Of a DNA stretch of 64,000 bases, positions 1-64,000 are shown piece after piece (positions within the stretch are counted from its first letter, which is position 1; each line of letters starts with the position of its first letter). The DNA is taken from the NCBI GenBank assembly GCA_009746045.1, contig RPFO01000097.1:422582-486581 (forward strand). Direction: 5' to 3'. Below the pieces are notes generated by a model. The model was not told the DNA's origin, ran no database searches, and saw only the letters and a program-made list of their open reading frames with translations. The position numbers and the translations under genes are program-made. This DNA comes from Mesostigma viride (lineage: Eukaryota > Streptophyta > Mesostigmatophyceae > Mesostigmatales > Mesostigmataceae).

Positions 1-67
1 GAGATAGAGAAGAAGAGCGAGGGAGAGAGAGAGAGAGAGAGAGAAGAGCAAGGAGAGAGAGAGAGAG

Positions 68-108
<41 letters not shown>

Positions 109-305
109 GGAGGGAGGGAGGGAGGGAGGAGGAGGTGGGAGGGGGAGGGTAGGTGCGGAGGGGAGGGAGAGGGAGGGAGGGGAGAGGGAGAGGGAGAGAG
201 AGGGAGAGGGAGAGGGAGAGAGGAGAGGGGAGGGAGAGGGAGAGGGAGAGGCGAGAGGGAGAGGGAGAGGGAGACGGGAGAGGGAAGAGGGAGAGGGAGA
301 GGGAT
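1..305. repeat. GA/GGGA purine-rich low-complexity tract
   Basis: Nearly pure purine on the plus strand, made of (GA)n runs that grade into GGGA and GGGAGA units. No open reading frame or gene signal is visible. It ends abruptly near 305, where mixed sequence leading into the transposase-like gene begins. Confidence 0.95.
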
Positions 306-3300
306 GAGGAAGGCCAGGATTCAGTGAATTAAGTTGAACACCGGACGAAGCAGTCAATGGCGCAAAAGGGTTTTCGGAGATGAGAACAGAATCCAGCGCA
401 GCCTGAAGCCAAGGAAGTAAGCGGCCGGGAGATACTCGGAAATCAAGAGGGTTATTGGGGAATATTTGCTGACAGCGTTTGAAGCGGCTCAGGCGATGAC
501 TGAGGAGCGGGGCCGGCTTTCGACCAGATGATTGCTGGCTTTAACTCTAGGGCCGCTGAACTAGGTCACGGGAAGTATCATGAGGAGGCGAAAAAGCTTA
601 CATGAGCGGATGGCAGAACTGAACAGGTTCTGGGTGGCTCGGATTAACGGCTTTTTTGATGGTCTGACCAAAAGCGACGCAGACAGAGACGTCAGGATGG
701 TGCTGATGTCCCTTTACTGTGGTGACGACTTGGAGAAGGAGTTTTCGGCCGCGGAGTTGGGAACCTGACGGGGATGGACGCCAAGAAGATTCGCGGAATT
801 CGCGCGATACGAAGGCAGCAGAAGTTGGACTACCTCAGACACGCGCAGGCTCGCAAGGGGCGCCCTTTGCCGCAATTCGTGATTGACGCGATAGTGGACG
901 CGTGGATGCACGATGATGAGTCGCGCGCCTCCTCCCAGATGAAGGATGTCAAGCGCACTTACAGCAGGGAGGGTCGTGGCAATCACGGGGTGCTCGTCGC
1001 CGTTGAGGGAGCGCGCTATTACATGACCTCAAGGAGGACATGTACAATCACTTTCTCGAAAAGCATGCGTACTGGAACAAAGGAGTAACCAGTATGATAA
1101 GGACGTGGGCATTCACGTGGGCTACACGACCTTCTGCAAATACGCGCCCGATTGCATCAAGGGCAAGTGGAAGGAGAGGAACCTGTGCGCGTGTGAGAAG
1201 CACGTCACCATGCAGTCGGCCATGGGGGCGTGGACCAAGCACTCCAATGCGAACCACGGCAAGAACTGCAAGTGTGGCGCGGAGTGTGCGGGATGCTCCA
1301 AGTACAGAGAGCCGGACGGTACTTGCGGAATGTGGAAAGCCATTCACTCGACGGACTGGATCAAGCACTTTCACTGCCCGGTGTCCGCCGAGACTGACGG
1401 CAGGGATAACGGGCTGCGTGAAGGGGGCGGAATGGGCGGGGGATGGAAGAGGGGGAGGGGGAAGATGAATGGCGGGGCGGGACCTGGAAGACCTCGACAT
1501 TTCTGAGAGGCTGGTGGAGGACGAAGATGGGGTCCGAGGACGGAGAGGTTCACCGCATACTGAAGATGGCGTGTGTGGAGGGGTTCTGTCCTGAGGAATC
1601 ATGCGGCATCCATAATAACTGGGTGCAGTGTGATCGGGACAAGAATTCCACGGAGATTCTGAATTGGTTCAAGTTCGAGATGGTGGAGCAGACTGTGACC
1701 CGACGGGTGAATGTGAGTTGGTTTCGATTTTATTTCTCCGTTAATATGTTGTTGACTTTTTTTTTTGTGACCTATAGCTGCAGCGAGACCTTTGTGAGTT
1801 GCAGTTATCTTATCGAAATGCGATTTTATTGCAAATCGAAACTGTCTGCGGACCTTTGCGAAACAGGGCGAGACCGATGGCAGGGCGGCGAAGAAGGTGA
1901 AGCGGCCCGAGCAAGTCCAAATGAGGTCCACCCCAGCTGAGCTGCGGGACGAGATTCTTAAGATGTGGGACAAGTTCACCGTGCACTGCTTTACGGCCTG
2001 GTCGCAGGCGGATACAATCAAGGATCGGGAGAAGAATCTGAGAGAGGGGGACGTGCTCGTGCACGGCGACTGGGCCGAGAACTACGAAAGCAGCTACGTC
2101 CAACTGCAGTCGCAGTACTTCCACAAGCGCAGCCACATCCTGATGCCCATGATCGTGCGTTATCGGCTCAACGGCGAGCTGGAAAAGCGCGTCTTCTTTT
2201 TCCTGGGGATTCCAGTATCAAGCGGGGCGAGCGCGCACTCGTATACGCTCTTCGCAAGATTCTGGAAACCCTGCGGGTAGAAGTAGGGGTAGAGGTGCGA
2301 AACCTGTACATGTGCTCGGACAACTGCGCGGTGCAGTTTAAGTCCAGGTACGTGATTAACCAGATTAACGGTCTGCTCATGGGGGATCCCGACCTGCAGG
2401 CCTTTGAGTTCCACTACATGGGGGAGCAGCATGGGAAGGGGGAGGTGGATGGTCAAGGAGCGAAGTGCAAGTGCGTCTTGAGGGAAATGCAGAGGATTCC
2501 CGAAAACCAGCACATACTTGAGACCCACCAGCTAGTCGCCTACTTGAACCAGAACTGGCAGGGCGGCAAGACATCGAGCAGGGAGTCGGCCCGCGCGCGG
2601 GCCGAGAACGTCACTCGCCACTTCTTCCTTTTACCCCCGGTACGGAATTGTGTGTTATTTCAGGTTTAAGACGTCAACTGCCGCTGTTCTATAAAAATTC
2701 AAACCCAATAAAGGTATCTCTGCAGAGAGACCCTATATACTGTCAATGGGTTGCTTTTCTTTTAGGTATGAAATTTCGCTTGTTCTATCGGTATGAAGGG
2801 TCTCTCTGCAGCTATACCCTGTGTCGAATTTCGATCACTTGATATCTTGTCGTACGTTGTTATTATGATTCGAATGGGGTCTCTCTGCAGCTATACCCTG
2901 TGTCGAATTTCGATCACTTAATATCTTGTCGTACGTTGTTATTATGATTCGAATGGGGTCTCTCTGCAGCTATACCCTGTGTCGAATTTTGATCACTTGA
3001 TGTCTTGTCGTTATTTTTTTTTTTGTAAGGGGTCTCTCTGCAGCTATACCCTGTTTTATTGATTTTTGGTCAATTTTGCTAACTTGAACGGTATTCTTTT
3101 TGCCCTAACTATTTGATGACAGGACGTCGAGTCCGGCCGACGCGCGGAGGTGGAGGAGGTGCCTGGCATCAAGAAGGCGCATTGGTGGCGACTGGACAAG
3201 TCCGACCCTGGCCTTTTGATGATTAGGCGCTATTCCTGCTACTGTCCGCCTGTTTGGCTGGGCGGTTTGAGGGATGTCTAAGCGAGTGGTCGTTTATCAT

Positions 3301-3867
3301 CGAGTTCAATGATGCAGGAAGCTCGATGAAAACTGTCCGTTTGCTGCCACCGAGCCAGCCCAACCCTCCGGTTCGCATGGTGACGCGGGGGAGCAGCTGA
3401 AGGACAAGCGGGAGGCGATGGGCCGGCAGATGAGACTCCACGACTATGTGGCAGTTCCATCGGACAAGGACACGGATCACGATCCCATCCACCCGTTCTG
3501 GTTGGCTGAGGTTGTAAGCGAAGCCGGGCCGATCGTGTTAGACGAGAACTTCGAGAGGTGGGTCGAGGGCCGGAACGGACGGGAGAAGGAGCTGTTCCTC
3601 GCCGGGAACGGCATTCTTCCCGTTCGGATTTGGAAGCGGGATAAGCATGACCCCCTGCATTTCACGCTCAACGTTGAGGATTGGCCACCGTCACGCCAGC
3701 CCGAGCTTGTGAATTGCTATCTCTGCGTCGCTCCGGCTCTCCGTCTAGAAGCACGCGTGCGCAGCGACGGAATGTGTGCCGACATCAGGATGAGCAAGGA
3801 GCTCGACAAGTGGCTTACTGCGCTGGTGATCAAGGATGAAGCCCCGGAGGGGCCGGCACCGACTTAA
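306..3867 (+). pseudogene. DDE-type transposase-like gene, frameshifted and intron-containing
   Basis: Consecutive open segments (580-768, 774-1088, 1105-1506, 1516-1712, 1807-2207, 2206-2640, 3123-3246, 3247-3406, 3418-3867) read as one decayed protein. The first half has a Cys/His-rich region at 1120-1500 (motifs such as CACEKH and CKCGAECAGC). The core has an Asp in HGDWAENY (about 2055-2080), an Asp in CSDN (about 2312-2322) and an acidic residue in HGKGEVDG (about 2427-2450). Their order and spacing resemble a DDE/RNase H-fold transposase. After an intron a CYC segment and a FWLAEV segment follow, like the tails of such proteins. Frame changes occur near 770, 1100, 1890, 2207, 3247 and 3406. 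They may be decay or assembly error. Likely introns are about 1713-1804 and 2639-3122. The superfamily was not identified. No flanking inverted repeats were found. Confidence 0.6.
2799..3069. repeat. 79-bp tandem repeat in transposase-like gene intron
   Basis: Units starting GGTCTCTCTGCAG begin at 2799, 2878, 2957 and 3031. The spacings are 79, 79 and 74 bp. The first two full units are almost identical, and the last is truncated. A related GGGGTCTC...GCTGCGG word recurs at about 3879, after the gene, so the unit may derive from an element terminus or a regulatory segment. The array lies inside the inferred intron 2639-3122. Confidence 0.85.
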
Positions 3868-4153
3868 ACAAGAAATTGGGGTCTCGCTGCGGGTAGACGA
3901 CGCCCTAGTTTCGGCTTGTATTATATCTTTAGAGTGGGGCTTCAGTAGGGTGTAAAAAGGTGGCCGCATATATTGTATATTTTTTCGAGATCTTTCTGAG
4001 GTCAAGTTTAAGGGTAGTTGATAATTTTTTGCGGCCTTCAATTAACAGTTATTTTTACTGCAACATAATTTTATGCTGTATATTTAAATAATGATAAGGA
4101 TTTCGATATTTTTTTGCACAATCTATTCGACATTTGTTTCTGCATGTCGAGAA
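3868..4153. other. AT-rich spacer without recognisable gene
   Basis: Sequence downstream of the transposase-like gene becomes AT-rich, with runs of T and A. No coding signal longer than background was seen. Confidence 0.6.
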
Positions 4154-4370
4154 TTTATTGCTCCACCCCCACAAAAAAAATCGTTCCGGAACTGTTCGAA
4201 GCGAATAGCACTGACAGGATTCGAACCCGGGTCCACCTTAATGTTCGGAGTGAGGTAGGCCAGCCATCATGTTCCGCACTCAAATCTGGCTCGGGTCCGA
4301 TCCCTCCTGGGCATTGCTCTTCGCTTCGAACAGCTCCGGAACAAGTTAGGTGTGGGGTTGGAGCAATAAA
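4154..4370. mobile_element. Fold-back (inverted-repeat) element with tRNA B-box-like words
   Basis: The left end TTTATTGCTCCACCCCCAC and the reverse complement of the right end TTTATTGCTCCAACCCCAC match. The similarity continues through CTGTTCGAAGCGAA in both arms (about 4195-4210 and 4320-4335). The arms are imperfect and about 70 bp each, with a divergent centre. Each arm contains a word like the tRNA T-arm/B-box: on the minus strand GGGTTCGAATCC near 4218-4229, and in the right arm GGGTCCGATCCC. No complete cloverleaf with an A-box could be drawn. It could be a MITE or a tRNA-derived SINE dimer. Confidence 0.55.
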
Positions 4371-4691
4371 TACTTATTTGCCGGGCGCAGTTGTCATTCC
4401 GCCTAGTACAATTGCGTCACTAGTACAATTTTTGTCTGGGTACGGTACGAACCAATAACGCAATATTTAGTATCTAATCGCCGCTGCTCTTGCTGAATTT
4501 TATCCGGAAGCTGAAAAAGGTGTCCGGTGAAGCGAATACTAGTGACTGGTGGTCGTGCCCTTCCATTACTCCTTATCGACAAATTTTGGGTTCTACCTGC
4601 AGTTATAACCCTTGCGCGTCTGGCTGTCGGGGTCACCAATTTCCTGTCGATTGCAAGCAGCCAACCTTGCCGAAATTTAACACTGTCACAA

Positions 4692-5129
4692 ATGGAGCAG
4701 AGCAATATTTTCGGTTCTCAGCATACCTATGTGATGGTCGACAAAAATGAGCACGCTGCAAACATCAGAATTGATGTAGAGTTGCTCGGACCTTCTGCAC
4801 AGTGGGGTGCAGGTGTCATTGCGTTCGGCAATGGCATGATCGATCTGGTGCCACCCGATTCAGATTTGAACCCTGCTTACCAATGCGTGCCTGACAATCA
4901 GGCGAGAGTGGTGGTGGAGAGCACGGAAATTCCGGGCTCTCCCAATGTATCAATGATGCGCCTGAGGGCCGAGGCCCAGCAGGAGTTCCTGGCTGCTGCG
5001 GAGAACGGCGGGGCCAAGTGGAACACCAAAATGTATACAGGCGAGCCTCCCAACTACAGGGGAGACCAGTACCAGGGAGTGTACTCCTTCGGCGATTTTG
5101 ACATCGACGGATGGGGCACCTTTTTCTAG
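4692..5129 (+). CDS. Unidentified small protein (about 145 aa) or terminal exon
   Basis: The reading frame is open from 4527, but the compositionally protein-like part starts at the Met at 4692 (MEQSNIFGSQHTYVMVDKNE) and runs to a TAG at 5127-5129. It is hydrophilic to mixed, with no signal peptide or membrane helix, and ends in an aromatic/Asp-rich tail (FGDFDIDGWGTFF). A polyadenylation-type AATAAA lies about 90 bp downstream at 5218-5223, which supports a real 3' end. The frame upstream of 4692 could instead be an exon with an acceptor inside. I do not recognise the family. Lying between two mobile elements, it may belong to one of them. Confidence 0.45.
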   Translation: MEQSNIFGSQHTYVMVDKNEHAANIRIDVELLGPSAQWGAGVIAFGNGMIDLVPPDSDLNPAYQCVPDNQARVVVESTEIPGSPNVSMMRLRAEAQQEFLAAAENGGAKWNTKMYTGEPPNYRGDQYQGVYSFGDFDIDGWGTFF

Positions 5130-5217
5130 GCGCAATGCCTAAGTTGTCAAATACTCCGACAATGTCAAAATTGCGAATGATAAAATTACGGACATGTGCA
5201 CATATATGTACTGATTC

Positions 5218-5223
5218 AATAAA
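5218..5223 (+). terminator. AATAAA polyadenylation-type signal
   Basis: AATAAA sits about 90 bp downstream of the stop at 5129 and is followed by a T-rich segment. It is the only such signal nearby in the sense orientation, so it probably marks the 3' end of the small ORF's transcript. Confidence 0.4.
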
Positions 5224-5579
5224 AACTTTCGGCAATTTTGTTCCGGCATTGATAATCAATAGCTGCTAGCAAGCCAAGGACTTCAAAAGTGGCAATAGAT
5301 CGATGTAGGTCGTCGATAAACTTGTCTAGTCGTCATATTTCGGTCGCAAAATTCGTGCGTGGCCTGCAGGCATCGGACAAAGTGCACGCAACAGCAGGAG
5401 TCGGTTGAGTTCGAAGCACGGCAGACACAAAATTTCGGCGCAAAGTCCGTCGGGCGAAAAATTCGCTCGGCTGCCAAATTTTCGGCAAGAATTTCGGCGC
5501 AATGTCCGGTTTTCGGACGATTGAAATTAGCGTTTTTTTCTTGCAAAAATCTACCCCATTCCGCGTGGGACCACCCAGC
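5224..5579. other. Spacer with no gene seen
   Basis: Short recurring words (TTCGGCGCAA, AAATTTTCGG) appear on both strands, but no coding similarity was recognised. It ends where the truncated retrotransposon begins. Confidence 0.5.
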
Positions 5580-5584
5580 ATCTG

Positions 5585-6190
5585 TTGAAAGGAGCTCAGT
5601 TTTCTGTGGCTAGCAGTGCTACTGATGGGCTAGGGCAAGAGTCTATCACATTGATGACTGACCACAGGCCCTTGGTGCATGTGCTAGAACAGAGTAGGAT
5701 GAGTAAGAGGATGGCTGGGTGGATGGAGTACCTAGGGGGATTCTATCCTTTCTCTGTGCAGTATGTCCAGGCTCACAGAATGTGGTGCCAGACGCCCTCT
5801 CTAGGAGAAGGGATCTGATGGGAACATTTCACGAGGATCTGGATATTTGTGCTGCCATGATTTCTGTGGTAGAGTGTGGTGCTGTCACAAGGGCACAGGC
5901 AGCTAACCAGCAAACCTCCAAGCTGAGTCTACCCCCTGTAGAGGCTAGCTTTAGTCACGAGATGCTCATTGACCAGGGCTCTGTCCAGGGTCGACAGGCG
6001 TCCAGGGTGGGGATCAGTCACTGCAGGGCAGTCTTAGGGAGGGTCCTGATGGTAGCCAGCCCACTCTCACAACACAATCAAGCACAGAGAGTCCTAGGAG
6101 GGGGAGGGGACGGCCCAGGAAGTGGATACTGGAGCCAGGGATGCTGTCCAAATCTAGAGGATTGGCAGCTGAGATCATTAGGGGAAGTCA
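5585..6190 (+). pseudogene. Gypsy RNase H / pol connector remnant
   Basis: The segment 5585-5817 contains ITLMTDHRPL, the gypsy RNase H strand with the catalytic Asp, then an aromatic-rich stretch. One frame change near 5770 moves to the frame containing PGSQNVVPDALSRR, the conserved end of gypsy RNase H. That frame then continues as a low-similarity linker to about 6190. The upstream reverse transcriptase is missing. The frameshift and truncation make it non-functional. Confidence 0.8.
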
Positions 6191-6199
6191 CGTACACCT

Positions 6200-7881
6200 G
6201 TGGCTGATGTTCTGTCATCCAAGCATCTAGTCACTAGTCACCTGCAGGAGGGTGAGGTGCTGCAGCTGCAGCCCTTAGGACCTGGCAAACAGCTAGTCCT
6301 GCCTAACCCTATGAGTATTGCCCTGCTGGACGTGATTAAGGCCTTCACTAAAACTGAGGACCTGGCCACTAAGGCCATTCAGGAAGGAAGCTTTGGTAAC
6401 AGGCCTGTGGAGTACTGGGAGGGAGTCCTTTATGTCCACACCCAGGATGCAGATCATGTAGTGACCAGGAAGGTCTATGTGCCAGAAATGGCCATTCCCA
6501 CTGTGTTGCATTGCTTCCATGACGACGTGACTGCGTGTCATCCTGGGTATGCTAAGCTTCTCCATGAAGTACAAGAGAGGTTTTGGTGGCCTGGCATGTT
6601 TCGTGATGTCAAAGCCTATGTGGCTTCCTGTGACTCATGCCAAAGGAATAAGGTTAGGACTCAGGCTGTGCCCACCTTTCCTATGGCAATGCCTATTCCC
6701 TCCGACCCTGGATCAGTGTGACCATGGACTTCATTTGTGGCTTGCCTGTTTCTGATGCTGGCAATGACAGGATACTGGTGGTGATGGACAGGCTGTCTAG
6801 AATGTGCCATCTCATCCCCTGCAATGCCCATCTCACAGCTGCCCAGTGTGTAGAGTTGTTCATGAAGGAGGTGTACAGACTGCATGGCATGCCACGTGTA
6901 ATCATCACTGACCAGGATCCCTTGTGGATGTCTGGGTTCTGGAAGTCCTTCTTTGACATCCTGGACACTAAGTTGGCCTTTGGAGTAGCATACAGGTGTG
7001 CCAGCACGGGGGCTGTGGAGAGGCTGAACCGTATTGTACGGGAATGCCAGAAGCACTATTGTACCCATGATAACAAGGAATGGGACAAGAAACTTCCCTT
7101 CATAGAGTTTGCCATCAACAACTCACCCCTGGCTCCTCACCAAATGTCTCCATTTGTCATTTGCCATGGCCAGTGCCCCTTGACTCCATTTGACCTAGAG
7201 TTACCTGACAGGGATGCTGAAGGCCCCTTCAGAAGACGCCTAACCTCTATCCACCAGCTGATAGCATCCTTCCAGGAAGCTCACAGTATGGTTGCTGCTC
7301 AGATGTTGCATGCACAGGACAAGTATTTAAACAATGCTTGGCAACAGATGTTGGCTACACACACCTTTGTGGCTCCTGGTGACCTGGTGCTCTTGGAGGC
7401 TAATCGTGTGCTACCTGAAAAGGAGCAATGCAGGAAACTGCAACCCTTGTGGTTGGGACCTTACCCTGTCCTGGACACCTTCCACTATGGAACTGTAGTT
7501 CAAGTCCAGGTGCCTTCCCACTGGAGGCTTAAAACTAATGTGTTTCACCTGGCCCAACTCAAGCTGTATAAACGCAACACCTTGCAGGGACGCCTTTCTG
7601 CTCCATTACCATATGAGCTGGATACTGAGGGGGAGAGGATATATGAAGTGGAGCAGCTGGTGGCTCACAGAGTCAAAGGAAAGGGTAGGACCAAGCAGCT
7701 GCAGTTTAAGGTGCACTGGAAAGGAGAGTTAGAGTCTACTGCCACATGGCTGTGGTTGTCTGACTTAACTCACTGCCATGAGGTGGTCCAGGAGTATTGC
7801 CAACAGAAGGGGCTCACTCTTCCTTCTTGGTATACTGAGGTGGTGAAAACCACTGCTCCCCTTCCTATATCTCAGGACTAA
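6200..7881 (+). pseudogene. Gypsy integrase with chromodomain (one frameshift)
   Basis: The first frame (6200-6718) carries the HHCC zinc-binding module: His residues in HCFHDD and CHPG, then CDSC (about 6510-6650). Just before the core it shifts frame at about 6700-6718. The second frame (6718-7881) has the catalytic core with Asp in MDFI, Asp in TDQDP and Glu in AVERLNR, followed by the conserved IEFAINNS region. A chromodomain-like tail follows (YEVEQLVAHRVKG ... FKVHWKG, about 7640-7740). The single frameshift is the only obvious lesion. The stop is TAA at 7879-7881, and the next ORF opens in the same frame four bases later. Confidence 0.85.
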
Positions 7882-7884
7882 CGA

Positions 7885-9054
7885 ATGGTTTCTTCGTGCA
7901 TGCTGTGTGGTCCCAGATGTCCAGAGGAGGAGTTCACGTACCCCAACTTGGGCCTGGGCGTCACCACGGAGGAAGGGGTCACGGGTATGCTTCCAGAGGC
8001 CCCCATCCCCATGAGTTATGTGGAATCCCTGTTTGACAATATTGTCAGGCGTGACCTTAGGAGGGGTCAGCAGATGGATGCCATTAATAAGCTCTTGCAT
8101 TCAGTGATCTCCAAGCAGGATAAGCTCCAGGAGCTTCTTCAGGGGTTGTCCTTGTCCCAGCCCCAGATGGGGAGTGGTGTTAACATAGCTCTCAGCTCCA
8201 GCAGCACTCCCATCATTCAGATTCCTCGTCATGTGGTACCTGTCAAGAATGTGGTGGCCTATGTGGATCACAGGAAGTGCACGGGACCTTGTGAGCATTG
8301 TGAGACGCTGGCCAAGGCATTGGCTGCCCTTAACAGGGAGGAGGGGGAAGTGAGCCCTGAGGGTTATGTGGAGGAGGTCTTGTCTCAGTTGCACACCAGC
8401 CTGTACGAGATTGGCTCTCCTTTTGTGGCCCACCTGTTGCACAGGATGTTCACCTTGACTCCAGGACCTGAGATTGACATGAGACCTGCAGAGGGGCAGG
8501 ATATGTTGACCATCTTGCCTGAGGCTTTGAAGGGAGCCTTCACGCAGTTCAAGCCAGTGAGCATGGGTGAGGCCTCCTACATGGAGTTGTTGGAGTTGTC
8601 AGTTCAGCAGGGGGACTTTGACTTGGCTCCTTCTTCTTCCAGCTCGGTCAAGGGGTGTTTTCCTTTGGAGACATCCAACCTTTTCTGCAGCCCAGGGTTG
8701 CCTAAGTACACCATGGAGCTCAAGGTTCGTCTGACCCCATTGAGGGTGATAGGTGCTAAGTGGTCAGTGGTCAAGACCTTTCTCCAGTTCTGGTGGGCGT
8801 ACAGGTCATGGGTGAGCAGGCACAGGACGTCTTCTACTTGGGTGATGGATCCTGAGAGCCAGTCTGTGGTGCTTCTCTCCTACCCAGGGACATGCCTGCG
8901 TTATGTGGCTCAGATGGCAGCAGGGGCTGCTGAGACGTGCATGGTGCTGCAGGTCAGCAGGAACTGGCCAGAATTGGTTCACAGGGTGGAGCAGTTTCCC
9001 TTGTTTGGGATCAAGGGCAAGGATGGTGTGAATGGGGATTGGTATAGCCTGTGA
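7885..9054 (+). CDS. Retrotransposon extra ORF after pol (389 aa, unknown function)
   Basis: Intact ORF in the same frame as pol, separated from it only by one TAA and one CGA codon. The N-terminal part has a heptad-like stretch (about residues 40-90, DNIVRRDLRRGQQMDAINKL). A small Cys cluster CTGPCEHC follows (about residue 132), then a Ser-rich linker and a Trp-rich C-terminal block (FLQFWWAYRSW). A homologous C-terminal portion survives in element 2 (18292-19105) at high identity. It is therefore a family component and not a chance ORF. It is not recognisable as envelope, gag or a known accessory domain. Without a signal peptide or membrane segment, an envelope role is unlikely. Confidence 0.75.
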   Translation: MVSSCMLCGPRCPEEEFTYPNLGLGVTTEEGVTGMLPEAPIPMSYVESLFDNIVRRDLRRGQQMDAINKLLHSVISKQDKLQELLQGLSLSQPQMGSGVNIALSSSSTPIIQIPRHVVPVKNVVAYVDHRKCTGPCEHCETLAKALAALNREEGEVSPEGYVEEVLSQLHTSLYEIGSPFVAHLLHRMFTLTPGPEIDMRPAEGQDMLTILPEALKGAFTQFKPVSMGEASYMELLELSVQQGDFDLAPSSSSSVKGCFPLETSNLFCSPGLPKYTMELKVRLTPLRVIGAKWSVVKTFLQFWWAYRSWVSRHRTSSTWVMDPESQSVVLLSYPGTCLRYVAQMAAGAAETCMVLQVSRNWPELVHRVEQFPLFGIKGKDGVNGDWYSL

Positions 9055-9434
9055 AGAACAGAGCTGAGAAGGAAGAGGATGGGGAAGGATGATGGAAGAG
9101 CATGGAAGGTGCTTTGGATTGTGGTGTGAGGGGGGATTCCAGGATGGATGATGGGGGGGGAGCTCCAGTCCAGTTCTGATGTTCCAGTCCAGAGTTCCAG
9201 GTTCCAGGATGCTGAATGGAAGACCTTGATGTGTTTATCTGGACTTATAGTAGATAAGGTAGTGACTTGTCTGCTGTAGAGACCTGTGACTAGATGTTTA
9301 TGAGATAGGAGGCCCTGTTTCCAGGGATGTAAAAACCCATCTGCTTTTCCCAAGAGATGGTGGATTTCCATAGCAATGTGTTCAATGTTCCTCTGCCTTC
9401 AAGAGTTGGCTATTGGACCTGGGAGGTCCAGTTC

Positions 9435-9447
9435 TGAGGGGGAGATA
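9435..9447 (+). promoter_or_regulatory. Polypurine tract of element 1
   Basis: A purine run (GAGGGGGAGATA) ends directly at the LTR start TGTAACAAGC. The equivalent tract is present before the 3' LTR of element 2. This is the expected position for plus-strand priming in reverse transcription. Confidence 0.75.
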
Positions 9448-10227
9448 TGTAACAAGCAAAAATGACTTTGTTGTTACATCCTTTGTTTTGTGAATGTTTG
9501 GCTTTTATTCGAGGACTTTTGGATCAGTATTGAGAAAGTTATGAGGTTTCTAAGACGACGGTACTTGGAGCTGATACTTTGTCAACCAACTGATAGGAAC
9601 CCTCATTGGTCGTGGCCTGATCCACGTAGGGTTGTAGTTTGTTGGTTGGTACTACTGATAGGAGCCCTCATTGGTCGTGGCCTGATCCACGTGGGGTTGT
9701 AGTTTGTTGGTTAGTACTAGTGAGTCTTAAATGCTCCTTTGGGACTTCAGTGCTTACGACAGATTTAGGATCTCATGGGAAGATTCTGCCAGGCTGTGTG
9801 TGGTGTTGTTCTGTTTTGTGTGATCAGGATGGATACGAAGATCTTGTATAGAATTCCATGTTTCTGATTGGTTCTCTTCAGGCTAAGGTTGGAGCAAGTT
9901 CGACCAACACGTTGATATCAAGGACGTGGGGTCGCCATTGTTGTTTGAGCGTTGGTTTGATCCATCATGGTATAATAAAGCTTGTCTTTGTTGTCCACTC
10001 ATAAAACCCTTGGCGATAGACGTCTTTCAGTTCCACAGAGGTCGTCTATACACGAGCTTGTCTTTGTGTCTACAAGGGGTTGTGATTCCCTAAATCACGG
10101 GCTGTGGAATTTCCATCTCAACGTTGCTCGGATACTTGAAGTTCTGCAACTCAAGAAAGCAACCCAGGTAAAAGATCTTTCATATTGGACTGTGGATGAT
10201 GTTGATGATCATTTTTTAGTCGTTACA
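9448..10227 (+). repeat. 3' LTR of element 1 (780 bp)
   Basis: Starts TGTAACAAGC and ends CGTTACA, with short inverted ends TGTAAC/GTTACA. It has the same length as the LTRs at 12137-12916 and 19465-20244 but differs from them at more sites, so it is the older insertion. It contains an internal near-duplicate of about 66 bp: CCCTCATTGGTCGTGGCCTG occurs at 9600 and 9666. It also has a possible AATAAA at 9973-9978. Confidence 0.9.
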
Positions 10228-10229
10228 GG

Positions 10230-11127
10230 TTAGTTCGATTACGCGGCTTCCCCCACACCACCCATCCATCAAGGAATATGTGCTACATGATCTCCCAACG
10301 GAGGAATGTTATAATTTATTTTTTTTTTTAATGCCTCCGTTGGGAGATCATTGAATTGAATTGAATTGAATTGTAACATAACTCCGTTGGGAGTATATGT
10401 AGCACACAGCCCTTGAGAGGGGGGCATATGGCCTATCATACATCCTAAGCTACTTCCTGCAAGGGTGGGGATGTAAAGGACCCTTGCTCTAGGTGCACCA
10501 GGGCACTTGCATCCCCATGATCTTCAAGCTATGCCCAGCGAAGGGGGAGCCTGTCATGGGGGGAAGAGCAGCATAGCTATACAAAGAAGCTAGGGCATGG
10601 CGTCTCAGCAGAGAGTTACTCCCTGCATGGGCACAACATAACTAAATAAAGCTAGGCATCATCTGGGGTGTGGCTCATCATAGGCACACATGTACATGAT
10701 TAAGGAAAGCGCGTGGCTTAGCTAGGATAGTGCCTCTAGGAGGCGTACATGTACATGGCCACGGTCTATCTATTCTGCACTACTACTGCTGTATTCCCCT
10801 AAGCTGGGGCGTCTGGAGTCGCTGGGGCCGCGGGGGGGGGGGTCGCCTGCCAGGGCTTGTGGCCGACGTAGATGGCCGCCCCCTTCCAGTACACCGGCTG
10901 GCCCGCCTTGGTCTGCCGGAGCTGGAGGTAGGTCGGCCATAGCTCCCGTCGCCGTTGTTGCTGCGCCAGGGTCAGGTCGTCATCAAGGGTGAAGAGAGTC
11001 TTCTCGAGCCGCTTGCGGCGTCTGAGAAAAGAAATCTTGTCCGCCGGGGTCTTAAAGGTGGGAGATCATGTAGCACATATTCCTTGCTGGATGGGCGGGG
11101 ATGGGAGAAGCCGCGTAAGCGAACTAA
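10230..11127. mobile_element. Inverted-repeat unit carrying a LINE 3' fragment
   Basis: About 68-70 bp at 10230-10297 matches the reverse complement of 11058-11127 (starting TTAGTTCG.TTACGCGGCTTC and ending ATGTGCTACATGATCTCCCA), with few mismatches. Inside, on the minus strand, is the 3' tail of the LINE family also present at 60830-61828. A further short hairpin lies at the left end: ATGATCTCCCAACGGAGG near 10287 and its inverse near 10332-10352, around a T-run. It starts 3 bp after the end of LTR 1. It could be a fold-back element or a LINE copy inserted into its own inverted relative. Confidence 0.6.
10830..11056 (-). pseudogene. LINE ORF1-type C-terminal fragment
   Basis: The minus strand encodes FTLDDDLTLAQQQRRRELWP, then a TYLQLRQ..AG..VYWKG..IYVG block. 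The same block occurs at 60850-61080 (plus), and weaker relatives occur at 53040-53200 and 56540-56730. The pattern of basic helix, Leu-Trp-Pro, then Tyr-Trp-Lys/Arg-Gly and a final beta strand resembles the C-terminal RNA-binding domain found in LINE ORF1 proteins. That family call is an inference. No start codon is present in the fragment. Confidence 0.55.
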
Positions 11128-12131
11128 TCTAACTCTAAGCTAGCTAGTCTAGAAAATCCTAACTACACTACTCAGCAAAACGCCCCTTCCTCTTGGGGGG
11201 AGGTGGCTTGCCCACAGGGGCTGGCGTGTGAGCCTGGACAATCTTCTATTTAATTTCATGCAAGGTACCTCTTAATTAATCTCGGGCGTGGCGCCCTCTG
11301 AGAACTTGAGAATTTGAGAACTGGAATCGAGAAAATCGGTGTACATAAAACTGGCGGTAAGGGAATAACTTTAGTCGGCATGCAGCATGATCGAGGCCCA
11401 AACATCATACCACAACTCACCGTACTTAGCCGCCAGAGGGCCGGCCGAACGTAGGGAGTGGACGGCATGTACCGTATCTACAAAAAAAAAAGAAAAAGAA
11501 ATACCACGATCGCCTTGAACGGCTGCAAGACAAAGAAACAAATGAAGGGTTTAATTAAATGAAGAAAGGCCAGGAGGGGCTTCTAAGCTCCCAACAATCG
11601 ATTCAGGGTCAATCATAAATTCATTTCTTTTTTCTTTCTTTCTTTTTCTTTTTTGTTTTTCCGTGTGTAATGTATTCTTCTTACTTTTTCTTTTAGCCCC
11701 TTCGTGTATGTGTGTATGCGTTCCCTTTTTTCCTTCTTAGTTTTGGTTGTTGTTGCTGGTGCTGCTGGTGGTGGTGCTGCTGGTGGTGGTGCTGCTGCTG
11801 GTGCTGGTGGTGCTGCTGCTGTGGTGGTGGTGCTGCTGGTGCTGGTGCTGGTGCTGGTGCTGCTGCTGTTGTTGTTGTGTGTGTATGTGCGTGTGTGTGT
11901 GTGTGTGTTTTCCCTATGAACCTTTCTTCTTACCCTCTGTCTCCCTCCATGCAGGTCTTCCTGGAGATAGCCACGCGGCTCCCGCTGCCCTCGCGTCTTT
12001 CCTCTCAGACAACTACCCTAGTCCTTCCACGGCATTGGATCGCCATGCGTCCAGGCATTGCTGTCTCACTTAATCAATGCCCGCACGCAAAAAATTGATC
12101 AATTTTCGATCGACTCTGCGTACAAATCAAT
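11128..12131. other. Spacer with T-rich tract and GCT/GGT and GT simple repeats
   Basis: 11128-11600 has no recognisable gene. 11615-11700 is a TTTC-rich tract. 11745-11870 is a (TGCTGG/TGGTGC)n trinucleotide-type array, and 11870-11910 is a (GT)n run. The cysteine- or glycine-rich translations of this tract are artefacts of the repeat. Mixed sequence without a gene follows to the target duplication at 12132. Confidence 0.8.
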
Positions 12132-12136
12132 GATGG
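12132..12136. repeat. 5-bp target-site duplication GATGG (left)
   Basis: GATGG immediately precedes the 5' LTR of element 2, and the same five bases follow its 3' LTR at 20245-20249. A 5-bp duplication is typical of Ty3/gypsy integrase. Confidence 0.9.
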
Positions 12137-12916
12137 TGTAACAAGCAAAAATGACTTTGTTGTTACATCCTTTGTTTTGTGAATGTTTGGCTTTTATTTG
12201 AGGACTTTTGGATCAGTATTGAGAAAGTTATGAGGTTTCTAAGACGACGGTACTTGGAGCTGATACTTTGTCAACCAACTGATAGGAACCCTCATTGGTC
12301 GTGGCCTGATCCACGTAGGGTTGTAGTTTGTTGGCTGATACTACTGATAGGAGCCCTCATTGGTCGTGGCCTGATCCACGTGGGGTTGTAGTTTGTTAGT
12401 TGGTACTATTGAGTCTTAAATGCTCCTTTGGGACTTCAGTGCTTACGACAGATTTAGGATCTCATGGAAAGATTCTGCCAGGCTGTGTGTGGTGTTGTTC
12501 TGTTCTGTGTGACTAGGATGGATACGAAGATCTTGTATAGAATCCCATGGTTCTGATTGGTTCTCTTCAGGCTAAGGTTGGAGCAAGTTCGACAAGCACG
12601 TCGATATCAAGGACGTGGGGTCGCCATTGTTGCTACGTTGGTTTTGATTCACCATGGTATAATAAAGCTTGGCTTTGTTGTCCAATCCATAAGAGCCCCT
12701 TGGCTATAGACGTCCTTCAGTTCCACAGAGGTCGTCTATACACGAGCTTGTCTTTGTGTCTACAAGGGGTTGTGATTCCCTAAATCACGTGCTGTGGAAT
12801 TTCCATCTCAACGTTGCTCGGATACTTGAAGTTCTGCGACTCAGGAAAGCAACCCAGGTAAAAGATCTTTCATATTGGACTGTGGATGATGTTGATGATC
12901 ATTTTTAGTCGTTACA
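12137..12916 (+). repeat. 5' LTR of element 2 (780 bp)
   Basis: TGTAAC...GTTACA ends, preceded by GATGG. It is identical to the 3' LTR apart from two substitutions. It carries the same internal near-duplicate of about 66 bp around GGTCGTGGCCTGATCCACGT as LTR 1. Confidence 0.95.
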
Positions 12917-12917
12917 T

Positions 12918-12932
12918 TGGTATCGGGGATCT
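12918..12932 (+). promoter_or_regulatory. Primer-binding site (initiator-Met tRNA type)
   Basis: TGGTATCGGGGATC begins 1 bp after the 5' LTR. Its first seven bases, TGGTATC, equal the usual retrotransposon site complementary to the 3' end of initiator methionine tRNA. Confidence 0.75.
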
Positions 12933-13143
12933 CTACTTTGGTGTTTCTCTTGAAGTCGCAACCTTCCGGGTAGTACAACGTTGATCAGATGTCTGTCATC
13001 CGAGAAGATTCATAGAGTTGCGGAAAACTTACGGTGTTACAGACTGAGACACATCCTGATGTGACTGTCTTGCTCTGTAACACTAGAAGTCAGCCGTAAC
13101 CGTTGTCTCTACTAGGCAGACGATCGCGACTCCATGTGGAAGT

Positions 13144-13377
13144 ATGAGTAGTTCGAAGACACAATCACCTTTACCCCCTACTAATCAAGGTTTGGGAGAT
13201 CCGTCATCATCTCTGGAACCCATTGCTAGGGAAGGTGCTGAGACAACTACTCATACTCCACGGCGTCAACTTAATTTCAATCGTACTTCTATGACTGAAG
13301 TGAGGCGGGTTACACAATCACCTTCATCCCTACGGAACCAGGTGTGGGCGACCTTCTTCTCCTTCACCTCTCCCTAG
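13144..13377 (+). pseudogene. Gag-like N-terminal fragment (77 aa)
   Basis: The first ATG ORF after the primer-binding site. It is Ser/Thr/Pro-rich (MSSSKTQSPLPPTNQGLGDP) and stops at 13375-13377. Its position is right for gag, but no capsid or zinc-knuckle motif follows, so gag is truncated. Confidence 0.5.
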
Positions 13378-16300
13378 AAAAGGGTGTTGCATAAGCCATT
13401 ATTAACGCACCACTAAGTCACCGTCCCTTTCTTTAAATTCGTGCAATATTTCATTGACAAGCGTCCTTACTTACGGGCTTTCGGCTGGCTGGCCGCATCG
13501 TGCTGAAGTCCGACCACCGCCCTGTCTGTCGTGGCTGCTGACGCCGCAGTCTCTGCCTAGCTCCAAACATCTTTATATATTAGCATTACGCAAGTGTTGC
13601 TACGTTTCGAGCAGGGCATGCGGAGTGTTGGGCCAGTAGCTCAGCAGGTCCGGCTCCAGAATCCTGCTAGGAGCTGTCTTTTTTCCCTGCAGGCTCTGTT
13701 TTCGGCCAGGCTGACATGGCGCTACGGGTTATGGCTGAGCCGACGCAATGTTGCTGCCGACGGCACCTATCACCCGGTTTCCGGGTTGCGGCTGCACGCA
13801 CGACCACCACCGCGACCGCCTGACGACGTCGCCGTCTAAGGTTGTTTTTTTTTCCCGGTGCTGCTTTTCTTTGACGACATTTTTACGGTGTGGCTCAGGT
13901 TACACCTCGTGTCTTTTGAGGGTGGCTCCGGATGAGCGGACAGTAGGGATTCATGGCTGCCTTTTTTACGCAAGGTTCCTTTTGCACTCACTTGACAATC
14001 TTTCAGGATCCTTTTCTTCGGTGCATGGGCAGCCTACCCTTGCTGTTTAAGGACTGTGGCACGTCCTTAATTCACGCGTCGCCAAACATTTGTTTCAGTT
14101 GTGGGGGAAACTCTTCCTTTTCTTGTTGAGCATCATGACAGTGGAGGCGTTCTAGGTTGAGCTTTGGTTCCTCCCACGTGTATGGTGGTTTGGTTTTGGT
14201 GGGGAGGAGAACAACGGCATTTGTGTTGTTCCCACTAGCATCATGGTACTATGGGTAGGGCGAGCTCCCTAGGAGTTGTCCAGATTGGTGGCAGCTACGT
14301 CTGGTTACCCTGAGCAATTTTTTGCGGGGGAGTGGACATCCTGGATGTCTGCAATGTAATTTCCAGACGGCATCACACATGCCAGGGCAGAACAACAGCA
14401 TTTACGGGGTTTCCACTATCATACTTGGACAGCTGTGTCTAGTTACCCTGAGAAAATTTCTGCGGGGGAGTGGATATCCCAGGTCTGCCAAAAGGGTGCC
14501 AGATGCTATCATGGAGGCATATGGCATGGTAGATGCCACCACATCAGGGGACATCGGGATACCTGCAGTGGGTTGTCCCCTAGAGGGTATCACACGTGCA
14601 CCCATGAGTTGCCAGGTGTCTCTTGCATGGGTTGCCCACTTGCTAGACGGTGTCCTTTGACACATGTTCCCAGAGGGGGTGGACCACTTGCTTGACAATG
14701 TCCCTTTACAAGTGGGGTGTGGGTCACTTGCCAGTTGGGGCCCTTACCTGCGCCAGACCATTGTGACCACGCATTTACTTCTCCCAGGACAGGATGGTTA
14801 CCACTGCTTGTTGGCAGATGGTCCCTGTTGGGCCTAGGAGGTGCACTAGGACAGCAAGTATGGACACCAGGGCTGCTGTCATAGTTCTTATCTGTGAATA
14901 TATCTGATATAGTTCTCAGATCAGAATTTTTGACACTGGTCAAGGCGTTTTTAGGCCCATTTTTTCGATTTTTGGGCAATTCTGCTGGCTGTTGGACAAC
15001 CTCAGGCCCTTGTGTTCCTCCGGCTTAGGAGTTCTGGCTACCTGGCACTTGGTAGTAGCCCTGTTCGAGTCTGCTATCTTAATAGGTTGGCAGTCTGTGG
15101 CTTGCCTACTAGGCAGTTTTCTGAGTGCCATAGTGAAGAGTGCTGGCTCCTTCCTGCAGCCTGATTGACGTTTAGTCCGGGCAGTTGACAGCATGTGGTC
15201 CTTCTTCCAAGCAGCTTCTGGAGCCAGGCTCATTGGTGTCCGTCCCAGGCCTCCATAAAGCAGCTTAGTCACTTCCCCATAGCGTGATCGGCGCAAGCAG
15301 CTAGTCTTGGTTGTACAGTCAGGCAACAGCTGTGTTGGATACCCACATGTGGGGGTGGTCCAACGCTGATTGGGCGTGGTGGCAGTAGCCTCTTGGGGGC
15401 TTGAGGCCAGTGGGGGATTGGAAACATGTCTATGGCGGGCATGGTGCATGGAGGCTACGTTGGAGAGTACCCTGGTAGTGGACTAGTGCTGTTGGTGGCA
15501 ACTGCAAGCACTCATGGTGACGAGCGCCAGCACTCCTGGTGGCGACTACCAGCACTCATGGTGGGGCCTGAGAGCACTCGTGGTGGCGACTGCAAGCACT
15601 GCATGGTGGCCGCTGGCGACTCTGGTGACTTGGGGACGCCCAAGTGACGAGTATCTGTAATGCTGGTGCCTGCTCCTGACGCAGTGCTGGTCCTGCCTGC
15701 TGGTGGACATCAAGCCAGCCTTGTGCAGATGAGTAACCTCCTACCCTTGCTTTGCCCTGCTATGGACTTATTCTTGCTTGCATGGTGCCAGGATGGCTTG
15801 TTGTCTTGATAGTACACCATCCGCCCTTGAGCTGATTGCTTGCACAGCATGATGGTTGTATGAATGGGACTGCTTGCACGGGGGGTCTGGCATCATGTTT
15901 GCGTGGGTAGGATGTCCTTGTTGGTTGGATGATGGGCGGGATCAACGGAGCTACAACTGTGGGGCAGGATGGAATCTTTGGCATGACAGTGATGACAATG
16001 ATGCCCACTCCGTTGACTCTTAATTGAGGAGTTGGACTACTTGGTGCTGGGCGGGGGCTCACATGGCTTAGAGGTGTGGGTTAGTTGGGGGACCCATTCA
16101 GCCCTCTACCACCCTTACAACCTGCCTCATGTGCATCAGTATCCGTGGTACACTGACATTAATACCATTTGGCAGTCTACGTGGTCCACGGACATGGATA
16201 CTACTTTCCATGCTTTGACTAGGGGGACATGGTTCAGTCTACTTGCTAGGGCCCTGCCAAGCTGAGGGTGTATCTGTTTGATGACTGATGGCCTCATCCA

Positions 16301-17400
16301 GCATACCCTTACGCTGCCCTACTTGTGCAACCTTGTCTTGGGCTCCTTCGATCCTAATGCCCACATTACCTTGCATGGTAGTGCCACCTGGATGGATGCG
16401 GGGAGTGATTTTTGTTGCTGGGGCCCTGCCAAGCTTGGGCACATCAGTTGGCTGATTGGTGATTGCTTTCAGTCTGCTCTCAAGCTGCCTTGTATGCAAC
16501 TCTGTCTTGGATGCTGTAGTTCCCACCCCATCTTTAGTCATGAGGTGCATAGGACGTCTTAATAGAGCGACCCTGCAGGCCACCAGTGGTTTAGTGGGCT
16601 GAGAGACTTGCCTCCCCCACCCTTCTCTGGTTGGCTGGGCCTCTGTCTTCATGCGTATCCCATGGCGTTTGTTCCTGCTAGGTCATGCTGTCAATCTTGG
16701 GAAGCTGATACCAGGATTATTACAGCTTATTCTACGCAGAGGGGTGGAATTATTAGGCATGCTGGTAGTCTCCAGTTTACCAGTTATGCTGAGGGGGATT
16801 TGTGTGGGGAGCAGGGCGTGCAGGGGATTGGGCTGCACCTAGCCCTTGCATGGGGGTAGCGTGTGCTACGATTTACAAGTTGGGGCATACCGTTCATAAT
16901 GCTGGTGAGGCATTACTGATCTTCTGCTATCCCTCTCAAGGCTGTGGATAGTTTTCCCAGGCATCTTATGGAGAAATAGTGTGCCTTGTGATTATCATAG
17001 GCCACTGGCTATGGGTTTGAGTGTACTAGCTACTAAGGAGATGTGGCTTTACCTCACTCTCACTCCTTTGGTGCGACTGGAGGGGGGGAATTTTGTTCTG
17101 GTGGGGAGGAGATCTGTGAGGATCATAGCGTGGATTCACCCTGGGATTTCAGTTCATCCTGTCGGGCTCACCTCATAGATCCCTGACTATGTGGTATCCT
17201 GGTTTCGCTGGCCATCGGTGGGCTATTTTGGCTGTGCTTTGTGGCACCTCCCCAACCTGCTGGCGGGTACCCACTGGTGACAACCCTGTCCACGGCCTCT
17301 CTTCATCATGGGTGTACTTCTGAGATACCCTTGATCTTCCTGAGGCGACCCTGTTGGCGACGTCTTCCTGCTGGATTGCTCCTGCCTCTTGGTGACTGCA
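13378..17400. other. Degenerate interior of element 2
   Basis: About 4 kb between the gag-like start and the pol remnant without an intact ORF. It contains short internal duplications: GTTACCCTGAG..ATTT.TGCGGGGGAGTGGA at about 14305-14340 and again at 14443-14475. It also has a CACT(C/G)(A/C)TGGTG-type short repeat at 15510-15610. Codon-like composition suggests decayed pol or captured sequence, but I cannot assign domains. Confidence 0.5.
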
Positions 17401-17414
17401 CTTCCACCTGGGGC

Positions 17415-17535
17415 GCTGTTGACGTTTCCTCGTTCCAGTTTGCGTGGACTGACGGGTGTCAGCAGGCCTTGGACTTGCTGCAGCAGAAGCTCACGCCAGC
17501 CCCTGTGTTAGGATTGAGCATTCTTGGAATCCACC
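17415..17535 (+). pseudogene. Gypsy RT / RNase H junction remnant
   Basis: The frame at 17241-17564 contains FAWTDGCQQALDLLQQKL followed by TPAPVL. This is the conserved junction between gypsy reverse transcriptase and RNase H (F.W...CQ.AF..LK..L..APVL). The sequence before and after is not pol-like. It shows that element 2 descends from a pol-bearing element. Confidence 0.7.
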
Positions 17536-18289
17536 CAGCCTGCTATGACCTGTTGGTGATCTGAGGGAGGTCCCCAGTTGGGATGGATTGGGGATTTATT
17601 ATGGCTCGGTTACCTGCCACTCTGTTGTGGTGATACAGCATCTGTCCCTGACTACCTCTTCCCTTGAGAAGGGCTGGAATCTTTGGGTGTGCTGTGGTGA
17701 CTAGCTTTGATGAGCCTTGGACCCTGGCAGCCCAGTTAGTTTTGTGGGGTTCGCTGTATAGAGGGTTAGCCTTGCTACATGACACTCTGCTTCCTGCCCT
17801 GATCAAGCAGTGAGAGTTGTCAGTATTTCGTGGCATGGATCCCTGTGGATGACCCGTTATCCTGGGAATGTCAGGCTTGTCTTTCACCCGTGGACTCTAG
17901 CTGAGGGAGGGTGGTGTCCCAGAACATGGAGTGGCCTCGCCTTGTTTGGCTTAGGTGCCTTGATCCTGTTTACTCCTTCTTGGATTCATGTGGACTCATT
18001 GAATCCGACGGGGATCTGAGTTGAGTGGGATGGACTCTGGTGGGAGTTTGGTTGGACTAAGCTGAGATGACATCCAGATTTTGGTGACCAGTTTCTGAGG
18101 ATGGTTGAGGGGATCTGAGCTTGGATGGCACATGGAGAGTGACTTCTGTGTTGTACCCTCGACATATGGAGTGGTTCACCTAGGGCTTGATTCCTGGTAT
18201 GATTAAGACACGTGGGTCATGTTCTGCATGCACGTCTTCGTGTACCAGACCAATAGTATATACCTGGAGGTTTCTACCTTGGTGCTGCT

Positions 18290-19105
18290 GAGTGGCCTAT
18301 GTGGATCATAGGAACTGCACGGGCCCCTGTGACCACTATGAGACTTTGGCCAAGGCGTTGGCTGCACTCAACAGAGAGGAGGGGGAGGTGAGCTCTGAAG
18401 GCTATGTGGAGGAGGTCCTATCTCAGCTGCACACAAGCCTGTATGAGAGTGGCTCCCCTTTTTGTGGCTCATCTGCTGCGTAGGATGTATGCATTGTCAC
18501 CAGGACCTGAGATTGACATGAGGCCTGCTGAGGGGCCGGTCATGCTGGCAGCCTTACCTGAGGCCTTGAAGGAGGCATTTACTCAGTTGCAGCCAGTGAG
18601 TATGGGAGAGGCTTCCTACATGGAGCTGTTGGAGTTTTCAGTTCAGAAGGGTGCCTTTGATTTGGTTCCTTCTTCCTCCAGCTCTGCCAGAAGGTGTTTT
18701 CCTTTGGAGACTTCTAACCTCTTTTGCCATCCAGGGTTGCCCAAGTACACTGTGGAACTTAAGATCCGTCAGACGCCACTAAGGGTGCTGGTGCCTCTGA
18801 TAGGTGCTAAGTGGTCGGTGGTCAAGACCTTTCTGCAGTTCTGGTGGGCGTACAGATCATGGGTGAGCAGGCACAAGACGTCCTCTACTTGGGTGATGGA
18901 CCCTGAGAGTCAGTCTGTGGTGCTCTTCTCCTATCCAGGGGCATGCCTTCGCTATGCTGCCCAGATGGTGGCAGGAGCTGCTGAGACTTGCGTGGTGTTG
19001 CAGGTCAGCAGGGACTGGCCAGAGTTGGCCCACATGGTGGAGCAGTTTCCCATGGGTGGACTCAAGGGCAAGGATGGCCTGAATGGGGATTGGTATAGCC
19101 TGTGA
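18290..19105 (+). pseudogene. Degenerate copy of the retrotransposon extra ORF
   Basis: Homologous to residues about 130-389 of the ORF at 7885-9054, from AYVDHR.CTGPC to the shared C-terminus NGDWYSL. One frame change occurs near 18460, where an extra T in CCCTTTTTGTGG moves the frame from 18292-18480 to 18404-19105. The N-terminal third is missing. An insertion adds Leu-Val-Pro before the IGAKW segment. The stop and the downstream 3' non-coding segment match element 1. Confidence 0.85.
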
Positions 19106-19450
19106 GGAACAGGGCTGAGAAGGAAAGGGGGCTTTGGATTGTGGTGTGAGGGGGGGATTCCAGGATGGATGATGGGGGGGCTCCAGTCCAGTTCTGATGT
19201 TCCAGTCCAGAGTTCCAGGTTCCAGGATGCTGAATGGAAGACCTTGTATTATGAGATGTGTTTATCTGGATTTATAGTAGATAAGGTAGTGACTTGTCTG
19301 CTGTAGAAACCTGTGACTAGATGTTTATGAGATAGGAGGCCCTGTTTCCAGGGATGTAAAAACCCATCTGCTTTTCCCAAGAGATGGTGGATTTCTGTTC
19401 AATGTTCCTCTGCCTTCAAGAGTTGGCTATTGGACCTGGGAGGTCCAGTT

Positions 19451-19464
19451 TTGAGGGGGAGATA
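19451..19464 (+). promoter_or_regulatory. Polypurine tract of element 2
   Basis: TTGAGGGGGAGATA directly abuts the 3' LTR start, at the same position as the tract in element 1. Confidence 0.8.
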
Positions 19465-20244
19465 TGTAACAAGCAAAAATGACTTTGTTGTTACATCCTT
19501 TGTTTTGTGAATGTTTGGCTTTTATTTGAGGACTTTTGGATCAGTATTGAGAAAGTTATGAGGTTTCTAAGACGACGGTACTTGGAGCTGATACTTTGTC
19601 AACCAACTGATAGGAACCCTCATTGGTCGTGGCCTGATCCACGTAGGGTTGTAGTTTGTTGGCTGATACTACTGATAGGAGCCCTCATTGGTCGTGGCCT
19701 GATCCACGTGGGGTTGTAGTTTGTTAGTTGGTACTATTGAGTCTTAAATGCTCCTTTGGGACTTCAGTGCTTACGACAGATTTAGGATCTCATGGAAAGA
19801 TTCTGCCAGGCTGTGTGTGGTGTTGTTCTGTTCTGTGTGACTAGGATGGATACGAAGATCTTGTATAGAATCCCATGGTTCTGATTGGTTCTCTTCAGGC
19901 TAAGGTTGGAGCAAGTTCGACAAGCACGTCGATATCAAGGACGTGGGGTCGCCATTGTTGCTACGTTGGTTTTGATTCACCATGGTATAATAAAGCTTGG
20001 CTTTGTTGTCCAATCCATAAGAGCCCCTTGGCTATAGACGACCTTCAGTTCCACAGAGGCCGTCTATACACGAGCTTGTCTTTGTGTCTACAAGGGGTTG
20101 TGATTCCCTAAATCACGTGCTGTGGAATTTCCATCTCAACGTTGCTCGGATACTTGAAGTTCTGCGACTCAGGAAAGCAACCCAGGTAAAAGATCTTTCA
20201 TATTGGACTGTGGATGATGTTGATGATCATTTTTAGTCGTTACA
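19465..20244 (+). repeat. 3' LTR of element 2 (780 bp)
   Basis: Matches the 5' LTR with two substitutions and is followed by the GATGG duplication at 20245-20249. Confidence 0.95.
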
Positions 20245-20249
20245 GATGG

Positions 20250-20450
20250 GGACGGTTTACTGTGGGTCCAATAAAGTTTGACATGGCAAAAGAATACGTT
20301 GCGGATGCAATAAGGCTGCCCCATTGTCCAGAGGTCACAGATAGGCTTGGAACTCATCGAAAGGCGCCGGTTTGGGAGTATATAAGGCCTCTCGCAACGC
20401 CTGAGGGGTTTTAGGGTCATACCCAGGGTTCACCCACAACCCCTATTCCC
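20250..20450 (-). repeat. Dispersed repeat with TATA-like module
   Basis: The reverse complement of this segment resembles 26230-26385, and its core resembles 55980-56050. The shared core reads CCTAAAACCCCTCAGG.TCC on the plus strand of those copies, next to a CTTTATATTCTCC word. The bordering region includes GAACCCTGG on one side and GGATGCA.TA(A/C)GGCTGCCCCAT on the other. It lies just after the 3' LTR of element 2 and downstream of the leucine-rich-repeat gene. It is part of a LINE tail or a SINE-like repeat; function unknown. Confidence 0.6.
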
Positions 20451-20539
20451 GGTATAGAAGATCAAACATGGCACAACCGGAACACAAACGTAACTTGCAT
20501 CGGGGGTACTCTGATTCGTCCCAGATCAAGCCCACCCTC

Positions 20540-22603
20540 TCAAAAATCCTCGTCCCCATTATCATCATCTGTGTCATCGAAGACCACGTCGCAGTGGCTC
20601 TGGTCAAATGAGTCCAACACGGCCCTCGTGACTTGCGTGCCCGTAAGGTCGAGAAACGTGAGCTGACGGCAGCATGCCCCAATTGCCATCACACCAAGGT
20701 CAGTCACGTTGACCGTCCTCGGAAAACAAAAACTGCATTCCAGATCCAGCAAGCGAAGATGCAGACACTTTTGTGCGATAGCCATCAGTGCCTGGTCTGT
20801 GATGGGGGTATAACCAGAAAACTCCAAGTGGACCAGCTGCGTTGCAACAGGTCCCTGGAGCATCAAGGCCACGTCCTCATCTGTCATCGAGCTGTTGCGT
20901 GCTCGGAGCCCCCGAAGGCGTGTGCAATTCTGGGCAATTGCTGCCATGCAAACGTGCAGTGGGAAATCGTTGCCTGATATGTCAAGCTCCTCCAAGTGTG
21001 TGCACTGCATGGCAATTGCTCGGAACGCCGGCTCGTCAAAACCGCTCTCGCTAATATTAAAGGCACGAAGCCGGGCGCAGTTACGACCAATGACACTCAT
21101 GCTGACCTCTGTGACACCCCCGTTGCGCGAGCTGATTGTCAACTCTTCTAAGTCGGGGCAGTGCTCACCCACCAGACTCATACCAGCGTCTGTAATGCCG
21201 TCACAACCCCAGAGTTCCAGCCGCCGTAGCCGGGGGCATCCCTGGGCGATCGCAGCTATGCCAACATCTGTCACACGTTCGCAGTTGCCCACATGTAGCG
21301 ACTCCAACTGATGGCATTCCCCCCCCAATGCAACTATCCCCGCGTCAGTGACATCAGGGCAGTAGCTGAGGGACAGGTGGCGCAAACCCTTGCACCGGGC
21401 TGCGAGCTCGAGAATGATTTGGTCGTCCATGTTGCTCGGCCCGCTGCCCATGTCCAGGTGGCGCAAGCGGGGGCACTTCCTGACCACCTCCATCAACGCC
21501 GACGCGGTGATGCGCACAAATTTGAGATCTAAATACTCAAGTTGATTGCAGTGGTCAGCCACCGCCCGAATCCCGGCGTCGGTCCCCACTTCAGAACAGT
21601 TCACGTCCAGGCCCCGCAGCGTCGAGCAGGCTTTGGCAACTGCAATAATGCCGGCGTCTGTCACTCCTTGCAATTCGCACACACCCAGGTACTCGAGTGC
21701 AGGGCACCACTCCGCCAGCATCATCAGGCTCGCATCGGTCACACCCAAACAGTGGCTGACGTCGAGAAGGCGGAGGTCAGTGCAGCGCCGTGCAATCGCA
21801 ATTATTCCTGCATCCGTCACTTCGGTGCAGTCCACCGTCAGCCGCTGCAATCGCCGGCAGCATTGGGCGAGCTGTTTCAGGCTGGCATCTGTCACACTTC
21901 TTCTGGCACTGGCACCCAGCTCCAATAGTCTCGGGCAGTAGTTGGCCACCACAATGATGCTTTCATCCGTCACACTGCAGTGGCTGACATCCAATACTTC
22001 CAACTCCCGGCACGATGAGGCCATGACGGCGAGGGTGATGTCGTCCACGTCTTTGCAGCCCGCCAGGTTGAGGGAGCGCAGACGGCGGCAGTACCCAAGA
22101 CCCAGCAGGGACTGAGAAGGCATCGCGACGGCCTTAAGCGCGTTTGACAGGAAGCTCTTGAGGTCCCACCGGTGCATTTTGTGGCCCCCACGCGGCCAGA
22201 AAGACAGCGTGTGCAGGTTGGGGCATTTTCGGAGCAGCCAGTCCAGCCCGCCTGGCCTGCTGGCCACGTCGTCGATATCTTCCCAGTTCAATTGGGACAG
22301 ACCTTCCAGGGACTCGTCGACGGCGGAAAAGAACGCACAGCATGTCGAGCGCAGCCGGCAGCGCTCCAGCAAGGGAACGGCTCCAAATATCCGGGCGCCA
22401 ACGCCAGGGACGGCCATCACGTGGGCCAGGGTTCCGTGATTAGAGGACCGCGGCGGGCTCTCCATATTTGGAACGGCGTTGGCTACAAGGTTGCCGCCCG
22501 GCTGAGAATATACTATCGATTTGAAGCTGCAAAAATGGAGATCGTGGGATAAAGTTTTGCTAATGACGACGTGGTCGACGACACAAAGTGGTAACGAAGC
22601 CAA
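20540..22603 (-). CDS. Leucine-rich-repeat protein, F-box/AMN1-like (up to 687 aa)
   Basis: An intact, intronless ORF. About eighteen tandem leucine-rich repeats of the cysteine-containing type fill residues about 120-675, with the pattern C..L..LD...C..VTD.GI..IA. This type is found in F-box proteins such as GRR1/FBXL and in AMN1. Before the repeats, residues about 60-105 (MAVPGVGARIFGAVPLLERC, then RLRSTCCAFFSAVDE) look like a divergent F-box, which would bind SKP1 and make this an SCF ubiquitin-ligase substrate receptor. The C-terminus is acidic (FDDTDDDNGDEDF). The Met at 22465 (residue 47, MESPPRSSN) may be the true start, because the first 46 residues are not repeat- or F-box-like. The lack of introns contrasts sharply with the neighbouring gene. 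It is divergent from that gene with about 1.7 kb between them. Confidence 0.88.
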   Translation of the reverse strand: MASLPLCVVDHVVISKTLSHDLHFCSFKSIVYSQPGGNLVANAVPNMESPPRSSNHGTLAHVMAVPGVGARIFGAVPLLERCRLRSTCCAFFSAVDESLEGLSQLNWEDIDDVASRPGGLDWLLRKCPNLHTLSFWPRGGHKMHRWDLKSFLSNALKAVAMPSQSLLGLGYCRRLRSLNLAGCKDVDDITLAVMASSCRELEVLDVSHCSVTDESIIVVANYCPRLLELGASARRSVTDASLKQLAQCCRRLQRLTVDCTEVTDAGIIAIARRCTDLRLLDVSHCLGVTDASLMMLAEWCPALEYLGVCELQGVTDAGIIAVAKACSTLRGLDVNCSEVGTDAGIRAVADHCNQLEYLDLKFVRITASALMEVVRKCPRLRHLDMGSGPSNMDDQIILELAARCKGLRHLSLSYCPDVTDAGIVALGGECHQLESLHVGNCERVTDVGIAAIAQGCPRLRRLELWGCDGITDAGMSLVGEHCPDLEELTISSRNGGVTEVSMSVIGRNCARLRAFNISESGFDEPAFRAIAMQCTHLEELDISGNDFPLHVCMAAIAQNCTRLRGLRARNSSMTDEDVALMLQGPVATQLVHLEFSGYTPITDQALMAIAQKCLHLRLLDLECSFCFPRTVNVTDLGVMAIGACCRQLTFLDLTGTQVTRAVLDSFDQSHCDVVFDDTDDDNGDEDF

Positions 22604-24275
22604 TCGGGAAAAAAAACGGAAAGATCCAGCCAGTGATTGCGTAGAATAAGAGCTGTTTGTTTAGTCTCGTTGCTAGCCCAGCTGCAAGCTGCCAAATAAA
22701 AACTGTCCGCCCCGTGCAACTTACTAGTGCAAAAAAAAACAATGACGGCAGTGTTGCCAGCAGGGAGGCTTAGTCGAGGAAATAATTAGCTGGCTTCAGC
22801 TCGGTTTGCACGATGACCCAATGCCATTACATTGCAGGAATTCACAAGCTACGAAGATTGACGACGTCTTGACGACTTCATCGGCGGCGATGTCTTCCCG
22901 AAAAAGGCCCAGCAGGCTCTGTCTGCCACTGACTTGATGAGTTTATTCCCGCGCCGGTGGTCCGACAGGGTTATTTCCAGGTAAATAGGTGTACGTTGAT
23001 TCCAAATATAGCCAGTAGTTAATCCCTGCTAAGCCTAGGGTATCAAGATGTCAGTGGCTAAAACGGAGCCTTACTAGACCACGGAAGCCACTGGACTTCG
23101 AAGGGGTTGTCATTGGGCATGTGGGTAAAGATCCTGGTTTTGCCCATGAGGTCATGAAAGATCTCAAGTGGGCTGGGCTTATCCTGGTCCGTGCCAGTCC
23201 GACAGGGTTATTTAAGGGGGGAAACAACAACCACAACAGCAAACTACAGCACTACAGTACTGTAGTGGTACAGTATAGCAAACTATCGTGTCGCCACTCG
23301 TCCGGAGTCGGAAGTTCGAACCTGCGCTAAAGCCGCTGGTGGGTTGGTAGATACTATCATAATGAAAGACCAAGTGGCAGTGTGGCACGTTGTGTTGTGT
23401 GGGCGGTTCCGCTTACGGCACTGTAGATAGCAGCTGATGGGAACATGCAGAAAACTTAGCACGTTGTGTTGTTGTTGTGTGGGCGGTTCCGCTTACGGCA
23501 CTGTAGATAGCAGCTGATGGGAACATGCATTGTGTTGTTGTTGTTGTGTCCCACGCCGCACATGGGCAGCAGAGATAGTGGCCGTTTTTAGTATCGGTGG
23601 TACTATCGGGGCACTGTGTCATGGACGGTTGCATCATCGGATACCTGTTCGCGTGAGCTCACAACAAAGTGGCACGTACATTGTACGGATAGTACCACCG
23701 ATACTAAATATATCCGGCCCTCGGCCAATCTGCTGCTGAGTGCTTGACTGCGGCGTTGAGTAATGAGTTGAGTTGAGTTCATTCCCGGTGGTCCCGCGCC
23801 GGTGGCTGACTGCGGCGTGGGACACAACAACCACATCAGTGTACGGTATAGGATTGGGTGCATCAAGGACCATTGTGCCTAGGTCCTAGGAGGAGCTAGG
23901 AGGCTAGGACTGATAATAAATTGATAGGACGCAGAACTGAAGACGTAAAAAAAGCTGGTTGCGAGTTGCGACATACTACAGAACAGACTGCTGACTGCAG
24001 GCAGCCATGTCACTTTCACTGTCGCGCATGAAACGCGGCAAGGTGGTTTTCCCAAGGTGGCAACAACGGGGACTCTACAGCGGGACGGGTGAATTAGCTG
24101 CTATTAGTAAAGTAATCCGCCGATGAGCATGTAATGATCAGCCCGCCACTGTGGCTAGTGAGGCATTGTTGCTTACGGTAGTGAGGCATGCAGTTCACTG
24201 CATGCGCCTCATCGGCCATCCGCTGTTGTTTCGAGGTAACTCGGATACAACTTTTAGTGTCGGCAATGCATTAGG
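22604..24275. promoter_or_regulatory. Divergent intergenic region between LRR and SPX-EXS genes
   Basis: No gene is seen. It must contain the promoters of both divergent genes. A tandem near-duplicate (GCACGTTGTGTTG...GGGAACATGCA) occurs at 23385-23449 and 23459-23529. An exact 21-bp inverted repeat lies at 23587-23607 and 23688-23708. A CCGACAGGGTTATTT word occurs at 22961 and 23199. No clear TATA box could be assigned. Confidence 0.6.
23587..23708. repeat. Inverted repeat with 21-bp perfect arms
   Basis: 23587-23607 is the exact reverse complement of 23688-23708 (core TAGTATCGGTGGTACTATC), with an 80-base loop. It could form a cruciform or a transcribed hairpin, or be the ends of a small fold-back element. 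Confidence 0.85.
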
Positions 24276-27200
24276 ATGGTCGCATTTGGTAAAACACTCA
24301 AGGATGAGCACGTTCCAGAGTGGCGAGAGGCTTACGTGAACTATGAAGCGTTGAAAGCTTGCGTCGACTTGATATCCGAAGCAAGCCAAGGTACGTGTGG
24401 TTTTAGCTGGCTTCTATATTCTATGAAAGCGCTGCATCAGTCCATTTGAATCACTTGCGCTTCAGGCGCGTACTCTTGTTCCGCAACTGCCTCTGAATAT
24501 TGCCCTGTAATGAATCGGAGCGACTGAAACCATGCATGCAACGCTTAGCGTGCAATAATGCAGTAGTATGAACTTGCCACGTATGGTCTTGTTGCCATGG
24601 GAGCGGACCCGACGCTCCAGGAGAACGACGGTCCGCGCCCTCGTTGACTGCTCATGACGAAGAGACAGGGGGGAAATGGCGATTGGTGGAGCCCTCCGGA
24701 TCTGCATCTGTGGCTCCACGCGTGCACGTCTACGAGGCGTTTGGGCGGCACTGGAGCACCGTTGCGTCGTCTTGGCCATGGCAACGTCATCGCCGGTCGT
24801 CCAACCCTGTCTGCCCTGCCATCATGGTACGTGCCAGATGAGCGGTTGAGTATCATCGAGTCTTCCATACACCGATGCTTATTATATTGCCTGAGGGAAC
24901 TCATCAGGGCGTGCTTTAGCGAGGTAAGGGGCAGGGGTCATGTGAGCGGTGCCACGTCATACGTGATGAAGTCGATTGTTGTCATGAAATTGAATGCGTG
25001 GCCCCTGTCTGGTATGGTCACTGTATCGGTCTGGTTTGGTCACTGTAGTGCGTGCTACTACTCCCATCGCCGCCCATGGCGTCTACAAGGCACATCTGAT
25101 CAAGTGAAAAACTAGGTCGTAACACACCTAATTACTAGTCGAGGAAATGCAGTCAAGGGGCTCAGGTGCTTTCAGGGCTCCCTGAGTGGGTCCTTGTGAA
25201 CCGAGAAGTTATCTTTTCTTGGAAGCTTGCCATCCTTGCTTGTAAGGTGAATATGGGAACTAGTGCTGAGGCCGCCGATTCCCTTGGCTGTAGGGGGCCA
25301 AAGAACTTACTGGTAGGGGGCCTCGAGCTCGAGGACTTTGCATTTGGGAGCTATTGGCAAGCGCCATGTCGTCCGATGACTTCGCAGCATGCTACTGTAC
25401 CCCTGGGATGCAAGTCTCGTGCCCACGCGGGGCTAGGGACTGCCCCATTCTATGCCTAGTCTGTGGCCATGTGGAATATCACAAAGGGTGTAACTAACTT
25501 CATCCTATAATGGTACCTGGGAACTCAAGTCACCTGGGCTGCCCATCTTGAACAAGTAGGGAGGAAGGCACCGAACGGGACCAACCGCAGCAGTGGGCAA
25601 GTTGGTGGCTCTTCTCTAGAGTCCAGTGGCCCCTTCATTATCTTGAACGGATGCACTGAGCCCAATTTACCATATAATTGACTATATAGCCCAAAGTTTA
25701 TCATCATTTCCTAAAGAAGTTACTATACAGCCCAAAGTTTATTATCATTTCCTACAGAAGTTTCTTTGTCAAACGCTGTTGAAAATTCCCTATTGCAACG
25801 TTTGCGTTCTTTAGAAGCTTCTATTTTCAACCTCGAGAACGAATCATGGCGGCATCGGGCACAGCCAAGAGGCGCTGGTAGAGACGCCACTGTGATGGTT
25901 TATTTCCACCTAACTGTATTGACCGACTCGTAACTGTTTGGACCACAGCAGAAGATGTGTTTGGCATGCCCAAATTATTATTCCCTTCGGATGGAAGCCC
26001 ACAAGTGCAGTCAACCTATTTGTATCCTTGCCATTGTAGGGCTTGTTATGTGAGCTCCCGTTGAGTTTGGGGGGAAGTAGATGTACCCAGTATTATGTTC
26101 TGTGAAATAATATCTTGATGTTCTAAAAAGCAGGAATTCGTTCACAGTGTGGTATGCAGTTTGTTTTGCCTGCCTGCTATTGTTTGCTGGCCGTGCTCTC
26201 TTGACCAGTTAGCATGGATGATAATGATAATGGGGTTGTGGGTGAACCCTGGCAATGCCCCTAAAACCCCTCAGGCTCCGGGAGAGGCCTTTATATTCTC
26301 CCAAACCGGCTCTAAATGTGTGTGTTCCAAGCCTATCTGTGGGCTCTGGACCATGGGGCAGCCGTACTGCATCCGCTATGAGTCAGCCATGCTTTGCCCA
26401 TGCAGAGAGCCCCTCTTTGCTGAGACGCCATCATGCCCAAGCCATTGCCTAGCCATGATCATCTTCCACCCCATGTCCGCAACTTTGCACAGCTGCTGGA
26501 ATACATGGTGGTGCAGGTGCACCTCAGTTGTGCACCCCGAGTAGGTGGCAGTTTACACCAACCAGTTTACACCAACCACATGCAGGTTGTCGCCTAGAGT
26601 GTATTGAAAAGCATATGCCCCTTCTCAGGGATATGTGTTACATATCCTCCCCACGGAGGTATGTTCTTAATTATTTAATTAATTAATAATGATAATAAAG
26701 AAAAAGTATGAGTATTCGTATTATTATTCTATGTATTTAATGTTCGTTGTGTCAGATAATGATGGCCTGTACTGCAGCCAGATGGTTCCAGCAACAGTCC
26801 CGCTGGCACAGTGGGGTGTTGGGCTCAGGGTGCCCCCCTGCTTTGCTTGATTGATTCACGACCAGACTTTGCTTCATCGATTCACAACCAGGTATTTTAC
26901 GTACAACCCTGTGGCCTGATGAAAAGCTTTGTTTGATCCGGAATGTTACCCCCGGAGCTCCCAGGTGGTCCGAGAGAGCTACTGGCGTGAGAACGGGGGA
27001 AGAGAGGAGCGACTCCGCACCCGATGGAGGACCCGCCAGCACGCATCCCCTACCCACCGTGATGTCAGCGCCAGCTCAGTGAGGCCCACCCCATCGAGGA
27101 GACCGGAGGAACAAGCACAAGAACAAGAACAAGAGCAAGAGCAATTCCAGGAACAGCGTGAGGGACCTGCAGGGGCATCACCCCCTGGCAGCCCGCTGCC

Positions 27201-30200
27201 CCTGGGTGCTCCGGCCGCCCTCTTTGGCAACAATGTCGCGTGGGCGGACGCAGAGGCGGCCTTCTTTCGGAGACTGGACGCGGAGCTGAATAAGGTGGAC
27301 TGCTTCTATCAACGGTGTGTGGGGGGCGGAAGGGGGTGGGGGATTGAGTTGGGCAGGCGAGAAGGCTGGCGGGCGGGCGGGCGGGCGGGCGGGAAGGTCA
27401 GGGGCCGGGGGGTGGGGGAGGGGGCGGCAGGGTGGTGGTGGTGGGGTGCGTGGCCGCCATGTCGCGTGCGAGGGTAGACAAGGCGGACCTGCCCTATTGT
27501 CGGTGCGCAGGGAATGACACGTGGCATCTGCATGATGCCTGTCTGCGCCCAGGGTAAAGGCATGAGAGGCCTCGACGGAATGAAAAGATCAGGGGGGGGT
27601 AGGGAGAGGTGGGGGAGTGGGAGAGGATGAAGGAAGCCTAGGGGAGACATCAGGCTCGGTGAGGGTTGGGAGCTTCTGTCTGTCGACACTTTTTCTGAGC
27701 GTGTTGTTTCCCATCACCCCTTGAACTGGTTGATCGTCTTGTGCCTTCACAATCTGATGACGGATCACGAGACACTTGGCACACGTTCGTCATCCGCTCA
27801 CATCATGCCAAGCTTTTATACTGCGTGTCACTATAGTCCATATGTTGCGTCACTGTCACGCACTAAACATGCACCAGTGGTTGGATGCCTGGTAAGACAG
27901 CTTGGGTGAAGTCACGTAGTTGTTTTTCTAGAGCATGAATGTGCACTCTCTTTCTTTCATCTGTCGAAGTACTCGTATCGACGCTCCCACCCACGCCTCC
28001 ACCCACATACCTGCACTTGCACCTCTCCACATGCCCACCCAACGCCCGCTATCACACACACGCACACTTGTGCGGCTGCCAGCAAGAAGAGGGAGTGCAC
28101 CGAACGCTTCCACCAGATGGAGGAGCAGCTGCAGACGCTGCAGCGGCTGCGACAGGTCCAGGGCGGTTCCCAGGTTGGTGCCCAGGTTTCCCTGGGAGTT
28201 TCCCAGGGTTACGGTGCGGTCCCCTCGTCCTTACTAGCCAACACCGGCACCAGCATCAGCACCCACGCCAGCATGCTGGGGTCCCCATTGTGCGGGTGGA
28301 GCAGGGGTAGGGTGGATGGGCCACCGGCAGTGCTGGCAACTGCCCCTCAGGCGACAGACGCTGGCCCCAGGGTGTCCCTGGTGGAGGGTCCTGGAGGCGC
28401 GTCCACGGCCGCGGTCGGTGCAGGCAGTACATCCATTCTAGATGAGGATGCCAGAAAGTTCGCGGCGGCCATCACAGATGCTGGTGACCACAAGGGCGGT
28501 GACTCCCAGAGAAGAACGGATGCTTGTGACGCGATTGGCTTGGAAGGAGACTGGAAAGGGGCGGCCAGACCTGGGGACCGTCACTTTGACGTGTGTCAGG
28601 GGAACGATGAGATAGCGGATGGGAAGGCACCCTGTCCACCCAACCATGCTATACCAGTCAGCACTGCGGACATTGCCAGCCACCAAAAGGATTGCAGTCA
28701 CCAGGACCTGCGCCCACACCAGCTGCAGGGCGCCCACTCCAGCTATCATACTGGCAGCGCCTCCACACAAAATGGTGACGGTGACCGCGGTAGTCATGGA
28801 GCGCTGCCCCCGGCAAAGGTTTGTCGACGGCAACCGCCACAGCTGGCACGTGCCACCGCGGGGGGGAGCAGGGGGCCTTGGTCACCTGGGTCCTCCCTGG
28901 ACGAGCTCTCCCAGCCGCTCCTGGGGCATCGAGAGGGCAAGGCCTGCCGTGCCGAGGAGGGAGAGGAGGAAGGGGCAGAGAGCAAGGAGGACGAGGAGGA
29001 GGATGGCAAGGAGGAGGTGGGTAAGGGTTGTGCGGGCATGATTTTTATTATGATGATTAATGTTATGATTATTATTGCTGTTATTTTATTATAATTATTA
29101 TCATTATTTTTTTTTTTTTGGCCTTCCTTGAGCTGGCATTTGTGTGTTTCATGCTTAGAGGTCAATGTCTCTGGTTATGTGCTGGCTTGTGGGCCATTGG
29201 TACCTTGGTGGGGTTACAGGCTCGACTGCTATGCGCCTGCACCGTTCTAGTGAGGTTCTTGTGAGTGAGATCGAGCGCGAGGAAACATGCCAACCGTTGT
29301 TGGTGAGCCGCAAGCTAACGCCTCTGCCGGTTCACTTCGTTGCGTTGCCGTGTCGTGGCTGGCCTTAGTTTTTAGTGTACAGTGCGCTTTCCCAACGTAG
29401 GCAGTCTCTTGTCTACATTGTGTTTCTCGGATTATTTACATGTGGGATGCACCCGGGCCCTACTGCTTGGGGGGGAATGCATATTGCCATCACATCGTTT
29501 GTAATCACAACCACGTGTCGCAATATTTCAAACAAGCAATTCTGCCATCAAAATTAAGCATCAGGCTTGTATAATTAATCACACGTTGCATGGCCGCCAG
29601 GCGTTGACACTCCTCTTTCCCTTGTACAATCACCTGTCACCAGCTAATGCGCCCCTTCATTATATATAATGATCATAAATAATGAATTTGATGTATAGAT
29701 CACGTAGTGTTAGATCTCACAGCTCTATGTACCGCCGGCATATGGGGAGTCCTCTCCCTTGGCTCTCACCCACTGACAAGCACGCATCATCGGATGGGAG
29801 CCGCCTTGCGAAGCCGTAGGATATCCTTTTCACCCGGTTGTCCTGCTCACCCTCACAGGTGTTTACCTTCCCCTTCCCCTTGCCCTCCTGCTACCACTAA
29901 TTCGTGCATTGCAGGACCTTGTATTGCAATCATGCGTCACAACGCACAGCTCCACCGCAGGCGTCCACGCTCCCTTTCTTTCCACTAATCAATGCACCGC
30001 ATGAAATATCACATATGACCATCACACGGCTCCACCGCAGGCGTACGCGCTCTCTTTTCCCTCAGGTCTCATCGACGCGCTGCGACGGGGGCGGGGCGTG
30101 CGCAAGCTTGCCCGCGCGCAGGCCATGCTGGAGCTGGCGATTGGAGAGCTGCACTACGCGTTGATGTGCCTGAACAGCTACGGGTGTGTGGGGTTGTGGG

Positions 30201-30488
30201 GGGGGAATGACTTTACGCGCTTGCCCGCTTGCGCTGTAAGGGTGCGCTGTGAGGGTGGGTGGGGTAAAAGAGCGATAGGGGACCCCCCTATGTGTCATCC
30301 TGCAGAGCTGCGGCTGCGTGTGATACTACTGCAGGGAGATGGAACTGCACCACGCACTGGCCTGCTTGAATAGCTACGGGTGGCCAAGAAGTACTGGGGG
30401 GTGGGACTGCATCGTGCTGGCCTGCCTGAACAGCCACTAGTGCGTGGGGTAGCAGTAGGGGACGATCGTGTGTGTGCGTGAGGTTTTT

Positions 30489-30530
<42 letters not shown>

Positions 30531-33500
30531 TGTGTCACTGTGTGTGTGTTTGTGTGTGTTTGTGTGTGTGCGTGTGTGTGCGTGTTTGTTCGTGTGTGTG
30601 TGTGTGTTTGTGTGTCACTGTGTGTGTGCGTGTGTTTGTGTGTTTTCTTGTGTGTGTGTGTGTGCGTGTGTGTGCGTGTTTGTTCGTGTGTGTGTGTGTT
30701 TGTGTGTCACTGTGTGTGTGCGTGTGTTTGTGTGTTTTCTTGTGTGTGTGTGTGTGCGTGTGTGTGCGTGTTTGTTCGTGTGTGTGTGTGTGTTTGTGTG
30801 TCACTGTGTGTGTGCGTGTGTTTGTGTGTTTTCTTGTGTGTGTGTGTGTGCGTGTGTGTGCGTGTTTGTTCGTGTGTGTGTGTGTTTGTGTGTCACTGTG
30901 TGTGTGCGTGTGTTTGTGTGTTTTCTTGTGTGTGTGTGTGTGCTGTGACAGCTGCGGGTGCTTATGGCAGCACAGTCGGCAGGGACGCGGGTCACCGCTA
31001 CGGGTGCGTGGGGTACTGGGAGGGGAACAGCACATCAGGCTTGCCTGCGTGCGCTGTAAGGGTGCGCTGTGAGGGTGCGCGGGGTAAAATATGATGGGCC
31101 ACGGTCTGCCGTTTGCTTGTAACATGCTAGGCGTATGGGTACGCTGATCAATAATAGGGTAAGAGGTTTATCGGTGCATTCTCTGAATAGGACAAGCCTC
31201 AGTCCGCCGTTAACTGCTTGTGACATGCACAGCATCTACAAGCAGGTTGTGCCTGTGACATGCTCCACTTGTGGGTATGCCTGTCATCAGTAGGGAAAGG
31301 GCACGATGCCCTTTCCTTTAAGGGCACGCTTTAAGGGCGCGATGCCCTTTGACGAGCTGAAACACTCCCAGTGGAACTAGAGGGCAGCATGATAGTGGTC
31401 ACCCTGTTTGAAGTTAGCACGGCAGCATGAGTATCACAGCTTCAGCACGTGCGCGGCACATGAAATGCACCGGTGTCAACTCAGCACAACACAAGGTCTT
31501 CATACGCCCCCGGTGGTTGGGTGGATCCATTCCAGCAGATCGCATGCATGCACTGCAGAAAAAGGTTTTAGTCTTAATCCTTTGATTTTTTTAATGTTAA
31601 GGTTCAAGGAACAGCCAGGCTGGCTTTGCTCATGGTCTGCTTGCCTACTTGCTGCCCCGATTGCTGCACGCCATGTCGGGCCGGCAGGTACCTGAACGCG
31701 CTGGCGATTGCCAAGATCCTCAAGAAGCACGACAAGGTGAGTTTGGGGGGGGGGGGGGGGGGCGGAAGGGAATAGGGACCATGTGCTCAGAAGCACCGCG
31801 GGAGCTTGTTTGTCAATCTAATTGCCTAGGTCCTCAGGAAGCACAGCAACGTGAGGTCACTCTACGGGTGGGTTACAGACCGTTAGACCATAAGCACCAT
31901 GGGATGTGCTTAGGGCCTTTACGCCTTGAGCGTTTGTTGGGAATCCACAGGAGGGTCATCTGGCGGAGCGGACTAGGCAGTGGGTGCATGGGGATGATGG
32001 GCCGGTGGTGATCGGCCAGCTGTCGGGACTGCATGTGGCGCGTGAGACTATCACCGTTGTGCCTTTGTTTTGTGATACATCAGTAGAGCTAGTAGGACAA
32101 AGGTTTAGGTTGAGATTGATATTGATGTTCATCAGTATTCATGTCGTACAGTGGCTTCGATTAGAGATAAGTATTTTGATAGAAACTCACGAGTCAGTAT
32201 TGAGCATGTTCATTGTACAACCTCGTCCTCGTCCTGATCATCACAGACGGTGCCCTGCCTTTCGTAGTGTGTCAGCTAAGGTGGGGGCCGGGAATATGGA
32301 CGGTCCGTTCGCAGAAATACGAGCAGAAAGACAACGTGTCTGGCCTATGTGGTTGCGCTCGTCTGGCTTTCTGGGCTTGCGTGTGCCAGGTGGCGGGCTG
32401 GTGCGCCCTCGAGCCGTACCTGGATGCCGTGCGCCAAGCGGAGTTCGCGAGCTCGACAGAGGTATACGCGGCATCCACACCCACTGTGTAATAACACGTG
32501 CATGCGGTCAAGATGGTGCATGGATGCTGCCATGTTACAGGGCGTGGAAATGGAGTAATTAAGTTGCACAGTGACAGCGTTGAAATGGGCTGACCTTGAG
32601 ATGCTTGGAATATGCTTTGCAGCGAGAGTGCGGCCCCGGGCCGTGTCCCTGGACCCACTCTGCGGATGCAGGCATCAACAACCTGTTGAAGTTATTTTTC
32701 ATGCTTGTGTTAGTGTCTGTCATTTATTTTTAATGTGTGTGTTGGTGTCTGTCTGCCAGATACTGATGCATGGGGCGCTCCTGCCCCGTTAGCTAGCTAG
32801 GTGCCAAGTAGCCTTGGCAGCCCTCCATGCAGCCCGGTGACTCCCTTTGCCCGTTCCCCCCCCTACCCCTACCCCTACCCCATATCCCCTTCTCCTCTAC
32901 CCTTCTTTCCGCTCCCATTCTTCCTTCTTCCTCCCTGTCTTGCTGCATGCCCATTCCCGCATGCAGGCCATACATCTTCAAGGTTGAATTGCATGTCTTG
33001 GCTGTGCTCTGCTCGGACCCGTGACGGTGCTCATCGTGTCTTGGTGCTCTGGCTCAGCCGGTGACGGTGCTTTGGCTCTGCATGCATGCCTACCCCAAAT
33101 CATAGCCAAGTCATTTATCCTGCAATGGCAGATCTTGATGCAGGTGTCAGGAGCCGAGCGGCAAAAGGATTTCTGCAAATATTTAACTAACTCCTTGCTG
33201 GGCCCATCATGTCCTTGCCCTTGCTGGATGCCCAGGGGAAAGTTCAAGGTTGTATTATGGGACGAGTGCTGGGCCCCAGCATGGTGACAAAGCCAACTTG
33301 ATGATGGTTTGTACGATGATTTTGATGGTGTGGCTAAGGCCCCGCTACAAAGCCTAGCACACATGTATTGTAATAAAGATTGTTTCTCATGATAGGGGTT
33401 GGTACTCCCATTGCCCAAAGCTATTAATCAACCATATCCCCCTCTAGTGACTAAATGGTTGCATGGGGCATGATGCAGACGATATTCGTAGCTTCCGTGT

Positions 33501-34790
33501 TATGATTTTTCTAATGATACTAGCATAGTTCTGCATGGCATGCCCATGCGCATGACACCATGCGCAAAACTTCATCCATCATGTCCTTGCCCGGGTGCTG
33601 CATGCTTGTGCCGATGCCGTAACACCCACAATTACCGCAGGTAACCGTCCTCGTCCAGCGAGTTGAAGACGAGTTTTCAGCGTGAGTCGTTTGACCCATC
33701 ACGCCATCCCCAACCTGATACCACCGATAGCACATATACCACCTATTTATGGCACCTATACCACCTATTTATGGCACATATACCACCTATTTATGGCACA
33801 TATACCACCTATTTATGGCACCTATATCACCTATTTATGGCACCTATATCACCTATGTATGGCACCTATACCACCTACTTATGGCACATATACCACCTAT
33901 TCATGGCACCTGTCGCACCTATTTATGGCACCTGTCGCGCCTATTTATGGCACCTATATCTCCTATGTATGGCACCTATATCTCCTATTTATGGCACCTA
34001 TATCACCTACTTATGGCACTTCTATCACCTATTTGTGGCACCCATATCACCTATTTGTGGCACCTATATCACCTATTTATGGCACCTGTCGCGCCTATTT
34101 ATGGCACCTATATCACCTATGTATGGCACCTATATCACCTATTTATGGCACCCATATCACCTATTTGTGGCACCTGTCGCACCTATTTGTGGCACCTATA
34201 TCACCTATGTATGGCACCTATATCACCTACCTATGGCACCCATATCACCTATTTATGGCACCTGTCGCACCTATTTATGGCACCTGTATCACCTATTCAT
34301 GGCACCTGTCGCACCTATTTGTGGCACCTATATCACCTATTTATGGCACCTGTCGCATCTATAGCACCTACCGCACCTATAGCACAAGTCACGCAAGCAC
34401 GAGTCACGTGCCCTGTTCAACTAGTATCAGCCCTTCAATTATTAAGTGTAACTAGTTGGATGGTACGCCGCAAGACCCGTCAGGGTCTTAACTAAGCAAG
34501 AGGCTTTTGGCTTTTCTGTCTGGTTTGTCCACTAGAGTCTAACTACCTGAGGAGGCATGAAGGAACGTTTCTAGGGAGGGACGTTTCGTGCTGTGAGTTC
34601 TCAACATGGCCAATGAGTATGTCCTAGAGTGAGCCGTTGGCATGGGTAAAGTGCTTGACAAGTTTGCTTCTTTTAGAAGGAATTGCTAATAAATACGTTT
34701 TCTGGGTATTTCTGTTCCCAGTTTGATATCTTTGGTACTCAGTATACTCCAAAATGTATGTTTATTTTCTAACTTATCAATCACCAGGAG

Positions 34791-34843
<53 letters not shown>

Positions 34844-37800
34844 TCCTCCTCCTCCTCCTCCTCCTCCTCCTCCTCCTCCTCCTCCTCCTCCTCCTCCTCC
34901 TCCTCCTCCTCCTCCTCCTCCTCCTCCTCCTCCTCCTCCTCCTCCTCCTCCTCCTCCTCCTCCTCCTCCTCCTCCTCCTCCTCCTCCTCCTCCTCCTCCT
35001 CCTCCTCCTCCTCCTCCTCCTCCTCCTCCTGCTGCTGCTGCTGCTGCTGCTGCCACTGCTGCTGCTATTACTATGAATATCGCAACTACTTCCACTAGTA
35101 CAGCCAACAAGGTAACGTTAATAACACTTAATAAACTTTCGTCGACAAGTAGAGCTCGCTACTGAACACATGTGTGGCTTTCTCAGTACCGAAAGGGGCA
35201 CGTGGACTTGTCAACCATTTTTTTGTTATATACTACTATACCATTATTGCTGATGAGGGCGCTCTGCATTCATGAGTGGTAAGCCCATCACAAGGCACAC
35301 AGGGACGCAGCCACCGTGCTTGATTTGCGCAGTCGACCTAGTCTAGGTTGCTTTGAAGATGGGTTGGATGCACAGCCCATCTTTGGGCTGGCGGTCATCA
35401 TCATGCGCATTAATGCTATTCGTGACGTACCCGTATTGGGCTGCCATGCACCACCACCATGGGACTGCATCCTCCCTCGCGCACCCCAGGTACCTCTCGC
35501 AGGAACCGGGGCAGCTCACGCGCAGTCTGCGGGTGGTCCGCCCGTCCACCTCCCACTGCATGAGCTTCACGCTAGGTAGGGTTAGCGAGCCAGGCAAGAC
35601 CAATGGGTTGTGGCGTATCCTCTCACGTGTCCTGTACAAACTAAGTACGTCCCGTGGCATGAGTGTCACGCTAGTGGCTAAGATTAGATCGAGGGCACAC
35701 GCGTGGTCGCAGGCGCGTGGCACATATGTTTTGTAACTTTGTTGTTATTGGTTCTTCAAATGCACACTAGTACTACTAATATTAATATTAATACATATAT
35801 ACTACGGTATAATTTTGTTTTAATTTTTCGATAGATAGCGTGACCTTCTCCCTGTCTGTGTGCATGTGCATAGTAGGTTCCTGGTACATCGTGACAATCC
35901 CTATGACTTGCTGGGGCATGTGCGGTCGAGTGGGCCCTACTGGCACGCATCTCATCCAACAAGGCACCACACGGTCATGTAACTTTGTGAGCTCATGCTC
36001 GTATTATCTATTACTTGCGGATGTCTCAAAGGGGGAGGGGCGGCCGCAGTAGGCAGCCCGACTAGAGGAGAGGGGGGGTAAGTGTGGACCAGGGGTGGCA
36101 CGGCGCCACTGGCCCTTTGGCCAGTGGGCTGGCGCGCGCCATGGTGCCTTTGGCCTCTCGGTCAGTGGGCCGGCATGCGCCACCCCAGGGCGGTCCAGCT
36201 ACTTGGGGTTGTTGCAGTGCCACAACCCGACCTCTTTGCAGCTCCCACCCGCCCTCCCTCGCTGCTTGAGGGGTTACAAGTCCAGGTCCTCATGACTGGC
36301 CCAGGTGAAATGGCCCTGGTGATGTGGTGTCCTAGCCCCCTGTTGGGTGGCCTAGCTAGACTAGATTCTCAGATTGGCTACGGCCTTGACGGGGGCTTAT
36401 CACCCATATGTAAAACAGCTGTTCTTTCTGGAAGCCCCTCACTCCAAGGGGCAGAAGCAATAGTTGGAGCAGACAAGACAAGACGCTCCCTTGGTGGTAT
36501 CTTCCATGTGGCCCGTGTGAATGCATGTCATATCAGGTAGGCGCAGGGCGTCTCAATTGTTCGTCGTGCAGGGACTCGATGGCACTTTGGCATATCATCA
36601 ACACTTCACCAGTTATAATGTCCTTCTAATATTACCAAGAATTTACTGTGTACTGTGCTAGTATTAAGATTGCACATATGTGCTACTGCTGCTGCTGCTG
36701 TGCGGGGGCACGCCCCTGCAGCATGTATTCCACACATTGTAGGGGAATTTGTGGCAAGCTCTTGGTTTCTCGGGGGTCTTGAATTTTGCCTATTATACTG
36801 ATAAGCACGGGTCCTGGTGTGGGGCATGGGGCATGGGGCATGGCGCATGGGGCATGGGGCATGGGGCATGGGGCATGGGGCATGGGGCATGGGGCATGGG
36901 GCATGGGGCATGGGGCATGGGGCATGGGGCATGGGGCATGGGGCATGGGGCATGGGGCATGGGGCATGGGGCATGGGGCATGGGGCATGGGGCATGGGGC
37001 ATGGGGCATGGGGCATGGGGCATGGGGCATGGGGCATGGGGCATGGGGCATGGGGCATGGGGCATGGGGCATGGGGTCTTGGGGGTGTCGGCCGCGCAGG
37101 TGCCCTCATGGGCGTCTTGTGTTGCCTGCTGGCATACTTGGCGTTGCTGCTGGACAACGGACCTCCTCAACCAGAGCCCAGAGAGCGCTTCCTGCAGTCA
37201 GTGTTTCCTGTCTACCGGTGAGTTTGGTTCTGCCATGATGGCATAGTAGTTGGTATGATGGTGTATGTACGATGGCATAAATAAGGCATATCTCTTTCGA
37301 ACGTGAGTGGGAGCAATTCCTACAGTCGGTGTTCCCCGTGTACGAGTCTGTTCCGGTTTGTTGCCACGGTGTCATTGGACACATCTCTAGATTGCTATTC
37401 ATCTATTTGTTTATTTGTTTGTTTGTTATTGTTATGTGTGGGTACTGTTTATTTGTATGTTTGTTATTGTTATGTGTGGGAACACCTCCCAAAGTCGGGT
37501 GCTACATTCATGTTGTGGTGATTAATGTTCTGCTTGTCTGCCAAGTTGTGAGTGTGTAAAGATACTACATCCTCGTTTGCGTAACAAACATCCTCTGAAG
37601 TTACCCGTTGCGTCACTGTGGGCGTTCAAGGCCTTTGTTCGCATGTTCTATAATGCCATTTCAGCCACTGAAGTGTATTGATCCGGCATTTCGTTTCGTA
37701 CTGCAAGGTAACTTACGCGGTTGTAGGAAGTGTTGCACTGTCAGCCCATCATCGTTTTAGTTTGGGCGAGCAAGGCGTCATTGTTGATGCATAATACCCC

Positions 37801-40800
37801 AAGCTGCCATTGCCTTGTCTCTGACCTACCCCTACCATAGAAGCTGTCTTACACTTTCTGTAAGCATTGCAGCCCTTTCACACCCTGTGAATGCCGTGAA
37901 GGGTGTGAGAAAGCCGAACTGACCCCACCCTTGCATGTGGCTAGGGGGACTGACGTTTGCATGGGGTGGCTACGCGTTCCCTTCCGCCATGGCATAGTGG
38001 GCTATCCCACCACAATAGCGGTAGGACAATGGCGCCTTAGGTCGAGGAGACGGATGCGTTCGTGTTGGCAGCGACACTCCCCCATGCACCATGCAGGGTG
38101 GTTGCGCGTACGCGCCGTCCATGCCACGTGATGCCTGATGGCCTGTGTGATGGCCGGCCCGTGGGATGGCCCATGCATGTGGTGGCCTATGTGATTGTGG
38201 GCCTCATCTTGGGCTTTCATGGCCAGCTCATGCAACAAACAATCCCTTTGGTTCAGAAAATTAGAAATGATACTTTTGAGTCATCAAACGTTTCCTTTTG
38301 AGCAATCAACCTTAGTACTTTTGATTTGGGTATCTATAGGTTGCAAGGCTACATCCTCTGGCGAAGGCTCTATCCTCCCCCCCCCCCCCCTGATTCCTGC
38401 ACGCACATGCTCCCTTGTGCCCCCACCCATCACCAGCAGTGGTCAACGTCATCATCCTCTTCAGTTATGGTTGCTCGTGCACGCGCATGCTCCCTTGTGC
38501 CCACCCCCGTCACACGCAGCGGCCTGCTTCTCATCATCCTCCATTTTCTCGTCTACGGGCTGGACCTGCTGGTCTTTGCACGGGCACGCATCAACTACCC
38601 GTTCATATTCGGCTTCCGACGAGGGACAGGTGACGTCTTGTTTCTTATTTTGTTTTGCTGCTGCATGTGATGTTTTGTTTCTTGTTTTGTTTAATTGCTG
38701 CTTGCCATGCTGCGGCCGCCGACTATGGCGCGCGCGATAGGCGGTGTTGTGATCGGTGGCCCAAGCTTGGCAGATTACTCCACCTTTCTGCGCAGCGAGA
38801 GCGTGAAATACGGAAAATGCCCAAGCCCTTCAACCATGCCTGGGCTCTTTGCCTTTGTCATGATGCCGTGTGCTACCAGAGCTGTCAGTCCCCAGTTCTT
38901 GCCGCGCTATGCCGCCATGCCGTCTGCCACATGTGCCGTGTGCAAGCAGAGCTTACAGGACCCCAGTTCCTGCTGTCGGCAACCGCCGCGGGCGCCCTGG
39001 TGCTGACTGCGCTCATTGGGCACCTGACTCTGCAGCAGCTGGGGCCCAGCTCACCCTGGGGGTGGCTAGGCCCGCTGCACCCCTACCTGGACCTCACGCC
39101 AGGTGTGCTGCTGCTGGTGAGTCATGGGTGGCTAGAGAGCTTCTATGTTGGTAACCTGACTAGAATAGAATAGCCCAACAGACAGCCCCGTACTGTACAG
39201 GCTGCCGTTGCATGGTGAGCGTGGCATGCGATGAAATGTGCTCGTGCCTTGGTTGTCATCAAGAGATTGTCCATGGTTTTTGAGAGGCATGGACCAAACC
39301 TGTGGTGCGCACTGAAAGAAAATCAATATCGCTACGAACGGTTTTCTTTCAACAACTTTGCCACTGTTTAGGTTTATATTGTGTCGTTGGGATTTTCTGG
39401 AATAGAGAAGAGCTTGCGTGAACTATCTGATCCAAGTGGCCCAGCATGGCCACGTAAGATGCCGGCAAAAGCGTCGCCAATGTGCGTCTGGCGGTGGCCG
39501 AAAGATGCCGTCTCGGGAACGGCTGCGTGCCCCGCATCGTTTTTGGTAGGAAGGTGTCGTGACGAAAACAATCGGACTCAGCAGACCCCTTGCTTTTCTC
39601 TTTGCGGGGAGGCAATAGCGGGCTAGACTTGCATCTGCTTTGGTCGGGGTATGGCTCTTCCACCCAGGGCTTGCTCGTTGCTCTACTAGTGCAGTAGTTT
39701 CTTTGACTGTGATTCCAGTAGGGTTTGTTATGAACTCTACTCAGACTTTTTGCCTTCCTTAGGCTATTATTTTGCTGTGCACAGCGCTCCCCATCTGGCC
39801 CTGGTTGTATGCCTCACCCAGACCCTCCCCCCAGACGTTCCTGGCCGTCATTGTCTCCTTTCCTACTGCTCCCCCCCGTGCCCCCCACTTTCGCTTCTCC
39901 CTGTCCCCCTCCTTTTGGCCCCTCCGCGCACCCTTCCTTAATTTGCTCCCCCCCCCTCCTCTTCGCTTTCCCTCGCCCCCGTCCTTTTTGTTCCCCCCCG
40001 TCTCCCATTGTACGCATGCCCCAACCCCCCCCCAGCTGTTCCTGGGGATCTTCCTGTGCCCCTTCAACGTGTGCTGGCGCCCCTCCCGCGCCTTCTTCCT
40101 GCGCACGATGGGGCGCATCGCGTGCGCTCCTTTCTTTACGGTGGGTTGCCGCTGTTGTGACCTGCTAGCTCCATTCCTTGTCTTGGTGGATGGGGTGCAT
40201 CACGCACGCTCCCTTGTTTACAGTGGGTTGGCCCTGGCCTTACTTAATGTAGAGTGCCATTTATGTGTCAACCCATATGGATAAGTTAGGCACACTTTCA
40301 TACATGATACTCCTAGAAATTTAATAGCAGCAGTAGTATATAATAGAATTCCAAACTAGTATATATAAGGATTATTATTATTGTCAGATTATTATTATTT
40401 TCTTCAGGTATCTTCTTTTCGGGGTTTAATTAATTAATTAATTTTCGGGGTATGTTGCATGCCACTCTCACCTCCGTAATTCATCATTCTCAATTAATAT
40501 GTAAGGATAAGTTAGGCGCACTCAGGGGTGTGTTCATTCCATATTTGGTCTTTTATGACCGTTAATGGCCGTCTTTCACGACTGCGTGCCATCTGTCACA
40601 CCCTGCCGGGGTATCGTACCTTGCCTAGCCACTCTCAGGGCTGTGGGAACTACCTAGATCCTTTCTGTTAAGTCCTGGAACAGTGAGATCCACAGTCCCA
40701 CCTATCCCCAGGCAATAGCTACCCAGAACTTCTGTCGAGATGGCGCCCACCAAGTGCATAACTATCTCCACATGAAAGACCTGAGGGGGGACTTCGAAGC

Positions 40801-43800
40801 CCTCGCCCTCGCCTAGTTCCCTGCCTCTCCGGGTGTCACTGTGCACATGCAGCTGTATGTTCACAACTTCAGGGCTCTCTTGCTAATCTGTTCGTTGCAA
40901 AGTCCCCAGAGTATTCCTTGCGATGAATTGACTAATGGTAGCCAATGGTAGCTAATAATGGTAGCTCATGGTAGCTAATGGTAGCTAATGGTAGCTAATG
41001 GTAGCTAATGGCAGCTAATGGCAGCTAATGGCAGCTCATGGCAGCTAATGGTAGCTAATGGTAGCTAATGGTAGCTCATGGTAGCTCATGGTAGCTAATG
41101 GTAGCTAATGGCAGCTAATGGTAGCTAATGGTAGCTAATGGTAGCTCATGGTAGCTCATGGTAGCTAATGGTAGCTAATGGCAGCTCATGGTAGCTAATG
41201 GCAGCTCATGGTAGCTAATGGTAGCTAATGGTAGCTAATGGCAGCTAATGGTAGCTCATGGTAGCTAATGGCAGCTAATGGTAGCTCATGGTAGCTAATG
41301 GTTACTAGCTAATGGTAGCTAATGGTAGCTAATGGTAGCTAATGGTAGCTAATGGCAGCTAATGGTAGCTCATGGTAGCTAATGGCAGCTAATGGTAGCT
41401 CATGGTAGCTAATGGTTACTAGCTAATGGCAGCTAATGGTAGCTAATGGCAGCTCATGGTAGCTAATGGTAGCTAATGGTAGCTAATGGTAGCTAATGGT
41501 AGCTAATGATAGCTAATGCAGGTAGCTCATGGTAGCTAATGGTAGCTAATGGTAGCTCATGGTAGCTAATGGTAGCTAATGGTAGCTATTGGTACCTAAT
41601 GGTAGCTAATGGTAGCTAATGGTAGCTAATGGCAGTTAATGGTAGCTAATGGTAGCTAATGGTAGCTCATGGCAGCTAATGGCAGCTAATGGCAGCTCAT
41701 GGCAGCTAATGGTAGCTAATGGTAGCTAATGGTAGCTCATGGTAGCTCATGGTAGCTAATGGTAGCTAATGGCAGCTAATGGTAGCTAATGGTAGCTAAT
41801 GGTAGCTAATGGTAGCTAATGGCAAGCTAACGGTAGCTAATGGTAGCTAATGGTAGCTCATGGTAGCTAATGGTAGCTAATGGTAGCTAACGGTAGCTAA
41901 TGTTTAGAGCTGTGGGGGTCCAGGCTGTGAAATGGGCACCAATCTTTGCCCCGATTTTCTTCTGCCATCTTTTCCGATTGGGAAGAACTGCCAGCATTTC
42001 CAGTACAGTACGAGTAGTTTCCCGTGCTTCTAGTTTCTTATGCTGCTGCTGCCTCCTCGTGTTGCACTTGTCACCCCGGATTCTGCGGTGGCTTGCTTGG
42101 CGTTGGTGTTGCGGCTGGCAGGTGGTATTTGCAGACTTCTTTTTGGGAGACCAGCTGACCAGCCAGGTAAAGGGTTAGGGTTAGGGTTAGGGTTAGGGTT
42201 AGGGTTTAGGGTAAAGGCTCGGCTGTTTGGGCTAGTGACTTGGGACAGGTGCTTACAGCACCGGAAGAGTGTAGTCAAGGGCTTAAGACAAGTCGACCCA
42301 GGAGGGCCTGGTGGGCAGAGCGGAGCTGATATGAGATGTAAGGGCAGTAAGGCGTCACAATCCCTTGGACTTACTAGCCACTTCAGTAGCAACTTTATCT
42401 AGTTGCTTTTCCACAAAGAGGCCTTGTTCGCTTTGGCTTGTATATTTGACATGCCGCAGTAGCTCTGCAGTCATGCGACGTGATGTTATGCCTGGCTCCT
42501 GTGGCGTACGATAACTTTTCTTACTGCTGCATACTTCGTTTATTCGCATGCCTATGTTGCATGCCCTGTCGGTGCCACGAGCCTGGCTCTTTTGTGTTAC
42601 GATAGTCATTCTTATAGCTGTCAATCAGTTTCCTGCCCCGCCCCGCCCCGCCCCGCCCCGCCCCGCCCCGCCCCGCCCCGCCCCGCCCCGCCCCGCCCCG
42701 CCCCGCCCCGCCCCGCCCCGCCGCCCCGCCCCGCCCCGCCCCGCCCCGCCCCGCCCCGCCCCGCCCCGCCCCGCCCCGCCCCGCCCCGCCCCGCCCCGCC
42801 CCGCCCCGCCCCGCCCCGCCCCGCCCCCGCCCCGCCCCGCCCCGCCCCGCCCCGCCCGCCCCGCCCCGCCCCGCCCCGCCCCGCCCCGCCCCGCCCCGCC
42901 CCGCCCCGCCCCGCCCCGCCCGCCCCGCCCGCCCCGCCCCGCCCCGCCCCGCCCCGCCCCGCCCCGCCCCGCCCCGCCCCGCCCCGCCCCGCCCCGCCCC
43001 GCCCCGCCCCGCCCCGCCCCGCCCCGCCCCGCCCCGCCCCGCCCCGCCCCGCCCCGCCCCGCCCCGCCCCGCCCCGCCCCGCCCCGCCCCGCCCCGCCCC
43101 GCCCCGCCCCGCCCCGCCCGCCCCGCCCCGCCCGCCCCGCCCCGCCCCGCCCCGCCCCCCCGCCCCGCCCCGCCCGCCCCGCCCCGCCCCGCCCCGCCCC
43201 GCCCCGCCCCGCCCCGCCCCGCCCCGCCCCGCCGCCCCGCCCCGCCCCGCCCCGCCCCGCCCCGCCCCGCCCCGCCCCGCCCCGCCCCGCCCCGCCCCGC
43301 CCCGCCCCGCCCCGCCCCGCCCCGCCCCGCCCCGCCCCGCCCCGCCGCCCCGCCCCGCCCCGCCCCGCCCCGCCCCGCCCCGCCCCGCCCCGCCCGCCCC
43401 GCCCCGCCCCGCCCCGCCCCGCCCCGCCCCGCCCCGCCCCAGCCCGCCCCGCCCCGCCCCGCCCCAGCCAGCCCCGCCCTCTGATATTCAGTGCGCAGGT
43501 TTAGTCCTTCCACGACCTGCTTTATCGAATATTTGCTATATGCTATAACCCTTAAGTGTATTTGTTATTTTTTCTTTAATATTTGCTATCACTAGCCCTT
43601 CCTTGCCCTGCCTGCGTCCTATCATTCGCGCGCAGGTCCGCTCCTTCCACGACCTGCACTACGGCTTCTGCTACTACGCGGGCGGAAGCTTTAGGACCGA
43701 GGCGTGGGCCCCCTGCCGCGATAGCGCCACATTCACCGCGCACAACCTCTACGTCGGCCTGCTGCCATTTGTGTGGCGCCTGCTGCAGGTACCGGCGACG

Positions 43801-46800
43801 CGTATCTGACCCGTATCTCCAGTTTTCTTTACTAAGTACTACGTCCCCTGCTCTGTCTATGCTTGGTCCTTTCGGTTTGTGCATTACCAATGTTCCTAAC
43901 TGCTTGGTCCATATTCTGTTTGTGCGTGACTGATATGTCCTTATAACTGCTTGGTCCCTATTCTGTTTGTGCGTGACTGATATGTCCTTATAACTGCTTG
44001 GTCCCTATTCTGTTTGTGCATGACCAATATCCCTATCTATGGTAAGACCATGCTTCCATGGTCCTTAGCCGGACCATGGTCTCTAGTTAATCTTGCCCCT
44101 AGTCGCCCCTAGTCTAGGGGCTAGACTTCCAGTCAAATCTGACCCCTATCGTACCCTGTTCGATTCTGATCCTTTCCTTATTGTGTGTGTTTGGTGAGCC
44201 TTTCCTTATTGTGTGTGTTTGGTGAGCCTTTGCTTATTGTGAGTGTTTGGTGAGCCTTTCCTTATTGTGTGTGTTTGGTGAGCCTTTCCTTATTGTGTGT
44301 GTTTGGTGAGCCTTTCCTTATTGTGTGTGTTTGGTGAGCCTTTCCTTATTGTGTGTGTTTGGTGAGCCTTTCCTTAATTTAGGTTTGACCTAAGCCTTTC
44401 ATTATTATGTTTGGTAAGCCTTTACCTGTCATGCATCCGTAGGATGTAATTAATTAATGAATTAAACACGTGCTCCCGTTGGGGAGTCACGGAGCACCGA
44501 AGTGCTTGTAATCCCTGTGTGTGCACTACAGGAGAAAGGGCAGAGACCCCCAGTCTCCTTCATGCCAAAGGCATGCCACAGCTGCATTCGGGCGCGCTAG
44601 CTAAACACACACAGGCTAACGATCCGGCAAACTGTGGGTGCAATAAGACCTATGTAAGCGTGGCATAACAAGTATAGCGTGGGCAAGTAATCTGAACATA
44701 GCCAGGGCGTAGCATGGCTGTACTAGGACTAGGCTAAGGCTATGGCTGGTTGTGTACCGTGCGTTGGCGGCACGTGACTAGGTATGTTGGCACAGCTAGG
44801 CAAACATTCTAGGCATGGCTCCGTAGGATGTAGGTCTACACATCAGCGAAAGTGCCACGCAATATCCAGCAAACGTGCGCAGCATTACACATCCAGCTGC
44901 TGTTTTTGTCTGCACAGCTGTAGACAGCCAGCTCTTTTGTTTGTCCTTACCCGGCTTTTGTCTTTGTGGTGGTTGTCTTTACGAATGTTGCGTGACACAC
45001 CCGCATCTCTTGCGAATGTTGCATCTCCTTGCATCCCTTCAAATGTGAAGTGCCTGTGATGCGCCTTACACAGATTTTGATGCTTCTGGTCCTTTAGAAT
45101 GTTCTGGACGACTTGATTTGCAATTGAAAGTGCCTCTGCCTGACTGGTGTGCAGTGCCTGAGGCGCTGGGTGTATGGCCGGTCCCACCCATTAGATAAAT
45201 GAGGCAAAGCATAAATTGTTTTTGTCCTTGATCAGCCACTGTATTTGCATCCGCCTCTTCCTTTTATCTTCGGCAGTGCCTGCGGCGCTACGTTCGCGGC
45301 CAATGGCACGCAGTATAGACATCAGCTGCAAGCAGCAAGCTTTTTGTCCTTGACACTTCCGCTACTTTACTTGCCCCTGCCTCTCTCCCTTCTTCGTGGC
45401 ACTGCCTGCGGCGTTACGCGCACGGTCGATTGCACCCAACAGACAAACGCTGTGGAAGTTTTTGAACTTTGTCACGTTGAAACCACCCTAATTCCTTTGC
45501 TTGCCTCTTATTCCATTCCTCCGCCCTAACTAACTCTATTGCTTGCTTCCAGATGCCCCTTAATTGTTTCCTCCATCCTTAACTCCATTGCTTGCCTCTG
45601 CCCCTAAATCATTTCCGCCGCCCTGACTCCTTTGCTTGCTTCTGCCGCTTAATTGATCGTTGCCTCCACCTTACATAACACCTTTGCTTGCCCCTGCCCC
45701 TTAATCGTATCCTCCACCTTGAACTCAGGACTCTGCTTGCCTCTGCCTCTTTGCCGTCTCCTGTGCAGTGCCTGCGGCGCTACGGCCACGGCCGGTCCCA
45801 CCCGGTCGAGCGGCTGCAGCTGGTCAACGCGGGCAAGTATGCGGCGGCGTGCGGTGTGCTGGTGGCACGCCACATACACAAACACGTGGGTGCGTGCGGC
45901 CGGCTGAACATGTGCGGTATTTGAATGTCTCTGATCGCACTAGTATCTCGGTAGCTATGTAGACTGTGTGGTCTAATGTAGGCTGTGGTTCAAGTTGCCT
46001 TCCAAGCAGTGGAGAGTGTGCCGCGTGCCATGCAGTGTCATGTGCGGTATGTGAAATACAGCTAGTGATAATTGCTGTTGTTAAACGTGAGAGGTTCCTA
46101 ATCTGGTTGGGAAAATATTACAGAATCATCAATGTATTCCCCTGCAGCTCCTCCACTTTTTTATTGAGAGCTCGATCTAAGCAAATTGTTTGGGCGCTGA
46201 ATCAACCATGTTTATTCGTTCCTTAAATTGTTCGATGATCCCAGCTCATATTATCCGTGCAAGATGAGCTGACAACATGAAGTAAGTAAGTAAGTACTTG
46301 CGTGTCATGCGCAAAGGCATGCCACGGAGTACTATGCTAATCTCATTAGAAAAATAATTACACAAAAGTTTAAACAAATTAATATCGTCTGCATCATCCC
46401 CCAACCGTTAAGCACTAGATGGGGATGTAATCCTCATCCGACACACACACAACATGAATGTTTTGTTTTGTTTCATCTTGCCATGCATCATCTAGCAGGG
46501 ATTTTGCAGGTATAAATTGGGCTGGAGTCAACCCCAAGTTGGGCTGAATCAGCCCAGATGGTCGCCATAAATTTGAGCTTCCTGAACAAGGGACGCATTT
46601 CTTTCCCTAATGGTGCACAGAGAATCGCTGGAAGTGGCCAGGGCAGCAAATCAACACAGGGTAGCCATGGAGACCAACCGAATGCATATGTAGGTTGCCT
46701 GGGGATGTCAGTTTGCTGGCGGTCATGCCTCCTGCGAGCGTTGTAGTCTGTGAAGTAAAACGGTAGGACTCATCTATATACCTTGGTGCATATTTGTCGC

Positions 46801-49800
46801 ATGTCTTTGGTGCATATTTGTCGCATGCCTTTGGTGCATATTTGTCGCATGTCTTTGGTGCATATTTGTCGCATGCCTTTGGTGCATATTTGTCGCATGT
46901 CTTTGGTGCATATTTGTCGCATGCCTTTGGTGCGTATTTGTCGCATGTCTTTGGTGCATATTTGTCGCATGCCTTTGGTGCGTATTTGTCGCTGTGCAGA
47001 CCCGGTGACGTGCTGGTGGTCGCTGCCGCTCTTTGTGGCCACCGCCTGCGTTGCGTCGGTCTACTCCTTCCTGTGGGACATCACGATGGACTGGGACCTG
47101 ATGCGCTGGCAACGTCACCACGTGGACGCTGCGGTGGCCTCCATGTAACTAATATAATAAGAGACACTCTATGTGTACACACCTGCCTATTATGCTTCCA
47201 TGTATCCCTTACCTGATGCAATAGGATGGTGGGTGCCGTGGTTGTTCTTGTACATAGTGTACAAATATAGTACAGTCATTCACGCCTTAAGTTGGGTTGG
47301 CTTAAGTTGTCTTCACGCCTTAAGTTGGGCCGCATAGGATTTTGCATTCAAAGTTCAAAGTAAATCAGAAGAGTATGTGTTAGTATCTTTAGTTCAAATT
47401 AGTACAATTTAGTAGAGCCATTCACGCCTTAAGTTGGGTTCACGCCTTAAGTTGGGTTGACCCCTCGAAAACCTCGAACCCAACTTAAGGCGTGAATGAC
47501 TGCAAGGGGTTAATTGACCTGTAAGCCCAGGGTACAAGTTAGTCGACAATATAGTATAGTAGTACAAGGGTCTTGCCCCTATCTGTTTTCACTGAATGGA
47601 TGCCGTGGTGGTACCTGTCTGTTGTATACGATGTGGTAAGTTGTCTAGGTTTTACCCCTATCTTTTATAGGTTTTACCCGTACCTGTTGTCATGGAATGC
47701 AGCTTTTCTAATGAGTAATAGCTACCTTCAAATCGTTGAGGCGCTGCGCAGCTACGTGTTGTAACAGGACGGCCAATGCCACCGTGGTGACTGTCCTTGT
47801 AACGATCTATAGACACCTCGCAAGGTCTCTATCTGTCGACATTCGATGCAGCTACCGAGTGGGATGTGTCATGTGGCAACCTATCGACTATGTTGGGATG
47901 ATGGACGCTGCTGAGGCCACCTTGTCTCTATTTATAGCTCATCTCAACGGACATTGTAGTGCGGATGACACTATCGGTTCCACATTTTTACTATGAACGG
48001 TTTGTAGACACCCCATCTCACCATTGCAATAGCACGCATCGGTTTCATGCCTACCTTGATGGGGTGTAGTTATATTGCAGCTATATTGCTGTGTAGCTAG
48101 TGTAGCAATTGATAGGGTGTAGCTAGATTGCAGCTGGGCGACTCCATCAACTGGGCCATGATGTCGGCCCTGGGAGGGAGCTGTCGTCTGTTTCAACCTC
48201 CTGGTTGCCTTTTGGCTTTGATCCTTTTTTTCCCTTTTGCATGCATGATGGCCATAGCGCTTGGATGGCCATAGCTCTGGGATGGCCGTAATGCTTGGGT
48301 GGGCGGTCTCTAGTTTCTGCTCCGGGCAATGCCACCCAGTGCGGACGTCACGATGGCCACTATGTATGTGGCTATGGATAGCCACGTAGGTATAGTAGAC
48401 TATAGTGACACATCCCATGTACCCTCGATCGGCGAGGCCATTCTGTGAGGACGTGCTGCTACTACGGTGGATCCATTTCTGACATCGCCTTCCCTTAACC
48501 TTTGTTAAGCTTGCCTGCTGGCTGCCCACGTCTAGCTGCATTTGTTCATGGTTGGCTTCGCACCACCTACCTCGCGCCGGTCCCTTGCGGTACTGCGCGC
48601 CTTGACGCCACTTGGCCACGGAGCTAGCCGCACGTGTCGGGGGAACGGTCGTGGCTATAGCAGTGTGTGGCTACCATGCATCCATTTATGTATTTCGAAG
48701 TGGCCATTTAAGTGATGCCCATTTTTTTAAAGAATACCAAATGTGTAATTGGCCCCACACCCCAGGTCGGACCGTACACCGGCCAATGGGAGCAGCCGTT
48801 TTTCCAAAGGAAAGGGGAACGAGGCCTCCACCCGAACGAATGGCTCCAGCCACATCGCCTGTAACAGCCTCGTTGACCGCAGCAGCCACGTGGCCTCCAG
48901 CACAGCGGGTGTCCTCAGAACCAACAACGGAGCCGGTGGTGGCGCCGCAGGTGACAGCAGCAATGGGCGGGTCTCTCGGCTCTCTTCCCCCGGCTCGTGG
49001 CTCTGCTGGCACTCGTGGCGCACTTGGCTGGTCCGAGAACGGGAGCTCTTCCTGTCCGTCCGCGGCAAATACATCGGCGCGCTGGTGCGTGATACTTGGG
49101 GGTGATACTTGTGTGGCGGTGAAACAGGCCCAATCTTCAATGGCGGGAGGGGGGGGGGCTCTAAATCTTCCCCACTACGTATGTAAACTTACAGCGTCCC
49201 TGTTTTGACTCAGAACCCACATGTACAAACCGGTCCATAAGGGGGGGGGGGGGGGGGGGGGGGGGGCGCTCTTAACATTCCCCACTACCTATAAAGCAAC
49301 TTGCAGCGTCCCCGCTTTAACGCAGACCCCACATAACTGGTCCGCATAGGAGGACTTTGATGCAGCAACTTGCTTTATAATGCATGGTGCCTTGCCCTTG
49401 CCCTTGCCCTTGCCCTTGCCCTTGCCCTTGCCCTTGCCCTTGCCCTTGCCCTTGCCCTTGCCCTTGCCCTTGCCCTTGCCCTTGCCCTTGCCCTTGCCCT
49501 TGCCCTTGCCCTTGCGGCCCTTGCCCTTGCCCAAGTTGCCCTTGCCCTTGCCCTTGCCCTTGCCCTTGCCCTTGCCCTTGCCCTTGCCCTTGCCCTTGCC
49601 CTTGCCCTTGCCCTTGCCCTTGCCCTTGCCCTTGCCCTTGCCCTTGCCCTTGCCCTTGCCCTTGCCCTTGCCCTTGCCCTTGCCCTTGCCCTTGCCCTTG
49701 CCCTTGCCCTTGCCCTTGCCCTTGCCCTTGCCCTTGCCCTTGCCCTTGCCCTTGCCCTTGCCCTTGCCCTTGCCCTTGCCCTTGCCCTTGCCCTTGCCCT

Positions 49801-52492
49801 TGCCCTTGCCCTTGCCCTTGCCCAAGTTGCCCTTGCCCTTGCCCTTGCCCTTGCCCTTGCCCTTGCCCTTGCCCTTGCCCTTGCCCTTGCCCTTGCCCTT
49901 GCTCTTGCCCTTGCCGGCCCTTGCCCTTGCCCTTGCCCTTGCCCTTGCCCTTGCCCTTGCCCTTGCCCTTGCCCTTGCCCTTGCCCTTGCCCTTGCCCTT
50001 GCCCTTGCCCTTGCCCTTGCCCTTGCCCTTGCCCTTGCCCTTGCCCTTGCCCTTGCCCTTGCCCTTGCCCTCGCCCTCGCCCTTGCCCTTGCCCTTGCCC
50101 TTGCCCTTGCCCTTGCCCTTGCCCTTGCCCTTGCCCTTGCCCTTGCCCTTGCCCTTGCCCTTGCCCTTGCCCTTGCCCTTGCCAAGCCCTTGCCCTCGCC
50201 CTTGCCCTTGCCCTCGCCCTCGCCCTCGCCCTCGCCCTCGCCCTCGCCCTCGCCCTCGCCCTCGCCCTCGCCCTCGCCCTCGCCCTCGCCCTCGCCCTCG
50301 CCCTTGCCCTTGCCCTTGCCCTTGCCCTTGCCCTTGCCCTTGCCCTTGCCCTTGCCCTTGCCCTTGCCCTTGCCCTTGCCCTTGCCCTTGCCCTTGCCCT
50401 TGCCCTTGCCCTTGCCCTTGCCCAAGTTGCCCTTGCCCTTGCCCTTGCCCTTGCCCTTGCCCTTGCCCTTGCCCTTGCCCTTGCCCTTGCCCTTGCCCTC
50501 GCCCTTGCCCTTGCCCTCGCCCTCGCCCTCGCCCTCGCCCTCGCCCTCGCCCTCGCCCTCGCCCTCGCCCTCGCCCTCGCCCTCGCCCTCGCCCTTGCCC
50601 TTGCCCTTGCCCTTGCCCTTGCCCTTGCCCTTGCCCTTGCCCTTGCCCTTGCCCTTGCCCTTGCCCTTGCCCTTGCCCTTGCCCTTGCCCTTGCCCTTGC
50701 CCTTGCCCTTGCCCAAGTTGCCCTTGCCCTTGCCCTTGCCCGGCCTTGCCCTTGCCCTTGCCCTTGCCCTCGCCCTCGCCCTCGCCCTCGCCCTCGCCCT
50801 CGCCCTCGCCCTCGCCCTCGCCCTCGCCCTCGCCCTCGCCCTCGCCCTCGCCCTCGCCCTCGCCCTCGCCCTCGCCCTCGCCCTCGCCCTCGCCCTCGCC
50901 CTCGCCCTCGCCCTCGCCCTCGCCCTCGCCCTCGCCCTCGCCCTCGCCCTCGCCCTCGCCCTCGCCCTCGCCCTCGCCCTCGCCCTCGCCCTCGCCCTCG
51001 CCCTCGCCCTCGCCCTCGCCCTTGCCTTTGCTCTTGTCATAAAGCAATTTGCCTTGTGATCACCGGCCTTGCCCTTGCCTTGTCGCTATCCGGTGACGGT
51101 CGCAGGTAGTCAACGCGGCGCTCCGCCTGACCTGGGTGTTTTCCATCATCCCCTCTCCCTTTGGGGCCTCCCTTCCCGGCGAGCTGCTCGACTTGCTGCT
51201 GTCGGCGCTAGAGGTGGTTCGCCGCGGCATCTGGAACATCCTCAGGTACGCCCGCGCGCTCTTTAGGAATAAGAATAAAAAATAGCCGGGTTGCATTTGC
51301 CACATTCCCTTGGCGCTTGAGCGTTTCTTTCCACAATTCGTTTTCTGTGCCCCTCGTGTGGCCGTTATAGCATCTCTGTTTTGTCACTCTCTATATATAC
51401 ACAGGGGTTCTGATATATTCTTAGTACTGCGTGACATCACGGCCTCCGTGCATGGCACACAGGTACTTACATGAGTTACATGTATCTTGAATATGGGCAA
51501 AGTGTCTCCACTTGCAGAGACCACAATGGGCTCGAGTGAATAAGATGTTACTACTCGGGGGTACATACTCACGGCAAAGCCTCATGATTAAGCCGTCCCA
51601 TGGCAGCCACAGGGTCTGGGAGAACGGGGCTGGGGTACCTCAGAGGAGAAGGGGCAGAAGCGGGAGTGAGAGGAAAAAGTTGTAAGAAAGGGCCGCCGGG
51701 CCTGATGGGGGAAGACTGAAGAGGGTCTATATATAGAAAGAGGGAAGAGGGGGGGGAGGGGGGGAGGGGGGGAGGGGGGGAGGGGGGGAGGGGGGAGGGG
51801 GGGGAGGGGAGGGAGGGGGGGGGAGGAGGGAAGAAAGGGTGCATATAGGCAGGGAGGGAAGCAGCAAATCATATTCACAAGTAACATAAGATTAGGGTAC
51901 ACCTAAGAGAATGGCCAGGGTAGGTAAATTCACAATTCCCTGCCTTGCCCTCTTGAGACCCCTACTATACCTCTCTGGGCATTAATTGCATATTTGCAGC
52001 AGGCAATGCGACACGTAGCAGGCAATAGTGAGAAGACAGAGACATGTGCATGCACGAAGGTTGCGTCCTCTTCAGGTCTCGCATAATCCAATTTGCATGC
52101 AGTCATGATTGTAAGGGGCCGGGAAGGGGGGGGGGGGAATTTGCGGTAGGTTGAGATTAGTTTATTCGCATGCAGCTCACTTATTATGTTGCGAGCCCAA
52201 CTCCTCTAGCTAGGCAAGGCGACGGACACGCTTGCTGAGCGCTTTCTCGCCATGCATATATATCACAACAATGATGCCCAGTACTGTTACCAAACGTTTC
52301 CCTGCTGATATGCCACTAACGCTGGGTGGTTGTTCGCCGTGCACTGGCGGTCTGGGGATCAACGGGGTGGTTTGTGATTTGATGGATCGAGATGGGGCCA
52401 TCAATTTGTGTGCACGCAGGGTGGAGAACGAGCACCTGAACAATGTCGGCCAATTCCGTGAAACGCAAGCCATGCCTCTGCCATTCACATAA
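24276..52492 (+). CDS. XPR1: SPX-EXS phosphate exporter, 19 exons (SYG1/XPR1/PHO1 family)
   Basis: Inferred exons: 24276-24390, 26927-27314, 28083-29020, 30066-30183, 31688-31736, 32390-32461, 33641-33681, 35490-35575, 37100-37217, 38520-38629, 38950-39116, 40036-40140, 42122-42166, 43636-43788, 45769-45889, 47000-47144, 48766-49084, 51106-51245, 52420-52492. They sum to 3,303 nt, all junctions are GT-AG, and phases match at all 18 introns, giving 1,100 residues. The N-terminal SPX domain senses inositol pyrophosphates in this family, and the C-terminal EXS domain forms the phosphate-export channel in plasma or Golgi membranes. The start is fixed by [20 protein letters not shown] and the end by [13 protein letters not shown], both signature segments. 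Related proteins are usually about 650-900 residues. The excess here is mainly a long exon 3 insert and a Ser/Gly-rich exon 17 segment. Least certain: the exon 2 acceptor, the exon 3 extent and the exon 16/17 junction. Confidence 0.9.
26230..26700 (+). repeat. LINE-type 3' tail in intron 1
   Basis: Contains the shared module CCTAAAACCCCTCAGGCTCC with CTTTATATTCTCC, then a tail ending ATATGCCCCTTCTCAGGGAT, CTACATA/TTACATA and a CCAACGGAG-like end. An AT-rich TAATTAATT stretch follows. The same tail occurs at about 57130-57200 and 61760-61828, and inverted at 10360-10440. No coding part is retained. Confidence 0.65.
27355..27445. repeat. GGGC-rich simple repeat in intron 2
   Basis: A (GGGC)n core at about 27367-27390 is embedded in G-rich sequence just downstream of the exon 2 donor. 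It is a potential G-quadruplex in the pre-mRNA. Confidence 0.7.
30335..31095. repeat. Echo copies of the exon 4 end in intron 4
   Basis: The exon 4 3' edge and donor (about 30140-30275) recur degenerately at 30340-30420 (ATGGAACTGCACCACGCACT, then AATAGCTACGGGTGG) and at 30393-30450. A clearer copy lies at 30996-31090, where GCTACGGGTGCGTGGGG and TTGCGCTGTAAGGGTGCGCTG-type sequence repeat. The copies contain stops or lack context for splicing. Confidence 0.75.
30489..30951. repeat. GT-rich minisatellite, about 92-bp higher-order unit (intron 4)
   Basis: A (GT)n start is followed by units punctuated by TCACTG at about 30535, 30615, 30707, 30801 and 30893, and by TTTTCTTG. The spacing settles at about 92 bp. 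The Cys/Val- or Thr/His-rich ORFs through it on both strands are repeat artefacts. Confidence 0.9.
31703..31862. repeat. Exon 5 end and its echo, with an intervening G18 run
   Basis: The exon 5 end and donor (31703-31745, ATTGCCAAGATCCTCAAGAA, then GCACGACAAGGTGAG) recur at 31821-31862 as ATTGCCTAGGTCCTCAGGAA, then GCACAGCAACGTGAG. The echo has a TAG and altered bases. A run of 18 G (31745-31762) lies just inside intron 5. Confidence 0.8.
33731..34372. repeat. 22-bp minisatellite in intron 7
   Basis: About 29 copies of a 22-bp unit (ACCTATTTATGGCACCTATA plus 2 bases) with variant positions (TAT/TGT, ATA/GTC). Because 22 is not a multiple of 3, all three plus frames stay open with the same 22-residue periodic peptide. 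It starts about 45 bp after the exon 7 donor. Confidence 0.95.
34792..35064. repeat. (CTG)n-(CTC)n-(CTG)n microsatellite in intron 7
   Basis: About 16 CTG units, then about 62 CTC units without interruption, then about 7-8 CTG units. The poly-Leu, poly-Ser and poly-Gly ORFs are artefacts. The symmetric CTG-CTC-CTG structure suggests a CTG array invaded by an expanded single-base variant. Confidence 0.95.
36817..37076. repeat. ATGGGGC heptamer satellite at the 3' end of intron 8
   Basis: About 36 copies of a 7-bp unit with only one interior variant (GCGCATG near 36843). It ends about 23 nt before the exon 9 acceptor, so the usual pyrimidine tract is replaced by G-rich repeat plus GTGTCGGCCGCGCAG. 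The MGHGAWG-type ORFs are artefacts. Confidence 0.95.
37165..37366. repeat. Exon 9 end and its downstream echo
   Basis: The exon 9 end (37170-37235: CTTCCTGCAGTCAGTGTTTC, then CTGTCTACCGG) recurs at 37305-37366 (ATTCCTACAGTCGGTGTTCC, then CCGTGTACGAG). The echo encodes FLQSVFPVY, but its donor is mutated (GAGTCT in place of GTGAGT). Confidence 0.85.
38396..38548. repeat. Exon 10 acceptor region and its upstream echo
   Basis: The acceptor side 38478-38548 (CATGCTCCCTTGTGCC, CACGCAG, CATCATCCTC) is preceded by a copy at 38396-38462 with CATGCTCCCTTGTGCC, CACCAGCAG and CATCATCCTC. The second copy is the real exon, because only it continues the reading frame. Confidence 0.85.
38862..38996. repeat. 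Exon 11 acceptor region and its upstream echo
   Basis: 38931-38996 (GCCGTGTGCAAGCAGAGCTT, then CCCCAGTTCCTGCTGTCGGC) is preceded in tandem by 38862-38920 (GCCGTGTGCTACCAGAGCTG, then CCCCAGTTCTTGCCGCGCTA). The period is about 69 bp. The exon 11 acceptor CAAGCAG is chosen because it gives Glu-Leu in phase. Confidence 0.85.
39826..40232. repeat. Exon 12 flanked by echoes on both sides
   Basis: The upstream echo at 39826-39869 (CCCCCAGACGTTCCTGGCCG, then a CTTTCCTACTG-type end) resembles the acceptor edge 40027-40066 (CCCCCAGCTGTTCCTGGGGA). The downstream echo at 40189-40232 (GATGGGGTGCATCACGCACG, then CTTTGTTTACAGTGGGTTG-like) resembles the donor edge 40107-40147 (GATGGGGCGCATCGCGTGCG). Only exon 12 itself gives the family motif [10 protein letters not shown]. 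Confidence 0.85.
40929..41901. repeat. 10-bp GGTAGCTAAT satellite in intron 12
   Basis: About 97 tandem copies with two recurrent variants (T to C in GGCAGC, and A to C in CTCATG). Repeated multi-unit blocks such as TGGTTACTAGCTAATGG at 41298 and 41412 indicate higher-order duplication. It ends about 220 nt before the exon 13 acceptor. Confidence 0.95.
42174..42212 (+). repeat. Interstitial telomere-type TTAGGG repeat at exon 13 donor
   Basis: Five TTAGGG units plus one TTTAGGG begin about 8 bp after the exon 13/intron 13 junction (GTAAAGGGTTAGGG). This is the only such array seen in the window. It fits DNA repair with telomeric sequence, or a local expansion from the donor GTAAAGGG. Confidence 0.9.
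42633..43490. repeat. CCCCG pentamer satellite in intron 13
   Basis: About 860 bp of (CCCCG)n with occasional CCG or CCCG slips. It is C-rich in the sense strand, so the template strand is G-quadruplex prone. Both-strand ORFs (Ala-Pro-Arg and Gly-Arg-Ala repeats) are artefacts of the pentamer. Confidence 0.97.
43486..43690. repeat. Exon 14 acceptor region and its upstream echo
   Basis: The exon 14 start (GCGCAGGTCCGCTCCTTCCA, then CGACCTGC) is preceded at 43492-43543 by GCGCAGGTTTAGTCCTTCCA, then CGACCTGC and a degenerate TATTTGCTATATGC. The echo contains an in-frame TAG, so it is not an alternative exon. Confidence 0.85.
43860..44375. repeat. Two short minisatellites in intron 14 (47 bp and 28 bp)
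   Basis: A 47-bp unit (TGCTTGGTCC.TATTCTGTTT...) begins at 43860 (degenerate), 43901, 43948 and 43995. From 44172 a 28-bp unit (TTTCCTTATTGTGTGTGTTT plus GGTGAGCC) repeats about seven times. Confidence 0.9.
44440..44830 (-). repeat. Dispersed LINE-tail/SINE-like repeat in intron 14
   Basis: Starts after TTAATTAATGAATTAAA with CACGTGCTCCCGTTGGGGAG. The same segment occurs at 53335-53680, and its first 200 bp at 55002-55208. Its distal part (44700-44830) is the inverse of 56760-56930, placing it in the minus orientation of the LINE tail. No coding capacity. Confidence 0.75.
45149..45440. repeat. Three upstream echoes of the exon 15 acceptor edge
   Basis: The exon 15 start (45763-45815, GCAGTGCCTGCGGCGCTACG) has degenerate copies at 45149-45190 (GCAGTGCCTGAGGCGCTGGG, also sharing GGCCGGTCCCACCC), at 45273-45335 (GCAGTGCCTGCGGCGCTACG, then GCTGCAAGC) and at 45398-45440 (CACTGCCTGCGGCGTTACGC). 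Only the last, real copy preserves the frame into AGKY. Confidence 0.9.
45478..45760. repeat. Degenerate pyrimidine-rich tandem repeat before exon 15
   Basis: About six units of roughly 50-60 bp, each with TTGCTTGCCTCTGCC-like and CCTCCACCTT- or CCGCCCT-like segments, run up to the acceptor. It acts as a very long pyrimidine-rich stretch. Confidence 0.7.
46275..46440. repeat. Dispersed repeat GTAAGTAAGTAC...ATCCTCATCCGA (intron 15)
   Basis: Shares AAGTACTTGCGTGTCATGCG, CATGCCACGGAGTACTATGC and GGGGATGTAATCCTCATCCG with 61383-61552 at high identity, and with 55745-55930 more weakly. The copies differ in what follows, so it is a mobile module, possibly another LINE-tail or SINE segment. Confidence 0.75.
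46785..46995. repeat. 24-bp satellite abutting the exon 16 acceptor
   Basis: Nine copies of GGTGCATATTTGTCGCATG plus (T/C)CTTT, alternating TCTTT and CCTTT so that the true unit is 48 bp. The last copy runs into GTCGCTGTGCAG, so the 3' splice site lies within 5 nt of the array. Confidence 0.95.
47273..47502. mobile_element. 230-bp MITE-like element with 26-bp perfect inverted ends
   Basis: 47273-47298 is the exact reverse complement of 47477-47502 (CAGTCATTCACGCCTTAAGT, then TGGGTT). Extra direct copies of TTCACGCCTTAAGTTGGG lie inside each end (47311 and 47423-47455). No coding capacity. No unambiguous target duplication was identified. Confidence 0.8.
49241..49266 (+). repeat. Uninterrupted run of 26 G
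   Basis: A homopolymer in intron 17, flanked by near-duplicate sequence (CTTCCCCACTACGTATG...CAGCGTCCC before it and CATTCCCCACTACCTATA...CAGCGTCCC after it). An adjacent tandem duplication of about 130 bp thus brackets the G run. It is strongly G-quadruplex prone and also prone to sequencing length error. Confidence 0.9.
49389..51030. repeat. CCCTTG/CCCTCG hexamer satellite in intron 17 (1.64 kb)
   Basis: Hexamer array with long homogeneous blocks of CCCTTG and of CCCTCG. CCCAAGTTGCCC punctuation occurs at about 49530, 49822, 50423 and 50714. The mixed block CCCTCGCCCTTGCCCTTG followed by pure CCCTCG occurs at about 50194 and 50497, indicating a higher-order unit of about 300 bp. All 550-580-residue ORFs here (Lys-Gly, Ala-Arg, Pro-Cys, Leu-Ala repeats) are artefacts. 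Confidence 0.97.
51735..51835. repeat. G-rich GGGGGGA repeat in intron 18
   Basis: Irregular runs of 4-8 G separated by A, on the sense strand. It is G-quadruplex prone. The proline-rich minus-strand ORFs are artefacts. Confidence 0.85.
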
Positions 52493-52924
52493 ATTTTGCT
52501 CTATACTCAATTGAGACCCTTGCTTTATTCCAAATGTTATAAAACCAGTTTTGTTCATTTGACGATGAGACCGTAGCTTTATTCAAAATGTCAAAACCAA
52601 TTTCGTGCATTTTACTACAATGGAGGCCACTTGTTGGAGCATGCGCAGCTTTTTCCAGGATTCTCCCAGGGTAGTCTTTTGCAAAATGAATGTGTCAAAT
52701 GATGAACTTACGTAAAGGGCTGCCCATCTGAATCTACGTGAACACGAGAAGAACATGCCGGATGAATGAATCAGTGAACATCGGTGCCGAAGACTCTGAG
52801 GTGTGGCACTGTAAAGATATTCATGGAACTACAGTGCAAACTCAGACACCCTACGAGCTTGGAAGTCCTGGTGAGCTACAATTAATTAACGCACCCAACT
52901 GGAACTCGGTAGGTAATTAGAACT
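52493..52924. other. 3' flank of exporter gene with a 50-bp tandem near-duplicate
   Basis: After the stop, GAGACCCTTGCTTTATTCCA (52513) and GAGACCGTAGCTTTATTCAA (52567) begin two degenerate copies of about 54 bp. No AATAAA was seen close to the stop, so the polyadenylation signal is unknown. No gene from 52650 to 52924. Confidence 0.6.
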
Positions 52925-53225
52925 GTGTGGGCACCGCCTTCCCGACTCACGGGACATGTGAAGGCGGCACCCCCACCAGTCCTGCTTACCTTAATTCCGC
53001 TCCATTGAGGATGCCTGTTCCTCTCGTGCCACAAGAAGCTGCACGACCTCTCCTGGACGCTGGACGACGACCTGAGTGCCCCCACTCAGCAGCAGCAGCA
53101 GCGACGCGACCTGTGGCCGTAGTACCTCCGCCACAAGCAAGACCCCACTGGGAGCCCACTCCTGGTGTTCTGGCGGGGCGGGGACCTGATCGTCAACAAC
53201 CAGCTGCGTAAGCCCCTTACGGGCC
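52925..53225 (+). pseudogene. LINE ORF1-type C-terminal fragment, copy B1
   Basis: Encodes KLHDLSWTLDDDL, then a Gln-rich QQQQQRRDLWP, a stop (TAG at 53119), and in another frame VFWRGGDLIVNN. It shares the leader CACCGCCTTCCC.ACTCACG and the Pro-rich linker with 56410-56760, so both are copies of one element. The pattern matches the fragments at 10830 and 60850 more weakly. Confidence 0.6.
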
Positions 53226-53329
53226 GGCTAGCTAGATTAGCCATGTAGTCACACCCATGCTCCGGGTTGGTGCAACCTGGACATCGCCATCCCATAGCAC
53301 TTGCAATGCCAATTAATTAATTAATTAAT

Positions 53330-54036
53330 TAAACTCGTGCTCCCGTTGGGGAGTCACGGAGCACCGAAGTGCTTTTAATCCCTGTGTGTGCACTACAGGA
53401 GAAAGGGCAGAGACCCCCAGTCTCCTTCATGCCAAAGGCATGCCACAGCTGCAATCGGGCGCGGCTAGCTAAAAGGACAGGCTAACGATCCGGCAAACTG
53501 TGGGTGCAATAAGACCCATGTGAGCATATCATAGCAAGGAGCGTGGGCAAGTAATCTGAACATAGCCAGGGCGTAGCATGGCTGTACTAGGACTAGGCTA
53601 TGGCTGGTTGTGTACCGTGCGTTGGCGGCACGTGACTAGGTGTGTTGGCACAGCTAGGCAACATTATACCCTGCAATGCCAATGCAGGGTAGAATGTAGC
53701 CATGCATGCCCATAGCCTAACCAGTAGCCAATTTACAGACATCAGCCAGGCTGCCTAGCTATATGCGCTTCGCCTAGCACAGTCTGCTTGTTTGCTATAA
53801 CGTCTCCATAGCAAGGCAATGCTCACACAGGACGTATTCAGCACCCACAGGCTACAGGGGATGCCCCGGATTGTTCAGTTAGACGGGCCCGATTGAGCAC
53901 CCTGTGGCGTGAGGGAAGGGGGGATCTCTGCCCCCCTAGACCCGTCGTGCACTGTCAGTCATGCAGGGATAAAAAGCACTTAGGTGCTTCGTGACTCCCC
54001 AGCGGGAGCACGTGTTTGAGTAATTAATTAATTAAC
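53330..54036. mobile_element. About 700-bp unit with inverted ends of about 50-100 bp
   Basis: The left end CGTGCTCCCGTTGGGGAGTC, then ACGGAGCACCGAAGTGCTTT is mirrored at 53970-54020 (reverse complement CGTGCTCCCGCTGGGGAGTC, then ACGAAGCACCTAAGTGCTTT). Both sides border AATTAATTAATTAA. It could be a TTAA-targeting DNA element, or two LINE tails inserted head to head in an AT-rich site. Confidence 0.6.
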
Positions 54037-54344
54037 GCGTCGCATGGCCATGCATACGAGCCACGAGCCACGAGGTAGCCATGGCTGACGGCGGAGCTCA
54101 TAACTTTTACGTTTGGGCCGCGAATATGGCCTTGAATATCACAATCGCTTCGTCTTTCTAAGACGCATACGCTGATATATTTTCCCGACGCCATTACGCA
54201 AAATTATGGCAAGCAAACGCAACTCGACGAATCGCAGTTTGGAGGCTGCAATGAGCCATTGAAGCAAATACACCTGCAGCCCCGGGCCTGCAGTTCCGCC
54301 TCCCGGCCTCCCAGGCATGCAGCGGGGACCCTAGCCAAGCGTTA

Positions 54345-54905
54345 GTGGTTCACTCGGCTGCTCCCGGCGGCCTTGCCATCGGCATCGCCCGAAACCAATC
54401 GCAGTCGCCCATATCCGCGGTCCGCGAACCGCGTTTCAAGCTCAAAACCTTCAATGTCGACGATTACGACTGGTACAACATTGCCCCGTGCACTGCTCTG
54501 GAGTCACTGCATTTTCTACAGGGATTACCCCTCGCTCCTTGAGCTGTGCCTCCACCTTCACAGCATCAACCGTCTTCTCAGATGGCCGCAGGTTTCAAAG
54601 ACGAGATCTGCTGCTGACGGGCCTCCACTACAACCGGCCCGACCTTCAGCACCTGATTCTCTCTGCTCCCTCCGGCTCACGAAGTCTGACGTCAAGATCT
54701 GGGCTTGCTGCCTTGCTCCGTTTCCGAATCCACTGTTCGTACCCTCCTCCTCAACGAGGCCTTCGAGCAGCACGTGACCCGCCTTGGGGCAGATGTGGCC
54801 GCCATTGGCGGCATGCTGGCTGCTGAGCTCCCTCACCTTTCCGCCACGGTCCGTCACCTCAACCTCCACCTTCCTGGCCTCCACCTCCATGCACTGCCGC
54901 CTCCA
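54345..54905 (+). pseudogene. Unassigned decayed ORF, probably from a mobile element
   Basis: Frames 54345-54542, 54488-54826 and 54705-54905 look like one protein broken by frame changes: RFKLKTFNVDDYDWYNIAP, then LLTGLHYNRPDLQHLILSAP, then NEAFEQHVTRLGADVAAIGG. I do not recognise the family. It ends where minus-strand reverse-transcriptase sequence begins at about 54909. Confidence 0.4.
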
Positions 54906-54908
54906 ATG

Positions 54909-55480
54909 AGCTTGGGACCATTCATATGGAACTGGCGGATGATCTCAAAAATGTACGATGGGACATGCACGGAACAGGCTGCTAGGTTGAGGACCACCCA
55001 TTAATCATTCAAGCGCGTGCTCCCGTTGGGAGTCACAGAGCACCGAAGTGCTTTTAATCCCTGCATGTGTGCACAACAGGAAGAAAGGGCAGAGACCCCC
55101 TTTCTCCTTCATCATTCATGCCAGAGGCATGCCACACTGCAATCGGACACGATATTTACGATCCGGCAAGATCTGTGGGTGCAATAAGACCCATGTGAGC
55201 ATATCATAACCACCCATAGGGCGTCCCATATAACCGTATCGAATTTGCCCTTGGTGTGATCCACGCCGGCGCGAAGATCAATAGCAATCGTAAGAGGCCG
55301 GGGGCCAGGCGGCCCACTTCCTCGATCAGGCGGCGCGCGGTCGTGGCCTGACCATAACACAATTGTGACCAACACGTACGGAAGCCCATCTGCATGGTAC
55401 TCACCTATAGGTGCATGGGAATCGAGGCTGGCATGACGCATGCGGTTCAGCAGGAGATGCATTAAGCGATGTAGCGTTCC
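54909..55480 (-). pseudogene. LINE reverse-transcriptase fragment (interrupted)
   Basis: The minus strand reads, in pieces, QMGFRTCWSQ, a RRLIEEVGRL helix, and an AIDLRAGVDHTKGKFDTVIW-type palm strand with the motif Asp. It parallels 62170-62500 base for base over long stretches. It is interrupted by the 207-bp insertion 55002-55208. Several frame changes make it non-functional. Confidence 0.75.
55002..55208. mobile_element. 207-bp insertion with 9-bp target duplication ACCACCCAT
   Basis: ACCACCCAT at 54993-55001 and 55209-55217 flanks a copy of the CGTGCTCCCG repeat family. The paralogue at 62260-62280 (GAGGACCACCCATGTAGGGC) has a single ACCACCCAT and no insert, so it is an empty site. Confidence 0.85.
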
Positions 55481-55739
55481 TGCGCATGGATTCGAGCACT
55501 GAGTTGACAAAATTATAATGCTGTGCATGCCCTCGGCACGCAGAGAGAGACCACCGTGCCAGATCGATGCCACAGCCAAAAACTAAGCACGCTTTCCACC
55601 ACCCACACCCATAATAGGCCATAAGCAGCCCTGGGGGGCATGCAGAGAATTAGGCCATCAGCTCTATATCAGTTGATCAGCCAATTGCTGTAGCCAGGGT
55701 AGAAGTCCGCAGGTCCGGCGGTTATTGCCCCTAAAGCTA

Positions 55740-56060
55740 GTAAGTAAGTGAGTAAGTAAGTAAGTAAGTACTAATTGCGTGTCATGCGCATGGGCATGCA
55801 CCGGCCATGCACGGAGTACTATGCTAATCTTATTAGAAAATAATTGCACAAAAGTTACAAATATCGTCTGCTTCATGCCCCGGCATTGATCGAACCATAT
55901 AGTCACTAGAGGGGGACATAATCCTCATCTGCTGAGCTGTCCTCTACTGTCATGGCAGACGAGGCGGTATAGGTTTTTGTGGATGAACCCTGAATATGCA
56001 TACCCCTAAAACCCCTCAGGCTCCGGGAAAAACCTTTATATTCTCCTTGGCTATCAGGGG
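55740..56060. repeat. Composite dispersed repeat
   Basis: A (GTAA)n GTAAGTAAGTAC module leads into AATTGCGTGTCATGCGCA and CACGGAGTACTATGCTAATC, then CCTCATCTG..GAGCTGTCCTC and TACTGTCATGGCAGACGAGG. The TATA-like module CCCTAAAACCCCTCAGGCTC with CTTTATATTCTCC follows. These modules occur separately elsewhere in the window (46275, 59780, 61383; 20400, 26258), so this copy joins both. Confidence 0.7.
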
Positions 56061-56404
56061 TTAGCATGCAACCTACCCCCACCATACCCGTCATCATGCA
56101 TGGCTGCATGAGCATTCGATCAGTCGTCTTGGATAGTCCGGATGACGCAGAGTTGCTATCTGCGACTCCAGACCTGGGCGATCGAGCTGGTGAGTCGCGC
56201 CACTTGCCTTGAATCGCGGGTCAGTGTAGGCTCCGCGTGGAAAAGTAACTCATCGGGTACTCCTTGGCATGCATGCCTTCGATTCAGTGCATGACTGCAT
56301 GTTCGCGCACTTACAGTACTTACTTATGCCCCAACTGACCCTTGCCGACGAGCTCAAGGACCAGCTTCTTACCCTCATGCATGGGCCTGGTAGGTGAGGT
56401 AGTA

Positions 56405-56760
56405 CTGCGCGGGTGCCACCGCCTTCCCCACTCACGTGTGGGACAATTACTAAGGCGGCTCCCCCACCAGTCCTGCTCACCTTCCCCTCCCGGCCCTGAG
56501 GAGTGAGGACAAGCAGCGATTCCTTTCTCGTCGCAAGAGGTTGCACGACCTCCTCTGGACGCTGGACGACGACCTCAGTGACCCCTACTCAGCAGCAGCA
56601 TGTGCACAGCGGCGCGACCTGTTGTGGCCAGAATACCTTCGCCACATAATTTAGCAGCTAGGACTCGGCCCCCAGAAGGCCGAGGTGTACTGGAGGGGCG
56701 GGGACCTGATGATCAACCGCAAGAATGCAAGATGTACGTGGACGCCCCCTGCGGGCTAGG
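56405..56760 (+). pseudogene. LINE ORF1-type C-terminal fragment, copy B2
   Basis: Encodes RLHDLLWTLDDDLSDPYSAA, then QRRDLLWPEYLRH, a stop, then KAEVYWRGGDLMINRK. It is followed by a tail (56760-57200) that ends in the shared ATATGCCCCTTCTCAGGGAT, then TCCCAACGGAGATAT. A second LINE-tail copy in the plus orientation. Confidence 0.65.
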
Positions 56761-57201
56761 TTAGCCCTTGTAATCATGGTAGTCACTGCCGCCATGGCAG
56801 CCATGCCTAGAATGTTTGCCTCAGCCTTGCAAGCCACCATACCTAGTAGACTCACGTGCACCGCTAACGCACGGTACACAACCAGCCATAGCCTTAGCTT
56901 AGCCCTCGTACAGCCAGCCATGCTACGTCCTTGCTATGCTTCGCTTACTTGCCCACTCCTGAGATGCCATGCTCTAGCCATTGTTTATAGCCACGATGAT
57001 CTTCCACCCTATGTCCGCACCTTAGCTGCTGCATGGAATATACATAGCTAGTGGCCCTTTATTGGTGCACCCGGCATGCAGAGCAGGTGTAGTTTACACC
57101 CTACCCTTAATTGCAGGAAGTAGCCCAGAATGTATTGTGTAAAAGCCATATGCCCCTTCTCAGGGATATGTATGAGCTACATGTGCTCCCAACGGAGATA
57201 T

Positions 57202-59755
57202 GAAAGGTTTGGCGGTAGACCGGTCTACTATCGTAGACAGGGTCTCGAAAACCAGCCCAAAATTTTATTTTGAGTAGCGCAATCGACAGATCTCTGTGAA
57301 AGGATCCAGGATCATACCTTAGATACCGGAAATTAACCCTTGGATGGTGTCCAACTGGTTCCTAAAAGTAGTTACCAGTTGCACTTTGCATTATAAGGTC
57401 CACAAACCAACCTAATAACAATTTTACTATCCATATTGGGACCAAAGCACACACATATATATAGTTACTTGGGGGTCATGCCATTGGTCATGTTGCACTG
57501 TCCTATGGGTACATATTAAGGACCCCCCCCCCAGGGGGGGGCGCTGGGTGCGAGACATGACACTCTTTTCATGCATTATTGGACGTTTAGACGGTGAAGT
57601 TGACCCTGGCCTCGTAAAGGCAGTTGCACAGGTAGCTGGGCATGGCTACTGAACACTGACACCGGAGGTTGTCCCAGGGACCCATCAGGCAGATCTAAAA
57701 ATAACTGGTGACTAAAAATAGGGATCAGTTTCCTTGGTACAATTGCTATCATTACAAGGCAAGTTTCCTAGTCCACATCGTTAAAAAACATCATAGATGG
57801 CAAGGCATGCATAGTTTCATCAATCCCAGCCTACAGAACATGCACTATAGCATCCAAACATAGATCACAACGCCAATGCACAGCTGCACTCCTACGTATC
57901 ATGGCATGGTACAAGGGCGAAGACTATAGCCAACACACTAACTACCACATGCTCATTTTTCTCACATGGCGATGCTCTAATAAGCGTGTTCCAAAAGGCC
58001 TAGCATGGTGACAATGCTAGTTGAAGCTCATTTTATGCTGGGCTTGATTATATTAGCTGCTAATCGTACGAAGCAACAACACAGCAACAAGAGGCATTGT
58101 CACGGTAGTGGTGATCTTTGAGCTTTACATGTTGCCATATAAAGCTCAAATCATCACTAACGTGCGGCTTCAACTATATTTCATGTTGGTGTGAAGAAAT
58201 AAAACCATATGGTAGCTAGCAAGGGCTAATAGTAAGTATGACACTATGCCAAGGCCCAAGTGCACACGTAGCAAGGGGGTGCAAGGGGCTGTGTTACACA
58301 TGCATCCAAAACATGAGAAACGACCTCCACGTGCATGGCCGAAGTGAAAGAATATAGAGACAATGCACTGACATTGTATTTTATGCCAGCAAGGCACTGG
58401 GGCTTCCATGCTTGTTACATGGAGTGACTGCACAATGGCGCAGGCTTCCCATACTAGCAAAGCAAAAAGGCCAACCTAAAACAGGTCAGAATACCCACTG
58501 TCTTGAAGTTCTTAGGCAGTAAAAACCATCGTGATACCATAAACCACTTTTCTAAATGTTATATCAATCGTTATTTTCGTATATTTGGTGTAAACACGGC
58601 TAACCATGAAGAAAACGGATGAAAAACTGATCGCAGTGGTTGTGTGCAACAACCACCATTGACCAATCCATAGAGTAGTAAAATAGTGACTTTTAGCCTA
58701 TCAAAGTTTCGATTACAGGTCGAGGATTACTTACCGAACGATAGAACAGCTTTACCTTGTCGATGGCCGACGCTGGGATACTAAACTGCGCCAGGTCGAA
58801 ACCGCAAATTATGGGTCTTGCGGGAGTTAGCACGCCGGAGGCAAGAAGGTGCCTCGCGACTTTCCCGGCCCATGAGCGCTAATGGAATATGCGAAACACA
58901 ATATATATAAACTATTCGTGGCGAAACACCCCATGATACGACGTCAAACAACAAGATCTAGCTCCATCATCACCGCCCAGACAAAAAACGCGCCCTGCCG
59001 CAATAAAATCCAGCCCGAGATAACTGCGCGCATCATTAGATGTTGCGTGACTGCGGCTATAGCATTTTTATAACGTATAAATTATGCCTACAAAATTTGG
59101 AACGGATCCATGCATCGATGCTCCTACACCAATCAATTTTCTGCACCGCCATAGCCCCGAATTTGCATACACGTCAATATTTTACATCCACGTTTCGTCC
59201 CATTTTACTGGGTACCCCCTGTACTTTGGTACTTCATACCTCCCTGTACACTTGTCCAAATATAGTGATGTCCGGTTGCAAGCTGTAGTACACATCTAGA
59301 TCTAGCAGCAGATCTAATAATATCATGGATACTACTTCTGGCATTCGCGCCAGCTCGGTTCTAAAACTGGTACCTATTTCTAGTTACCAGTAAAACTGGT
59401 AACTAGAAATAGGTACCAGTACCATTTAAGGGTTAAGTCCATTTCCGCGGTTGGGTGACAGTGCGGCTACAAGGGAGGTGAAAATGGCTGTATGCTGGCC
59501 GCCTTAGCATCAAATCGGCTAATTAAGTCAAGACAGGCCAAGTAAGACATTGGGGGGTCCAATCTAAAGTTCGAGTAGCGCAATCGACAGATCTCGATGA
59601 GGGAACTCAGAATCTGACCTTAACATGCCAGGAATGGTCCATATTTGGGCAGAAGGCCCGCCGGTCGAAATCCATTAATACTCCCTTTGCCAAAATGTGT
59701 TTTTTTTTTTTAAGGGTAGCATCTTACTGTATACCGGTCTATCGCCAACCCTTTC
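57202..59755. mobile_element. 2.55-kb DNA element with inverted ends, inserted in a LINE tail
   Basis: The left end GAAAGGTTTGGCGGTAGACC, then GGTCTAC pairs with the reverse complement of the right end (GAAAGGGTTGGCGATAGACC, then GGTATAC). ATAT flanks both sides (57198-57201, 59756-59759), and joining the flanks restores the LINE-tail word CGGAGATATGTTCC. A subterminal GAGTAGCGCAATCGACAGAT occurs in the same orientation at 57274 and 59574. No ORF resembles a transposase, so it is non-autonomous. Confidence 0.8.
59366..59420. repeat. Perfect 26-bp palindromic hairpin, 3-nt loop
   Basis: 59366-59391 and 59395-59420 are exact reverse complements (ACTGGTACCTATTTCTAGTT, then ACCAGT), separated by AAA. 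It lies inside the DNA element. A weaker ACTGG...AGTTACCAGT word occurs near its other end at 57353-57381. Confidence 0.95.
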
Positions 59756-59779
59756 ATATGTTCCAATTTACTTTTAATT

Positions 59780-59960
59780 TAACCCCATATAGTAACTAGA
59801 GGGCCGGGGACATAAATGATTCTCATCTGAGCTGCCCTCTACTGTAATGGCAGACGAGGCGGTAGTGTAGTAAAGCGGATATCCTCAGGGGCAATAACCT
59901 CCACCTGCGGACTTCTACCCTGGCTAGCAATGGGCCGCGGGGACCGTGGGGATAAAACAG
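59780..59960. repeat. Dispersed repeat module (TACTGTAATGGCAGACGAGG)
   Basis: Matches 61555-61690 nearly base for base, through GGCGGTAGTGTAG, CCTCAGGG.CAATAACCTCC, GGACTTCTACCCTGGCTAGC and GGGCCGCGGGG. It lies just outside the DNA element's right end. Confidence 0.75.
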
Positions 59961-60239
59961 GCGCATGCCCCGGCCTCAGGAAGATGCTTATCGCAGACGG
60001 CAGCCCATCTCTCCTAGTTGTCTATCATGCGGGCGCGGAGTACAGATAGTCCCAGAATTAAGCCCCACACCCTCGAATCAGCAGTTGTGTCATGCCATAG
60101 GTCCGGGTCGATCACGCCGCGTCGGTGCGGGGCGCGCGCAAGTTTGCCAGTGGGTTGCGACGGGACAAGAGGACGGCCTGCCATAGGACTGGACGGTGTC
60201 TACCTGGTTGGCCGGCCAGTCCTACTGTAAGCCCGCGCC

Positions 60240-60782
60240 TGCAGGCCGGGCCCACCTCGTTATTCACCTGGTCTGTGCGGGCAAGATGGATGGCAAAGAG
60301 GAGGCGGCGGTGTCGGATATGCGGGTAGTGGGTGACAAGAGGGAGCTCGCCGCGTAGAGAAAGCTCGCCCCGGGTGCAGCGCTCTTGGTGAGCGGACGCC
60401 GAGGATGTGACGGAGCATGCATTAATTCGAGTGACAGTGCCGTCAAGCTCAGTGCTTGCTCAGCGCCCGTGGTCTGGACAGGGTCTACGCCTAAGTCAGC
60501 AGCTGTCAAGGAGGATGCTGAGGACAAGGGCCTTGTTTGACAGAATGCGCTTGCGCCGCTCACTCAGATAGCGACATATGTCCAGAATCTGTCGAGGCGG
60601 CGGAGGGCCGCCAGGCGGGTGTTGATGTCGTCGGCCGTGGAGGGGAGCCAGCTGCCAAGGAGCTTGAAGCGAGTCGCCGGGGGGACGGCGGGGCTGCTGT
60701 CCAGCAAGAGGAGGCTGGGTGGGGTGGTCCCAGCGGGGAAGCCGATGGCTATGGCCTCCGTTTTCTTGAGCACTCACTGATC
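60240..60782 (-). pseudogene. LINE reverse-transcriptase thumb/connection fragment
   Basis: The minus strand encodes KTEAIAIGFPAGTTPPSLLL, then FKLLGSWLPSTADDINTRLA. After a frame change LSERRKRILSNKALVLSILL follows, and further on ELPLVTHY..IRHRRLLFAIH. This is the usual order after the YADD box in LINE-type reverse transcriptases (KTE.., LG.., I..R, A..L..W, K..I...V.S.LLY, RHRRL.F..H). Several frame changes and stops are present. Confidence 0.8.
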
Positions 60783-60794
60783 ATAAGCCCCACC

Positions 60795-61828
60795 TCGGGG
60801 CGCCCCCGCTCCTTCTCATGCACCTTTAAGAAACCGGCGGACAAGATTTCTTTTCTCAGACGCCGCATGAGCGGCTCGAGAAGACTCACTTCACCCTTGA
60901 TGACGACTTGACCCTGGCGCAGCAACAACGGCGACGGGAGCTATGGCCGACCTACCTCCAGCTCCGGCAGACCAAGGCCGGCGGGGCAGCCGGTGAACTG
61001 GAAGGGGCGACCATCTACGTCGGCCACAAGCCCTGGCGCATGCGACCCCCACGGCCCCAGCGACTCCAGACGCCCCAGCTTAGGGGAATACAGCAGTAGT
61101 AGTGTAGAATAGATAGACCGTGGCCATGTACATGTACGCCTTCTACAGGCTCTATACCAGCTGATTCACGAGCATTATTTAGCCATGTTCATGTGTGCCT
61201 ATGATGTGCCACACTCCAGCTGATGCCTAGCTTTATCTAGTTATGCTGTGCCCATGCAGAGAGCTGCTCTCTGCTGAGATGCCACGAGTCTAGCTCTTGT
61301 ATAGCCATGCTGATCTTCCCCCCCCATGACAGGCTCCCCCTGAGCTGGGCATAGCTTGATAGATCATGGGGATGCAGGTGCCCTGGTAAGTAAGTAGTAA
61401 GTAAGTACTTGCGTGTCATGCGCAAAGGCATGCCACGGAGTACTATGCTAATCTCATTAGAAAAAATAATTACACAAAAGTTAAAACAAATATCGTCTAT
61501 ATCATTCCCCAACCGTTAAGCACTAGATGGGGATGTAATCCTCATCCGAGCTGCATGTCCTCTACTGTAATGGCAGACGAGGCGGTAGTGTAGCGGCTAT
61601 CCTCAGGGCCAATAACCTCCACCTGGGGACTTCTACCCTGGCTAGCTAGCAACGGGCCGCGGGGCCCGTGGGGAGAAAAAAACAGGTGCCCTGGAGCACC
61701 CCGAGCAAGTGTCGTTTACATTCCCACCCTTGCAGGAAGTAGCTTAGAATGTACTAAAAGCCATATGCCCCTTCCTCTGGGATATGTGCTACATACACTC
61801 CCAACGGAGTTATGTTCCTAATCAATTA
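60795..61828 (+). mobile_element. LINE 3' fragment inserted into the minus-strand RT, 12-bp target duplication
   Basis: ATAAGCCCCACC is present at 60783-60794 and 61829-61840, flanking a plus-strand insert. The insert contains the ORF1-type block FTLDDDLTLAQQQRRRELWP (about 60886-60950) with VGHKPW, then a 3' tail with embedded dispersed modules. It ends CCCAACGGAGTTATGTTCC.TAATCAATTA. A long, exact target duplication and 5' truncation are typical of target-primed LINE insertion. The insert splits the reverse transcriptase within the VGLMIS / KKTE segment. Confidence 0.8.
60850..61100 (+). pseudogene. LINE ORF1-type C-terminal block, copy A2
   Basis: Close relative of the minus-strand block at 10830-11056: the same FTLDDDLTLAQQQRRRELWP and TYLQLRQTKAG, but GGAAGELEGATIYVGHKPW has lost the Tyr-Trp-Lys codons. 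It stops at an in-frame TAG at about 61097-61099. Confidence 0.65.
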
Positions 61829-61840
61829 ATAAGCCCCACC

Positions 61841-62055
61841 GCCCGCGCTTCCAGTGACAAGCTATCTAGCCAGAGTAATTGGGCGGACTCCGGGGTCCGT
61901 CTCCACGAGCGTCCTGTCATCAGCGTAGATCAGATCTATCGCTCAGTAGGTATATAAGGGTGGGTCAACCCCGCCGTAGCTGGCGCACTCCATGATCTCG
62001 ATGCCCAGCGGGCGCCCCTCGACACCTGCATGGGCAAAGTGGGCTTGTGCACGCG
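61841..62055 (-). pseudogene. LINE reverse-transcriptase catalytic (YADD) fragment
   Basis: The minus strand reads GVEGRPLGIEIMECASYGG, then after one stop DLIYADDRTLVETDPG, the YADD catalytic box of reverse transcriptases. It lies between the palm fragment (62170-62500) and the thumb fragment (60240-60782) in the right order for one minus-strand gene. Confidence 0.8.
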
Positions 62056-62169
62056 TCATAATATATTAGTCCACCAAAATGATGAATAGATATGCATGGG
62101 GAGAGCACACATCAGCCTGCCACACCCCTGTGTGCAGGGGGAACGCCGGAGTGATCGACGTCGTCACTG

Positions 62170-62500
62170 GTTCGGACCTGGGCTTGGGACCCTTCATATG
62201 GCACTGGCGGATGATCTCAACAAATATGTACGATGAGAGACACGGAACAGGTGGAGGACCACCCATGTAGGGCGTCGGACCCATATAACCGTATCGAATG
62301 CCTTGGTGTAATCCATGCACCCCGGGAGATCAATAGCAATCGTAAGAGGCCGGGGGCCAGGCGGCCCACTTCCTCGATCAAGCGGCGCGTAGTCATGGTG
62401 ACCATAACACGATCGGCGACCAACACGGAAGCCCATCTGGTACTCACCTAGGTGGGAATCGAGGCTGGCACGCCTGCGGTTCAGCAGGAGCTGACGCATT
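62170..62500 (-). pseudogene. LINE reverse-transcriptase palm fragment
   Basis: The minus strand encodes RASLDSHLGEYQMGFRVGR, then (frame change) ARRLIEEVGRLAPG, LTIAIDL and DYTKAFDTVIW, i.e. the QxGFRxGR and A-box Asp (KAFD) segments. It is an uninterrupted paralogue of 54909-55480, minus the 207-bp insertion found there. Confidence 0.8.
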
Positions 62501-62524
62501 CATGAAGTCACCACCCGTCGTCCG

Positions 62525-64000
62525 ATGGCCGAGCGTGCCTTGGATAGTCCAATCTCATGGACGACGCAACGGAGTCAACGCCGCGACCTTCATCGCCAAC
62601 TTCGCAACAAGGAGCGCCTGCTGGCTTTCGCAACCCGGCACTCCCAACGGTATGCTGCATTCTTTGACCCAAAGACCAGGCGAGCAAGTCGCGCCGCCCG
62701 CCTGGAGGGTGCCCTATGCGCATTGAAAATTAAAGTACTATGTTATCTCACGCCGCACACACGTCCCCGCCAGCCTCCCCCCAACCTCCTGCCGACACCG
62801 CGGGTCCCCGGCGGCCCCTGCTGGGCCAACGCCGGCACCACTCGCTGCGCATCGCTACCTAGACAATGTCCGCACCCTGCCCGGGGGAGATGCACCCCCG
62901 CGGGCCAACGAGCTTGTCCACTACTGCCGCCTATCTATATGGCATTGATGTGCTTGGGGTCCAAGAGCACCGACGCTCCTTCGAGGGCCCCGTTCAGCGT
63001 GTCACCCTCGCACTATAATGGCAACGTACTGCTGTGCGGCCCGGCGCATGCACCGGGTCAGGGAGGAGTGGGCCTGCTGTGCTCCCCCACCGCTGCCGCC
63101 CAGCTCGTGGACCACAAACTTTGCTCTATAATCGGATCCATCAGTGCACTTTCCGCTCCCTTGAAGGACGGACCCCCATTATGCTCTCGGTAATTGTCGG
63201 ATATGCCCCACATGCTGGGCACCCGGCCGAGGACCGCGCAGCGTTCTTCAACCAGTTGCTCGACATAGAGAAACAAATCCCACGTCAATACATCGTTGCC
63301 ATCTTGGTGGATGCCAACGCGACAATGCCCGCGGGCCGCGGGGGCTGCATGTATGCGCCGCGCCTAACCGATAGCAATGCCAACACCCCCCTACTTGAGC
63401 AATTAACTGCTCACTGCATGAGGGGGACTTGACTGCTGCCAATACGCTGTTTGCTAAACCGCCTGATGCACTAGTGACCTTTGTGGGCCCCATGCATGCG
63501 CAGGGCGGCTGGCTCGATGCTCCCTCGGCGGCGATGTGTATGCTTGGACTACATACTTGTGCGCAAGTGCTGGCGCTCTTCCGTCATCGATGCCCGTACG
63601 CTGACCACCCCCAGTGTCGCATCGGATCACCGCATGGTCGGTCACCGCAACCTTGCGCCTACTACGTCTTCAGGCCCCTGCGCGCCGCCGCCCCCGGCCC
63701 CGCCCTGACTGGACCTGCTTACGCCCCGTCCGCGTGGGCGCAGGGAGAAGTGGTCAGCGGATGAGATACGCCGCGATGCAATCAGGTCTGCCTTCGTGGA
63801 TCGACGCGCAACCTTTGATGTACCTGGACGCAGATCGCGGTGTAGATCTCACGCCACCCTACGAACTGTTCATGCGATCGGTGGAGCTTGGCTCTAAGCT
63901 TAATTCTCCCCGAGCAACCCCGCGCCCGACCAGCCCCGCTCTACCTGCGCGACGCCCGCGGGTGGTTGCCCGGCCGCCCGGCTGGCGCTAGCGCAGGCCC
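62525..64000 (+). pseudogene. LINE apurinic-endonuclease region (frameshifted, continues past window)
   Basis: 62560-62730 encodes a basic helical stretch (RRDLHRQLRNKERLLAFATR). From 62900 the endonuclease/exonuclease/phosphatase fold appears in alternating frames. IDVLGVQEHRRSF holds the metal-binding Glu. GQGGVGLLCSP, VIVGYAPHAG and ILVDANATMPAG (the D.NA motif) follow. The last block is LDYILVRKCWRSSVIDARTL with VASDHRMV (the SDH catalytic motif, about 63618-63640). After this a KWSADEIRRDAIRSAF-like linker leads toward a reverse transcriptase beyond the window. At least four frame changes are needed. Confidence 0.8.

Follow-up and report, generated by a model that had tools for sequence, protein, structure and literature searches.

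Because intron DNA decays, it is difficult to trace how introns become longer without transposons; a conserved exon edge keeps one side of each duplication, which makes the process countable. An exporter gene of Mesostigma viride raises the question of whether such a record exists. The original prediction, made from the DNA letters, was that at least nine of its exon edges have a second, decayed copy in the neighbouring intron (here called an echo), in the same orientation, upstream for acceptor edges and downstream for donor edges, and that these copies point to repeated local tandem duplication at the junctions as a route of intron growth. We analysed these edges in the window, a stretch of 64,000 nucleotides (contig RPFO01000097.1, positions 422,582 to 486,581), and extended the analysis to other genes of the same genome.

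Results

The exporter has both domains that define the SPX-EXS class, as Pfam profiles for EXS (1.9e-67, 228.3 bits) and SPX (5.1e-9, 37 bits) both exceeded the cut-off, and its nearest solved relative is of the plant PHO1 type (PHO1 homolog 1, E 3.7e-57). The reading frame is open from exon 3 to the stop. The short exon 13 brings the total to 19, so that the exon numbers originally given (4, 5, 9, 10, 11, 12 twice, 14 and 15) fit; no echo of exon 13 itself was found when sought on both sides.

Table 1. Exporter gene, its echoes and related repeats (positions in the window)
Feature	Position	Strand	Matching segment	Identity	p	Remarks
SPX-EXS (PHO1/XPR1-like) exporter gene, 19 exons	24276..52492	+				exon 2 start uncertain
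Intron-only pair	29945..30057	+	29945-29977 / 30025-30057	29/33		upstream of exon 4
Exon 4 donor edge, echo 1	30342..30382	+	30146-30186	32/41		
Exon 4 donor edge, echo 2	30423..30450	+	30167-30194	24/28		
Exon 4 donor edge, echo 3	30994..31098	+	30174-30279	84/105 aligned columns; core 66/75		includes ~95 bp of intron
Exon 5 donor edge, echo	31821..31855	+	31707-31741	29/35	8.9e-7	in-frame TAG inside
Exon 8 donor edge, echo	35657..35674	+		16/18	0.0021	absent from original prediction
Exon 9 donor edge, echo	37311..37343	+	37183-37215	26/33	0.0012	
Exon 10 acceptor edge, echo	38406..38459	+		44/54	8.5e-9	offset ~80 bp; exon bases alone 5/100 shuffles
Exon 11 acceptor edge, echo	38859..38902	+	38930-38973	37/43	1.4e-7	exon bases alone 5/100 shuffles
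Exon 12 acceptor edge, echo	39805..39844	+	40008-40045	32/38	0.0008	exon bases alone n.s. (26/100)
Intron-only near-tandem pair	39867..40000	+	39867-39926 / 39944-40000	48/54		
Exon 12 donor edge, echo	40189..40236	+	40107-40154	39/48	8.3e-9	
Exon 13	42122..42166	+				45 bp, 15 residues; absent from 18-exon working model
Exon 14 acceptor edge, echo	43486..43520	+	43624-43657	29/34	3.8e-6	
Exon 15 acceptor edge, echo 1	45131..45189	+	45744-45803	48/58		
Exon 15 acceptor edge, echo 2	45245..45301	+		43/57		
Exon 15 acceptor edge, echo 3	45370..45437	+		54/67	1.1e-10	acceptor AG -> AC
Degenerate tandem array	45554..45751	+		69% matches		44-bp unit, 4.2 copies; stops 18 bp short of exon 15
Donor edge at 47144, weak echo	47902..47925	+		20/24	0.0014	absent from original prediction

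Homology was detectable over about 18-105 bp per echo, and the edges of exons 4 and 15 have three echoes apiece (Table 1). A tandem-repeat finder reported, in the window, the 44-bp array and a two-copy 37-bp array at the exon 10 donor; the old echoes otherwise went unreported.

Each edge (query of at most 45 exon and 35 intron bases) was compared with the adjacent introns and with 200 shuffles, matches at p<0.01 being counted. All nine edges named originally have their copy on the predicted side (p 1e-10 to 0.0012). Across the exporter, the expected side gave 14 matches in 33 comparisons (11 with exon bases, 3 in intron only), against 1 in 32 on the wrong side, where the match was that of exon 5, 49 bp long, with its own donor-side echo. 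The fixed polarity was thus borne out, as was the common orientation, since reverse-complement queries matched in only 1 of 33 expected-side and 0 of 32 wrong-side comparisons. In a further test, exon bases alone were compared with the neighbouring introns (34 comparisons, 100 dinucleotide shuffles each). None of the 100 shuffles equalled the real score downstream of exons 4, 5, 8, 9 and 12 or upstream of the exons at 43636 and 45769, and these seven matches fall on the exon end that was predicted, or close to it. Judged on exon bases, the exon 10 and exon 11 acceptors have weak echoes and the exon 12 acceptor no significant one; intron bases contribute to the support for all three. Taken together, the matches were not equalled in shuffled introns, the control named in advance; a weak echo taken singly, that of exon 8 or of the donor at 47144, could be a chance match.

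The same pattern was found elsewhere in this 440-Mb genome; its absence from other intron-rich genes had been named in advance as a refutation. In six chaperonin loci the expected side matched at 21 of 62 edges and the wrong side at 1 of 62, a count in which the acceptor edge of L032 exon 4 was misplaced (later analyses used the right position). Exons in 200 kb of contig flanking the window gave 10/29 against 2/29. Pooling the three gene samples, we found expected-side matches in 45 of 124 comparisons and wrong-side matches in 4 of 123; exon bases were included in 36 of the 45 and, on the wrong side, only in the match of exon 5 to its own echo. Reverse-complement matches at p<0.01 numbered 3/124 and 3/123, respectively. 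No copy was detectable on the expected side of 79 of the 124 edges, and none was found for the 3 exons searched in a second EXS-family gene. Edges beyond the window were predicted from profile hits or coding-like segments together with splice consensus. The chaperonin loci were 6 of about eleven with hits, picked on their exon-hit counts while their sequence was still unseen; the 23 flanking-contig exons were selected by eye among the best 70 of 139 coding-like segments, with low-splice-score edges excluded and 4 comparisons omitted owing to masking. Exporter and chaperonin edges were reused in the array, codon-position, interior-tile and distance-profile analyses.

Two nearly uniform arrays lie across exon edges. 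On the donor side, the L034 array (48-bp unit, 10.1 copies, 97%) begins within the final 31 exon bases, and the DNA that follows it is single copy genome-wide. On the acceptor side, the L015/L016 array (80-bp unit, 5.2 copies, 98%) spans the acceptor. These are young cases, which show how an edge duplication is born. At another, intronic locus, the copy number of a 43-bp tandem unit differs between two near-identical contigs, which are probably two haplotypes. Local duplications also occur in introns only and in intergenic DNA and, judged by eye, single edges outside the exporter can likewise have multiple decayed copies.

For codon positions and distances we started from 35 edges at p<0.01 and removed the 10 rows whose alignment had under 8 exon columns (among them 3 in which target and query overlapped, at offset 0, and 1 plain intronic array). 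Mismatches between echo and exon numbered 32/226, 31/226 and 69/221 at codon positions 1, 2 and 3, a pattern that fits an exon under constraint and a copy free to decay. Echoes lie 48-820 bp from their edge (median 99), 20 of 25 within 48-144, and the splice dinucleotide is retained in 20 of 24 aligned echoes. The echo of L035 has a core of 38/40 identities over 40 bp at an offset of 96, and that of L032 a core of 49 bp at an offset of 106. By eye, weak homology at L035 runs past the core, which is better kept around the edge than its flanks are, and the L032 spacer contains a reduced copy.

Origin of the echoes

These observations are best explained by a general process of short tandem duplication on which splicing acts as a filter, and in our judgement this explanation is probably right. 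Tandem copying of short units, mostly of about 50-150 bp, would take place within introns and between genes of this genome, the probable mechanism being slippage or unequal exchange of the kind seen in minisatellites. A unit lying across a donor would leave its extra copies downstream, and use of the first donor would yield a normal mRNA; a unit across an acceptor would leave them upstream, with the last acceptor used to the same effect. Duplications at edges would be tolerated and those inside exons purged. The fixed polarity then needs no special mechanism, because splicing would tolerate only that arrangement, and since the spare copies decay unconstrained while the used edge is conserved, an old copy would remain recognizable as an echo. 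Use of the exon-proximal site, purging within exons and slippage are steps that we infer. The proposal of local tandem duplication at junctions, with decay of the spare copy, is upheld by the controls, the other genes, the codon positions and the young arrays; such duplications are, however, found in places other than exon edges as well. Several findings run against this explanation: some well-kept cores are shorter than their offset, as at L035, which is not expected of a plain tandem copy; the third-position mismatch is slightly above the value for a fully neutral echo; 79 of the 124 edges, and the 3 exons of the second EXS-family gene, show no copy; and edges exceed interiors, which is not expected of a uniform process.

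This last excess raises the possibility, which we regard as doubtful, that edges are in addition preferred sites of duplication, through DNA structures linked to transcription or splicing or through nucleosome edges. Detectable copies were found at 38 of 89 edges against 71 of 436 intron-interior tiles, and at 36/87 against 47/402 (2.6-3.5 times), the interior rate being raised by tiles that include echo pieces and parts of the L034 array. A simulated uniform process gave an edge-to-interior ratio of 0.98-1.04, reaching 1.86 once indels were made frequent and events of an age below t=0.1 were omitted. Part of the excess is thus unexplained, although it falls to about 1.4-1.9-fold under that harshest setting. 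With 60-bp tiles, copies were detected for 32/76 at the edge, 14/68 to 19/70 for tiles starting 15-105 bp into the intron and 16/186 at 200-300 bp; the profile is, however, not monotonic, since deeper tiles gave 58/292 (300-500 bp) and 52/368 (more than 500 bp). That a small sample held both a young donor array and a young acceptor array favours preferred edges, but among the listed arrays with a period of at least 20, only that of L034 crosses an edge; another two stop no more than 3 bp from one. Moreover, insertions renew intron interiors (of two near-identical contigs, one has about 3.1 kb that the other lacks), leaving less time there to gather old duplicates. We therefore advance only tentatively the idea that edges are hot spots, where duplications arise or are retained at about 2-3.5 times the uniform rate (1.4-1.9 times in the harshest case), that intron lengthening proceeds inward from the ends and that a sizeable share of edges holds a fossil record of this. 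If so, edge arrays would be ready spare splice sites, and units of 3n bp, as at L034, could serve as a source of protein segments that contain repeats.

Templated insertion during break repair, in which nearby DNA is copied some 100 bases off and so spaced rather than tandem, would account for the cores at L035 and L032 that are shorter than their offsets. We find it improbable: in both of the youngest cases the units follow one another head to tail, inverted copies are rare, and the weak homology beyond the L035 core and the reduced copy in the L032 spacer speak against it.

It is very unlikely that selection keeps the echoes for a function, whether as splice sites (alternative or decoy) or as alternative ends of exons. 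The retained splice dinucleotides and the well-kept L035 edge core would agree with this, as would a third-position mismatch of 0.312, slightly above the 0.25 expected (by hand arithmetic) for a fully neutral echo. The dinucleotide count, however, is not clearly above what decay predicts, the alignments being anchored there; positions 1 and 2 mismatch alike, and the copies are partial; some have an in-frame stop, as in the exon 5 echo, or have lost the splice site, as in echo 3 of exon 15. A role as functional coding sequence was rejected on the codon positions and the stop in the exon 5 echo. Chance or low-complexity matching, which repeat-rich introns might favour, is ruled out for the set as a whole by the shuffle, wrong-side and reverse-complement controls and retains a negligible probability.

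Discussion

Under tandem duplication filtered by splicing, introns may grow in part by edge duplication, and a net growth by this route is what we infer from the sequences. Echoes could mislead gene finders into false exon ends and false splice sites, and could offer spare splice sites to alternative splicing. Among titles and abstract openings in the duplication-mechanism literature we found no description of edge echoes.

Minisatellites (VNTRs) are head-to-tail arrays of near-identical units of tens of base pairs, and their copy number is polymorphic. Unit size and head-to-tail copies are alike here, and at one intronic locus the 43-bp unit differs in copy number between near-identical contigs. 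By their layout the L034 and L015/L016 arrays are of the minisatellite kind, the old window echoes not; the units here, unlike minisatellites, straddle splice edges, and one copy is held by selection while the rest decay past repeat-finder detection. In tandem exon duplication, including mutually exclusive exons, exon sequence is duplicated beside the original. Whole-exon duplication was rejected here: significant exon-only matches in the exporter cover one exon end and never both splice sites. Gao and Lynch (2009), a study that PMC4974935 and PMC3488318 cite, reportedly described internal gene duplication in eukaryotes, with exon-containing duplications and intron creation; partial within-gene duplications are frequent there as here, and the added point here is decayed edge copies that would record intron lengthening. 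Introners place the same sequence in many unrelated introns; the echoes match their own exon edge, and the flank after the L034 array, which was searched genome-wide, is single copy. Intron gain by the Rogers model, in which an exonic AGGT segment becomes a new intron within an exon, was likewise rejected, as the units here straddle an existing edge and lie within the intron. A potato RdRp gene underwent local tandem duplication with splice signals, and its unit resembles our acceptor echoes in joining the 3' side of an intron to the 5' side of the exon that follows (PMC4974935). That duplication inserted an exon and created a further intron, whereas here the spare copy lies inside an existing intron and exon number stays constant.

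Echoes at exon edges of the exporter and of other genes

The exporter protein matched the Pfam families EXS (1.9e-67) and SPX (5.1e-9), and its best solved relative was PHO1 homolog 1 (E 3.7e-57). A gap in the alignment to the latter pointed to a further exon of 45 bp, whose addition brings the exon total to 19, so that the numbering used in the original prediction fits. The genome comprises 439.9 Mb in 2243 contigs; coordinates are collected in the table.

Features in the window and at other loci of the genome (bare coordinates count from the window start)
Feature	Location	Strand	Description
Window	C2078:422582-486581
Exporter exons	24276-52492	+	Frame stays open from exon 3 through to the stop
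45-bp exon	42122-42166	+	Exporter exon
Simple-sequence arrays	49390-51036, 42635-43479, 40932-41902, 34840-35030, 36820-37076		Long arrays in exporter introns; units of 6 bp (over 1.6 kb), 5 bp (0.8 kb) and 10 bp (1 kb), also 3 and 7 bp
Tandem pairs	29945-30057, 38627-38692		Intron-only or nearly so; adjoin exon 4 acceptor and exon 10 donor, respectively
Leucine-rich-repeat-like frame	20540-22603	-	Intronless, 687 codons; F-box/LRR by eye
65-bp unit, two-copy tandem	9589-9723, 12278-12412, 19606-19740		About the same unit at each place; retroelement-like part of the window
L034 array (C1702)	L034:4183-4669		Across a donor
L015/L016 border array	C2078:546361-546780		Across an acceptor
L036	C1641:63500-68000		Chaperonin gene
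L037	C887:345800-347100		Same chaperonin gene
L020 segments	L020:860-1372, 3011-3673	+, -	Near-identical coding segments, an inverted duplication

We compared exon-only queries with the neighbouring introns at 34 exporter exon sides, with tandem arrays masked and against 100 dinucleotide shuffles. The real score exceeded all 100 shuffles at seven sides, and these matches lay at or near the predicted exon end, 3′ ends being copied downstream and 5′ ends upstream. To this extent the proposed echoes, decayed extra copies of exon-intron edges inside adjacent introns, withstood shuffling; on exon bases alone, however, the echoes at the acceptors of exons 10 and 11 (5 of 100 shuffles each) were weak and that at the exon 12 acceptor (26 of 100) was not significant. 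With edge queries (at most 45 bases of exon and 35 of intron round each edge, p<0.01), matches were found on the expected side, downstream of donors and upstream of acceptors, in 14 of 33 comparisons; the wrong side had a match in 1 of 32. This one came from exon 5, which is 49 bp long, and was to that exon's own echo. Reverse-complement queries gave 1/33 and 0/32. All nine edges named in the original prediction are among the 14, and its claims of polarity and of uniform orientation hold. Exons 4 and 15 have three echoes apiece.

The pattern was also found in other genes. Chaperonin (PF00118) exons were located across the genome (58 hits); six loci were chosen without sight of their sequence, and profile hits and splice consensus served to place the edges. 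Here the expected side matched in 21 of 62 comparisons and the wrong side in 1 of 62 (reverse complement, 1/62 and 0/62). In 200 kb of flanking contig, the exons selected gave 10/29 versus 2/29 (reverse complement, 1 and 3). None of three exons of a second EXS-family gene had echoes in six comparisons. Summed over the three samples, leaving out that gene as a test of another form, the counts were 45/124 versus 4/123; exon bases were included in 36 of the 45 matches and, among the four wrong-side ones, only in that of exon 5.

Decay and origin of the copies

For the 35 exporter and chaperonin edges with a copy at p<0.01, we took the best echo per edge, keeping the 25 edges whose echo aligned over 8 or more exon columns. 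Mismatches at codon positions 1, 2 and 3 were 32/226, 31/226 and 69/221 (exporter alone, 15 echoes: 31/160, 29/161 and 47/150). Equal mismatch at the first two positions indicates that the echo copy is free of coding constraint, and the third-position surplus is the contribution of the conserved exon. The third-position value slightly exceeds the 0.25 calculated under strict neutrality of the copy; this hints weakly at constraint in the past, or else at third positions that change faster. The splice dinucleotide was kept in 20 of 24 echoes, not clearly above what decay permits.

Judging from which splice site would restore the mRNA, polarity and orientation may be explained without any special mechanism. 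If a unit straddling a donor were duplicated, normal mRNA would arise only via the first donor, leaving spare copies downstream in the intron; if it straddled an acceptor, only the last acceptor would serve and the spares would lie upstream. Duplications within exons would alter the protein and be lost.

Young arrays show the same polarity, lying downstream of a donor in L034 and upstream of an acceptor at the L015/L016 border. The former has a 48-bp unit (10.1 copies, 97%) made of the last 31 exon bases, the donor and the first intron bases; the latter has an 80-bp unit (5.2 copies, 98%) that spans the acceptor, from the last 47 intron bases into the first 33 of a coding-like exon. The L034 unit is divisible by three, and none of the copies read showed an in-frame stop; its inner donors, if used, would lengthen a chaperonin subunit by repeats of 16 residues. 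Echo offsets (median 99 bp) were 48-144 bp in 20 of 25 cases, so old and young units share one size class. Two other loci, L032 and L030, have by eye several decayed copies after a single donor and look like intermediate stages. Contigs C1641 and C887 are 97-99% identical over one chaperonin gene (L036 and L037) and probably represent the two haplotypes. Their numbers of a 43-bp tandem unit in an intron differ by one copy. In addition, one intron contains about 3.1 kb of extra sequence in only one of the contigs; it has a repeated end segment and resembles a recent retroelement insertion. Local duplication thus appears recent in this genome.

Enrichment at edges

Local duplication also occurs within introns and between genes. 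Direct copies (p<0.001) were found for 19/64 edge, 63/411 intron, 34/726 intergenic and 1/44 exon-interior tiles; inverted copies for 0/64, 2/411, 39/726 and 2/44, respectively. Masking short-period arrays alone gave 38/89 edges versus 71/436 interiors, and masking arrays above four copies too, 36/87 versus 47/402. Simulated uniform tandem duplication with constrained exons gave edge/interior ratios of 0.98-1.04, rising to at most 1.86 with young events omitted and frequent indels; indels are scarce between C1641 and C887 (1 to 19 mismatches), which favours the lower end. The edge excess is about 2.5-3.6-fold over the simulated expectation, and 1.4-1.9-fold in the harshest setting. It could reflect renewal of intron interiors by insertions, or a real preference of duplication for edges. 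Among 60-bp tiles, copies were found for 32/76 at the edge and for 14/68 to 19/70 of those whose start lies 15-105 bp into the intron; the rate was 16/186 for tiles 200-300 bp in, but 58/292 for those 300-500 bp in and 52/368 for those farther away.

Relation to known duplications

Minisatellites are well known. Tandem duplication is an established source of new introns, according to PMC4974935, which covers the Rogers model and the ATP2A1 and potato RdRp cases and also describes an 83-bp tandem duplication within an intron. None of the papers listed by our literature searches on the mechanism, which covered few subscription papers, presented in its title or the opening of its abstract decayed copies of exon edges as a polarised, recurring trace of how introns lengthen. 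Duplication followed by decay very probably explains the echoes; local tandem duplication and minisatellites are the known part of this explanation, and decayed exon-edge copies, recurrent and polarised, as a putative record of the lengthening of introns are what it adds.
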